Positions 1-64,000 of a stretch of 64,000 bases of DNA are shown here, one piece after another; within the stretch, counting starts at the first letter, position 1, and each line of letters starts with the position of its first letter. The stretch spans positions 37,412,609 to 37,476,608 of the forward strand of contig CM039464.1 of the NCBI GenBank assembly GCA_022414725.1, in the 5' to 3' direction. This stretch comes from Microglena sp. YARC. Its lineage: Eukaryota > Chlorophyta > Chlorophyceae > Chlamydomonadales > Chlamydomonadaceae. Position numbers and translations under genes: made by a program. The notes under the pieces are model-generated. The model saw only the letters and a program-made list of their open reading frames with translations, was not told where the DNA came from and ran no database searches.

Positions 1-371
1 GTTTTGAAGTCACTACATTGTCACTACATTGATTTTTTGAAGCGCCCACCTCTTGCTTAGTTCCCCCTTATTCACTCATATTGTGATTATATATATATGG
101 TCCATCTAGTGAGTTGCTAGCTATTGGCAGATGCATCTTTTATAGGGGACATGGGACCCCATGTTCAACACATGATTAAGCCACCTTCCAAGTCGTGGGC
201 ACTTCAATACTTTGTTGTGGAACTCCCTACAATTTCTGCGATGCCACTTTTCCATTGCTCATCTTGCCTAGGACTTGTTTGTTCGCATTGCTGTATTATC
301 TCACATTTACTATGGCTGTACTATCTCCCTTTTTTGTTTCACCACACCTTTTGTCTAACTATAACTTGCAG

Positions 372-709
372 GTAGCCTATTCAAGTATGTTTATATCTTC
401 CATGAATATCGATCGCAACATTCCATGCGGATGTATGGGGAGCCCTACTAAGTTGAGCACAAGGTTTGAAGGCAATGTTGCATTCACAGGCGGTGCCATC
501 ACCTCCCTTGGCTACAAGGCTTACACAGTTCTCATGAACGTTGCTATCTACAACATCACAGCTTTTGGGGCCACATCCGAGAGTTTTGCGTACATGGAAA
601 CTATTACCAATATTGGCTACAACGATTACATTGCTGCACATGAGAGCTCAAGAGGTGGATGCGGTTTTGGAGGTGGAGGTGGCATGTGTTTGTCATGCGG
701 TGAAGACAG
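372..709 (+). CDS. Exon 1 (in window) of the membrane-protein gene: first Pmp-like repeat
   Basis: The acceptor ttgcag ends at 371, and a donor acag|gtgcga follows at 709/710. The exon starts in phase 0 and ends in phase 2, which matches the next exon. It encodes CGCMGS, then FEGNVAFTGGAI, the FxxN plus GGAI pair typical of chlamydial-type Pmp repeats, and ends in a glycine run followed by MCLSCGED. No start codon fits, so earlier exons lie upstream of the window. Confidence 0.7.
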
Positions 710-1185
710 GTGCGACACATACGGTGTTGGATTTTACTTCGCCCAATTGTCTGCATAATTTGGGAATGCGCAATCCTTTCTTTTACATAAATAGTAAGGG
801 GTCTTAGTGTGTGTACACCAGGCTCATCCCACATGCATGGTTGCGACTCCCACCTATAAATAATGTATGATGGAAATAAAAATGCCAATGGACTTAACTC
901 ATCTTTAAGCTTTCAAAGTGACCAACCCACTTAGTAAAAAGTTAGAAATACTTGGAAAAGTTTAAAAGGGTATGGGCGTGTGTGTGTGTGCGGTCATGAT
1001 GGTGGTGTTGTGTGTGTGTGTGTGTGTGTGTGTGTTGGGATGGGGGGGGGGGGGGGGAGGGGCCAAAAAGGTTCTATAATTTGGGGGGGCAGTGGGGAGG
1101 TTGCTCATGTATGTACCGCACATTGAAATCCGGGGCACCAAGGGTCGTAAGCCCAGAATCCATCAAAAAAGTAAAAAAAATGGCC

Positions 1186-1225
<40 letters not shown>

Positions 1226-4200
1226 TCCGACGACTTTCACAAATTTCTTGAGGACTTAGTTTCTGATAATTATAAGCAGACCTATGAAACAAGCTCGACA
1301 AGATCTTTCTGAATCCGAATTGAATCTGAATTCTAGGTAACCGCCAAGCTTGTAGGTGTCACGCTAGCAGATAGTACTGAAGTCGAGCCGGTTTCGGAAA
1401 TATATTTGTAACTTCCTCACCAAACGGAATCTGACGAAGTTAAGCATACTCACGAAAATTGTATGACGAAAGCATTCCGAATCCGTGCTGCATGCATATT
1501 TACATTATACATATATGTGTCAATGCAGGGCACAGACTAGCTATGGGTCCAAGTGCATGGGCTCTATTTCAGCAACAAGGTTTGAGGGCAACAACGCTGA
1601 GTATGGTGGTGGCTTGTACGTGACAGCTGATGGAAATGCATGTGTTGACCCAGATCAGTGCTACACCATTCCAGTCACACGGATCATCAAAACCTTTCCA
1701 ACACCCTCTAATTATAATCTCACATTTATCCCGCCTACCACTTCTTTATTGATGCCCTATCAGTTTTCAAGCAATGCTAGTAGGGACGCCTTTTTCAAGC
1801 GCACTATCTTTATTCCAGTTTTCCCCGATAACCAAGTTACTTGGCAAGTCATTTACCGATACCAACTACGTACCGAGTCGGACTTTGGAACTTGGAATAC
1901 TAATTATATGAGCCTCAAGGATGATAATTTTATTTATCCTGGTCATATTTATGACAATAACTACACGGAGTGGAGGAATTACACTGAGGAGGTAGATGGC
2001 AGCGCGACCCTTTTCACCCAAAATAAGGTTGTTGGAGGTGGTGGAGGCGCCATCTATATGGAGCAAATGGGAACTGTCAACATAACGTGTGGTGCGGTGG
2101 AGGCCAGATTGAGAGCACAGAATGGCACCTTCTTGCCTTGCCACTCTTGGAGTGGGAATACAGCGAAACTGGGTTTTGGTGATATTGACGCCACATCCCC
2201 TACCATGATAAACATCTCTATCTCTCCGAAACCTTACCAACACCGTAGTGGCAATGGCTCTTACGAAGTTACTTCGGGAGATGATTTGCACTTCAATGTC
2301 TCATGGTTGGACTTTGGAGGTCAACAATACCTTCCAAGTGTACTCAGCGACTGTGATGACCTTGACATTCTCTGCCCAAGCTTACTCAGCAAGCTCTTTT
2401 GGGCAAGCTACATTAACATATATGACATTGCATGTAAGTGACATCATGATTTTCACACATGACATGTTATTTTGTATGTATGTATGCATGTGTATACCAA
2501 TATATTGCATGTGTGGCTAGTGGCCACACATACACACATTACTCACACCCCAATCATAATAGGATGCCCCTGGGGCAGGGTTACATTATGAGCTACACAT
2601 GTGTCCTCACCTCCACCCCTCTCACTAACACATTCATCATGTTTCCCCCATTTCAAGTGCTGACTCATGTGTACCCCCCACCCCCCACCCCCCACCCCAA
2701 CTCTTCCCAAACCTTGACCCACGCCCACTGTCAAATTAGCCTCACCGCTTTACCCGCACGTACTTCCCTGCTTCTCCTCTCCTATTAATCTGATCTCCAC
2801 TCGGGCACTTAAGCAGTTGGGTTTAACACATGCGATTATGATGTTTCTAGCTGAGTTCGAAACTTAGCATACGTTAGGAAAAGCGAAGACATTGGCAAAT
2901 GCAAACGAATGTCTACGCTGTTTCAGACTGAGCTTGAAACATCTGAACTTGCACAATAACAAAGTTACTTACCTGTAGCTTCCTCTTTGTGCATAGATAC
3001 CTAGTTGGGCATGCAAGCTGTTTCCTTAAAAGGCCTTAGTTCAGTTAACTCTGTCACGCACTCACTACGGCTCAGCGCAAAGATACCTTATCTTTGCTAG
3101 TGGGAGTAGGGTACTTCCAAGCGCGCATTTGCGGCATTCTGGCACTCTGCCTTTTTGAGCCCCACTGTGCATTTCCCGCAGTTTTTTGCAACCCCCTGTG
3201 GGCGCAGCAAGCAACTTTTGCGCGATTTGCACTACAAAGCGCAGTTTGTTTTTCAAGTGCGCTAAAGCGCTGGTCAATTTTGTCAATGGAAATACCCTTG
3301 GTGGAAGTGGTGTGGTGTGGAGGCGAGATCTTGAAGAGGTAATGCAAGCGGTGCAAGGAGCACGCAGTAAGAAAGAAGCTTGAAGATGGTCGTAGGTTTG
3401 CAGGGTCTAAGATCGTGCAGAGATACCATGAGCCATGCAAGTTTCTTAGCTTGCAGCAAGATGAATGTATCAATATAGCCTGCAGGATGGCTGGAGAATG
3501 GAAGTCAAATACCTCCAATCACGAATCAGGCGATAGCGATGCGATAGCAAATCTGGCGATGCGATAGCATACTGAGGTGACAAATATAAAGGATAGAATG
3601 AGCACTCAGGATATTTGGGCGCTCGGGATGAACGGGTGCTCATGATGAATGAATAAGTGCTCAGAATATATTGAATACTAAGGATAGAATGGGCGCTCAG
3701 GATGAATGAATCAGTGCCCTGAATGAATAAGCGCCCGGAATATGATGAGCAATCAAATCAAATTGGGCGATGAGAACGAAGCCGCACCGGAAACAATAGG
3801 ATAGGACTCAATATAGCGGTTGTCTGACATGTATGTCAAAACGTTGGCGTGGCGTACCACTTGGTATTGCCAGAAAAATCGTACAATACTGCATTTGTCA
3901 GGGGTCCCTACACACCAATGAACGAACGAACGAAAGAAAGCCTAACTTTTCACCTAGCCACCATGTATTTTTACATATATATAGATGTAGGTTACAGTCT
4001 ATGGGTGGGCCCAATAATGATAAGAAGGGCTTACAAATAAACAACATTGATGAACTCAACCTCAAACAATTGTTTGGGTGCTTTTGATGTGTTTCAGTCC
4101 CTTGAATGATTTAGAATTCCATGGCACTGAAATACTTGTACTCTGCGGGCTTTTACCATAATAATGGATAGGGCTTGTGATTTATGGCGGGGGGCCTATG

Positions 4201-7200
4201 ACCGCTTGACTGCTCATTGACCACATATAAACGACTTATATGGGCCATACCTTTGGATAATGTGGATATGTCTAAAATGCTTGTTAATGAAGCTCGTAGA
4301 TGGTTAAAATGAAAGTTTGTACAAATTAAATAAATTCAACACTTACATCCGTACCTGACGTCAATATGCATATGTTTTGATGCTTAGTTGTAGGCTCAAT
4401 GCAGCATACATAGGCTAAGAAGGGGGAGAATAAACCGGACAGGGTGCATTTGATTAAATATCAAAAGTTGGGCATCTCAATATGTTTTTTAAACATTTGC
4501 AAGTAAACTCTATCTCTTGGATAGAACCACCACCAATGTAATGCCCACCATACATAGTCACAATTCAACATCCCAAAAAAGTATAGCATAGCATGTTGCA
4601 AGTAAATATTTATCAAAAAGGGAAAGTCATTATTTAAGCATGCATAATTGTGCGTATCATTATGTTAATTGGCTGTCCATCAATCATTGAAGGAGTGTGT
4701 ATAGTAGTGCATATAATTAAAATGTCAACAATCACACTTGTCATGTGTCCTTCAGGCCGGGAAGTCCATGGGTACCCTTGATGACCTTCCCACCTTCAGC
4801 TTCATGGCACCACCAGGCCCATTCTCGGTGACTGTGACACCAGAAGCACCCGCTCTGGGGCGTGACTTCATCCCGGAAGTGTTCAATTTTTATGTGCTCC
4901 CCTGCAAATTGGGGGAGTATGACCCGGTGTGGGATGCAGGCCCTCGATGTGTGCCGTGCGATGTTGGCTACTACCGTGTTGATGAGGATCTGACAGAATG
5001 CAAGGTGGGTTGAAAATTGTATTATTGTCGCCTTGGAAGGGGTACAACCAAATGGTGACCATTGCAATCACACTTATGAGTTGTGGAGTTGAGGCAGAGA
5101 AAAATGTCGAATTGTACATATAGGAACACAATGATATCTACACCTCTGATCATGCTCAGCCTTGAGCTTATCTAAAATGATTGTTGACTCCCTTACAGTG
5201 CATTTTTATTGGACTAGACTTGACCACTCCTCTTGAGTTAGGCGCCTATAGTTCACGTGTTGTACAAGAATTTACTAAAAAGTAAATAGAAGGTTCCAAG
5301 TCGATTTTATGGCATTCAAGTCAAGTCGCTTTTGGGGCTTGACTTGATGCAAAATTGGCATCCATACTATTGTTTGACAGATTATTGGATTCGTTGACCC
5401 ATCTTGATGCCATTACAACGGCATTTATCTGCATGATAGGTTTGTACAGTCTTTATTCAAGGAACCTCCAAATAACCCCTTGAGGGGAAGAAAGATGGGA
5501 TGTAATATAAGGAAATAACAAACCGTTAGAAGGGGCCAAGCCAACATGCTAAGCCGCAATGGCATGTCGTAGGGGTATGATATAAGAAATACAAGAGACT
5601 TGACTTGAGTTAGATGTTGTAAACCATAAGTCAAGTAGCGTGAATGCTAAGTCGAGTCCGTTTAAGTCAAGTGGTCCAATAGAAATGCATGGTCGGTAAA
5701 TGGGTGATTCCAACATGAACATGCACCACATGAATTATGTATTACACCGGCACGTCGTGACTTATGTATTACACCAACACTTCCTCATTTATAATTCAAG
5801 ACAATACCTTTCCCTTGCAGGTATGCCCAGATGATGCCACATGTGTAAAAGACACATCCTTGCAACCAAATGCCGACAACCCCATCATCGTTCCCGATGA
5901 TAAGTTCTTCCACAGCAATCCTTTCAGCACTCAGCTCTATGAATGTGATGATCAAGCGGTTTTCAGCCCTTGTTCATACCCAGGCCGGCACAATCGCATT
6001 GTTGAATACCAAGTCACACTTTTGAGAGACCCAAGCAAGTAGGTAGAAGAGGTGATACCAAGGAACTGTATTTCGTTTTATAATGGTTTGCATATGTCTT
6101 TGGCCTATGTAAACTGCTTACATATACAAAGGGCACTTAGAGTCATGTCCCAAATGAAATGATCAGATTTATGAATTTAATTAATTTTAATATATTTTCA
6201 TTGAATTATTTTGAATTTAATTTGTTATATTTTAAAAAACATTTTTTTAAGTGAATTGAATACATTGATTCATTTAAATTGAAATTATATTCATTTACTT
6301 GGATTTAATCAATGGATGTATAATCAATAGCAATGTTGACATTTGTAAGCAGTATTGAATGTGTAACGAAAAGCATATATATATGATGGCTTCATTTGTA
6401 TGAATTTGATCGGGATTTGATGGAAAACCTTACATACAAATAAGAGGTTATATTCATTTTAGCGAATGTTTATAAGTTATTGCATGTTCGGGTTGGGCGA
6501 AATTTACCGGCCGGGTCTGGGCAAGGCAGAACGTCTGGTTTCGGAAGGTTGTGGCCACCAAGCTTCCACACAGAAGTAGGTTAGGTGCTTGTGGCCTGTC
6601 CGCCTAGGGGCATCCGATCTTGATCAGCGCTCCAGCACCAAGGTCTGCAGAAGCGCCAATCAATTTAGCAGACACATTAAAGGTATTGCACTTGCGGAAA
6701 GAAGTGTTATTTGCATTTCATGTGAAAATATTAGTTGATGCCCGCGGGAGTACCTTCCTCTGCTTAGATTGATGTCCTTGGCGGACCCACAGGGCCCCCA
6801 CCCGACCCACTAAAGTGTGGATAAGATTTGTGCTAATTACTACCCAGATGTCAAGGGGAAGTTTTCATGGACTTTGATGCTTGGATTGATTCTTGAGAAC
6901 ATTAACATTCAAAATCTACTTATACACACATGTTTGGATGATTCAAATTTGAAGTGTTATCTTAAGGCACCTTTAAATCAAATTGTCAACTAATAATTGT
7001 AGTTGTTCGGCCTAAACTGGGCCCATTTTCGTGAATTGCGATGAATTGCGATGAATTGAGGTGTTTTATTACTAATTGACGCTTTACGTTTGACATTTTT
7101 TTGAATAGGAATATAAATTGACGGCACACATTTGACGGTTTCTATTTTAATAAAATCCATGTATGCAACAGAACGTATCATGTTACGTTCAATTGTTTTC

Positions 7201-10200
7201 ACTAACTCGTAAAATCATATGTTGCTCAGTTAATGTCATAAACATAAGCATAATATATGTTTATGTATTACTCAGCGACCTAGAAGGGCCAAGGGCAAGT
7301 TATCCTCATTGCTAGCATCCAGATCAAGCCCACTCTCTTCACATGGGTCATACATTGAACACGGGAAAGTTGAGTTTGAGGCTCTTCACATTGGGCTCAA
7401 TGCTTCCCAAATGGAACCTTTCATTGGAAGGTCCACGCAATCAGTAGGAGTTGAGAGTTGTGTGACTTTCAACTGCCAAAAGCTTGTGAAAGAGCTCGTT
7501 GGTCACACACTTCTTCTTGTGGGGTCTAGTTTTGAGCTCGGACCTGTCTATGAGGTAACCCAGCGTTTGCATGAAATGCACTGCCCTCTTAGTGAAACAC
7601 TTGTTGCTCATCTTCGCGGAAGTAGTCGATGGGTTGCGGACGACAGCATCTCGAGGTTCGGCAGCAACTTGATTCACCTATTTGTCGGTTACGGCTATCT
7701 GCCCTTGCTCTAGCCGGTCGAACCCCCCCCACAAGGTCCTTTGCTTATGAGTGGGAGCTATTAGAGGGCGTAAACGTCCCTATGGGGATCTGTATGAAAT
7801 GAGAAAGGCGGCATTGTCGAGCACTGCTGCGATTTGTCTACTCGAGAGGAGTCTACGTTCGTTGCCGTTAGTAAGCCCTATGTGGAGTCAAAGCCCTACC
7901 CAAGTAATATCGCACGTGATTTGATGTTGACGGCTTTTTTGTTTCGTAATATACCGTATGCAACGATTTGACGGGTGTTCCTGCCAAATTCAACCGTTAT
8001 ATTTTGAGAACAGTCCATGTGTTTTATTGGTACTTGTTGTTTACTACTAGTATTGCTGGCTCATCATTTGAATTGATATATACATATTACATATCGTGTG
8101 TATGCGTGCTTGTTTTTGTGTGTGTGTACATAAGCAAAGTCTCATAACTATGTGTTTTCACTTTTACAGGTACAATGAGACTACATACTACATGATTCTA
8201 TGTGCCCCCGGGTATTCAGGAATATTGTGTAGCGTTTGTGCCGAGGGATACGGACTCTCCACTGGCGGTTGTGAGAAATGTATTGAATCAGATTGGAGAA
8301 TTGCCCTTTACTCTCTTTTCTGCATTATGTCAACCGTCCCCCTCTTCTTGTTGTTGCACGTAAGTAGTGTGTCGTTATCAAGTCATCTCCTTTCACAATG
8401 TATTTTGGGTTTATGGTTTGTCCTTGCAAACAAGCAAGTTTGTCGCCATGCTGCAGCTGCCTCCCTTCCTTCATCTGCATGTGCTCCCTTTGTTGTGGCA
8501 TTGTGTGTGAAACAAACACTTTAAATGATTGAAGTGTGTGCTCGAAAGAGGAACAATTTGGGGAACATTCATAGGATGTGTTGTCATCTACACTTGTTGC
8601 CAAACATGTTGAAATATACATTATTTAATTGGTTACTCCCACGATCTACAAGGATCACCTACAACTGCAACTCCTAATGTACGGTAGAGTGAGTTTGCTA
8701 TCCCTCCACATTATACCATAAATGACACCTTGTGTACCTATAATTGTACACATATGTACTTATGCACCTCGTTTTTTGTTGTATGTGTTATGCAGGCAAC
8801 TCAAAAAGTGTCAAACGTCATAGTCAAAGGTATTCAAGAGAAACAAACCCCATCCTTGGAAAGGGCACAACAAATTGGTGTATGGAAAAAAGATGCACAA
8901 GAGACCCGTGAGGAAGGAGAGACTAAGCATGCATCAGCTGGTGAGGATCTCGACAACGCCGAAAATAAAACTCTAGGGAAGCTTAAGGCAGGACCACGTG
9001 TGGCACATAATTCCTCAACCCTGTAAAGGAGACAAAGAATTGGGTCACGGGAAAAAGACGCACAAGAGGCTGGCTTCATCACCTTGGCAGCCACCTTGAA
9101 GGTCCTCCTCTCATACCTCCAGACACTACTCATGATGCAGTGGATAAACAAAAACAATCCCATTTTACCAGCGTCATTTTCAAAAGTGATTGAGACTGTA
9201 CGATCTGTGTTGTCATCATCATCGTCTTTTTTTTCCCAAGAGTGTGCCGTAAGTGGCAGCTATGTTGTGGATAGGAGAGTTATGATGTCTATTTTAGCTA
9301 CAACCTTTCCTCTTATGGTGTACATAGTGATCGGCATGTACTACCTCCTCCACCCAATGTTCCACCGATTATCAGCTTGGTTGAAAACGAGTTCCTCAAG
9401 CATCAACACTGATCGTAAGCCTGCCCTCTTTATGTGGAGGGACTATGTGACCAAGATGATCACGTCTGCCATTGTTGTGCTCTTCTACTACTATCCCACC
9501 TGGGTTCAAGTCTTTCTTGAAATGTTCCTTTGCTACACCATTAATTTCGAGGACAATGAAGAGGAGAATGAACTTGCAAGGGTGGCAGGTCTTCACTATG
9601 GCCAAAGGTGGTCATACAACTTCAATCTCCAATGCTACAAGGGGCAACACGCAGTGTTAGTGTACACCCTGGGCATTGGTGGCATCATCTTAATAGGAGC
9701 AGCTCCTATATTTATGGCATGGTATTTGTTCGCCAATGCCTATCAGCTGGATAGCCCTCTCTTCCGTATGGAATACGGATTTTTGTACGAGGAGTACCAC
9801 CACAGGTACGTTTTGTCAAACAAATAGAGGAAAGGGAAATGTTACTGCAAGGAATGTCAAGATCCAAATTGTTGAATATTTGATAATAACATATACGAAT
9901 GAAATATATTGTGTTGACATATTATATGTATAGTGCTTCTCAATGTTTTTCCTCAACACAATTAATTGTTTTTGTACGAGTGAAATGTTCCATCGTTTTC
10001 TCAAGTATGGGTTATGTTTTCAAGCTCACTTACCCTTTGCTTGGGAATCGTTCATGAACGATTATTAATGTTTCAAGTCGACCTAAGTGTTGGCTACATC
10101 ATTGATTGTGTACTAAGATTATTGTTTTTTTGCATCATGAATTGTGCATCCCACACCAAGAAATAATGTCTATATTGGATATGGAACCCTTGGCACTTAC

Positions 10201-13200
10201 TTGTTGTTACGCCACTAACAAGCCTATCACCAACATAATATCTTTCCTTTCCTTCTCAACTGGAGAGACCAAGGTCGCCAACACTCCGTGCCATGGGATA
10301 CCACTTGCCACCACTCATCATACCATCATTCTCTGGCCACCCAGTATGTGTGCAACGATGGCTTTTTATTAGCTGTCCACCAAAGCGTGTGTCATGTAGA
10401 TTTGCCCTACCACTCAACAACGTGCTCACAAGCTAGGATTGCCTTTGGGTGCACCCCTAACTCTATACATATTCGCCTCCGCTACCAGAAGCTGTTTACA
10501 GATATTTATAGGCATGTCCATGAGGATACCAACTTAACCGTATGGAATGTGGAATTCTGCGATTCCACATTCAGAACCTTTATGAATGGAAATGGCACTA
10601 AGTATTTTTGGAGCAACCTAGCCGACTATCTTTCTACTTGTAGAAGAGCAAGACAGGAAGCCCTGGACTGCTTAGTGGCACCGTAATTTATCATCCCTTT
10701 GTTTCTTCTTCTTGTGACTTCTCATTTGTTAGCTTCTTACCTCCGCCACTGTAAGTGGTTGAGATCTGGGTCCGGCTCTAAGGGGTTTAATACCTACGCC
10801 ACCAAAACGGTGGTTGGGAGTTTGGTTTGTTTGTCCTCGACACACCCCTGATGTAATGGGGTTTTTTGCTTTGTGGGTGCTTTTTCTTTTTGTTTAAAGC
10901 ACAGAGTCTCATACACCCTCGCGGTGTCAAGTAGACTTTAACATGTAATGTAATGTAATGTAATACGCAAGGTGTTCCGTGGAGGCCTTCTGCTTGACTT
11001 CCTTGATGGTGTTGCATTAGATTGTGCTGTCCAAAATTGCCAAGAGATTCATTCGCCTTACCACACAGGGACTGGCCCAGGACGAACAACTACCAGGATG
11101 AAGATGCTTGCACCCCTTTAACCGCAATTTGACTGCATTGACCCCCCCCCCCCCCCCCCCCCCCCTCCCCTATAAGAATCAGTTGGGTGAGGCGCACATC
11201 AACGTTGTTGTGTGTGTTTTGTCACGCGCCGCATGTTCTCATTTACGCAAGTGTTTGAGCGTTGGATTGAGAAGTGCACGCGAAGGAATGTACTCATGTA
11301 GGCAGTAACTTGGATACAGGGCCGGCGGCTCACCCACTTATAGCATGTTCTCACAACTTGGTTAACATTTGGGAGCAAGTGTTTCACTGCCATCCCCAGC
11401 CACCCTATGTAACTCTGGCTGCCTAAGCACTACAAAAGCACGGTTGAAACTCCATGTGTGTGGTTGGTTGCCACACGTCACATTGATTTGAGGGATATCC
11501 TACATGCATGTTTGCATGTGCTATGCATGGGAGGCATTCATCATGTTGAGGAAACTGATATTTGCAGCATCACTGATGTTCCTATCAAACCCGTACCATC
11601 CAGTTGGTGCTCAGATTTTGACTGCTTTGGCCATTGCAAGTTTGGGCTTTGCAGCCCATGTCATAACCCGCCCCTACGTGAGCATCTACGTCCATAACAT
11701 GGAGGTTTTGTCCCAAGTGTCCATCTTAATATCCCTACTCATCAGGTATGATGTCACTAGTTGAAGCACAAACATGTATGCATGAACAATTATTAGCAAA
11801 TTTACGCTAGGTAAGGTCAAAATTAGGGTGGCCGGGGGGGTGGTAATAGTAAACAAAGTGTTCAATACCTATCCATAATTTACTCACTATACAACCTTAT
11901 TTCATGTACTCTACACACTATCCACTCTAACACACCCCACAACCAAGGTGTCAATACCATGTCAAGCTTGACATACTTAACAACCCTATTGCATAAAGTC
12001 ATTACTATGTCCATTATAACACTCCAAACAACTTTATTGCATGTATTTTAATACCTTGTGCACTCTCACACACCCAACAACCTTATTACAAGTAGTCAGT
12101 ACAATGTCCACTCTGACAAACCTAACAAACTCTTTGTAAATAGTAAGTACAATGCCAAGTCTGACACACCAACCAACCTTATTACATGTAGCCAGCACTA
12201 TGTCCAATGTAACACACCCAACAACCATACTGCAAGTAGTGAGTAACGTATCTACTTTGTCCAATGTAACACACCCAGCAATATATTTGCATGTAGACAG
12301 TAACATGTCCACCATGACACCCAACAATCTCTTTGCAAGTAGTCCGTACATTGTCCAATGTGACACAACCAATAGCCTCTTTGCATGTTGTAAGTACTAT
12401 GTCCACTCTGACACACCAACTACCTCATTGCAAGTAGTCAGTACCATGTCTACATTGACACACCCAACAACATCTTTGCATGCAGTGGATACCTTGTCAC
12501 TGCTGACTATGTGCCTTCTGGGTATGACATCCTAAAGGTTCTTCTGACCACCATCACTATAACCACAATTGCCATAATACTGATTGGCATGGTCAATTTG
12601 TGGTGTGATGGGATGCTCCTAATGGTGAGTGATGTAGCTTGAGGTTACTCTTTTCTAAGGCTCATGAAGATGTCGAGCACTTAGGAGGACTGAACTTGCC
12701 TCTTAGTTGTGGTGAATGTTTCACATGCTATGCCTAGAAAAGAGTATATGGGCATTCTCTAGCTGCATGTAGTATTCTTCTTGGGAAGGTGTGACACAAG
12801 TGATCTTCACGGGGCAACCTCCCCCTAGGTACACAAAATCCGTTTCTCCATGAAAAGCAAATAAGAAGTATTTAATAAGTGTTCATATGTACATAGTGTT
12901 GGTAGAAGGGGCACAATACCATAAGCAAAGTAGGAACCATTGTCAAGAGTGCGTGCACGGCTATGCTGTTGTTGCGTGTAGCAAACCAATCCTATCATCA
13001 TGCAATGACTAAACATGTATTACTTGGTTGGAGGAGTATTACAACACTAATCATATTGAGTGTATTTGAGACTAGAAATATCCAATCCAATATTGTTATT
13101 ATCACACGGCTGTGAATGGCTTATACTACGTAGGTTGGCCTTAATCCAGAGGAAGCTATGGACCTTCAATGGAAGCACATCCTCAAGATCATGCTTCCCG

Positions 13201-13496
13201 CATACGAGCACAAGTTTAAGTTCATAGGTCGCCCATTGGCTATCTTGTTTCTAGCTGGTGGGCGGTTTCAAATGCATGTGAAGAAGGCTGCTAAGAGATT
13301 GGGCATATGGATGAAAGAAGGTGCCTCATCCGCTTTGGATGCACTAAGACCTCACCAAAACGGTCACACCAAGACTCACTCAAATCATGCATGTGAGCTT
13401 CATGGAAGGAAAAAGGATGTTGGTGCTACTTCCCATCCTCGGGTATTTTTGTCATTGCATGCCATTGAAGAAAATGGGGATGTGAAGGGTGTTTAA
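372..13496 (+). CDS. Multi-exon Pmp-repeat / GCC2-GCC3-like multi-pass membrane protein (3' part of gene)
   Basis: Ten exons are placed at 372-709, 1529-2433, 4756-5004, 5821-6038, 8170-8359, 8796-8940, 9091-9805, about 11522-11745, 12486-12624 and 13134-13496. All junctions keep phase with GT-AG borders except the start of exon 8, and exon 2 contains a frame shift. The protein order is: three Pmp-like motif pairs (FEGN with GGAI, FEGN with GGGL, FTQN with GGGAI), an extracellular linker, Cys-rich C-x2-C modules with GEYDP and GYSGILCSVCAEGYG of the GCC2/GCC3 kind, then about eight hydrophobic membrane segments and a basic tail ending at a TAA. I infer a surface protein with a large ectodomain and a channel- or receptor-like membrane part. 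Substrate and role are unknown. The 5' end lies outside the window. The gene may be damaged, or the sequence may carry indel errors. Confidence 0.75.
710..1528 (+). other. Intron 1 with a (TG)n tract and two poly-G runs
   Basis: This non-coding stretch carries a TG-repeat around 1007-1035, a G16 run at 1042-1057 and a G37 run at 1188-1224. Nothing else was recognised. Confidence 0.6.
1529..2433 (+). CDS. Exon 2 of the membrane-protein gene: second and third Pmp-like repeats, with an internal frame shift
   Basis: The acceptor is caatgcag ending at 1528 and the donor is gcat|gtaagt at 2433/2434. It encodes a second CMGS plus FEGNNAEYGGGLY repeat and a third repeat with FTQN and GGGGGAIY, among many N-x-S/T sites suggestive of an extracellular glycoprotein. 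After VSWLDF (around 2313-2322) the plausible protein continues one frame over, as EVNNTFQVYSATV and then GQATLTYMTLH. Only this shifted frame reaches the donor in phase 0, as exon 3 needs. Confidence 0.72.
2434..4755 (+). other. Intron 2 of the membrane-protein gene
   Basis: This is a 2.3-kb intron without a recognisable gene. A minus-strand open frame at 3072-3518 and a plus-strand one at 3186-3383 have no domain I know. Around 3540-3760 there are degenerate direct repeats built on gcgctcaggatgaatga-like units, possibly an old element. Confidence 0.5.
4756..5004 (+). CDS. Exon 3 of the membrane-protein gene: juxtamembrane linker and first Cys-rich module
   Basis: The acceptor is tccttcag ending at 4755 and the donor is caag|gtgggt at 5004/5005, phase 0 at both ends. 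It encodes AGKSMGTL, a proline-rich stretch, then LPCKLGEYDPVWDAGPRCVPC and CDVGYYRVDEDLTECK (overlapping at CVPCDVG). The spacing of Cys pairs and the G-Y-Y after the second pair resemble GCC2/GCC3 or ephrin-receptor-like modules. Confidence 0.75.
5005..5820 (+). other. Intron 3 of the membrane-protein gene
   Basis: Non-coding. It contains scattered copies of an aagtcaagtc-like motif (5280-5670) on both strands and nothing else that I recognise. Confidence 0.5.
5821..6038 (+). CDS. Exon 4 of the membrane-protein gene: Cys-rich module
   Basis: The acceptor cccttgcag ends at 5820. The donor is agcaa|gtaggt at 6038/6039; one base later an in-frame TAG would stop translation. It starts in phase 0 with VCPDDATCVKD, directly continuing the Cys pattern of exon 3, and ends in phase 2 after LLRDPS. 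The phase matches exon 5. Confidence 0.7.
6039..8169 (+). other. Intron 4, with an AT-rich tract and an unassigned open frame
   Basis: Bases 6170-6300 are very AT-rich. An open frame at 7309-7713 (+, up to 134 residues) includes EHGKVEFEALHIGL and VTFNCQKLVKELVG. It could be a fragment of an RNase H-like or host exon, but no catalytic pattern is secure, so I leave it unassigned. Confidence 0.4.
8170..8359 (+). CDS. Exon 5 of the membrane-protein gene: last Cys-rich module and first membrane helix
   Basis: The acceptor is cttttacag ending at 8169 and the donor is gcac|gtaagt at 8359/8360. It encodes ILCAPGYSGILCSVCAEGYG, a signature of the algal GCC2/GCC3-like proteins, then GGCEKCIESDWRIAL and a hydrophobic helix rich in L, F and P. 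The incoming phase is 2, completed by the first base, and the exon ends in phase 0. Confidence 0.75.
8796..8940 (+). CDS. Exon 6 of the membrane-protein gene: charged cytoplasmic linker
   Basis: The acceptor is tatgcag ending at 8795. The favoured donor is gctg|gtgagg at 8940/8941, phase 1, which joins exactly to an acceptor ttggcag at 9090. It encodes a soluble, charged loop with ERAQQIGVWKKDAQETREEG. Without this splice the frame runs into a TAA at 9024-9026, so the intron (8941-9090, 150 bp) is needed for the downstream membrane part to be made. Confidence 0.55.
9091..9805 (+). CDS. Exon 7 of the membrane-protein gene: three membrane segments
   Basis: It opens with ATLKVLLSYLQTL and encodes hydrophobic segments around RRVMMSILATTFPLMVYIVI, then SAIVVLFYYYPTWVQVFLEM, then LGIGGIILIGAAPIFMAWYL, and ends at EYGFLYEEYHHR before a donor acag|gtacgt at 9805/9806 (phase 2). 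The long second loop with NFEDNEEENELARV is acidic. This is the best-preserved part of the gene. Confidence 0.78.
9806..11521 (+). other. Intron 7 region, enlarged by a LINE fragment and a poly-C run
   Basis: About 0.5 kb of this intron is a LINE 3' end (10469-10964), followed by a C24 run at 11142-11165. The 3' border of the intron is uncertain. No other gene was seen. Confidence 0.5.
10469..10964 (+). mobile_element. 5'-truncated LINE (non-LTR retrotransposon) fragment, copy A
   Basis: It encodes the last 70 or so residues of the LINE protein, from IRLRYQKLFTDIYRH to the stop at 10684-10686, followed by the shared 3' UTR and a (TAATG)n-type tail. It is nearly identical to copies B and C, but begins only at their position IRLRY. 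Truncation at the 5' end plus a short-repeat tail is the hallmark of target-primed reverse transcription. It sits in intron 7, in the same direction as the host gene. Confidence 0.8.
11522..11745 (+). CDS. Exon 8 of the membrane-protein gene: membrane segments; 5' border unresolved
   Basis: The coding part reads YAWEAFIMLRKLIFAASLMF, then a second hydrophobic stretch ILTALAIASLGFAAHVI and a third VLSQVSILISLLI. It ends at a good donor atcag|gtatga (11745/11746, phase 2). By sense of sequence it should follow exon 7 directly, but no AG lies close before 11522; the nearest, at 11491-11492, gives the wrong phase. The start given is approximate. Confidence 0.6.
11890..12480 (+). repeat. About 48-bp minisatellite in intron 8 resembling the exon 9 splice acceptor
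   Basis: Roughly ten diverged units share a core of ttgca(a/t)gtagtcagtacc, atgtcca and a gacacac end. The last unit grades into the real acceptor and first bases of exon 9 (ttgcatgcag, tggatacc, ttgtcac). Each unit therefore contains a TAG or CAG preceded by T/C-rich sequence, i.e. a potential decoy acceptor. Confidence 0.65.
12486..12624 (+). CDS. Exon 9 of the membrane-protein gene: last membrane helix
   Basis: The acceptor is ttgcatgcag ending at 12485 and the donor is aatg|gtgagt at 12624/12625. It encodes GYLVTADYVPSGYDILK, then a long helix TITITTIAIILIGMV and LWCDGMLLM. The incoming phase of 2 agrees with exon 8, and it leaves in phase 0. The acceptor lies at the end of a minisatellite whose units resemble it. 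Confidence 0.72.
13134..13496 (+). CDS. Exon 10, terminal exon of the membrane-protein gene
   Basis: The acceptor is actacgtag ending at 13133, and the exon enters in phase 0. It encodes VGLNPEEAMDLQWKHIL and a Lys/Arg/His-rich cytoplasmic tail with HVKKAAKRLGIWMKEG, ending at TAA 13494-13496. No further domain is recognised in the tail. Confidence 0.7.
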   Translation, partial: VGLNPEEAMDLQWKHILKIMLPAYEHKFKFIGRPLAILFLAGGRFQMHVKKAAKRLGIWMKEGASSALDALRPHQNGHTKTHSNHACELHGRKKDVGATSHPRVFLSLHAIEENGDVKGV

Positions 13497-13584
13497 ACAT
13501 CCCCTTCTCTGCCCTTCATTTGCACATCCACTAGCCATGTCCTTGTTGTGTGTTTGTATGTGTATAGGGATAATGCATCCTCTT

Positions 13585-13590
13585 AATAAA
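13585..13590 (+). promoter_or_regulatory. Candidate poly(A) signal of the membrane-protein gene
   Basis: AATAAA lies 89 bases after the stop codon of the membrane-protein gene. The position is right for a cleavage signal. Many green algae use TGTAA instead, so this is a candidate only. Confidence 0.45.
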
Positions 13591-13724
13591 TCGTTATAAT
13601 AAGGAGGAGCCCAAGCCTCTATTTCCTAGTCATGCCGATCGATTTTTTCTGAGAAAGGGCTGTTATCGCATGTATCATAGCGATATTTAAAGTTACTTTT
13701 GGGGTCATTCTAGCACCTCATCTA

Positions 13725-13751
13725 GGGGGGGGGGGGGGGGGGGGGGGGGGG
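13725..13751 (+). repeat. G27 homopolymer run
   Basis: An uninterrupted G run, followed by a (GGGTT/AACCC)-rich low-complexity stretch at 13878-14105 that includes a C18 run at 14053-14070. Confidence 0.85.
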
Positions 13752-14191
13752 CCCTCATTTTATTTTTTGCTAACTTTTTACTCGGACCTCCAATTGACAT
13801 TATAAGACCACCAATAAGTAGGCCTTGGTAAGGGTAGTATATTGGCACCACTTTGGACCTCGTGCAATAAGTGTTTACCCCCACCCACCCACCCAACCCA
13901 ACCCAACCCAAACCCCTGCCATGCCAAGAATATGAATGGGTGAATGGCTGGGTATGGGTTGATTATGTGGGTGGGTGAATGGATAGGTACTATGAGTGAG
14001 TATGGGTGGGTGAGTGGGTATGAGGGTGTGGGTGGGGAGGTAAATCCCGAGTCCCCCCCCCCCCCCCCCCAACCAACCAACCCCAACCCACCCAACCACC
14101 CAAGGTACTTAGGCAACCCAGAGGGGGTGCATAACTTATTTTTGACTATCACGCAATCTCTAAGTGGGAATTCCGAGGATGCCATTATTTG

Positions 14192-14209
14192 TAGGGGTCG
14201 GCAAATCAT
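14192..14209 (+). repeat. Left terminal inverted repeat of the hAT element
   Basis: It begins TAGGGGTCGGCAAATCAT. The first 11 bases match the complement of the right end exactly and the rest is imperfect. It is preceded by the ATTATTTG duplication. Confidence 0.85.
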
Positions 14210-14522
14210 ATTATTTTTTATTTTGACCAATATGATATCATATGATATCATACTTTTATATGATATCATATGATTTTTACAACAAAAGTTGGCAGAAAAA
14301 ATCATTAGTTTTAGGGGACATAGAGGGGACATATCTAAGTCTACCAGTAGCTTTTATTCTTCATGTACGCCATCCAGGAAGTCACAATAATATGGTGGTG
14401 TACAGGTGAAGCGCATAATTCCTGATTACGCCTTGCTGCTGACTGAGAGGCACTCCATATGCTGGCTGGACCTTGGACCTTGTGTTCTTTGCAGGTGAGG
14501 GAGTACCCTCCTCGAACTCATC

Positions 14523-14822
14523 CTAGGCGGCCCTCTTCTTTGATGGAGACATGAACTCCTCCACCACCTTTTTAGCTGCTTTCTCCCTCAGCTTAGGGAA
14601 GGCTAACAAGTGTTGTCCGTAAGTTCCGTGCGGATTCTTCACGGAGTACTCCTCGAAGCACTCCTTGCAGGAGAACATGCAGGCGCCCTTGCTTGCGTGT
14701 TTGTCGCTGATGGCCGGAGTGAACAGCCCAAGATAACGGTGCTTCCCCGTACTCAACTGCAACCGAAGCTCCTCCGGATCCCATTCCGCGTTTTGATGCG
14801 TTTGAGTACCGCCACTGTTCAT
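14523..14822 (-). CDS. Small BED-like zinc-finger protein inside the hAT element
   Basis: This 99-residue frame starts at an ATG and ends 330 bp from the left TIR. Residues around 50-70 contain C-x2-C (SCKEC), then NPHGTYGQHLLAF giving H-x5-H, the ligand pattern of BED-type fingers found at the N-terminus of hAT transposases. The C-terminus SPSKKRAA is basic and could be a nuclear signal. The protein stops well before any transposase core could begin. It is either the last exon of a longer minus-strand gene or a stand-alone DNA-binding remnant. I favour transposon origin; the exact role is not known. Confidence 0.5.
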   Translation of the reverse strand: MNSGGTQTHQNAEWDPEELRLQLSTGKHRYLGLFTPAISDKHASKGACMFSCKECFEEYSVKNPHGTYGQHLLAFPKLREKAAKKVVEEFMSPSKKRAA

Positions 14823-15266
14823 AGGATTTTTAATGGCACGCGCCCCTTAAGTGGAGGCATGTATGGTTTAATCGTCGAGTCGATAATCGAAAAGGGCAGG
14901 ATGATAAACGTGCAGTAAAGAAGCAGGGGCGCGAAGCGAATGACGGAATTAAAGCCTGCTGTACAGGCATGTGCGCTGTCACGTGTGCCAGTACATCGAG
15001 CGCATCATATGATGCCTGCGACCGACCGCGAGAAAATCATATGATTCAGACGGTTGACTCAGATACCTTTACAGTTGCTTTTCATATTTCCAATACATAT
15101 AATTTACCCTTAAAGGTTGAGGAAATAAGCACGTGCAGGCTTCATCATTGTCAGTACTTATATTTGCAAAAGTAGGGGGCCTGCTTGCTGGACATTGAGA
15201 TACTGCCCGAGAGGTCCAGCGATCTTTCAGATGGGGCCCCCATTGGTACAAGTGCGAGAAGACATA

Positions 15267-17110
15267 TTTAAGGTGTATGCTGGGCCTTGTAAAGTTTTAG
15301 CTTTGTGTGCGATATTTCCCTTAATTAGGGGGTATATCACAACACTGGCTGGCTTTACTGGTCTTATCAGCTTTTACCATTAAATAAAGTCAACTGCACT
15401 ATCTAGCTTGTAAGTCCATACTGTTCAGGTCTGTCTTTGTGCTACTACCATATGCAAGAGTCACTGCAATTTCACACACACGTGCTCTCAGGATAATAAA
15501 AATCAGTCCCACATGTAAAGAAAAGGAGTGTAAAGGGGGACTGGGGGAAAGGTGTAGGAGTAAGGAGCATGTACAGGACAGCAGGCTTGGCTAAGTGACG
15601 GGGTATCAAGGGAAAGAAGGAAAGGAAAAGCTATGCTCAAAGGCTGGAGGCAAAGTTCAACTTGACCGAGATGACTAGGATCACATATGCCTTAATGGCA
15701 TCTGATATCCACCTACCTTGAGTTCTAAGTCTCTAGAAGTGCCCCATAAGCCCAAGCTGCTACTACACCTTCCCGTCTGAGGCTGTGCAAGGCAAACCTA
15801 GCTGGATCTATGTCCAGTTGGGGTAAGAGTGTGCAATAGCAGTGAGAAAAGACTTCAGTCAACAGGACAAAGCCTGACCTGAAAGAAGGGGGGACTACAC
15901 TGACAAAAGTAGAGCAATAAGCTCACTCCTCCTAAGGAGGTCAAAGAAACCCATCACTAGCCAAGCTGCAGCTCTAGTAAACACGTCCTCCATGTGGGGC
16001 AGCAGGGTTTTCAGCTTCCTCATGGTCTCCAGACACTTAAACATGAGGGACTTACAACACTGCCATCTTTGCCAGATGCAACTCCCTTAGGCCCTGGAAC
16101 ACCCTAAAGGCCTTAGAGATCTGTCCCGCAACACTGGAAACCAGAGTGCTAAGGGTCCAGTCCGTAGGGCCTGTGCCATTCAGCTAGTGCTGACATGGTT
16201 GTAATGGTGGTAGGTTAGTTATGACCTGCTGCCCAACCCATGACCAGCTTTAACTAGCATCAAAGGCACTTGTTCCTTGGGGCCAGGAGGGAGTGCATTC
16301 TGCTCAGTAAGCAAGTAACTTCAGCCATGCACTTGGTGTCGCTTAAGATCACTTGCATAAGTGTCTTGTGAGCTTCCACAGCATACAGCCAAGGTAGAGC
16401 CCTCCAACATCCCTAACCCCCTGGCCTTTGTTGGCCTTGGAAGCTAGTGATGTGGACAGATACTCTTATAGTGTGCAGGCTGAGCACTTGAATGTACCAC
16501 AGGACATGGCATTCCGGCCCAAGCTGATGCACTGGGGGTGGCTGTGCTGGCTTTAGCTGGTGCACCGGAGCATCCTTCCCTTGGTGCCTTGGTAGATGGT
16601 ACATCCTATGGGGGGTGGGAGGAAGATATGAAAGGGGTAAGCTTCTGGGCAGGTCTGATCACAAGCAAAGTGTGTCAGTGGGTGAGGCCACCCAAGCATA
16701 TAGGAGATCCACAGTTTTTCCTAATGCCGATAATGGGATGTTATCATCCCTGATGCGTGTTATCCTGGAACCCCCCTTATACACAGCTGAGACAGCTTGG
16801 ACCTTCTCCATGTAGCACAAAGCTGACGTTCCTGCCGGTCAATGTGCCCAGTGCTGCAAGCAAATCATGCAAGCTTCGAGTTCCAGGACACCTATTGTGC
16901 ACATGTACCCCTACCGACTCATGCCACTCCAGCTCCAGAGCCTTGTCCCAGACTCCAGGTCACTTAGTGTGCCCTTGTTAGAATTATTTAAAGTGTAGGC
17001 TGGACTTAGTAACGTTTTAGCTCTTGTATGTGATATTTCCCTGAATTAGGGGGTATATCACACCATTGGCTGGCCGTACTGGTCATATCAGCTATGTTAC
17101 CATTTAAATA
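15267..17110 (+). repeat. Pair of about 115-bp direct repeats inside the hAT element
   Basis: 15267-15385 and 16986-17110 share the series gttttagct, gatatttccct, aattagggggtatatcaca, tggctggc and accatttaaata-like endings at roughly 80 percent identity. They flank 1.6 kb without a recognisable gene (15386-16985). They may be an internal duplication or the ends of an unknown inserted element. Confidence 0.6.
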
Positions 17111-17284
17111 TCTATGGGATTTAAGCCTGTGCCTTGTAAGTGGTATGGTAGGTGGTGACAGGGTATAGGGCATCAAACAAGAGTTGGATAGTGCAGGTAT
17201 CCCCAAGGGTGTGACCTTTGGGGAAGGGCTATCCATCTACCTATTTTTTACCTGTCACAGGGTTGTTTCAGGGGTGGTGAGTGA

Positions 17285-17560
17285 TCAAGGTAACTTGCTC
17301 ATACAACCATTTATCCCAGTGAAGGAAGTGTCTACTAGAAACCTAGGACAAGGGACACCTAATTCATCTGCCAAGTATTGCCATCTCTCTATATTCAGCT
17401 TGGTTCCAGTTGAGTTGAACCACTTTTCCCTGTCTTCCAAGTCATGGGGTTGGAACATCTCAACCATCACTCTCCCACAAAGGGTTGTGATTTGAATGCA
17501 GCTATGAATGTGAGTGGGTACTGTAGGAAGACAAATTCTAGCAAAAGCTGAACGACGCAA
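17285..17560 (-). CDS. Possible coding exon of the hAT element's minus-strand gene
   Basis: The frame encodes DLEDREKWFNSTGTKLNIER and WQYLADELGVPCPRFL, a stretch with normal protein composition in an otherwise non-coding region. It lies on the same strand as the zinc-finger frame. No domain was recognised and the exon borders are unknown. Confidence 0.25.
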   Translation of the reverse strand: MRRSAFARICLPTVPTHIHSCIQITTLCGRVMVEMFQPHDLEDREKWFNSTGTKLNIERWQYLADELGVPCPRFLVDTSFTGINGCMSKLP

Positions 17561-18168
17561 ACTTCAAGGCGAACAGGGCTGCTGTGCAAAGGCACTGAGC
17601 AGAAAAGGAAGGCAAAGAAGGAGATCGCGATGGTCGACTACGATTCGCGGAGCAGAGGGGGAGAGGGAAGGAACTCAATACTCTCACCTTTCTTCTCGAT
17701 CTGGCTGGGAGGGAATCTAGCGGCATAGGCATAGGCGCTAGAGGATTGGAGGTCTTGGGGGCATCAGGAGCTATAGGATAGGTCGATGAATGCAACTCCC
17801 GTTGCCCGCTCATCTTGCGATGGGTTGGGATTACGGTGTAGCTTTTCAGAGCGAGCCTTGATCGGAGGCCCGTGCGCCATCTTCGATCGTTTTGCGGGAA
17901 CTGCGGGATGGAATCTCAACGCAACTCGAAAAATTTGAAAGATCAAGGCATTGGCAGCTTGGGGCACCAAGATTTTAGTGCCCCCAGTGACTGTGCACTT
18001 GATTATATACCGGGCAGGACAGTACTGCTGGGAAAACACTGGCGGTGGTTACTCCTGGTTTTGCCCGGGGGGTTACGGGTATTTGAAATATGAAGGCGTC
18101 CTGCGGAATCTTACGTCGCGCGTCTGAATACTCCATTTCTCCCACAACTGTGTGGGAAATGCGGCATA

Positions 18169-18186
18169 TCATGTCGCCGACCCCTA
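18169..18186 (-). repeat. Right terminal inverted repeat of the hAT element
   Basis: It ends GTCGCCGACCCCTA on the plus strand, complementary to the left end, and is followed directly by ATTATTTG. Confidence 0.85.
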
Positions 18187-18526
18187 ATTATTTGCGCCAT
18201 CCGGTCAACCCCTAAAATCCATATCTAAGTTTTTCAAAAGGGGGTTATTTCTATTAAAAAAGGGGGGGGAGGGGTCAGCCCTCCCCAATTTTTTTAGGCA
18301 TGGTGTGAGCCAAGTGTGAGCTATCTTTTTTTTCTCCTCAGTTGAATGTGTATTTTTGTTACTTATTACTTGGCCAACAAACATAGATGAGTAATGGTAC
18401 CAAGAGGAAGGGCTGAAATGAAAGCTAATGCAACTTAGCAATGGCTTACATGAGGTCGAGGCATGGTTGTTAAACACATATGTGTTTGAGTGACAACTAA
18501 CAAGACCCAAAATCACGCAGTGTCAA

Positions 18527-18529
<3 letters not shown>

Positions 18530-18561
<32 letters not shown>
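18530..18561 (+). repeat. G32 homopolymer run
   Basis: An uninterrupted run of 32 G. Further runs follow at 18985-19003 (G19, after a GT tract), 19790-19802 (G13) and 20155-20176 (G22, after a GT tract). Confidence 0.85.
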
Positions 18562-18562
<1 letters not shown>

Positions 18563-20140
18563 TGCTTTCACACACATTTTGAAAGATTTGTGCGAGAATC
18601 ATGCATATCCCAGCCCCGAAGTGTGTGTTAGTTCACATCCGAATAATCCCCTAGAGTGTACTAAACATAATAAAATGGTTGTCTATGTGAGTGTATAATC
18701 AGCCAATGCATTCATGCTCGCATTCTTGTGATTTTTATATATATACAATAATGCCCGAATAATGCCTTGAAATTTAGGTAGCAGCCAAATAGACTAAAAG
18801 TTTGATGTGTTGGATACCGGTATTATATCACTATAAATTATGCCTTATATTAATGCTTACAAAAATACTCATCTCCTGATTGATTTTTTATTCTGCGAAT
18901 GGGGCTAAAATAGTAGATGCGATGTATTGAGACATTTGTAGGTCATTTAGAGCACCTCATTTTGTGGGGTGGGTGTGTGTGTGTGGGGGGGGGGGGGGGG
19001 GGGCTTCCACAGGTTTTTTATATGGCTCCATGGTCCGTTTCAAGACTTAGTAAGTCGTTAGACATTATTTTATCTGAGTTACAGCCGAGAGGACAAGAGA
19101 AGAGAACAAGTTTGGAGAAAGGTTACGACTGCATCAGTCCAGGGGATAACCCTATGTTAAACCCAGAGCAAGTAACAAGGCATGAGCTAGGCTAATAAAT
19201 GAAACTTGCCTCCATTGCCGTCCCATGCATGGATGCCCAACCTAGAGTGGCTGGACAGGTGCATCAATCTTAAGACCGGATATACATTAGTTAAAATAAA
19301 AGGAGAGGTTCTAATTGTACTCGGATCAGTTAAATAGATAGAAGTCTAGATTAGGGGTAAGTTTTATCCTAGAACCCGGGTGTAATTCAGAGGTACACAA
19401 TATACTATAATCCAGGTATGTTTCGGGGAAAGGTATCGTACAATGGGATAAGGGGGTTAGTATAATGGTGTACGGGCGAATTCCAAATGAAGGGTATCGT
19501 ACTTTGGTATTGGGGTATAGTAAACTGCCTTTGGGGGATTGCAGAACGTTTGGAGCGACATTCCTAAATAAGTACGAGGGGGTAGTACTTTTTCAATTTA
19601 CGATATGTGCAACAAAATATAATAGCTAGTAGAATCCGGTTGATGCCTTCTTGCTTGATTGATGCTCTAGAAAATTCGAATCTTCGGAAATTGACGAACT
19701 GACTAGAGCTAGCGTTGCCGATAAATCTCACAGATCAGAAGCCAAAATAACTCAACGAACTACATAACCATAACTTGTAACTAGGGGGAGGGGGGGGGGG
19801 GGAGTTATGGTTATCGCGAAAATGGCCTAAAAACACCTAGCCTATTTCTATAGATGTAATCTGCTGTTAGTACAAGGGACAACTGTAATGTTAGTACTAA
19901 TAGTAAGTACTAACAGTGGACACAAGTGTCCCGGAGCTACGGGCCAGTGCCTTACTGGTCCGGAGCTAGGGTGCTGTCCGGCGGAAGTCACTGACGTCCC
20001 GGAGCGGAGTAATGTCCCGGGAAGAGGAGCGGAGCTAGCTATGTTACTCGGGTCGTCTCATCACTCAGCGTATCTCACTCAGCATTGCTGATTTGTTGGG
20101 GGCTTAGGCAACCTTTTATGTGGCCTTAAAAGGTGCATGT

Positions 20141-20154
<14 letters not shown>
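18562..20154. other. Intergenic stretch without a recognisable gene
   Basis: Apart from the G runs at 18985 and 19790, I see no domain-bearing frame, no transposon ends and no RNA gene here. Confidence 0.4.
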
Positions 20155-20171
<17 letters not shown>

Positions 20172-20219
20172 GGGGGTCTGCAGGGGGGCGGAAAAGGGTG
20201 CCAAAGACCTGCCAAAGAC

Positions 20220-20770
20220 CGCCTAAATTTGCAATGCAGATCATCTCATTCAGCTTGTCTCATCCCTTAGCCCAGAAAATTAGCGTATCTCACTCATCTC
20301 ATCTCTCTCAGTTCACCTCCTCACTTAGCGCATCCTTCTTAGCTCAGCTCATTACTCAGCCCAGCTCGCTCAGCTCATCCCATTCAGCTTATCTTCTCGC
20401 TTAGCTCATCTCGCTCAGCTCAGCTCATCTCGCTCAGCTCATCCCATTAAGCTTATCTCCTCACTTATCGCATCTCGCTCAGCTCAGCTCATCAATCAGT
20501 GCATCTCACTCATTTCATGTGACCTAGCTCATCTCATCACTTTGCGCATCTCATCACATAGTGCATTTCACTCAACTCATCTCATCTTATCGCATGATCT
20601 CACTCAGCTCATCTCATCACTCATTGCATCTCCTCACATGGTGCATCTTACTCAACATGTTTCAACGCTTAGCGCATCATCTCACTCAGCTCATCTCATC
20701 ACTTAGCTCATATCTTCACTCAGCACATTGATCACTCACAGCATCTCACTCAGCTCATCTGGTCCCTCAT
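20220..20770 (+). repeat. Degenerate ctcagctcatctc-type tandem repeat
   Basis: Short units (ctcactcagc, tcatctcatcac, ttagcgcatc) alternate for about 550 bases. The stretch is strongly pyrimidine-rich in its core words and ends immediately before the exon-like segment at 20779. Confidence 0.7.
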
Positions 20771-20778
20771 TTATGTAG

Positions 20779-20869
20779 GGAGATTTCCAAGTGAAGGACG
20801 TGGTCTACACTAAGTGGGATACTGGGGCTACTGATGCCTCCGAGAGGTTGCAGTCCCATCTACTGAAAG
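20779..20869 (+). CDS. Isolated exon-like segment of an unknown gene
   Basis: Between an acceptor ttatgtag (ending 20778) and a donor gaaag|gtagga (20869/20870) lies an open 91-base frame encoding GDFQVKDVVYTKWDTGATDA and SERLQSHLLK. Composition and borders look like a real internal exon (phase 0 in, phase 1 out). I do not recognise the family, and the partner exons are not found; the next kilobase is minisatellite. Confidence 0.35.
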
Positions 20870-21039
20870 GTAGGATACATCTTACGCTCTTGCCTGCCCA
20901 TGGGCATCAATATAATTTCATTATTTTGATACTGAGTTCCATGAGTCAACCAGACTGTACGGGGTTAGTCATGCATGTATTGTCATGCATGGGAATGCTC
21001 TTAAGAGATAGCTCACCCCATGCTCAGATAGCCTGCTTT

Positions 21040-22325
21040 CAATTGCTGGTCCCTGCCCTAGCTCATGTAGCCAGCCTTCTAGTGCGGGTCCCTCGGCCTG
21101 GCCCCCTCTCATACATATAGCCTGCCCTCCATTGATGGTCCCTGTCGTCACTCGTGTAGTCTACCTTCCATTGCTGGTCCCTGCCTCCGCTCTCGTAGTC
21201 TGCCCTCCAATGCTGGTCCCTACCTCCACTCATGTAGCCTGCCCTCCATTGCTGGTCCCTGTCTTCACTCATGTAGCCTACCTTCCATTGCTGGTCCCTT
21301 CCTCCGCTTATGTAGCCTGCCGTCCAATGCTGCTCCATGCCTGTGCTCATGTAGCCTGCCCTCCGTTGCTGGTCCCTGTCTTCACTCGTGTAGCCTACCT
21401 TCCATTGCTGGTCCCTGCCTCCGCTCATGTAGGCTGCGCTCCATTGCTGGTCCCTGCCTCTGCTTATGTAGCCTGTCCTCCATTGCTGGTCCCTGCCTCC
21501 GCTTATGTAGCCTGCGCTCCATTGATGGTCCCTGTCGTCACTCATGTAGCCTGCGCTCCATTGCTGGTCCTTGCCTCCGCTCTCGTAGTCTGCCCTCCAA
21601 TGCTGGTCCCAACCTCCGCTCATGTAGCCTGCCCTCCATTGCTGGTCCCTGTCTTCACTCATGTAGCCTACCTTCCATTGCTGGTCCCTTCCTCCGCTCA
21701 TGTAGGATAGCCTGCCGTCCAATGCTGGTCCATGCCTCCGCTCATGAAGGCTGCCCTCCATTGCCGGTCCCTGCCTCCGCTTATGTAGGCTGCCCTCCAT
21801 TGCTGGTCCCTGCCTCCGCTCATGTAGCCTGCGCTCCATTGCTGGTCCCTGCCTCCACTCATGTAGCCTGCCCTCCATTGCTGGTCCATGCCTCCGCTCA
21901 TGTAGCCTGCGCTCCAATGCTGGTCCCTGCCCTCCAATGCTGGTCCTTGCCTCCGCTCTCGTAATCTGCCCTCCATTGCTGGTCCTTGCCTCCACTCATG
22001 TAGCCTGACCTCCATTACTGGGCCCTGCCTCCGCTCATGTAGCCTGACCTCCACTGATGGTCCCTATCGTCACTCATTTAGCCTACCTTCCATTGCTGGT
22101 CCCTGCCTCTGCTCTCGTAGCTGGCCCTCCATTGCTGGTCCCTGCCTCCGCTCATGTAGCCTGCCCTCCAATAATGCTGGTCCTTGCCTCTGCCCATGTA
22201 GCCTGCCCTCCAATGCTAGTCCCAGCCTCAGCCCATGTAGCATGCCCTCTATTTTTGGTCCCACAACCTGTCTTAGTGTATATAGCCTGCCCTCCCATGC
22301 TGGTCCTTGCCTTAGCTCACGTAGC
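21040..22325 (-). repeat. 39-bp minisatellite, about 33 copies, open on both strands
   Basis: The unit (ctcatgtagcctgccctcc plus attgctggtccctgcctccg, 39 bp) repeats with few indels. Because 39 is a multiple of three, long frames stay open: 310 residues on the minus strand (21063-21995, RDQQWRAGYMSGG-type 13-mers) and 192 on the plus strand (YVACPPLLVPASA-type). I do not consider these proved genes. Confidence 0.85.
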
Positions 22326-23552
22326 CAGCTGACGAACTACTCTTCCAATTTATAAGTAGCCACCTGACTGACATATGGATGCCTAACTAGCTGAATGACT
22401 GACTCAAAAACTGGCTAATTAACTGACATAATATATTTGGTGCACAATTCCAACATGAAAAAACTTCCCATATGCTTTGTTCATGTGCTTACATCAAGGA
22501 TGCTTCCATTGGGACGTGGGAGGACTTGATCAAGTATTGTGGAGGCAATTGGTGCCATGGATCGCGTGGCAATAGCTTGGCCCATGGAGTGCTTGGCAAT
22601 GAAACCGACTGCCAAGGATGAGGGTAGCCCATTAAGGCCAACCGACTGCCAAGGATGAGGGAGCTCGGTAAAGAAGAAGGTAGCACACCTGGGTAGCATC
22701 TACGGATGGGATAAACCTACGGCTGCTCCCACCTCATCCACCGTACCATAAGATGGTACTGCCATTGGTGTCAAGGCTCCCGATGCATAACCTACTGGCC
22801 GGGACATGAGAAGAAAGGCCACCTAGGTAGATAGCTAGATAGGTATTGGAGTCTAAGAGTAGGGCTAGCTGCTCTAAAGAGGGCTAGCTGTTAGGCACTC
22901 TTCAGGGATGGGATATCTTGATACTTTATTACACATAATCGATGCTGCATATTCCTGAGTGTCGTGGCTTCCAATTCAAAACCTACAAGCCGAGGCCTGG
23001 GCAGGGGGAAGAAGGCCCCCTAGGTATTTAGCTAGATAGGTACCAGAGTGTAGGAGCAAGGCTACCTGCTATAAAGAGGGCTGGCTGTTAGGCACTCTTG
23101 AGTCTTGAAGGATGGGATCTCTTGAGACTTTATTACTCACAGACATAGTAGGATTAGAAGCTAGTGAAGGTGCGGTCCCAAGCATATAATTCCCATATAA
23201 GGAGTATGTGTCTTGTAGCTAGTTGCCTTGCTGACAATCTAATGGAGTAATGCACTGCCATGTATCACAAATTGTACAACTGGTAGGATGAGGGGTGGCA
23301 CGTAATTTGTGTGGTTGCTTGCAGGTTGCTTGCTTATTATAATTTGTTGATTTATTTTTGGTCAGAAGAGTTAGAAATGTTATGAGTGGGGTTTGCGTTA
23401 CATCAGTGGGTCAGTTTGCCTGTATAATGGTGTTTTATTGTAGCTACCTGTCTATCAAGTTGTTGAGAAGTACAACTTTACTTAATATACATGTAAACTA
23501 ACTCATGGGATGATTTTAAGATCACCATGAACAATTTGTAATGCAATTTCGA
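22326..23552. other. Gene-poor stretch with a two-copy direct repeat
   Basis: The segments at about 22810-22935 and 23014-23140 are diverged direct repeats (tagctagataggta, gctgttaggcactctt, gatgggat, actttatta). A smaller duplication (accgactgccaaggatgag) occurs at 22601-22660. No gene was recognised. Confidence 0.5.
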
Positions 23553-24776
23553 GATTATCTGAAGAGCATCCAGATACGTATCTGCTCATTTCAAATTATT
23601 ATCTTAGATATTTATCTCAGATATTGCACAGATACTATTTAGATGTTATCTAGCTACCACAGGTACAGGCGCATGTACGGTTTCAGGTATTGTTTAGACG
23701 CTATCTAAACAGTATCTAGTATTACAGATAATGCAGTTAGAGACATCCCTGATGAGAGAAGGGTTGGCTTTAAACGCCTCCGATACCAAAAATGGTTCGC
23801 AGCCAACAGCAATGATGAGAATGGCTTGATTCCCTTTACATCCGCCTTACATAAGCAGGATCAGATTCGTTCTATAGCACAGTTTAGAATGGGTTCCCAT
23901 TGGCTGAACACAGAAAGAATGAGGGTGGTGGATAGAGCACACATCCCTCGCTCAATGAGACACTGTCAAATGTGTGGGTTCCAAAAACCTGAGGATGAAA
24001 TGCATATGTTTGAGTGCCCTTTTTATAATGATATTCGCCTCCGCTACCAGAAGCTGTTTACAGATATTTATAGGCATGTCCATGAGGATACCAACTTACC
24101 GTATGGAATGTGGAATTCTGCGATTCCACATTCAGAACCTTTATGAATGGAAAATGGCACTAAGTATTTTTGGAGCAACCTAGCCGACTATCTTTCTACT
24201 TGTAGAAGAGCAAGACAGGAAGCCCTGGACTGCTTAGTGGCACCGTAATTTATCATCCCTTTTTTTCTTCTTCTTGTGACTTCTCATTTGTTAGCTTCTT
24301 ACCTCCGCCACTGTAAGTGGTTGAGATCTGGGTCCGGCTCTAAGGGGTTTAATACCTACGCCACCAAAACGGTGGTTGGGAGTTTGGTTTGTTTGTCCTC
24401 GACACACCCCTGATGTAATGGGGTTTTTTGCTTTGTGGGTGCTTTTTCTTTTTGTTTAAAGCACAGAGTCTCATACACCCTCGCGGTGTCAAGTAGACTT
24501 TAACATGTAATGTAATGTAATGTAATGTAAGATATCCGTATCTAGATATTGTTTAGATACTCTCTAAGCAGTATCTAGAAATACAGATATCCGTATCTAG
24601 ATATTGTCTAGATACTCTCTAGGCAGTATCTAGATACTACAGATATCAGTATCTATGCACCAGTATCTGTGATATCTAGATACCGTCTAGATAGTATCTG
24701 TTCAGTATCTGAGATAAATATGTGAGATAATAATTTGAATTAAGCAGGTACGTATCTAGATACTCCTCAGATAATC
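23553..24776. mobile_element. Fold-back (long inverted repeat) element interrupted by a LINE
   Basis: The left arm (23553-23730) starts gattatctga and continues with agatacgtatctgct, ttcaaattattatct and atttatctcagat. The right arm (24531-24776) ends with the reverse complement of the same words. The inner arms carry roughly 55-bp tandem units with gatatccgtatctagatatt. LINE copy B occupies 23731-24530 exactly between the arms. No transposase is present, so this is a non-autonomous fold-back or MITE-like element. I did not find convincing target duplications. Confidence 0.7.
23731..24530 (+). mobile_element. 5'-truncated LINE fragment, copy B, inside the fold-back element
   Basis: It begins at the equivalent of AVRDIPDERRVGFKRLRYQ and includes the C-x2-C-x9-H-x3-C finger (CQMCGFQKPEDEMHMFEC). 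It ends with the shared 3' UTR and TAATG-type tail. One base is missing around 24098 compared with copies A and C (aacttaccg against aacttaaccg), so the last part of the frame is broken. AGATA at both borders is a possible short target duplication. Confidence 0.8.
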
Positions 24777-24872
24777 GGTCGGTTCCCTGAGTGTTGCATG
24801 TAAGTCAGAACACGGGGAGGAGCAGATCCTCTTATGCTAATGTTCCCCATTTCCCTTTCATCTACTGATAAG

Positions 24873-26021
24873 TTATCCGATGCCTACAGAAAGGCGTACT
24901 GCCTTGATGTGCCTACGGCTGGTGGGCTGGGAGAACAGGGGGTACGTGGATGTGTGTAGATGAGTATGGATGAGTGTGATTCTGATGCAAAGCTCAGCGG
25001 TGTTGGCATGAGCCTGGTGCTTGTTGTATTCAGGTGGAAGAGGTGGGACACGTGTTTGGGTGAGTACGGTGGTGAAGGTGTGATCCCAATCAGTTGAGAT
25101 TGATGGGGTTATGTTGTCACTCTTGTGGATGACGGGAATGCAGGCCGTGGTTGGCATGATGTCTTGCTGGGTGGAGCAGGATGAGATACCTGTGGTGGAT
25201 GGTTCTGTCTTGGAGGTGGATGTGTGGTTTATGTTCAGATCCCCCTCATGCAAGTCATCAGGGTTGGCTTGAGGGCTAGGTGAAGAGGAGGCATGAGTGA
25301 CAGTCCGTGAAATGTTATCATGGGCTACATCAGGTACACTTGTATGAGGGATGACAGGATTGTCAGACAGTTCCCCCCCATGCAAGTGTTCAATGTCAAC
25401 GACAGTGGATCTGGGGCTGTTGTCCTTAATGGTTGCATTGGCAGACATAAGAGGGACGGGTACAACAGCAGGCACAGGTGTGCAGGCAAGAGCAACAGTC
25501 GGGGCAGGTGTGGCTGGCTGTGGGTGGTGAGAGATGTAAGAGGATGTATATGCAGTTGTATGGACATGGTGGAAAGGTGCGGGATCATCCTCGCTATCAT
25601 CATCGCTATTATCCTCGCTATCATCGTCAGAACTATCAGTATCGTGTGGATCAGCATCGTCGGGGAAACCGAATATGCCCCCACCGAAAGAACGGCGGAG
25701 GTACCGCAGTGCTTCTGCAGCATTGTTGGTATGTGCGGAGACTCGAACTGCCAGGCCAGGTGAAAGACGATCGATGATGTAGTTGAAAGCAATGTAGTTG
25801 CTAGAGGTGGATATCCTGGCATTTGCATCACTACTATAAGTCCATCCATTGATAGGTTCACCATCTCGTCTTCTGTCAAAAGATCCATCCTCGACAGAGT
25901 AGCGGCAACTGTTTTTGAGAAGAGGGGTAACAGTAGTTATGTACCAGCGTATGAAAACTATTGTGCCCCTACCATCATATGTAGTCGCAGTCGTGGTTGG
26001 TCTTGGTAGTCTTGCAGACAT
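24873..26021 (-). CDS. Gag-like protein of the truncated gag-only element
   Basis: This 382-residue frame starts at an ATG. It aligns with the gag protein at 30113-31549 at several anchors: NYIAFNYIIDRLSPGLA, AHTNNAAEALRYLRRSFG, the acidic run, IEHLHGGEL, PPLPPEYNKHQ and the identical last residues VGIG. The N-terminal third is the conserved helical part, the rest is Pro/Thr/Ser/His-rich linker. No zinc knuckle, protease or polymerase is present. The role is inferred to be particle formation. The long open frame despite divergence suggests past selection on the protein. Confidence 0.6.
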   Translation of the reverse strand: MSARLPRPTTTATTYDGRGTIVFIRWYITTVTPLLKNSCRYSVEDGSFDRRRDGEPINGWTYSSDANARISTSSNYIAFNYIIDRLSPGLAVRVSAHTNNAAEALRYLRRSFGGGIFGFPDDADPHDTDSSDDDSEDNSDDDSEDDPAPFHHVHTTAYTSSYISHHPQPATPAPTVALACTPVPAVVPVPLMSANATIKDNSPRSTVVDIEHLHGGELSDNPVIPHTSVPDVAHDNISRTVTHASSSPSPQANPDDLHEGDLNINHTSTSKTEPSTTGISSCSTQQDIMPTTACIPVIHKSDNITPSISTDWDHTFTTVLTQTRVPPLPPEYNKHQAHANTAELCIRITLIHTHLHTSTYPLFSQPTSRRHIKAVRLSVGIG

Positions 26022-26377
26022 TGTCGAGTGGGAGGAGGTGACGACGGGTGAAGGATTTCCAGGTAGATGGACACTTTGGCGATCAGGAGATGCTCCCCAT
26101 CAGGCGAATGCCGGATATGATCCGTCAAGTGTGGCCACGCAGCAGAAGCTCAAGTAGGTGCGAAAGGCGGGATTAGGGAGTAGGAGATCTGAGTACGATA
26201 AAGGAACTCGAGATCTGGGAATGGGTATTTGGGGAGGAAAAGGGTGGGGTGAAGTCCAACTGGGGAGGGGGCTGGAGGTTTGATAGGTCAGGCGTGGTGG
26301 AGAGACGGCTGAGCTGCGTAAGCAGCGGGAAGTGGGAAGGTGGTGGTGGGGGCGCATGGAGGTAGAGATTGTTGTCA

Positions 26378-26447
<70 letters not shown>
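26378..26447 (+). repeat. G70 homopolymer run, longest in the window
   Basis: Seventy consecutive G, then an A and seven more G. On the minus strand this is a C70 run in the leader of the gag-only element, 350 bases before its start codon. Assembly length of such a run is unreliable. Confidence 0.85.
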
Positions 26448-26448
<1 letters not shown>

Positions 26449-26705
26449 GGGGGGGTTACTTGGCGGAACAGCTGGATGCTCAATGGAGCAGGAGTTGGCT
26501 GGCGGAACAGCTTGATGCTTAATGGAGCAGAATCACCGGAAACGCGGCTGATCTTCGCACAAGAGTTGTGTCCCAATGGGGAGATTCTTGTCGGTTGGAG
26601 CTTTCTTCACTCCTTTCAATTGAAGCACGTCGGGACAACAATCAAAATGTCCTTCAGCTCGAGATACGCCGAGCAAGGACAATCTAACGCGAAGGGACCG
26701 TAACC

Positions 26706-26942
26706 TGTAGTATTCCGGAGCGTGTGCAAAGCACAGAGACGAGGGGAAGACGGTAAGGATAAGGTCTTTACAATTAGATAAGCATTCGATCAATGCGCTA
26801 GGAGGAAGTACTGAGATGGCGCGGCACCTTAGGGTACCGGCGTCAGAGTCCGTGCCATAGCTGGCAGCGGCATCACAGTACAGTGCAGCAGGGAGGTAGT
26901 CCTGTGCACTCTAGGTGAGCCGGTGAAACCCGGTGAATAACA
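26706..26942 (-). repeat. 5' LTR of the truncated gag-only element
   Basis: Read on the minus strand it starts TGTTATTCACCGGGT and ends near CGGAATACTACA, i.e. TG...CA, 237 bp. The start matches the family LTRs at 29096 (TGTTATATACCGGTT) and 53204 (TGTTATTGACCGGTT). The base after it begins GGTTAC, as GGTTAT does after the LTR at 29341, so this may be the primer-binding region. Confidence 0.6.
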
Positions 26943-29092
26943 ATTCCTGAGGTCTTGGCACGCAGTGAGTGGATGAACAATGTACCAAGTGGAATGATGT
27001 TAAAATAAGGAAAACTGGAATGATTGTTAAGTCAGGAAAGCTGAAATGATTTTAAAGTAAGGAAAGCTGAACCAGGAATGGCCAACTCGGTGCTTTCCAC
27101 TTATATTTATTTATTGGGCAGGTTCACAATCTCCCAAAACCGACCAGGCAATAACGGCCAACAGACAGCCGCTCACGCACTTTTGAAATGTGTTTGATAC
27201 TTGGAACGCCTTTCAGACTGCGAGTCCCTTGATCGGGCACTTCATACTACGACGACATAGTGTTTCTGTATTTGTTTTGCTTCCCATGTCCTTCCCGGCT
27301 CCTTTATTTATATCATCCTCCTAATAAAATATGCACTTGTATGTGTGTTACGGTCCAGCGGTAGCCACATCAAACCCACCCAGACCCCTCCCCTACCCCC
27401 CCGAGCCCTGTTATCTGTGGGGGCGTGTAGGGGGCGTGGGGGCCTGGGCCTGGGGGGCTCGGGGCGCTATGATAGGTCACACCCGGTCACACCCGTCACA
27501 CCGCGGTCGCACCTGACGGCCAATTCCGCTTCACCTACAATAAATTGTTTCTTGCAGCATTGCGACAGATCCTTTACTAAAAGACCTGCCAACCATGTTA
27601 CCATCGTCATACACCTCTGCACTGCCAGCTACTGCTACGCTATTTCATGCTTCCTGCGCAATGCGTGTGCTCATGGCGCACATGTAACCGCGCATGTGTA
27701 ATACGAGCATACCCCTGCTGATGCGTGCATTGCTGCCACAGGAGAACGGATCGCAGACAATCCCATGCGGCCATGCCCATCCATGATGAGGTTGACAAGA
27801 GAGGGCGAACTAGCGGAGGCCCCGTGGCTATGGGGACCGGAGGCCCCGTAGCTATGGGGACAAACACGGAGGTATGTGTTCGAAAGATGGTATGATTAAA
27901 TGGTCTGTGAATGGGCTGCTTACTGTCTGCAGGCAGAGTTCATACTTATGGGTAGTATACACACACCCTTTCAAGAGATAACTTGGTTACATCAGGAGCC
28001 TGGGGGCTCACTGGTACAGCAAACTAGGCTAGGTCATACTGCCGGCTGCCAGTAGGGTAGCTAGGGCATACCGGCAGCTAGTTAGCTAGTGTGTGCACTC
28101 GCGCATACTGTGCTATGAATACATATTATAACATTCCCCCCAACCCCTGGTATTATGCATTGTCAGAGTTCCTAGGATAAGGAGTCTCAAAAGAAAAAAT
28201 AAATACTTTTGCCCGGGTAAGAAACCTCGCAGGGGAAACCCATGGGAAGATTGAAGATCCCAGCTTGGTAGAACTCAACAGAGCTTGATGCTGTAGTGCA
28301 GGGCTTTTTATTCCCGCTATATATAGCGATCCCTAGTTTTGACCCCGTTTTGGCGAAGTTATCGCAATAAAAATATAAACAAATAGTTTTTTTGTGTGCC
28401 CTAAATGGCCTCTACAGCTAGAAAAGTCTATAACAGCTATACAAAGCTGTAAAAGGCACTAAAACGCTGTTCCCTAAGGTGGCCTAAACCCACTTTCATA
28501 TTTGAAAACATAAGCCCTTCTGTAGTGTCCTTATATATGCCATGGAAAAGGGTATGGACTAGAAAGGACACACTTCGGCACCTCATACAACTTTGTTATG
28601 ATAAAATACAGCCTGTCATAACATTTGTTATAAGGATGTACAGCATAGCATAACACTCAAAAATTGCCTTGTCCTGGGGTCATTTACTAGCAATGATAAC
28701 GCCTGGTGGGGCGTGGTTTTAAGGGAGCCCAGTATTACGGCGGTAGAGAATGGGCTGCTACTTTATCTGGACAGTGCTACCATGGCGTTTGACAGCGACC
28801 ACGAACACTAAGGCGCACCCGTAGGGATTCAAACCCGCACCTTCTGCCTGATTTCAACGGACTCTACCATTGAGCCAATTGCAAAACGGGATGTATGGTT
28901 AATTTTATCATTTACGACCTATCCGCAATGGTTTGTCCTCCACGCCTCTGCAGCTGTCCAATCAGGTAGACCAGCATTGGTGGACCTGTGGCTGGTAGAC
29001 TATTCCTACGGACAACTCAAAACAACAAAGGACAAGGCTATGTTAGGATCTGACAGGGAAACTGAGGAGTCAGACCTAACGACACAAATGAA
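26943..29092. repeat. Duplicated block, copy 1, left part (pairs with 58464-60585)
   Basis: Shared words include attcctgagg, cttggcacgcagtg, gccaactcggtgctttcc, the stretch around 27345-27660 (ccagcggtagccacatc), tttcatgcttcctgcgcaat, and 28934-29090 (ctgacagggaaactgagg). Order and spacing agree except for a SINE in this copy and about 220 extra bases in the other (60322-60540). No protein gene was recognised in either copy. Confidence 0.8.
28688..28907 (-). mobile_element. tRNA-derived SINE with target duplication
   Basis: On the minus strand it has an A box TGGCTCAATGG (28877-28867), a B box GGTTTGAATCC (28835-28825), and a body shared with the element at 37612, ending GGGCTCCCTTAA, ACCACGCCCCAC, GGCGTTATCATT. 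TCATTTAC flanks it on both sides (28680-28687 and 28908-28915). The paralogous block has a single TCATTTAC at 60184-60191 and no insert, so it shows the empty site. Confidence 0.8.
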
Positions 29093-29095
29093 CGC

Positions 29096-29341
29096 TGTTA
29101 TATACCGGTTCTCCCGGTCCAGCTAGAGTGTCTTGGGCCTCCAGGCCTTCCGCCTGGAAGCTTCCATAGTAGTGCCTCTGCCCGTTAGGGCCGGCACCTA
29201 CCGGCGCAAGTACCCTGAGGTACTGTCGCCTTTTCCCTTCTTATACCTAGCTTGCTGCCTGGCATGCTATCACGATTGTAAACGTAGCACCTTCGCCACT
29301 CCCTTGTCAGTCCTCACGAAGATAATACTCCGGAAGCTAAA
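29096..29341 (+). repeat. 5' LTR of the gag-only element
   Basis: It begins TGTTATATACCGGTTCTCCC and ends near CCGGAAGCTAAA. It is the same length as the 3' LTR, with about eight substitutions and two single-base indels between them. GGTTATCGC follows, a possible primer-binding site. Confidence 0.8.
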
Positions 29342-29529
29342 GGTTATCGCTCACCACGCCGTCCCGTGTTCCACTGCAACAGTCTTCCACGCCTGTTACC
29401 CTGTCCGTAGATCCCGAGCTCCCGCGCACCTGCAGTGCCTTCCACAGTTGCCGCCGCAACAACCGAAGGAAAAGGATCTCAGTTGCAGAATCTTCTCTGA
29501 TTGCTAGGCCCCCCCGCTGGACCACCAGC

Positions 29530-29700
29530 CCCCAACAGTCTTCCCAAGACCCCGCTGGACCGCCAGTACGTTGCCCCCGCAACAAACCCCTCTCTGAGTC
29601 TACCCAAGACCCCGCTGGACAGCCAGTCCGTTGCCCCCCGCAACAAACCCCTCACCGAGTCTACCCAAAGACCGCCAGTAAGTTGCCCCCGGAAGTAAGT
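29530..29700 (+). repeat. About 50-60 bp tandem repeat in the leader of the gag-only element
   Basis: Three to four imperfect units carry acccaagaccccgctgga, ccgccagtacgttgcccccg and caacaaacccct. The whole leader to 30030 is C-rich. Confidence 0.6.
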
Positions 29701-30112
29701 TGCCCCCCAGCCAGTAAGTTGCCCCCGGAACACAAACCACCCCACTGCGTCAACCCATCATTCCCCCTCTCCCTAATCCCGCCATCCCCTTACCTCTCCG
29801 GCCCCGCAAGCCAAATCTCCTGCCCAAAGCCCCCTCCCCCTCCCCCTCCCTTCCAGTCCCCTACTTCCAGTAGGAGATCTCCAATTCCTCCAGTACTCTC
29901 ACCACCCCTTTTTTCCGCTTCTATCGTCGATCTTCAACTTCCTCACTTCCGCTCTGAGCTCTCCTTCGCCACCATTGCGGACCCTGCTCGGAGCCAGCTC
30001 TCCAACTTTACCGATCAAACCCCCTGACTACTTCATATGGGGGGACCTCTTGACCATCGATCTTCATGATTTTTGAGAGAGCCAACAACTCCTGCGAAGC
30101 CTCACCTTCTTG

Positions 30113-31549
30113 ATGTCGTGGCCATATCCTGAACGTTTGAGGTTGAGCGAGATTACGCCTGCTCAATTCAACATCTATGAGCCTGGCAAAGATTTCGGTG
30201 AGTGGTACTCAATTATCTGTCGGGAAATCGCTAGAGCGCCTTATAGCATGGCGATCAACCAGGACGCTATGCTGAATTGGCGCCCGGACCAAGAGCCCCA
30301 GTCTCCCGATGATGATGATAGGTACCCCGACAGAGAGGATTTTCCAGATACGAGAATATGCCGCTCTGCCAACGCAATTGCATTTAGGTTTGTAGTCAAC
30401 TCCCTGTCTCCCACCCTTGCTCGAATCTTTGTTGCGCACACCAATGTTGCGGCAGAATTACTGCGCAACCTTAGATGGTACTTTGGAAAGATCAGCCCTG
30501 CCATGCCCGCACTTCATCTGTCTGTCCCGACTAATGCTCTTGCTTGCACCGCTATGCCCGCTTCAGTAGCCCTGCTAATGTCTTTTAGATCACAGTATGC
30601 TGCTCCCTGTCCTCTCACAGACTGTGCTCTCAAAGATGGGGAGGACATTGATAGTGATGATCATGCATCCCTCCAAATTGATCCTATCATTTTCCAAGAA
30701 ACTGTCCTATCAGCAGACCTCCTTGCTTTGATTGATGATGATACTAATCAGTTCGGAGAGAGGTATAATGTCATGATCAATAAGGCTGTCTATGCCTACT
30801 TTGATAGAGTCAGAATTGATGATGATGATCCTGGTGTCACTCCTGCTGGCTACACTGCCATAGCACTTGCAGCCCCGACCGCTGCATTTAAATATGCCAC
30901 CATCCCACACACGGCCACAGCCACACCTGTCCTTCATCCCATTCGGACTAGACTGGTACCAACCGTGCGTAGTAAGATGTACTTCCATACTCATGCAAAT
31001 GACAACACCATGGTTAACTCTGAAGTACCTGCCCCTCTCCACACGCAGCCAGTGGATGGATTTGTTCACTTGCATGGGGGGGGACTTCCCCCATACACTG
31101 CCATGGAACCTGGCGCACCCCATGCATCTGCCTGCCCCGCACACACATCGACCACACAACACGTCACCACCCCATACATAACATCAGCATCAGCACCACT
31201 AGATGACAGGACCATTACCTCCACAGCCTGCCATCCTGCTATTCACGCCATTGGAGTGCTGATCTCATCAATGACAAATGGTAGAGATGACAAATCTAGT
31301 CTCACACACCCTTCACCACCTGTCCCACCACTTCCCCCGGAAAATGACAAGAAACAGATTAGTGTTCATGTCACCTACAGTAATGCACCCATCGTTGCAT
31401 GTTCACTTGCACTACCACTCCCTGATCATAGCACTGGTTTTCCCCACATCTGCTCCACATCTGCCCCTACCAGCATGCGGTACCTGCCCCACCCTTCCTA
31501 CTACAATAGGAACCGCAAGGCTCTGCGCCTCCCTGTGGGCATTGGGTAA
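30113..31549 (+). CDS. Gag-like protein of the complete gag-only element
   Basis: This is a 478-residue intact frame from the ATG at 30113. The N-terminal region (about 1-130) has FGEWYSIICREIARAP, an acidic stretch, and NAIAFRFVVNSLSPTLARIF followed by AAELLRNLRWYFG, a helical arrangement like the capsid part of copia-type Gag. The rest is Pro/His/Thr-rich with HLHGGGLPPY, PPLPPENDKKQ and a C-terminus RLPVGIG shared with the minus-strand paralogue. No CCHC knuckle is visible. It probably assembles particles that package the element RNA. The family call rests on position between LTRs and the paralogue, not on a database match. Confidence 0.65.
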   Translation: MSWPYPERLRLSEITPAQFNIYEPGKDFGEWYSIICREIARAPYSMAINQDAMLNWRPDQEPQSPDDDDRYPDREDFPDTRICRSANAIAFRFVVNSLSPTLARIFVAHTNVAAELLRNLRWYFGKISPAMPALHLSVPTNALACTAMPASVALLMSFRSQYAAPCPLTDCALKDGEDIDSDDHASLQIDPIIFQETVLSADLLALIDDDTNQFGERYNVMINKAVYAYFDRVRIDDDDPGVTPAGYTAIALAAPTAAFKYATIPHTATATPVLHPIRTRLVPTVRSKMYFHTHANDNTMVNSEVPAPLHTQPVDGFVHLHGGGLPPYTAMEPGAPHASACPAHTSTTQHVTTPYITSASAPLDDRTITSTACHPAIHAIGVLISSMTNGRDDKSSLTHPSPPVPPLPPENDKKQISVHVTYSNAPIVACSLALPLPDHSTGFPHICSTSAPTSMRYLPHPSYYNRNRKALRLPVGIG

Positions 31550-33300
31550 ATGCTAACTTAATCTAGAGACAAGGGAACGGATATTGAATGGGGATACGGT
31601 GATTTGAGTATCTGTACTGATCTCAGTGATTAATCCTCATAACGTTGATTGGATCTGACCTATATGATCTGTAGAAAGTAATGATCTGACGTGCCCTGTC
31701 TTCCCCCAAGAGATGTACCACTCTAGTCACAGATCTGTATATTGTTGCCCTGATCTGACGTTATCATGACTGCTCATTACCATATATGCATTTGTGTACT
31801 AACCTCTGAGGTGACTAATGTATATATGATCTGTTCTGACCTGATCTGATCATGGTGCATTCTCATGTACTGATACTTGTATATGGACCATTGCACAAAT
31901 GTACTGATGTACAGATGTACAATGGTGCAACCACTCACTGATGCTCACTGACATGGGCCTCGATGTACTGCAATGCATTAGTGTATTGCTCATGCTGTGA
32001 GCGAGCGGTACCCTCGCTGCACGCGGGGAATACATTGATCTAACACACTCATGATGCACTGATCTGAGTATTATGATCTGACTTCACACTGATCTGATCT
32101 GGTCGCAAGACAGCTGTTTCATGTGCACTCACCACGCAATGATTACATTGACCTTTATTCCCATGCAGATCCCCAGACAGTGAGCAATACCCTCGCTTCC
32201 TGGATTAAATCTGCATGTGACATAATTGTCTCTCAATTGATCTGCAGCCATCCTGGTCTGCACCTTTCCCTCCCAAAATTCCTACCTACCCAGCAGCTCC
32301 CTAGATGTATGCTAATGACCTGCAGTCCCCCAGCAGGCCCTACAAGCTCCCTAGCTTCTCACCAGCCCCAGCAACCTGGCATTAGACTACTGTCCCTGGA
32401 TGACTCCCCAGCACCTGTGTTTTTTGCGTGTACCCCCTGGCCTGCTTGTCATTTTTTTTTAAATAGAATGAACACTCTAGGAATTTAAATCCCGTCCTGC
32501 CATGTACTAACACAGCAGTTTGACTAAATTTGTTTTCTTGCCACCTCTGGCGCCTCTAGTGTGACATGCTGTTTTCAATCTGATTTCTCAGCTTGTACCT
32601 CCCATCTGAAAGACAGTCATATGTACTGTCAAGCCAACCTTCTTATATCTTAAAACCGATACTGGAAGTACCTCATCATATCCTTCCATCTGGACTGATA
32701 ATGATGAACTGGCGGGGGATGTCTACCTTAAGTTATTTCTCATAATGTCACCGTAATTTGTGGATTCATTGAGAGCCCCAAATTATGGGGGGAATAGTAT
32801 GCTGACCTTGTGTATTTCTCTTCGTTCTGATTCCCTAGTTGTCAAGGCCTTTGGCTGCACCTTCCTGGCAGCTCCACAGCTGGAATCCAGTCTTATCTAG
32901 ATTTGATCTTGTATAATCTTGCAGCTTCCTGCAGCTCCTAGGAGTCCACCCCAGCTCCCCCCTGCAGTTTGATATCTTAGCACGATACCCTAGCTTGAGA
33001 TCCTAGCATGACCAGACACCCTTCCTGGCAGCTATCAAGCTGGAATCCAGTCCATGTTAAATGTATCTTGCCTGAAGTGCACCTTTATCCTTGACTAGGA
33101 TTCCCCTCTTGCTTTGTACCTCAACATGTACATCTGAGCTCTCCTCCTAGTGTGACTACCTTCCAAGCTTGGCCCCATGCTTCTTGGTAATCACATTATT
33201 ACATAGTCAGAATATTTTACACTCTAGACTTCCCTTTTACTTTGAACCTCCTAAATTCCATGAATTGTTCTGAATGAAGAATACACGGAATTGGGGGGGA
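31550..33300 (+). other. Non-coding 3' region of the gag-only element
   Basis: No frame here has recognisable polymerase or integrase motifs. The stretch 31600-32110 is dense in gatctga/tgatctg words. It ends in the polypurine tract at 33292-33300. Confidence 0.55.
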
Positions 33301-33546
33301 TGTTATATACCAGTTCTCCCGGTCCAGCTAGAGTGTCTCGGGCCTTCAGGCCCTCCGCCTGGAAGCTTCCATAGTAGTGCCTCTGCCCGTTAGGGCCGGC
33401 ACCTACCGGCGGCAGTACCCCGAGGTACTGTCGCCTTTTCCCTTCTTATACCTAGCTTGCTGCCTGGCATGCTATCACGATTGTAAACGTAGCACCTTTG
33501 CCACTCCCTGTGTCAGTCCTCACGAGATAATACTCCGGAAGCTAAA
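33301..33546 (+). repeat. 3' LTR of the gag-only element
   Basis: It begins TGTTATATACCAGTTCTCCC immediately after a polypurine run ending at 33300 and ends CCGGAAGCTAAA at 33546. Confidence 0.8.
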
Positions 33547-33552
33547 AACGTG

Positions 33553-35000
33553 GGTCGGGGCAGGGGTGTGTGGGATGGGGGGGAGGGGGGCACAATTGTC
33601 TATTTGTCAACTACAACTACTAAAGATCCTGAAACAGGAGTAGAAGGACAACTAGGGAAGCATAGCAAAACTGTAGAAGGATAGCTTGATACTAGTCTAA
33701 AAAGACATGCGCGAGATGTCAAGCTAGACTAGTAGCAGGCTATCCTGCTACAATAACTTTAAGGCAGTCAACTATCTAAAGCAGGAGAGAGGAAAACAAG
33801 TTCTATGCTGCGTCGCTTGCGACGCTAAAACATTGCGGAGAGTAATCCCGGCGGAGCGACAGGTGGCAACGAAAGCGAGTTAGTGACGAGACCGTTGGTT
33901 GACGTGTCAGGCTTCGTCTCGGTCAGACAGATGGTCGGTCGGTTGGTTGCACAGACGGACAAATGGGTAAGCCTGGGGGTTCCCACCCCCTTAAAGAGGG
34001 GGCTCCGCCAAAAGCATGGTCGTAAAGTGTCACCTCAGATGTTGTATTACTCCTCCATGTAACACCTTGTTGAACATGGCGTTCCATAGAGGGGCGGTAC
34101 AACAAATGAACTGTTACACTAAGCTGAAAGAATCCACTCACACCATTGTCCACACGCATAACCCAGCATAGGATCACCATCATAGCATTTTTAACCCAGC
34201 ATAGGATATAGCATTTCCAACCCGGCATAGGATATAGCATTTCAGTCGTGCCCCATAGCAGGACACACACACCTAGTCGTGCACCAGCACCTAGTCGTGC
34301 TCCAAAACTCCTCCTGATGGGGTAATATGTCAACATCCACTGTCATATCACTAGATAATGACTAGCAAATACAAATATCTTACGTCCCACACATGAGGCC
34401 AAAGGCTCCTCCAGACTGAGCGCAACAATAATACATAAGTTAGGAAGTCGTTGATCAATCCATAGTTGATCAAAGGAGAGGCTAATACTTAGGCTATACT
34501 ATCACAACCCTTTCCTTCACAGTCAAGACAGCTGGGGGGCATGGGTGGTTGTGATTGTGTGTGTGGGTGGTGGTGGTGTGGGTGTGTTGGCTTGAAGGGG
34601 GGCAAGGGTCAAGCAAGCTGGGAAGCTATAAAGGAGAGCCTATAAACTAGAAACTAAAACTAGAAACGAACTAGGTCGATCACACAAGCCGGTTTAGCTA
34701 AAGGTTTGGCTTTGCCACCAAACCGGAGAGTTTAGGGTCCCGGCTTCCACGCTGGCCTGAACCCTAAACTGCAGAGCTCACTCCAGAGAAAAGCCAAGGG
34801 CCAAAGAAAACAAGAAGGGTTCGCCCAAGGCGGTAACAAGGGTTACCAGTCAGCAAACTATTTGGCCACAAATCTCCATTGCTAACAGTCTAGAGAGCTT
34901 CTATCCAGCTTCACAGCTCCTCCATAGCCACAAGTCTATCCAACACCTTCAGCAAGGTGACTGGCCTGGTAGATTGCAGTACGGAACAGATCATCATCAA
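33553..35000. repeat. Duplicated block, copy 1, middle part (pairs with 61922-63170)
   Basis: Shared words include ttgtcaactacaactacta, gtcaagctagactagtagca, gtcacctcagatgttgta, caccattgtccacac, and a 26-bp minisatellite of cccagcataggatatagcat-type units (34150-34250 here). This copy has an extra stretch of about 220 bases at 33790-34013. No gene was recognised. Confidence 0.8.
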
Positions 35001-35024
35001 CATGGATAGCATGTAGCAACAGTC

Positions 35025-36570
<1,546 letters not shown>

Positions 36571-36691
36571 TAGTCAGGCTTAGCCAGGCCAGGCAGAGCA
36601 GTTATGCAGGCAGAGACAGACCAGGCCAGTCACAATACAAACAAGTATTTGGTACTTCAAAAGGGTATTATTACATTATATTACATTACAT

Positions 36692-37613
36692 AGCCCCTCT
36701 CAGTGATGTACAAAGGATCCAGTAAAAACATCAACATTTTGGAGGCTGTCGATGTCGAAGGTATTATGTCTGAAGTTTTTGAGTCATGGAGGTTTAAGTA
36801 CCCAAGTGACACCAATGCAGTTAGAGACATCCCTGATGAGAGAAGGGTTGGCTTTAAACGCCTCCGATACCAAAAATGGTTCGCAGCCAACAGCAATGAT
36901 GAGAATGGCTTGATTCCCTTTACATCCGCCTTACATAAGCAGGATCAGATTCGTTCTATAGCACAGTTTAGAATGGGTTCCCATTGGCTGAACACAGAAA
37001 GAATGAGGGTGGTGGATAGAGCACACATCCCTCGCTCAATGAGACACTGTCAAATGTGTGGGTTCCAAAAAACTGAGGATGAAATGCATATGTTTGAGTG
37101 CCCTTTTTATAATGATATTCGCCTCCGCTACCAGAATCTGTTTACAGATATTTATAGGCATGTCCATGAGGATACCGACTTAACCGTATGGAATGTGGAA
37201 TTCTGCGATTCCACATTCAGAACCTTTATGAATGGAAATGGCACTAAGTCTTTTTGGAGCAACCTAGCCGACTATCTTTCTACTTGTAGAAGAGCAAGAC
37301 AGGAAGCCCTGGACTGCTTAGTGGCACCGTAATTTATTATCCCTTTTTTTCTTCTTGAGACTTCTCATTTGTTAGCTTCTTACCTCCGCCACTGTAAGTG
37401 GTTGAGATCTGGGTCCTGCTCTAAGGGGTTTAATACCTACGCCACCAAAACGGTGGTTGGGAGTTTGGTTTGTTTGTCCTCGACACACCCCTGATGTAAT
37501 GGGGTTTTTTGCTTTGTGGGTGCTTTTTCTTTTTGTTTAAAGCACAGAGTCTCATACACCCTCGCGGTGTCAAGTAGACTTTAACATGTAATGTAATGTA
37601 ATGTAATGTAATG
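36692..37613 (+). mobile_element. LINE (non-LTR retrotransposon) 3' end, copy C, longest copy
   Basis: The frame 36706-37332 encodes the C-terminal part of a LINE polymerase protein, with RSIAQFRMGSHWLNTERMR and a C-x2-C-x9-H-x3-C zinc finger (CQMCGFQKTEDEMHMFEC), typical of the region after the reverse transcriptase in L1-like elements. The stop is at 37330-37332, followed by a 3' UTR and a (TGTAA)n tail. The reverse transcriptase itself is missing by 5' truncation. A SINE follows directly, and the 12-bp ATTACATTACAT occurs before the LINE (36680-36691) and after the SINE (37790-37801). Confidence 0.85.
36706..37332 (+). pseudogene. LINE ORF2 C-terminal fragment with CCHC finger
   Basis: It has 209 codons open from near the truncation point. 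It lacks the endonuclease and reverse transcriptase domains and so cannot mobilise itself. Copies A and B carry shorter parts of the same frame. Confidence 0.75.
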
Positions 37614-37789
37614 GTCTAATGGTAGATTGCTGGAGGACGAAGAGTGGGGGGTTCGACTCCCCCTTCGGTCGCTCTTGGCGTTGCAGGTCGTCGTCAACCG
37701 CGATGGTAGCTTGTCCAGTTGAGGTAGGAGACCGCTCCCCACCCGCGTACGATGGGCTCCCTTAACACCACGCCCCACAAGGCGTTATC
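37612..37789 (+). mobile_element. tRNA-derived SINE joined to the LINE tail
   Basis: The A box is TGGTCTAATGG (37612-37622) and the B box GGTTCGACTCC (37650-37660) sits in a perfect GGGGG/CCCCC T-arm. The body (GATGGTAGCT, GTCCAG, GGGCTCCCTTAA, ACCACGCCCCAC, GGCGTTATCATT) matches the minus-strand SINE at 28688, while the tRNA-like heads differ. There is no recognisable functional acceptor stem, so this is not a tRNA gene. Confidence 0.75.
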
Positions 37790-37889
37790 ATTACATTACA
37801 TTGTCACCTCCAGGTCAATGTTGACCCAAGACAAGCCCGCTCCACAATATCTGAGAGGGTTCGTCCAACTAATCCTCAAAATAACTTCT

Positions 37890-38475
37890 TATCTGATTGT
37901 AGAGCAGTATTGCAGCAATATTGTCAACATAGTATGCATCAAATCCCACCAGGACCTTTATGACGACAGAACTGAGTGCCCACAATTTGACCAAGCAAGG
38001 TGGTCTTTGCAACTTCGTTAGACAGAAGAGAAATAACCCCACCTTCCAAGTAATAAAAACAAAACAAGAGAACTGCCCCCAACTCGTAGAACTAAGCATG
38101 GTGAGCTTAATTACAATTTGAGATAAGTGATCAAACTGCCCCAGAACAGCTTGTTCAGCTAAGCAAGGGCCCCTCCTATAAAATTTGAAACAAGAGAACT
38201 ACCCACAAATTGTACAACAAAGCGATTGAGTCATACTTTAGATGGGGGAGACAAGAGAACTACGAGGACCGGGGCAAGTCTTTCAACTGTCTAATCCACC
38301 TATTAATCTATTATGCTCCCAGGGTTCCGTGGGAAGCGCACAGACAGAATTGGAATTAGAAAACGGAGAGTTGCCCTGAGTTGACTGAAAAACATGCAAC
38401 AATCCAATCCAATCCAATCCAATCCAATCAAATCATATCCAATCCAATCCAATCCAATCCAATCCAATCAAATCC
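37890..38475. repeat. Duplicated block, copy 1, right part (pairs with 63525-64000)
   Basis: Shared words include attgcagcaatatt, atgcatcaaatccca, gacagaactgag, acaatttgaccaagcaaggt and acaagagaactgccc. Both copies end in a (CCAAT)n array, here 38398-38475. Confidence 0.8.
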
Positions 38476-38621
38476 AGTCAACTTCAAGAGAACTGCCCAC
38501 ATATTGCTCAATCAACTACGGGCTTCAAATTTTAAGTTACAAATAATCAGATAATGGAACTGCCCACAACGTAGACAACCCAGCAAGAGCGGGGGTCTAA
38601 AAAACCAAACACCACTACATG

Positions 38622-38624
<3 letters not shown>

Positions 38625-38714
<90 letters not shown>
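38625..38714. repeat. (AT)n microsatellite, 90 bp
   Basis: An uninterrupted AT alternation flanked by gtatg on both sides. Confidence 0.9.
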
Positions 38715-38720
<6 letters not shown>

Positions 38721-38822
38721 TGCGTAGCCTATCAGCTGAGCAGCTAATCTGTTCAAGTGACAACGGGGGGAAATATAATGCAGTGCATGCTTCCCCAGAT
38801 GCTCTAGTTGGTGAGACGCGAC

Positions 38823-38953
38823 CTAGGTGTCTGCGCCATGTGGGGTGTGCGCTCACTCAGCAGACATCAGCCACACACAACTGTGAACTAGGTGCCTGCG
38901 CCATGTGGGGTGTGCACTCACTCAGCAGACATCCGCCTCACACAACTGTGCCT
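38823..38953 (+). repeat. 65-bp tandem duplication
   Basis: Two adjacent copies of a unit with taggtg(t/c)ctgcgccatgtg, gggtgtgc, tcactcagcagacatc and acacaactgtg. No gene was seen between here and the RING gene. Confidence 0.7.
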
Positions 38954-39794
38954 TATCCTTCAACAAAGTATATCTACATACATATGTATATGTTATAGTA
39001 GCGGACAGCTTACGCAAGGTCATATCAGCTTTACCTTTAGCCTATTTGACCTACCCCTGGACTGTAACAACGTACATACATGGCATTATCTATAAGGCTG
39101 ATGTCTACTGGTGAGCTGGAACCCTACGTCTGAAGACAACACAACCGGGCCTTACTGATACAACACACCTAGGGCACATACCTGCTTTGTTTATTCTGCT
39201 TGTTGCACTGCCTGATCTTTCTTGCAACCGGACATCTAAATGTATATGCTATAGTAGCAGACAACTTAGGCAAGCTCCAATCAACACAAGCACCTCAGGA
39301 ATAACCCCTGATCTTCGCTAGGCTTACTTGCAATGACCAATCAGCATGCTATGTCCTGCCTATTCAAATATATTTAGTAGTCCAGGGGGGGCCTACAATA
39401 TGTGGCATCCCAGCAACTACTGGCCAATCCGAGGAATAATGTTGGCCGACTAAGCTAGAAATATGGCCTCCATTGTCATCACTACCACCCTGGCTACCCT
39501 GGTCACCACAGCCACCACAGTTAACCCAAACTGGTTTGGGCTTTGGCTTTGAGGTTGCGGGGACACCAGACTAGGGCCCCGCCTACAGCTTTGGAAGGCC
39601 TATGATGGGCAATTACTTATCTCGCCCCACATCCTTCCGGAAGTTACACATCTCTTCATGGTCAGAGCGCCAACGGGAGTTATTCAGTGACAACACCTGA
39701 GGCAGTTTCGGCTTTGGCTTTGAGGTCGCGGGGACACCGGAGGCAGATCCCGCGGCTGCGCATGTAGGCTCAGTTCTTGAAGATGTATCTATGC

Positions 39795-40460
39795 CTACAG
39801 ATACACCCGTCTCCTCTCTGCAATTTGCTGGCGGCAGATCGGGCAGACTTGGATGCGATCTGAGCAAGATCGACACATCGTATGGCCACAAGGATCTAAG
39901 CTAGTGTCCTTAGGAACAGATAGGCATACGCCACACTCAGCAGCTGCATCAAGTGCCTTATGAAGCTCTCTCTGCACACATTTGTCTAATATGGCCTTTC
40001 TAAGGCACCCCATGTCCACCTTGGCCAACAAGCGCTCCAACCTTTCAACGTCTTGCGAAGCTAGGACATCTCCCTGGCCTGTCATGCAACCCATGTGCAC
40101 CTCATATTCATCAAGCATTGACCTTGCTGTTGCTAGCTGCTCCGCATACTCATCGATCCTCATCCTTGCTGTTGCTAGCTTGGCCTCTTGCTCATCATTC
40201 CTCGATTTAGATATGGTAAGCTGAGCCTCTTGCTCATTGATCCTTGATCTTGCTGCTGCTAGCTGGGTACTCAATTTCTTTTTTTCAGTGTGCAGGTTTC
40301 CAATTGAGTTACGAGTAGGTCGTTGGTTCCCATCTTGTTGGGCAATAGACCTCCGGCTCATGTGTGATCCACCAATCAGAGTAGGGTATTCTGAACTTTT
40401 GATAAGCAACAAGTTGGAGATAAAATTCATGTTAGAGACCATTGATGGATGTGATGCCAT
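39795..40460 (-). CDS. RING-finger (C3HC4) protein with coiled coil, probable E3 ubiquitin ligase
   Basis: This 221-residue frame starts at ATG 40460-40458, the first ATG of the frame. Residues about 58-123 form a coiled coil of repeated heptads (LAAARSRINEQEAQL, LATARMRIDEYAEQL, LATARSMLDEYE). The C-terminus is a RING: C176-x2-C179, C191-x-H193, C196-x2-C199, C206-x2-C209 (ECGVCL, PCGHTMCRSC, CPICRQQI), followed by ERRRVYL and the stop. C-terminal RINGs of this form recruit E2 enzymes, usually as oligomers through the coiled coil; the substrate is unknown. A MITE sits directly upstream, so native promoter and leader are displaced. An upstream exon cannot be excluded. Confidence 0.8.
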   Translation of the reverse strand: MASHPSMVSNMNFISNLLLIKSSEYPTLIGGSHMSRRSIAQQDGNQRPTRNSIGNLHTEKKKLSTQLAAARSRINEQEAQLTISKSRNDEQEAKLATARMRIDEYAEQLATARSMLDEYEVHMGCMTGQGDVLASQDVERLERLLAKVDMGCLRKAILDKCVQRELHKALDAAAECGVCLSVPKDTSLDPCGHTMCRSCSDRIQVCPICRQQIAERRRVYL

Positions 40461-40465
40461 ATAGA

Positions 40466-40661
40466 TAGGGAACGGCAAATCATATGATGTTGACTAAAGA
40501 CTACCGGGTAGTATGATATCATATGATATCATACAAAAAGCATATGATATAATATATCATATGATATGATGCCCAGGCCAAAGTTACCTAGTCAGACAGC
40601 CGACATCATATGATATCATATGATGACATGATATCATATGATATCATATTGCCGATCCCTA
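40466..40661. mobile_element. hAT-type MITE, 196 bp, at the RING gene start codon
   Basis: The ends TAGGGAACGGCAAATCAT and, inverted, TAGGGATCGGCAATATGA resemble the hAT ends at 14192. CATATAGA (40458-40465) and CATATGGA (40662-40669) are an 8-bp target duplication with one mismatch. The interior is made of palindromic atcatatgatatcatat words and could fold into a hairpin. It has no coding capacity, so it was presumably moved by a related hAT transposase. Confidence 0.85.
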
Positions 40662-40767
40662 CATATGGATGATATAGTTCGGCACTTATAGATCATGCTA
40701 ACTTATTGATCATAGCGTGATGGAGAGATCTAAGGATGGAAATATTTGATAACTAGCTTTCTGATCA

Positions 40768-41025
40768 GAAAGAGAGTTTGTCACCCAGACTTTGTTGACG
40801 ACAGGTGTGGCTCAAGCCACATGTTGGGGTACTGAGGCGCCAAGGGCCAAGCCGGGAAATGGCTAAGGGGCTGGGAATGATCTGAAATAGAGTTTGTCAC
40901 CCAGACTTTGTTGGCGATAGGTGTGTCCCGAGCCACACGTTGATGTTTGCTATACTGAGGCGCCAAGGGCCAAGCAGAGAAATGGCTACGGGCAATGAAA
41001 CAGAGTTTGTCACATGTTGATGCCA
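40768..41025 (+). repeat. About 118-bp tandem repeat, 2-2.5 copies
   Basis: The units share agagtttgtcacccagactt, gaggcgccaagggccaagc and gaaatggcta. No gene was recognised from 40670 to 41886 otherwise. Confidence 0.65.
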
Positions 41026-41886
41026 CATGATATTATTGAAAAATTATAGATCATGCTAATTGTTGAAGAATCCGTAAATGCAGATCATTGTTATTTGAAG
41101 TACGAATATAAATGATGATTATATTATACAAATGTGATAAACGCCCTGATAAATGTACACTGTAGTTTAATTATCTCTATAGCACGAAATCAGGGCCTCT
41201 GTTGGTAAAACAATTTGTAGGGCCCCAACTCATTCATTAGTGCTTGTTTTCGTATCAGTTCCTTCTGAATCGAGATTGGGCAGGTCCTTTCAGCCTAAAT
41301 GGCTACCCATGGACTGCAACATACACATACATGCGTGCATTATTTCTCCATGTGTCACTGCTAAAATGGACCGGCCAACCCAACCGTTTACATGGCATAT
41401 ACACCCTTGTGCTAACGGTATATGCTCGTGAGCACCCTTGTTTCCCCTAAACCGTTAGGTCCACTTGTACTTGTTCCAATTAACCAGCGAAACACACCGT
41501 TGTTGTGCTACCTGGACTCTTGATCCTATGGTTTAGTGCCAACAAGGGTGCGGCCGCCCATTTACTTGCTCTTGCAATCGCGCTTTATTTGTTGGAAGTC
41601 GCGCGGAACTGCGCATATTACTTATGTCTCCCATCGTTTCAAATAATAGCTCAGCGCCGAATGTTGAAAAATGACAGATGATTACTATCTTCCAATCTTG
41701 CTAGAGCAGCAGGAGTATGTGCTGTCTACGTTGAGAACCTCTTTAGCAAAGAGGGAGCAGGCTTCAGCGAAGCCTCCGACAAATGTCCGCGGAGAGGTAG
41801 TGGCCCGTTTGATTATCACGACACCTACAGCTAGCTAGCTAGCTAGCGGTAGCTACCGGTGGTCTATGACTGCTCGCTGCGCCTAG

Positions 41887-42523
41887 GTTAGTGGTGGCGC
41901 TGACCAAGACCCCGAGGAAGAGCAAGAAGGATCGGACCCCTGCGTCCGGTCATGAAAAGAAACCTCATCGCTACAGGTGCGACTTTGCCTTGTTAATTAC
42001 CAGCACATGCACCCTGCTAGCAATCTTGTTGCTGAGTTGGGATTGACGTCGCTCTGCGGCAGATCTGTGTCGACAACATTCCTGCCCTGTTGTTTGCTTT
42101 GCTCGGGTCCATAGATCTATAGATGCACCGACCGCCCGTGAAATGCATATTTCTTCAGATAGGCGAACGTTGTTAAAACGCAGGCCGGGCACAGTAGCAC
42201 TGCGGGAAAAAAACTGGGCTTTCTGTTGGTTGCTTTCTGTTGGTTTCTGTAGGTTGCTGTTTGGGCTGTGCTTTCTGCTGCTTTCTGCTGGTTTCTGCTG
42301 GTTGCTTGATGTCAGTTGCTTTCTGTTGGTTTCAGTAGGTTGCTGTTTGGGCTGGGCTGGGTTTCTGTTGGTTGCTAGCTGGTTGGGCTGTGCTTCATGT
42401 TGGTTTCTGTTGGTTGCCTTATGTCTGTTTGTTGCTTTCTTTTGCTTTCTGACATGTATACACAACCCATTTCCACCTTTTGTCTTGCAGCTTGCCAGGC
42501 GGATTCGAGGGGAGCGTGCTTGA
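41887..42523 (+). pseudogene. Broken histone H3 (variant) gene lacking the histone-fold core
   Basis: Exon a (41887-41976) encodes a basic tail ALTKTPRKSKKDRTPASG, then HEKKPHRYR, split at the Arg codon by a donor acag|gtgcga. Exon b begins at 42184 after acgcag with PGTVALRE. A final exon after cttgcag (42491-42523) gives LARRIRGERA and a stop. KKPHRYRPGTVALRE equals H3 residues 36-50 and LARRIRGERA equals 126-135. Residues 51-125, the helices that form the nucleosome core, are not encoded; a TTGGTTTCTGT-type minisatellite lies in their place. The tail before KKPHRYR differs from replication-type H3, suggesting a variant, possibly centromeric. It cannot make a working histone as it stands. 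Confidence 0.7.
42215..42455 (+). repeat. G/T-rich minisatellite inside the H3 remnant
   Basis: Units such as ctttctgttggttgctttc and ggtttctgtaggttgctg alternate. The frame that runs from the PGTVALRE segment to LARRIRGERA stays open through it, but the residues are just Leu/Phe/Cys/Trp translation of the repeat. Confidence 0.75.
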
Positions 42524-42570
42524 TCTATCAAAGTCATACGTGGTGAGTTTCTCCCCAGTGCATGTGTATA

Positions 42571-45015
42571 GGTGACTGGTCCTGTGTGTGCACGACTACT
42601 GTGCGAACCTGCTGCTCTTGCACACTCACACACACCCTGCGCACCGTAACATTGTTAGGTTGCTTGTGCACTGCCCGCGTGTCTGTGGCGCATGAAAGTT
42701 CCTGAAGGTGCTTGCCACAGCATGCATGCATGTGTATAGGTGACTGGTCCTGTATGTGCTCGATTACTGTGCGAACCTGCTGCTCTTGCACACTCACACG
42801 CACCCTGCGCACCGTAACATTGTTAGGTTGCTTGTGCACCACCCGCGTGTCTGTGGCGCATGAAAGTTCCTGAAGGTGCTTGCCACAGCATGCATGCATG
42901 TGTATAGGTGACTGGTCCTGTATGTGCACGACTATTGTGCAAACCTGCTGCTCTTGCACACTCACATACACCCTGCGCACCGTAACATTGTTAGGTTGCT
43001 TGTGCACTGCCCGTGTGTCTGTGGCGCATGAAAGTTCCTTAAGGTGCTTGCCACAGCATGCATGCATGTGTATAGGTGACTGGTCCTGTATGTGCACGAC
43101 TATTGTGCGAACCTGCTGCTCTTGCACACTCACATACACCCTGCGCACCGTAACATTGTTAGGTTGCTTGTGCACTGCCCGTGTGTCTGTGGCGCATGAA
43201 AGTTCCTTAAGGTGCTTGCCACAGCATGCATGCATGTGTATAGGTGACTGGTCCTGTATGTGCACAACTATTGTGCGAACCTGCTGCTCTTGCACACTCA
43301 CACACACCCTGCGCACTGTAACATTGTTAGGTTGCTTGTGCACCACCCGCGTGTCTGTGGCGCATGAAAGTTCCTTAAGGTGCTTGCCACAGCATGCATG
43401 CATGTGTATAGGTGACTGGTCCTGTATGTGCACGACTACTGTGCGAACCTGCTGCTCTTGCACACACACATACACCCGGCGCACCGTAACATTGTTAGGT
43501 TGCTTGTGCTCTGCCCGCATGTCTGTGGCGCATGAAAGTTCCTTAAGGTGCTTGCCACAGCATGCGTGCACGTGTATAGGTTAACATTGTGCACTACTAT
43601 AGGACCAACCAACCAACCAACCTTATCACTCCTACACACATACACATACACACTTAAAACTGCGACGTTGCTTGTGCCCACTTACCTGAATGTAACACCT
43701 TACCTTATGCAGGGCATCCTCTGGAGGCTGCAACCCCCCGTCCTTTCAGATGCACTACTTGATGATGGGCTGTCTGATGTATGGACTGATGTGTGGACTG
43801 ATGGCTGCATGATGTATGGACTGATGGCGAGGCTGATGTAGCCATGATGTGAGAGCGTTCGTAGTAGTGGTGAGTTTGCGTTTCTGGCGTAGTTGCTTCT
43901 TGCGTGTGTGGGTTGCATGTAGCACTGCAGTGTTGTGCTAATATGATGCGGGGAACCGGGTTTACGTGTATTTGTCTGTCAATGTACAAGAACTAGGAGA
44001 ATGGAATAGTGTGTTTGCAGGAGTTGAAATAACTCATCGCATGTGCACCTTCACATGTTGCTTGTGCACTGCCCGTGTGTCTGTGGCGCATGAAAGTTCC
44101 TGAAGGTGCTTGCCACAGCATGCATGCATGTGTATAGTTGACTGGTCCTGTATGTGCGCGACTACTATGCGAACCTGCTGCTCTTGCACACTCACATACA
44201 CCCTGCGCACCGTAACATTGTTAGGTTGCTTGTGCACTGCCCGCGTGTCTGTGGCGCATGAAAGTTCCTTAAGGTGCTTGCCACAGCATGCATGCATGTG
44301 TATAGGTGACTGGTCCTGTATGTGCACGACTACTGTGCGAACCTGCTGCTCTTGCACACACACATACACCCGGCGCACCGTAACATTGTTAGGTTGCTTG
44401 TGCTCTGCCCGCATGTCTGTGGCGCATGAAAGTTCCTTAAGGTGCTTGCCACAGCATGCGTGCACGTGTATAGGTTAACATTGTGCACTACTATAGGACC
44501 AACCAACCAACCAACCTTATCACTCCTACACACATACACATACACACTTAAAACTGCGACGTTGCTTGTGCCCACTTACCTGAATGTAACACCTTACCTT
44601 ATGCAGGGCATCCTCTGGAGGCTGCAACCCCCCGTCCTTTCAGATGCACTACTTGATGATGGGCTGTCTGATGTATGGACTGATGTGTGGACTGATGGCT
44701 GCATGATGTATGGACTGATGGCGAGGCTGATGTAGCCATGATGTGAGAGCGTTCGTAGTAGTGGTGAGTTTGCGTTTCTGACGTAGTTGCTTCTTGCGTG
44801 TGTGGGTTGCATGTAGCACTGCAGTGTTGTGCTAATATGATGCGGGGAACCGGGTCTACGTGTATTTGTCTGTCAATGTACAAGAACTAGGAGAATGGAA
44901 TAGTGTGTTTGCAGGAGTTGAAATAACTCATCGCATGTGCACCTTCACATGTTGCTGGTGGACTGCCCGCATTTATGTGGCGCATGCAAGTGCCTTAAGG
45001 TGCTTGCCGCAACAT
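42571..45015. repeat. 168-bp satellite with 894-bp higher-order repeat
   Basis: Starts of ggtgactggtcctg fall at 42571, 42739, 42907, 43075, 43243 and 43411, an exact 168-bp period. From about 43430 a composite block of satellite plus about 500 bp of other sequence is repeated 894 bp later (43436-44029 against 44330-44923), and a third partial copy follows to about 45170. As 168 is a multiple of three, frames are open on both strands (345 residues at 42534-43571 minus, 234 at 42880-43584 plus). Each composite has an acceptor-like accttaccttatgcag at 43696-43711, 44590-44605 and 45145-45160. Confidence 0.85.
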
Positions 45016-45219
45016 GCATGCATGTGTGTAGGTTAACATTGTGCACTATGGTAGGACCAACCAGTCAACCTTATCACTCCTACACAAATAGACATACACA
45101 CTTAAAAGTGCGACGTTGCTTGTGCCCACTTACCTGAATGTAACACCTTACCTTATGCAGGACATCCTTAAGAGACTGTCTCTCCGCCAAGACCAAGTTG
45201 TAGTGTGTGTGGGGGGGAA

Positions 45220-45237
45220 GGGGGGGGGGGGGGGGGG
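45220..45237 (+). repeat. G18 run after a GT tract
   Basis: It follows gtgtgtgtgggggggaa. This is another example of the compound (GT)n-(G)n pattern. From 45238 to 46116 no gene or element was recognised. Confidence 0.8.
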
Positions 45238-46191
45238 ATATCATCCCCGTGGGGAAGGTGTTGGGCCTATTCCATATGTCTTCTATCTGCACAATACAAT
45301 GGGCTGGAAGGAGACAGTGGCATGGGTGTCGGGTTTGGTGTAGAGCTTGAGGACAGCTACTTAGGAGACACCTAAACGGGTGAGGTGAGGTTCGTTGGGA
45401 AGAACATTGATAGAAATGGTCCCTGCCCTGTGGTACCCAATTTAACAACTAAGTATATCACTTTATATCCCTGATCTTTCAGAGGTTGTGGTAGGATAGG
45501 GTCTTAGTTGTGTTGAATCCCCTTTTCCGCATATTTAACCGAGTGGTTAGTGTCAGAGCAGTAGCCGATGTCATGTTCGTGGATGGGGGGACATGTGGTG
45601 GGATTGGAGAATGATTGTTGATTCGGGGCCAAGAGGAGGTCTGATCAAAGATTGTCCCTAGTGTTTGTTGTAACGAATTCAAGGTTGGAGATGTCTGAAA
45701 CATATGTATTCATACGAGTGACAAGTGTAACGGATACGATGCTGGAGACTTCTATGTTTATTTTCACTCATCATCTCGCTTGTATATAACAATCAAGATC
45801 AGGGGTGGACTACGGTAGTCAGCGGATTATGTTGTCAGCTCCTAGACGCACTGTGTTGCATTAGCTCTGGCTAAATAACCAGCCATAGAAGCTGTTGCTT
45901 TTAGCTGGAAAAAGAGCATACCGAAATTCAAGAATCAGGTGACTCAATATACGGTAGTTTGCAAATCGTCGTTGTTGTTGTTACATCTTGTTGCACATTC
46001 ACCAAGTACCCTGCTCGAGCTTGCTGTAATAAAACCACGTGAACATTCAAATCATTCGCTTATTAAGTGGACTGGCTGACCATCCAACATGTAACACTTC
46101 AATTCAAATCAAGAGTGATTGTGAAGCTTTCCGGGGTGATACAACTGAAGCGGCACAGGGAATGGACAGGAGGATTACGATAAAAGGTTCG

Positions 46192-46517
46192 TATCAGCAT
46201 GTATAGCGGTGCTCTCACGCGTTTTATGACTTGGTGACTACTTATGTACTCCCTTAGAACTATCGGCTCTCCTGAGCCAGCTTCCCGTGGGACTGAGTCA
46301 TCTTGAGATGACTCAGTGGCAGCTTCCTGTCACCTACGTCTCCGGTCTGATCTGTACCCTGTTAGGTTCCTGTCTACCGCCTCCTTTCACCACAGGTGCC
46401 CCTTTATGGGTCTCCTGTGTCTGTAACGTTATCCTTGTCTCCGTGTATAGATTGGTGCGTCTGTTCCGCTGCTTTTAATCTACTGTCCACTCTACCGGAG
46501 TGATTTCAAGTTTGATA
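46192..46517 (+). repeat. 5' LTR of the copia element
   Basis: It begins TATCAGCATGTATAG. The 3' LTR ends GCTGATA, an inverted repeat of the start; here the end reads TTTGATA. Length is 326 bp. Confidence 0.9.
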
Positions 46518-46601
46518 GTTATTGGGCTCCTCATCACTACCACTGCTTTGATAATGCAACTTCCGCGAGGGCCTCCTGCCGGCTTTGTGAAACTTACAAA
46601 C

Positions 46602-48704
46602 TTAATGGTGTTTCATGGGCTCGTGGGATCCGCAGTGTCATTGTGAGCAATGGATGCGACCGAATCCTCCCAACGGGGGTGAAGGTTCCTCTAGATTGGC
46701 TAGACGACTGCGCGCCAGCGGCCTCTGCTGCCGGAGAGGAGGGTCCTTCCGCCATCAAGGAAGTAACCCCCCCCGATCAATCCTCCAACTTTACGGTTCC
46801 TTCTCTCAATGTTCGACGCCTTTCCTCTGATGTTGAGGATGTCCTGATGAAGCTGTGTTGTGTACAGACACAGATCATCCGTTGTGCATCAGACCCGCAG
46901 CCTCCTTTCGTCCCTTTCAATTATGATGAAGACTACTCTACTACTACTGATGATGAGGAGGACTTGAAGAGTGCTACGAGTGCTGACTTCGGTGGCGTGA
47001 CCCCATCTGCTGCTGCCACTCGTGTCTTTGAGACTTCCGCTGTTTCGCCGGTGTATGAGCCTCCTGATCAGCAGATGCCTAATCGAGAGCTTTCGCCTGT
47101 GTATCAGCCTCAGCCTTCGTCGGCGCCTCCCTTTGAGCCTGTTCCCCGGCTTACCCGGAGGTGGCTAAGCCCACTTTCTTGAAGGGCTTGGCTTCTTTTT
47201 CCTCTGCATCTGCCCCCATGGAAGCGTGGCCTCCCTGGCTACCACACTCGCTCTCGCGAGGCTGCTGTTTCCTCTGCACGCACCTCTGCTGCTGGTGCCT
47301 CCCTGGAACCCCCTCCGCCTCCGCCGGTGGAGCTGCCTCCTGCCCCTGGCCCTCCTCCTATGCTGCATACGCGGTCTTGCGCATCTTGGGAGCATCTGCT
47401 CACTGGCGATCTCCTCCGACTTTGAACCTTCGGGACTACCGCGCTGATCAACATGGATCGACGGGATGGTGAGTCCTTGAACCGCTTCTTTGTACGGTCG
47501 GATGGATATGCAGGCTACAATGGCAAATGTTAGTGTGAAGCTGAGGCATCGCCGAGTGATGGCTTTCTCTGAGCTTGGGTACCAGGTGTCGTTCTTTTCT
47601 TGGTCCAGTCACTTCTGGGATTCTGTATCCCCCAGATCATGGTGTTTCCTTTGGTGGGTACGAGGCGTAGTGATCACGAGAAGCTTGGTTATCAGTTTGT
47701 GCGAGTGCCTGTCCCTCTGTGTCCTGTTAGCCCAGATTTCGAGCTGCTTATGAGTGTTGCGAGGTCCATTCCTGTGATTAGGAACATAGACGACCAGCGC
47801 GCTCTTGACGCTGGTCTTGCTGCGGAGTATTTCATGGACATTCGTAGGTCTTTGGCTCCTGTCCCTTCTGCGATTGGAGCTGGGTCTAATACCCTCATCA
47901 TGGTGAGTCTCGGTTTGATCCTGCACTGTTGGGGTTCAGTGCACTGCCTCTCGAACGTCAGGAGTTCATGTGTTTAACTGTGATGCTCGCGAACATGGAG
48001 GACGATATGGTCAAGGTATACCAGGACTTTGCCACCCCTCGGGATATCCTTTTGGATATCCGGAGAATCAGTCTGATGCCCTTGCCTCTAGAGTCCCTCT
48101 CATGCGTATCGAACTTCATAATGCGCACATGGGCCCTTCTGACCGTGTCGATGATTTCTTTCGCATGGTTCGCAGTCTGTGCACTGACCTCCGCAGTGCT
48201 GGACATCCTGTCACTCAGCGCCACGCCATGGAAACCATTGTGAATGGGATCCGTTTGATCCGATTTGAATCGCTGCGGATCCAGTACGGTATGATGTTGG
48301 CTAACAGACAGACTGTAGATTACTGGTCTTGTCTGGAGGCATATCGGTCTCTCGACATTTTGAACATTGCTCTCCCAGGTCCGACTCCAGGCATCCTGGT
48401 TGGTCCCGGGACGCTCCCCAGGTTCCTGCCAATGCTGCGTTTCAGCGTGGGCAGGGATCTGGTTCTCAGGGTTCTGGTTCCAACAAGCGACGTCTGGATT
48501 GCACTTGGGGCCCATGCCTCAGCAAGACGACCCACTCGGAGGATCGCTGTTTCACGAAGCATCCGCACCTGCGTAAGACCAAGCCTGGTGCACCGGTTAC
48601 CAATCCGGTGCCCATGGCCTTGGCCCCTTCCAGGTGTGCTTACTCCGCGGCAGCTGGCCTCCTTGCAGGCTCAGATTGATGGGTATGCTTTGGACAAGAA
48701 ATAG
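46602..48704 (+). pseudogene. Copia gag region (frame-shifted)
   Basis: Frames at 46643-47182, 47600-47977 and 47970-48704 together span a Gag-like protein. The last contains RIELHNAHMGPSDRVDDFFR and LRSAGHPVTQRHAMETIVNG, the helical pattern of copia Gag (UBN2-like). A Cys/His-rich stretch CTWGPCLSKTTHSEDRC around 48495-48560 resembles a zinc knuckle. At least two frame changes separate these parts. Confidence 0.65.
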
Positions 48705-48727
48705 GAGGTACGCTCTGTCCTTTTCTC

Positions 48728-49045
48728 TTGCACTGCGAATTTTCAAATGTCTGCAGCCCGAGCCTGTCTGAGGGTGTCTGGCATGTTGATTCTGGAGCTG
48801 GGATGTCAATCACAGGTGATATGTCTTTGTTCACTGTGTTTCATGCTTCTGAGACTGGGCCAGCAGTTAAATTTGGTGATGGTGTGGTTCAACGGTCTGT
48901 GGGTCAGGGTTCTATTGTGTTAGGTAGTGATTGGTTACCAACACCAATCACTTTAACCAATGTTCTCTACATCCCACACTGTCCGGTGAACCTCATGTCA
49001 GTAAATGCTGTTGCCCATTGCTCACAACTGCAAGATTTCTTTTGA
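48728..49045 (+). pseudogene. Copia protease
   Basis: WHVDSGAGMSITGD carries the catalytic Asp (codon at 48788) of retropepsin-type copia proteases, followed by VLYIPHCPVNLMSV, another conserved copia segment. The frame ends at 49045 and the polyprotein continues in another frame. Confidence 0.8.
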
Positions 49046-49059
49046 TAGTCTTAGTTGTA

Positions 49060-50420
49060 CTGCCACACAGGGCTCTTTCTGTTCTGTGGTCTTTCCCTGC
49101 CTCCAGTGATGGTGTGTACAAGTTTGCATGTAGCCTTGTCAACCCTCGTGGCCGTTTGTATGGTGCTGAAGATTATCCAGCTTTTGCTCTTGATGTTGAT
49201 GAGGATGGTGGAGTTGTGATCCCTACCACTCCTGAATGGTTGTGGCATAGGCGGCTGGGTCACCCTGGCTATGATGCCATGCACAACCTTGTAAGGAAGG
49301 GTTTGGTTCAGAACTTACCCCTCACTCTCCAACAGGTGCAAAGACTGTCTAAGATCATGTGATGCTTGTCAGAAGGCAAAGGGAAACGTATCCCTTTTCC
49401 TAAAGAAGCAAAACTAGGATCCGTGCCCCATTACAACGCCTTCACTTGGACATCATGGGGCCATTTAATATTAGGGGCTTGCGTGGGGAGTTTTATGTTC
49501 TGTGTCTCACTGACCAAATACTCTGGCTATGCTGAGGTCTTGTGCTTGAGAACAGGGATGGAAGCTCCCTTAGCAGTTCAAACAACCATCCTCAGATGGA
49601 TGACTCAGCTGCATGGATTTGTTTTTCAAGTGTCTCTAGGTCTGACAGGGCTAAGGAATTTATAGTGAAGTGGTTCGAGGATTGGTTAGAATCGGTTTGG
49701 TGCTGTGCATGAATTGTCCATGGCTTACACTGCTCAGCAGAATGCGACTGTGGAACGGTACAATGGGGTCTTCAGAACGTAGCTAGGAGCATTCACTTGG
49801 AGTCTAAGCTCACTAAGTCCTTCAGCCCTATGCCTTCCTCGCCGCGTGTTACCTACGCAACCGGCTGCCTAATCAGGGTGACAAGACTCCTTATGAGTTG
49901 TTCTTTGGGTTTCTACCTGATGTATCGTTATTGCGCGTGTTCGGGTGCCCATGCTATGTTACCTTAGTGAAATGGGAAGAAGCGCATAAGCTTGACGAAA
50001 GGGCGTTATCTGGTAGACTGGTTGGGTATTCTCTGGTGAGTAAGGGTTATTTTGTTTGGGTTCCGAAGTTGCGCCAGGTGGTAGAGAGTCGTGATGTGCT
50101 CTTCTATGAACGTTTAGCTATACTGTATCCCTGGGCTCTTTCCTATAATGGATCTCAGTATTTTTCTCGCACCCCTGCCGCTATCATCGGTAAAGGGTTG
50201 GATACTACTGACAATGTCCTGGGCCCTTTACCAACCCCGATTGTTGACCGCTTTACTGGTCATGGGATGACGATGCGTCCCAGGCCAGGTAATGATGGTG
50301 CTGTATCGCGTGCGGCGGCATTGGGCCAGGGGGAGTTGATGTTCCTTCAAGCTCTAATTTATTCGAATCTCAGGGGGTCGCCGGGCCTTCCTCTGCGCCA
50401 CGTTTCGTCGGTGAAGTCGT
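49060..50420 (+). pseudogene. Copia integrase region
   Basis: LWHRRLGHPGYDAMHNLV (about 49235-49290) is the gag-pre-integrase His pair, and a third frame gives CKDC and CDACQKAKG for the Cys pair. YTAQQNATVERYNG near 49727 resembles the core around the catalytic Glu, and TPYELFFGFLPDVSLLRVFG with CPCYV (49888 on) is the usual post-core segment. There are several stops and frame changes, including a TAG after the NGVFRT segment near 49781. Confidence 0.7.
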
Positions 50421-50859
50421 AGGATTAGGACAGCCTCGGGTCATAGTGGAACCTAGTACAGGTCCACTGCCCACTAGTCGCCACCCCCCCGTCCACCTAT
50501 TCGGATACCTCGCGGGAGTTGTTGATCACTTCACCCCCTGCTATACCTGGTGGTTTATACCGGACCAGGCATTGCGACGATGTGGCCGTCACAGATGATG
50601 TGAGTGATGACCTCGAACACTGGTCCGGGTCAGATACTGCGTATGGCTGGGGTGTTCCAGTGTACCCAGGCTTCGACGATTTAGAGGCAAAGGAGGCCGG
50701 CCTTGTTCAACCACGCATGAGTGCTGCGCTGGGGTTTATTACCGGTTACTGCTGATACTGCTGATATCCCGCTGCCCATGTACAAGTACACTGCTTGTAC
50801 GTGGGGGCTTTTATTTCTACCTCTACTGAATCTCTTATAAAGCTGCAATGTTACCTACC

Positions 50860-51600
50860 AACCCTAACAGAGAATCTCTGGCTGCAGGCTATGAAGGATG
50901 AGATGGCCTCCCTCCATGCTCATGGCACTTGGGTCCTCACTCCACAGCCTCCTAGGCAGAGGATTCTATCTGGCAGATGGTTATTTGTCAGAACATGGGG
51001 CTGATGGTTCTTTGCGTTTTAAAGCTCGTTTTGTAGTTCGTGGTTTTCTGCAACGTCCTGGGCTGGACTACATGATGTATATGCCCCGTCTCCTCTAAAG
51101 CAGGTCTTCGTGTGCTCTTGCTGCCATCACTCATAGGAAGATGTTTGTGAGGCAGCTGGACATCAAGACTGCATTCTTGAATGCAAGCTGGAACCTGGTC
51201 TGGACCTGTTCTGTTACCAGCCTGAGGGCTTTCATGAACTTGGTCCTGACAATGTTCCCCTTGTGTGCAAGCTGATTAAATCTCTTTATGGTTTGAAGCA
51301 GGCACCCAGGGCTTGGAGCAAAGATGTAAAGCAGGTTTTGGTTGCCCACGGTTTTACCATGTGCAAAGCTGAACCTGCTCTGTATTTCAGGAGGGATTCT
51401 ACTGGTGGGTGGAGCTATGTCCTGACTATGTGGATGACTTCATCTGTGCTTTTAGTGAGCTGCATAGGTATGCCTTGCTGATCGAGGCTATGGAAGCAGC
51501 TGGGTGGGAAGTCAAGGAAATGGGTGTACCTGTCCAGTTCCTTTCATTGGACATGACTTGTACACTTGATTCTGACGCAGGTGTGTTAAGATCAACCTCT
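50860..51600 (+). pseudogene. Copia reverse transcriptase
   Basis: Conserved pieces occur in changing frames: MKDEMASLHAHGTWVL, FKARFVVRGFLQRPGLDY, RQLDIKTAFLNA, LIKSLYGLKQAPRAWSK (from 51275) and the catalytic YVDD at 51427-51438. The match to copia reverse transcriptases is unmistakable, but it is not one open frame. Confidence 0.85.
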
Positions 51601-51745
51601 CCCAGCACTCCTACATTGTTGAGCTGGTGGAGCAGTTTGGTCTCACTGCTGCTACCAAACCCAAGTTTTCAGTTCCCATGGCAAGTGCACTGTCACTGAT
51701 CCTCCTGGAGAACCTCTGGCCTCTAATAGCCAGTACCTCTCTCTT

Positions 51746-52310
51746 GTGGGGGCTTTGCTGTACCTGGCTACCTGCACAAGGCCTGATATTTCTTTTGCTG
51801 TGAGCTACCTGTCCAGGTTTTTCTGCTCAACCCACTGCCCCTGTGGGCTGCAGCCAAGCGCTTTGCTTTTGTATTTGAGAGAACATTCCCATCTGGGCCT
51901 CACTTACACTCACAGCCCTGGTTTCTCTTTTACTGTCTTTAGTGACTCATCCTTTGCTGATGATGGGTCTGACAGGAGATCTCAGACTGGCTATGCTGTG
52001 CTTGCTGGAGGGAGGGAGGTGCAATGGTTGAAAAAGTTGAGAATTGATCTAGGGCTGCCTTGTGACCTGGTCACCATTCAGGGTGACAACTTGGGGTCCT
52101 TGAGCTGGGCCAATGACTGTCAGCTGCTCCTCTCGCAACAAGCACATTGATGTCATCCATCACTATATCCAGGAGCTGGTGGAAGATGGCCAGGTGGATG
52201 TTGCCTATGTTAACACTAAGGACAACTGTGCTGACCCCTTCAACCAAGCCCTTGATCCTATGGTGTTCTGGCGTTTCATTCGCATGTTTGGAATGACTGC
52301 TTCTCCTTAA
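51746..52310 (+). pseudogene. Copia RNase H and C-terminal tail
   Basis: It contains GALLYLATCTRPDISFAVSY, FSDSSFADD and SQTGYAVLAGGREVQW of the copia RNase H, then HIDVIHHYIQELVEDGQVDV and NCADPFNQALD before the stop at 52310. One frame change lies around 52113-52150. Confidence 0.8.
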
Positions 52311-52698
52311 ACCAATTTTTTGGTTACATGTATTCTAGAATTTTGGTTACATGTATTCTGGAATTTTTGGTTACATTTTAGGGTTTCTTTGGTTACATTT
52401 AGGAGTTTCTTTAAGTTATCATTGATTGGCATTAGGTTCCTATTCCCGGATCGGGTTTTCTATACCGTTGTTACCCGACTTTGATATTTAGTTGTCCTCT
52501 TATATCCACTTGGCAATTTTGGTTCTTTGCCTTGCTTCATACCTTCCCTTACACCCTTCGGGTTTCATTTGAAGTTTCTCTCGATTTTTTTTTCCGGAGT
52601 TCTTTGATTTTTTTTTTTAATTTGTTACATATAGTTCTATGTCACCAGTGCCATAGGTGGAGTAGTACTATTGTATGTCACCTGTGTCATAGGTGGAG

Positions 52699-53022
52699 TA
52701 TCAGCATGTATAGCGGTGCTCTCACGCGTTTTATGACTTGGTGACTACTTATGTACTCCCTTAGAACTATCGGCTCTCCTGAGCCAGCTTCCCGTGGGAC
52801 TGAGTCATCTTGAGATGACTCAGTGGCAGCTTCCTGTCACCTACGTCTCCGGTCTGATCTGTACCCTGTTAGGTTCCTGTCTACCGCCTCCTTTCACCAC
52901 AGGTGCCCCTTTATGGGTCTCCTGTGTCTGTAACGTTATCCTTGTCTCCGTGTATAGATTGGTGCGTCTGTTCCGCTGCTTTAATCTACTGTCCACTCTA
53001 CCGGAGTGATTTCAAGCTGATA
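52699..53022 (+). repeat. 3' LTR of the copia element
   Basis: It is 324 bp, starts TATCAGCATG and ends CAAGCTGATA, followed by the GTTCG duplication. Confidence 0.9.
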
Positions 53023-53302
53023 GTTCGACACGGGATAGCTAACGGGCAGTAGAGCCCAGCATATAAGATGACGGCAGTACATCATTGTACTGCCGCCGCT
53101 GGGTGCAAGCCCTATTGGGCATGAGCACTACAGCAGGTGCAGCCAGGCGGGAAGCCTGGCGCTCTAGGACTCTCTAGCAGGACCGGGAGAACCGGTCAAT
53201 AACAGATTGTGCATAAGCGGATTGTAGCACAGGTGGATAGGTCAGACGGGGGCTGGGCAGAGCAATTGAATTCAAAACAGGAGCGACAAGTGGTGGACTG
53301 AC

Positions 53303-53910
53303 TGGCTGGAACCATGTAACCATATCATATTTAAGTTATGATATGTTGATATGTTTCATTATTGCTTCCAGAGCTATTAATTTGCTACTAGCAGCGGCTT
53401 CGGAGCAGCTCCACGAACTGGCTATTTTGACAGAGTTAAGACTGCGAACAGCCAAATTGCTGGCTGGAACCATGCAACCATCTCAAATTGAAGTTATGAT
53501 ATGTTGATATGTTTCATTGCTTCCAGGGCTAGTAATTTGCTACTACCATCCAGCGGCTTCGGGGCAGCTCCACGAAGTAGCTATTTGGACAGTGTTAGGA
53601 CTGCGAACCGCCAAATTGCTGGCTGGAACCATGTAACCACATCAAGTTGAAGTTATGATATGTTGATATGTTTCATAGCTTCCAGAGCTATTCATTTGCT
53701 ACTAGCAGCGCCTTCGGGGCAGCTCCACGAAATAGCTATTTGAACAGAGTTAAGACTGCGAACAGCCAAATTGCTGGCTGGAATTGAAATTGAAATTGAA
53801 ATTGTTACATCCGTGTAATACCGTTACTCACAGGACGTGAAGTTAAGGACACCATAGCGTAAGGCGGAGCTAGCCATAGTCACCGTATGCTGGCTGGAAC
53901 CATGTAACCA
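53303..53910 (+). repeat. About 158-bp tandem repeat, three copies plus partials
   Basis: tggctggaaccatg(t/c)aacca starts at 53303, 53461 and 53620. The third unit ends at 53775, where a short (attgaa)n stretch begins, and a partial unit occurs at 53891. The units carry gatatgttgatatgtttcat and cagctccacgaa. No coding signal was seen. Confidence 0.8.
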
Positions 53911-54077
53911 CATCAAGTTCAAATCATTGCCGAGACAGAAAACAGATACAGGGTTAGTCAGACAGCAGGGAGAAAGGATATTGCTACCCACTCAGCACAA
54001 ATAAATTCCAAAACCGAACAGCGCCGGGGGCAGCTCGACCATATGATAACAGTGAGAGTTTGGGCAGCAAACGCCTT

Positions 54078-54177
<100 letters not shown>

Positions 54178-54329
54178 TCGTTACACATAAAGAGAGACAG
54201 GGATCGTTATGTAAACTCAGCAACCCATTTACTAGACAGGTCAGCACAGAAGAGAGATGGAGGGTTCGTTACATAAACTCAGGAAATCAACTCATCAATA
54301 CATCAACACATCCTGCCCCCTGCCCCCTG

Positions 54330-57300
54330 CCCCCCCCCCCCCCCCCCTACCATACACATTCACATCCATACATCCTTTGTGTACGGTGGATCGCTGACTC
54401 GTCTAGTTATAGTAGGGGCACGGAGTGCGGCCTCTTTCTGTTCGAAGGTGCGGAGAAGCAGGGTTCTAAACGAGCTCTGCCTATGGCGAATTCACGAGCG
54501 GAAGCCTCGCGCTGCTGAGCTGGCACACGGAGCATATAACCGCAAGCCAGTAGTGCTCGGTAGTGCTGTTGTCGTTTGCGGTGGTTGTTGGATGGGTCAA
54601 ACCAGCGGCCGCGGTTGCTTTTCATCCTATGCGAGACAACCCCTGCTCTGCTCCTGTTCAAAATAGTTATCTTTCAACTACGCTACTTTCTTCACCCTGC
54701 TCTTTGCTCGTGCTCTTCAGTAGCTGCTCGCAGAGATTCTTCTAACTGCATGGCTGGTATTCTCGATCTTCTTTCCTGTCGCTTGCATCATGGCTCTGTA
54801 AGTCGCTAGTATTCACAATCGCATTGCTTATACCCCAGTTAATGTCGAACGCAATGTTCGTGCACGCATTTGTATGGTACAGCCAGAGTTACCCTCGAAC
54901 GTGCTTGCTCCTCCGACTCTGAGTTTGTTAGATGCGTCCTTACTGCTTGCATGCTAGTTCTGTCAGCCGTTAACGTTCCTATTAGCCTATCTAGTGCTAG
55001 GAAGGTCTTCAGACGCATCATCAGCTCAAGCATCGAGTCAATTATAATCTGAGCCAGCACGACTGGTAGCGACAGGACGTTAGCCGCAGGCTTCATCCTT
55101 TTGCGCAAGATGGCTCTGAGGCATTGCAGCATCCCGCTTGGCCATTATAATACTATTACCATCCTAACCCAAAATATTCGTACACGCATCTGGCATTTCA
55201 GGGACTGCGACTGGTACCTGCCAGTGCTTCTAATAGCGGTACCGGGCCTCTTACTGCCCTGTGTCCCTCTCACGAGGTTATACCTGAATGCAGCTCGAAT
55301 TTGGGATCCCACTGTCACTTACCGCCCTTCCATCCCCATCGCAGTATCATGGCAAGTCCATCACCTGCGAAGACTGGCTTGCCCTTCCCGCCCGCCGGCC
55401 CACCCGCCAATCCTTCGGTTCCACTATCGGCTGTTGCGGAGGGCTCGGTAGCGGAGGGTAAATCCAGATTTGACGGGTGCCATGACTTAACTTGCTGGCG
55501 CAGATCATGCCTTGGCCTCAAGTGGTGACTCGAACATGCATTACATAACATGCCTTAACTTAGACCATGCGATTGCCCCCCAACTGTTCTCATGGATGCC
55601 TGCCCCTTGCACTGCTCCCTACCTTTAATTGCTCTCTTACGCATGCGCTACCCTACTCTATTCACCTCCCTGCCGCCCCTCGCCCTGCCCCCTGCCCTTC
55701 AAAGATCTCTAACACATGCCCTACCCTGCTCTTTTCACGGCCTTACCCCTGCCCTGCCTGATGTGCTCTGGCCTCCAACCTCCAATTTCTAACCTTTGAC
55801 ATCCAACCTCAAACCTCCGTATACCTATGAAGGCTCTGGCCTCCAACCTCCAACTTCCTTCAACCTCCAACATAATTTAATCTCCAACCTCCTTCAACCT
55901 CCAACCTCCTCAAACCTGTTCAGGCTCTGGCTTCTGGCTTGCAAGGAACTGGCGCCACTTTGTATTTGTTATTCGTTCCTCCTAGTACCATCGGACCATT
56001 AGTATCATCTGCAAATTAAACTAGCAACCAAGCTGCATCAACCCTTAACTACATACTAGTGACACCCATCCAGCTTTACCCTCTAACCCTCCCTCAACCC
56101 ACTCACCCACCTACCCTCTCATCCATCCAACTACCCTCTTACCCACCACCCACCAACCCTCTCACCCACCCACCTCACCCACCCAGGTACCCTCTCACCC
56201 ACACACTTACCCCCTCACCTACCCGCATGCACGCACCCTTATAGGTTGCATTCTTGAAGCTCGAAAGGACGGAGGCAATGGAAGCAGAGTCATGAGCTCA
56301 AGAAGACCAACAAGGAGGAGCCCTCTGCAGTTCAGGCACTCAGTTGAGCTAGATTGAAGACGAGGAGGGCGCCCTCCTTGCTAGCAAGACATAATTTATG
56401 CATAGATGTGATTATATTATAGCAACATGTCTGTGCCCACATGTTCATCGATATTGATCACCATTAAAGGTGATCAAATCTTGTTTTGGCCTCCTTGTTT
56501 CATTTTTGAAGTTCTTTTAATTGGCTGGCACCCTAACGGGTTTGTATCCACCAGTGTAAATTCCCAATCTTTCCCACAACGATTATAATTCATTACGTCT
56601 GTTTCATCGAGGCAACAGTCGGTGACAATCTCAATTAGGGGCGACCTGACAGTTTGGACAACTGTTGAATGTAGGGCAGGAAACAGTCGGTGTCAATCTA
56701 AATTAGGGGCGACCTAACAGTTTGGACAACTGTTGAATGAAGGGCGGGAAACAGTCGGTGACAAATACAAATAGGGGTTACAAAACAGTAAGTGCGACTG
56801 TTGAATGGAGGCAATCAATGGTGTACATATACGGTACACCCACCGTTGTTGTAGACTGTATCACCAACGGTTGTCCAACAACGGTCCATTTAACAGTCTA
56901 TAGGTGGACCCTTGCTATGCTACAACAACCGGTTAATGTACACTTTTTAACCCTATACTAGACTCTACAGTCAACGGTTTACAGCCTAAGGGTCTACATG
57001 TTTTCCAGGCCAAATCAACGGTCTGTTTTCTCTGCCCATTTTACCAGTGTGTGTGTACCGTGTCAAATATTCCTACAGCATACCGAGTTAGCAGCAGGGT
57101 TGTTCAAAGCCCTCTGAGAGTTTATGTGGCGCAAGTAGAGCCCCGCCCCACGCACGTCCAACTTATAATGTGAGTGAAAACATGTGACAATCAAGGACAA
57201 CACACACTTCCCAGTCAAAAACTAAAAACATATGTTACAAAAGTACGTGTCAACACGCATTCACCCCTCTGAAGTGTATGTGGATGTTCACACGCAGCCA

Positions 57301-58463
57301 TGCACATGTTGAAGTAGCCTGGTTAGCAGCAGCATTGCTCATTAATTGCAGGGGTAGTGCATGCAATTCCTACTTCCTTGCGAGGACTGGTGGTGTGCCT
57401 CGCAATTGGTCCAACAATCACCTAGCCTACAAAGCATTGTACGTTGATCATTGTTAACCAGTTTCCAGTTTTCATTACGCATTTATTATCACTGCTGCAT
57501 GTGACAGCCTGGAAAAAAACAACATATATTATTTGGGGAGGTGGCCTGCCCTTCCCAACTTCACAACCCACCAGGTTGTTATCGATCATCAGCTCCAACC
57601 CCTCTCTTCCCTTTGGTGGCCTTGCATCCTTCGCAATGTTTATAAATAAGAGAATGTTACATAGCTAGGAAGCTAGCAATACTCTCAGTCAGGCAATCCG
57701 TTTAACCCGTTTCCATGTCAGTCATATCGGCCAAGGGTTTTCTTGAAGGTGAGGTACCTTAGTATTTTGGGGGTGCTCAACTAAAGTTTTTTGGGACTGC
57801 TTTGGGGGCCCCCAAAAGCTGCTTGATGCACCCCACAGGCTACTACCGTAGGTGCAAGATGGACGATGGTTCTTCGTATCGTGCACTGATTCCTTTCCTT
57901 CCCCCCAAAACCCTAATCGCCCATGTTGATGATCTTGTCGTAAGCTAGTCCCCACTTAGTCTGAGGCATCCTAAATTTCTGGATGACATTGCTGGATGTT
58001 GATCAAGGCTGCCAACATTTTGCTCACCAAATTATCATGATCATACAATTTCATCAGACTAGTTCAGTGAGGCGAAAAAAAGAACTTTCGTGAAGGGGAC
58101 ACAAGTGCAAGATTTCCTACCTACTTCGTTAGGAGTGGCCGCGCCTTCCTGCCTATCTCGCCGAATTCTTTGGGTCGCTGGTTTTGTGCAAGGGATCCCA
58201 CCTCGTCGGGTGTGAGTGGAACAAAATAAAACTCATTTTGCAAACAAAATCCTGCAAGCTCCCAACACCGCACCTTGCGTCTGCATGTTTCTTAAAATGT
58301 CTTCCTTTCCCCCGCGAAGCCGTTCATACAATTAATAAGCAGGCAACTTACCCGTAATAATCCGCCACGCACACTGCTCTAGCTCGTAAGTCGTCCAAGG
58401 TTTGGTGGTGGTCGTGGTGGTGGGGTGGGGTGGGGTGGGGTGGGGGGTAAATACGCCTCGCTG
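54330..58463. other. 4-kb stretch without a recognisable gene
   Basis: Contents seen are a C18 run at 54330-54347, ctccaacctccaa repeats at 55780-55920, ccctctcacccaccca repeats at 56060-56230, and a 68-bp triplicate starting at 56615, 56683 and 56751 (acagtcggtg, aggggcgacct, gtttggacaactgttgaatg). Overlapping frames on both strands at 54839-55132 (minus, 97 residues) and 54870-55052 (plus, 60 residues) have protein-like composition, but I recognise neither. Confidence 0.4.
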
Positions 58464-60585
58464 ATTCCTGAGGTTTTGGCACGCAGTGGATTGACAATGT
58501 ACTAAGTAGAGTGATTTTAAGCAAGGAAAGCTGCACAAGGACTGGCCAACTCGGTGCTTTCCGCTTGATTAACTGAGAAAGGTTCCCAAAACCGACCAGG
58601 CAGTTATGATAAGGCCAACATACAGGGTTGCTCAAGCACTTTTGAAAACGTGTTTGACACTTGCAACGCCTTTCAAACTGTAGGTCACTTTATCGGGCTC
58701 TTCTCGTACAACGACACATAGTATTTCCGTATTTGTGTTGCCTCCCATGTCCTTCTTCCGGACTCCCCTATTTATATTATCCTCTTCATGTATGCACTTC
58801 TATGTGTGGGACCATACTGTCCAGCGGTAGCCACATCCAACCCACCCAGACCACTCCCCCCCCCCCGCCCCCCCCGGACCCTTTTATCTGTGGGGGCGTG
58901 AAGGGGGCGTGCCCCCCCCCCCCCACCACCACCACCACCACCACCACGCGTGATAATAGGTGATACCGGGTCACGCCGTGGTCGCACCTGACGGCCAATC
59001 CCGCTTCACCTGCAATGAATTGTTTCTTGCAGCAGTGCCACAGATCCTACGGCATAGCGACAGATCCTCTGACTACAAGACCTACCAACCATGTTACCAT
59101 TGTCATGCGCCTCTGCACAGCCATCGACTGCTACGCTATTTCATGCTTCCTGCGCAATGCGTGTGCTCATGGCGCACATGTAATCGCACATGTGTAATAA
59201 TAGCATATCCCTGCTGCTGCGGGCTCTGCTGCCGCAGGAGAACGGATCGCTGACAATCCCATGCGGCCATGCCCATCCATCTCAAGGTTGACATGATAGG
59301 GCGAACTGGCGGAGGCGCCGTGGTACCTATGGGGACAAACACGGAGGTTGGTGTTCGAAAGTTGGTGTGTTTCAATGGTCTGTTAATGTGCTGCTCACTG
59401 TCTGCAGGCAGAGTACATACAGATGGGTAGTATAAACACACCCTTTCAAGAGCTAACTTTGTTACATCATGAGCTTGGGGGCTCATTTATATAGTACAGC
59501 AAACTAGAGTAGGGTAGGTCATAGTGTCATACTGTCAGCTGATAGCTGTTAGCTGATGTGTGCACTTGCGTGCACACGTGCAGATTATGCTATGAATACA
59601 GTCACAGCATAGCATTCCCTCCAATCCCTGGTACTCTGCGTTGTCTAAGTTCCCAGGATTAGGAGTCTCACAGGAAAAATTAACAACTTTTGCCCGGGTG
59701 AAAAACCTGCTAAGGGGAAACCCATGGGAAGATTGAAGAGCCCAGCTTGGTAGAACTAGGCTCAACAGAGCTTAATGCCGTAGCGCAGGAATTTTCATTT
59801 CCGCTTTATATAGCGATCGCTAGTTTTGACCCCGTTTTGGCAAAATTATCGCTGTAAAAATGTAGAAAAAATGGGGGGGGGGGGGGGGGGGGGCCTAAAT
59901 GGCCTTACAAAGCTATACAAGGCTATACAAGCTATAAAAGGCTTAGACACTAAAACGCTGCCCCTAGGGGAGGCCTACAACCGCAAAGCTAGAAAAAAAA
60001 CCACTTTCAGATTTGAAAAAAAACCCTGCTGTAGTGTCCCTATGCCATCGAAAAGGGTGTGGACTATAAAAGACAAACTAGTGCACCTTATAACACTTTG
60101 TTTTGATAAAGTACAGCCTCTCATAACATATGTTATGAAGATGTATAGCATAGCATAACACTCAAAAATTGCCTTTTCCTGGGTCATTTACTACCTGTCC
60201 ACACTGATTTGTCCTCCACGCCTCTGCAGTTGTCCAATCAGGTAGACCAGCATTGGTGGACCTGTGGCTGGTAGACTATTCCTACGGACGACCCAAAACA
60301 ATAAAGGACAAGGCTATGTTAGGGTTTCACAAAATCTCAGATTTGCTGCCTTGGAAGAGGTAGAGAACTTCCCTCCGTGCTGTAGCGCGGTAGTCGAAGC
60401 TCAGGCGGAGAGGGTCTGCGAAACCAAATAAACCCATGGTAGCTTTCTCTAGTATGTACACATGCATGCAAACGGGAGGGTTCCCTCAATATCAAACCTG
60501 TAGCATGGTGTACTAATTTCCATTTTCAATTTGTGTTATGGTCTGACAGGGAAACTGAGGAGTCAGACCTAACTACACAAATGAA
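58464..60585. repeat. Duplicated block, copy 2, left part (pairs with 26943-29092)
   Basis: It is collinear with copy 1 but lacks the SINE, showing the single TCATTTAC empty site at 60184-60191. It has about 220 bases at 60322-60540 that copy 1 lacks. It contains a C13 run (58912-58924) and a G21 run (59873-59893) absent or shorter in copy 1. Confidence 0.8.
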
Positions 60586-61360
60586 ATAAGGCAAACAAAA
60601 CAGCAGAAATATAGCCCCAGTCAGGTATGGCAAGGGCTATGGTGGGTACTGGCAGTGAAACTGTGAAGTCAGACCTAAAGAACTACGAAGAGCCAAGCAA
60701 AGAAGCAAACAAGTTAGGGGATGGAGCCAAAAGGGGCCCCCATTGGAACCACGCAGGGTGTTATGTTGCGCACACATACACACACACACTTATACATACA
60801 CATGCACATACACAAACACATACACATTGGCACCCAGTCAGGGGTAACAATGGCTAGGTGAGGTCTCACAGTGAAAAGTGGGAAATCAGAGCTAATAACT
60901 GTAAAAATAAAAAAATTATGGGGGGGGGGGGGGGGGGGGGGCTTGGCTGGGAAACCAGACCTAACAACTATACAAATAAAAAGGGGGGGGGGGGGGGGGG
61001 GGGGGGGGGGGAGGGGCCTGGCCGGGAAATCAGACGTAACAACTGTAAAAATAAAACAACTATGGGTGTGGGTGTGAGGGGGCTTGGCCTGGAGGTGGCC
61101 CTTGTCACCGAGTCAGGGGTGACAAGGGCTAAGTTGGGCAGTGGCAGTGAAATTGGGGTCAGACCTAAAACAACAAACAACAAAAACTATCATTGTACTC
61201 TTAGAAAACTTAAGAAGGAGGGGGACATAGGCTGAAAAGATCCAAGCAACACTAACTTCAGGCAAAAAAAAAAAATTAAGACCACGATTGGGTCAAAAAA
61301 AGAAGGGGGAGGGGGGGGGGGGGGGGGGGGGGGGGGGAGTGATTGGGTTTGGTTTTGGGT
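60586..61360 (+). repeat. Tandem units containing poly-G runs (G22, G29, G27)
   Basis: Repeated units of about 75 bp carry gggaaatcagacctaacaac, tgtaaaaataaaa and then a G run (60920-60941, 60983-61011). A further unit carries ggtgtgggtgtg instead of pure G. A G27 run at 61311-61337 follows. Here the homopolymers are built into a larger tandem repeat. No gene was seen. Confidence 0.7.
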
Positions 61361-61684
61361 TGTCAGCATGAATTGCGGTGCTCTCACGCGTTTTATGACT
61401 TGGTGACTTCTTATGTACTTCCTTAGAACTATCGGCTCTGCCAGTACTGTGCTAGCTTCCCGTAGACTGTGTCATCCTTCTTGACTCAGTGACAGCTTCT
61501 TGTTAGCTGCGTCACCGGTCTAGCCTGTACCCTGTTAGGTTCCAGGCTGCCGCCCCTTTCACCACTGGTGCCCCTTGATGGGTCTCCTGTGCTTGTAACG
61601 TTATTCTCGTCTCCGTGTATAGATTGGCGCGTCTGCTTCACGCAAGCATCTCTGTCCACTCTCTGGAGTGTATTCAAGCTGATA
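61361..61684 (+). mobile_element. Solo LTR of the copia family
   Basis: It is 324 bp, diverged from the copia LTRs at 46192/52699 but the same length, starting TGTCAGCATG and ending CAAGCTGATA. An exact TGGGT duplication flanks it (61356-61360 and 61685-61689). It is an older insertion of the same or a sister family, reduced to one LTR. Confidence 0.85.
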
Positions 61685-61921
61685 TGGGTGAGGGGTGTGG
61701 TGGGTGGCTTCAGACCACGCATGGGTTCAAAGCCAGCATCAGTGCCAACCTTCAAGGGGAAGGGGGGAGAGGGAGGGAAGGTTGGTGTTTGGGTTTGGGT
61801 GAGGGATGGGACAAAGGCTGAAAGTATCCAAGCAATACTAACTTCAGGGGGAAAAAAGAAAGAGCAAAACTAAAGAAGAACGCTAAGATAAAGTAATAAG
61901 GCCAAGCCTCAGGAGGTCAAC

Positions 61922-63170
61922 ATGGGCGGGGCGGGGCGGAGTGGCGTGTGGGGGGGAAGGGGGGCACGATTGTCTTCTTGTCGACTACAACTACTAAAGA
62001 CCCAGAAATAGGATCAGAGGGACAAATAAGGAAGCATAGCAAAACTGTAGCAGGATAGCCTGCTAGGAGTATAAAAATACATTCTCGAGATGTCAAGCTA
62101 GACTAGTAGCAGGCTATCCTGCTACGACTTTTTTAAGGGCAGTCAACTATCTGAAGCAGGAGAGAAATAACAAAAGACATGGTCATAAAGTGTCACCTCA
62201 GATGTTGTAATACTCCTCCATGAAACACCATGTTGAACATGGTGTTCCATAAAGGGGCGGTACAAGCAACAAATAAACTGTTACACCAAGCTGAAAGTAT
62301 CCACTCACACCATTGTCCACACACATAACCCAGCATAGGATATAGCATTTCCAACCCAGCATAGGATCTCCAGCGTAGCATTTCCAACCCAGCATAGGAG
62401 ATAGCATTTCCAACCCAGCTTAGGATATAGCATTTCCAACCCAGCATAGGATATAGCATTTCCAACCCAGCTTAGGATATAGCATTTCCAACCCAGCTTA
62501 GGATATAGTATTTCCAACCCAGCAGTTCATACCCAGCATAGGATATAGCATTTCAGTCCTGCCTCCTAGCAAGACACACACACCTAGTCGTGCACCAGCA
62601 CCTAGTCGTGCTCCAACACTCCTCCTAATGGGGTTATGTGTCAACATCCACTGTCACATCACTAGAGAATGACTAGCAAATACAAATATCTTGCGTCGCA
62701 CACATGAGGCCAAAGGCTCCTCCAGACTGAGCACAAGAATACATATGTGATAAAGTCGTTGATCAATCCATAGTTGCCCAAAGGAGAGGCTAATACTTCG
62801 GCTAGACTATCACAACTCCTACCTTCACAGTCAAGACAGCTGGAAAGCTATGGAGGAGAGCCTATAAACTATAAACTAAAACTAGAAACGAACGTAAAGA
62901 AGCTCGCTCCATAGAAAAGCCATGGGACAAAGAGAACAAAAAAGGTTCGCTCAAGGAGGTAACAAGATTTTCCAGTCAGCAAACTATTTGTCCACAAATC
63001 TCCATTGCTAACAAACTAGAGAGCTTCTATCCAGCTTCGCAGCTCCTCCATAGCAAGACACAAGTCTATCCAACACCTTGAGCAAGGGAATTGGCCTGGT
63101 AGATTGCAGTACGGGCCAGCTCATCAACAACATAAATAGCATGTAGCAAAAGTCCCATAGCCAGGCCAAG
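61922..63170. repeat. Duplicated block, copy 2, middle part (pairs with 33553-35000)
   Basis: It is collinear with copy 1. The 26-bp minisatellite (ataggatatagcatttccaa-type) is longer here, about 62320-62545, eight or so units. No gene was recognised. Confidence 0.8.
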
Positions 63171-63176
63171 GTAGGT

Positions 63177-63426
63177 TTGCAGGCAGGCAGGCAGGCGTAG
63201 GTAGGTAGGCTTGCAAGCAGGCAGGCAGGCAGGGCTAGGTAGGCTCCCAGGTGTACGCAGGCATAGGTAGGCTCCCAGGTGTACGCAGGCGTAGGTTGGC
63301 TCTCAGGCAGGCTGGTGTAGGTAGGCTCCCAGGCAGGCAGGCGTAGGAAGGATTTGACTGACCATAATCCCGAATAGGGGTAGTTAGAGTGGCAGGCAGG
63401 CAGGCAGGCAGGCATAGGTAGGATCG

Positions 63427-63478
<52 letters not shown>

Positions 63479-63495
63479 CATAGGTAGGATCGGAG
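63177..63495 (+). repeat. (GGCA)n tract, short copy
   Basis: This is the counterpart of 35025-36570, with interspersed gtaggtaggctcccagg spacers. The minus-strand Cys-Leu-Pro-Ala frames are repeat translation. Confidence 0.85.
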
Positions 63496-63524
63496 GCAGG
63501 CAGGCAGGTATGCAGGTATAGGGC

Positions 63525-64000
63525 AGCATTGCAGCAATATTTTCAACACATTATGCATCAAATCCCAAAAGGACCTTTATAAAGACGACAGAACTGAGCG
63601 CCCACAATTTGACCAAGCAAGGTGGTCTTTTCAACTTCGTTGGACAGAAGAGAAATAACCCCACCTTACATGTTATCAAAATAAAACAAGAGAACTGCCC
63701 CCAACTCGTACAGTTTGAGGAAAGAGATCAAACTGCCCCAAAACACCTTTCCAGCTAAGCAAGGGAACCTCCTTTAAACTTTGGAACAAGAGAACCGCCC
63801 AAAAATTGAGCAACAAAGCAATGGAGTCATACTTGAAATGGGGGAGACAAGAGAACTACGAGGACCGGTACAAGTCTTTAAAGCAACTAATCCACCTATG
63901 CTCCTAAGTTTCCTTGGGTATCGCACGGAGGGACTTGTATTAGAAGATGGTGAGCTGCCCAGAGTTGGCTGAAAACCATGTACCAATCCAATCCAATCCA
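63525..64000. repeat. Duplicated block, copy 2, right part, running off the window
   Basis: It pairs with 37890-38475 and ends inside a (CCAAT)n array at the window edge. It lacks the LINE and SINE that precede copy 1. Confidence 0.8.

Follow-up and report, generated by a model that had tools for sequence, protein, structure and literature searches.

Histone H3 pieces in a Microglena contig look like a gene captured by a CACTA-like transposon

The histone H3 coding pieces detected in a 64,000-nucleotide stretch of Microglena sp. YARC DNA (contig CM039464.1, hereafter the window) are very probably the H3 cargo of a transposon copy that arose by capture, two deletions, spread in trans and a later LTR retrotransposon insertion (probability about 0.93). 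The window gene does not appear to be a new kind of histone gene and looks like transposon gene capture. In the preliminary description it was regarded as a single H3 gene, a view that was not retained since the pieces belong to one copy of a dispersed transposon present at about ten loci. The features of the window are the following.

41356..57049, + strand: CACTA-like DNA transposon, 15,694 bp (8,858 bp without the nested LTR element)
41356..41805, + strand: the 450 bp at the left end of the element, also present in the sister elements L045-L047
41805..46191, + strand: segment with patchy homology to locus L042, covering its promoter side, the gene and the 3' part
41879..41976, + strand: exon 1 remnant, in frame APRLVVALTKTPRKSKKDRTPASGHEKKPHRY(R), from the alignment with L042 and L043
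41977..42183, + strand: intron 1 (gtgcga..acgcag), about 90% identical to L042
42184..42208, + strand: opening 25 bp of exon 2, (R)PGTVALRE; the other 225 bp of this exon (75 codons) have been lost by deletion
42209..42490, + strand: A-run junction, then the 3' part of intron 2 (G/T-rich minisatellite), shared with intron 2 of L042 and of L043
42491..42523, + strand: exon 3, LARRIRGERA and stop codon (42521-42523)
42559..44475, + strand: two blocks of a 168-bp tandem array, downstream of the coding part
46192..53022, no strand assigned: nested LTR retrotransposon with 99.1% identity between its LTRs and the target site duplication (TSD) GTTCG
53028..57049, + strand: right part of the element, 159-bp repeats and right terminal inverted repeat (TIR)
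TSDs of the elements: window TGT, L035 TGT, L038 GTC, L039 GTA, L040 ACG, L041 ACA, 42-kb element ATA

Elsewhere in the window, the RING finger (PF13920, E = 1.5e-11) encoded by ORF 39798-40478 (- strand) follows a long stretch that may be a coiled coil. Three 0.5-kb repeats (10469-10964, 24031-24526 and 37115-37607) were 98-99% identical, and the similarity between 23730-24530 and 36814-37611 spanned 0.8 kb.

The three H3 pieces (41879-41976, 42184-42208 and 42491-42523) were found on the + strand in one frame. The H3 identity proposed earlier for KKPHRYR (41957-41977, the last base being intronic), PGTVALRE (42185-42208) and LARRIRGERA (42491-42520) was supported by exact matches of 7, 8 and 10 residues, whereas the best matches in 100 simulated windows (first-order Markov model, dinucleotide statistics preserved) reached 6/7, 6/8 and 7/10 residues. 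The tblastn comparison of H3 with the window resulted in E-values of 2e-4, 0.45 and 0.024 for pieces 1-3, respectively. The other rows among the 40 best tblastn matches were at chance level, so that these matches gave no sign of a further H3 core in the window. Neither of the two H3 fragments submitted to Pfam gave a family, and Rfam gave no match at gathering scores. The splice borders CTACAG/GTGCGA (41976/41977), ACGCAG/GCCGGG (42183/42184) and TTGCAG/CTTGCC (42490/42491), previously called plausible, all recur in the related intact gene of L042.

When KKPHRYRPGTVALRE and LARRIRGERA (25 residues and stop) were compared with the canonical H3 gene of locus L001, 18 of the 26 codons differed with no amino-acid change, referring to a long period of protein-level constraint on the H3 pieces before their decay. 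The exact H3 reading of exons 2 and 3 could likewise be a sign of constraint. The intronless canonical H3 genes were rejected as a recent source due to these silent differences and the lack of a useful DNA match. In the genome search for H3-type genes the best 150 of 902 candidates were scored, many of them at the same top score. The eight H3 genes read from this search were intronless, and some of the listed copies contained in-frame stops, e.g. five around C1:90.85-90.90 Mb. The canonical locus L001 had a paired H3-H4 arrangement with TGTAA near the gene ends, which would fit a chlorophycean green alga as host.

An intact H3 elsewhere in the genome, for which the preliminary description suggested a search, is the related and complete three-exon gene at L042 (C3:16509500-16519499; exons 4786-4919, 5120-5369 and 5658-5690). 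It encodes a 138-aa divergent H3, the core of which is identical to the canonical H3 of the genome at 74 of 94 residues, in agreement with the earlier proposal of a non-canonical source. The best 60 of the 172 sequences found with the L042 protein in PDB were all named as histone H3 types. The window matched L042 in patches from 4618 to 7972, and the homology picked up again at 53028 to about 53302 of the window. In a second relative, L043 (C822; 91-93% identity over the longer aligned pieces), exon 1 is disrupted by a 62-bp insertion, apparently an inverted duplication. The exon missing from the window is supplied by these two relatives, the intact and the broken one. Further ORFs were present in the L043 neighbourhood, one with an AAA domain (PF13245, E = 5e-6), possibly from another mobile element.

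Among the best 40 of 149 candidates, the core exon of the variant was matched well at 2 loci only; the other 38 rows were 74-76% identical and mostly H3 loci. The region upstream of the L042 gene matched both loci and short stretches in nine element copies (11 of 11 candidates). The protein search with the tail resulted in 4306 matches, the four inspected being canonical-type H3 or near it, and the search with the variant core in 6948 matches, five of which were inspected: P0142 was rejected as a relative, being a doubled canonical core, and the other four were canonical-like. The introns of the captured copy were about 90% identical to those of L042, and exon 1 was 75.8% identical. Judging by these values, L042 would be a relative of the captured copy and need not be its direct source. 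As even the introns reached only about 90%, the capture, or the separation of the two lineages, appears to be older than the spread of the element.

The TIRs of the element, CACTGCTAAAATGG and CCATTTTACCAGTG, match in inverted orientation at 13 of 14 bases and are flanked by the 3-bp TSD TGT. The left edge at 41356 is common to other copies, and the right edge at 57049 is shared with L041, L049, L050 and others. The TIRs of CACTA (EnSpm) elements start with CACTA (CMCWR in the wider consensus), and subterminal repeats occur in opposite orientation at the two ends. Both ends of the window element start with CACTG, which fits CMCWR and differs from CACTA in the fifth base; in the portions of the CACTA literature checked for this word, a CACTG terminus was not mentioned. 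The motif AACCGTT was present in few copies, 2 forward in the left 500 bp and 2 reverse in the right 800 bp, with none in a 1-kb middle stretch of the element. A 3-bp TSD, given as a CACTA (EnSpm) feature in the consulted part of PMC4158355, was found in the window element and altogether in 7 of the 8 elements read at both ends; L045, also read at both ends, had none. A Helitron was rejected, since the base before CACTG varies and both a TIR and a TSD exist. The end searches (best 40 of 220 left-end and best 40 of 65 right-end candidates) could be paired by eye into at least 19 spans of 0.6 to 42 kb, 8 of which were checked by reading. Parts of PMC11005252 and PMC8978399 were also drawn on.

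An element ORF starting at 41672-41805 (DDYYLPILLEQQEYVLSTLRTSL...) continues in L045-L048 and is interrupted where the H3 segment begins; it had no Pfam match. No H3 match was found in the sister elements L045-L047. Element ORFs of at least 120 aa were listed for 44500-46191 and 53028-57049, and the one submitted to Pfam, 55053-55448, had no match. The copy in the window shows no apparent transposase of its own. The Transposase_21 domain (PF02992), which represents the DDE transposase type of autonomous CACTA elements, was matched 12 times in the genome, in none of the cases inside family spans paired from the matches listed, so that no transposase could be linked to the family. Ten of these 12 matches were on high-numbered contigs (C2141-C2311) and may represent contamination or unplaced repeats. 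No Pfam model matched the family ORFs submitted, including that of L047. The L047 ORF near the left end, which we take to resemble a CACTA transposase, had one relative in the genome, and the protein search with the L048 element ORF gave none at E 0.001 among 7998 candidates.

The LTR retrotransposon nested in the window element is young and, as inferred with PF25597 in its ORF 49898-50419, probably Copia-like. Six copies (L032, L034, L035, L038, L041 and L044) continue beyond 46191, the point where the window sequence is interrupted, and the shared sequence resumes at 53028; the insertion was missing at this site in all six copies read across.

Whether the source gene is the centromeric H3 (CENH3) of this organism was considered and is doubtful. 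CENH3 is distinguished from the canonical H3 by a longer loop 1 and by the loss of the conserved Q of PFQRL. L042 reads PFMRL, i.e. Q is replaced by M, and its core is divergent with the 74/94 identity given above. In comparison of L042 with the window, exon 1 differed more than intron 1 (23/95 vs 20/199 sites, p = 0.002), and the codon changes of exon 1 were 12 non-synonymous vs 2 synonymous. In contrast, loop 1 is not longer, the core length being 94 as in canonical H3, the C-terminus of L042 is close to canonical, and the change in the tail could result from relaxed constraint after capture. The exon pieces and the source gene are H3, as are CENH3 and canonical H3; unlike these, the window copy is without start and core, and the source gene is without a loop-1 extension.

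The 168-bp array, described earlier as lying beside the H3 pieces in a setting that would suit a centromere, is indeed present there; the second half of that description gained no support. The unit was also detected 3' of the gene at L042, at C822 and in sister elements. Its search resulted in 199 matches at 37 of 37 candidates, common words being skipped by the search, and positions were taken from about 150 of the 199 matches. Among the matches listed, full-length ones of at least 89% were restricted to the H3-bearing copies, L042, C822 and C1332, and the weaker ones elsewhere (about 74-89%, mostly 110 bp) were repeats of about 157-159 bp, four groups of which adjoin left ends of the element family. 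The listed patches, distributed over several contigs, measured up to about 10 kb; many of them lay inside elements or beside family ends, and no long centromeric-type arrays were found among them. As it is part of the captured gene, occurs also in sister elements and forms short dispersed patches, the array does not support a centromere and rather argues against centromeric identity. The block at 43541-44049, between the two array parts, has a duplicate after them at 44435-44943, and its sequence recurs in L053, a sister with a spacer like 43541-45178 and no H3 piece in the 1 kb read.

The surroundings of L042 bear on the origin of the gene. Two family ends in the same orientation, C3:16542374 and C3:16500156, lie 42 kb apart with ATA on both sides, and the L042 gene sits between them. 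The only whole copy of the H3 variant found, in a span read in part, seems to lie inside a large mobile element. The variant could then be native cargo of the transposon family, with the window copy as its decayed derivative and no capture of a host gene; we consider this unlikely. The position of the sole intact copy between ATA-flanked family ends would fit such an origin, as would the broken state of the other copy (C822) and the related repeats of about 157-159 bp next to family ends at which the H3 search gave no H3 part. However, the gene and the 42-kb element run on opposite strands, whereas gene and element share their orientation in the small elements; the 10 kb around L042 or L043 did not show any family end; and a stretch of about 1 kb next to the gene (L042:8000-8988) had no match but itself among the best 40 of 610 candidates.

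Capture by the element is further described by the copies of the segment. The genome searched comprised 568 Mb in 2,390 contigs, and 17 neighbourhoods of 10 kb were compared with the window. With 41640-42215 as the query, 28 DNA matches were obtained at 25 of 25 candidates. They comprised the window together with eight near-full copies (96-97%), a number of shorter copies and, with 83-84%, two relatives. Elements of this kind were found to carry H3 pieces at ten loci, the tenth of which, L044, retains exons 2 and 3 only. Across the left 860 bp nine copies were 94.9-99.4% alike; the distance from the majority consensus (gaps ignored) was 0.3-1.3% in eight copies and 3.8% in L039. Exon 3 was altered in L034 and L044.

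Two segments of L042 are missing from the window. The first, at about 4679-4824, is a 146-bp stretch holding the start codon and the first 13 codons, directly upstream of the exon 1 remnant; it is missing with the same junction spacing (103-109 bp) in all nine loci retaining exon 1 (L044 is without it). An ATG-to-GTG mutation of the start codon was rejected, as the alignment places the real start inside these 146 bp. The second, at about 5146-5470, takes in 225 bp of exon 2 plus some 100 bp from intron 2, and accounts for the 75 residues missing between pieces 2 and 3, as had been stated. A functional H3 has a start codon and a complete histone fold; here the start codon and 75 core codons are deleted. 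The core deletion was detected in 9 of 9 loci retaining exon 2 (10 loci examined; L039 is without exon 2). Since both deletions are shared by all copies retaining the exon concerned, they are older than the spread, and the decay preceded it. The G/T-rich stretch after the second gap, which was earlier supposed to have replaced the core, is real and occurs in intron 2 of L042 and L043 (90.5% identity to L042 over 168 bp). Insertion of a minisatellite was therefore rejected; by this comparison the stretch is native to the gene as the 3' part of its intron 2, and nothing has replaced the core.

The missing exon might be real and lost between repeats in the assembly, and the junction at the minisatellite, seen in the window alone, is compatible with such a collapse. 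This is highly improbable, because the same junction was found at nine separately placed loci on C1, C2, C3 and C108, all those with piece 2, and the distance to exon 3 (215-369 bp) and the lengths of the A-run differ among the loci. Translation of the frame from RPGTVALRE through the minisatellite to LARRIRGERA into a functional truncated H3-like protein can practically be dismissed: the frame, reported earlier as open, is uninterrupted to the stop in the window and open also in L032, but stops close it in the other 7 of the 9 copies and the shared deletion took the start codon of the gene, so that the open frame of the window looks like a coincidence.

According to the preferred explanation, capture followed by spread, an element of this family would have acquired a divergent three-exon H3 gene by transduplication, and the promoter side, the introns and the 168-bp repeats of the 3' part would have been captured with it. 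Deletion of the start codon and the first 13 codons, and a second deletion joining exon 2 to intron 2 with the loss of 75 codons, would have left a pseudogene. The element would then have been mobilised in trans, resulting in about ten loci, and the LTR element would later have inserted into the window copy. The present copies would make no histone and, as DNA, would be passengers.

Pack-CACTA and Pack-TYPE elements, as described in the consulted parts of PMC8903248 and PMC13317346, are TIR elements without transposase which hold and multiply gene DNA, and the window element appears similar to them. Their foreign gene sequence would correspond here to H3 parts with introns at matching positions, for which the status of host gene and that of native cargo were both considered. 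Captured parts in Pack-TYPE elements are usually pseudogenes (review PMC13317346, in the part consulted, where the mentions of CENH3 come from a reference title). Unlike Pack-CACTA, the TIR here starts with CACTG, the cargo is a divergent H3 gene with the borders of both introns, the host lies outside the land plants, and a copy of the cargo gene is also found within the 42-kb end-to-end span. Published CACTA elements, in the sections seen, also contain gene fragments and satellite arrays; there these are separate additions, whereas here the 168-bp array is also present 3' of the related intact gene. Soybean Tgm-Express (PMC1947982, in part) is likewise a CACTA element mobilising gene fragments; the splicing of its captured exons was studied, and that of the window copy is predicted from DNA. 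The titles and abstract openings inspected contained no case of captured histone genes, which is not proof of absence.

With this reading, the odd histone without a core finds its explanation in the capture of a gene by a transposon. Attention is also drawn to an intact, divergent variant of H3, the sole whole copy found appearing to lie inside a large mobile element. That a large CACTA-like transposon carries the divergent H3 variant, the small derivatives holding its wreckage, is rather improbable; if true, an H3 variant brought along by the transposon could change chromatin, either that of the element or that of the sites it targets.
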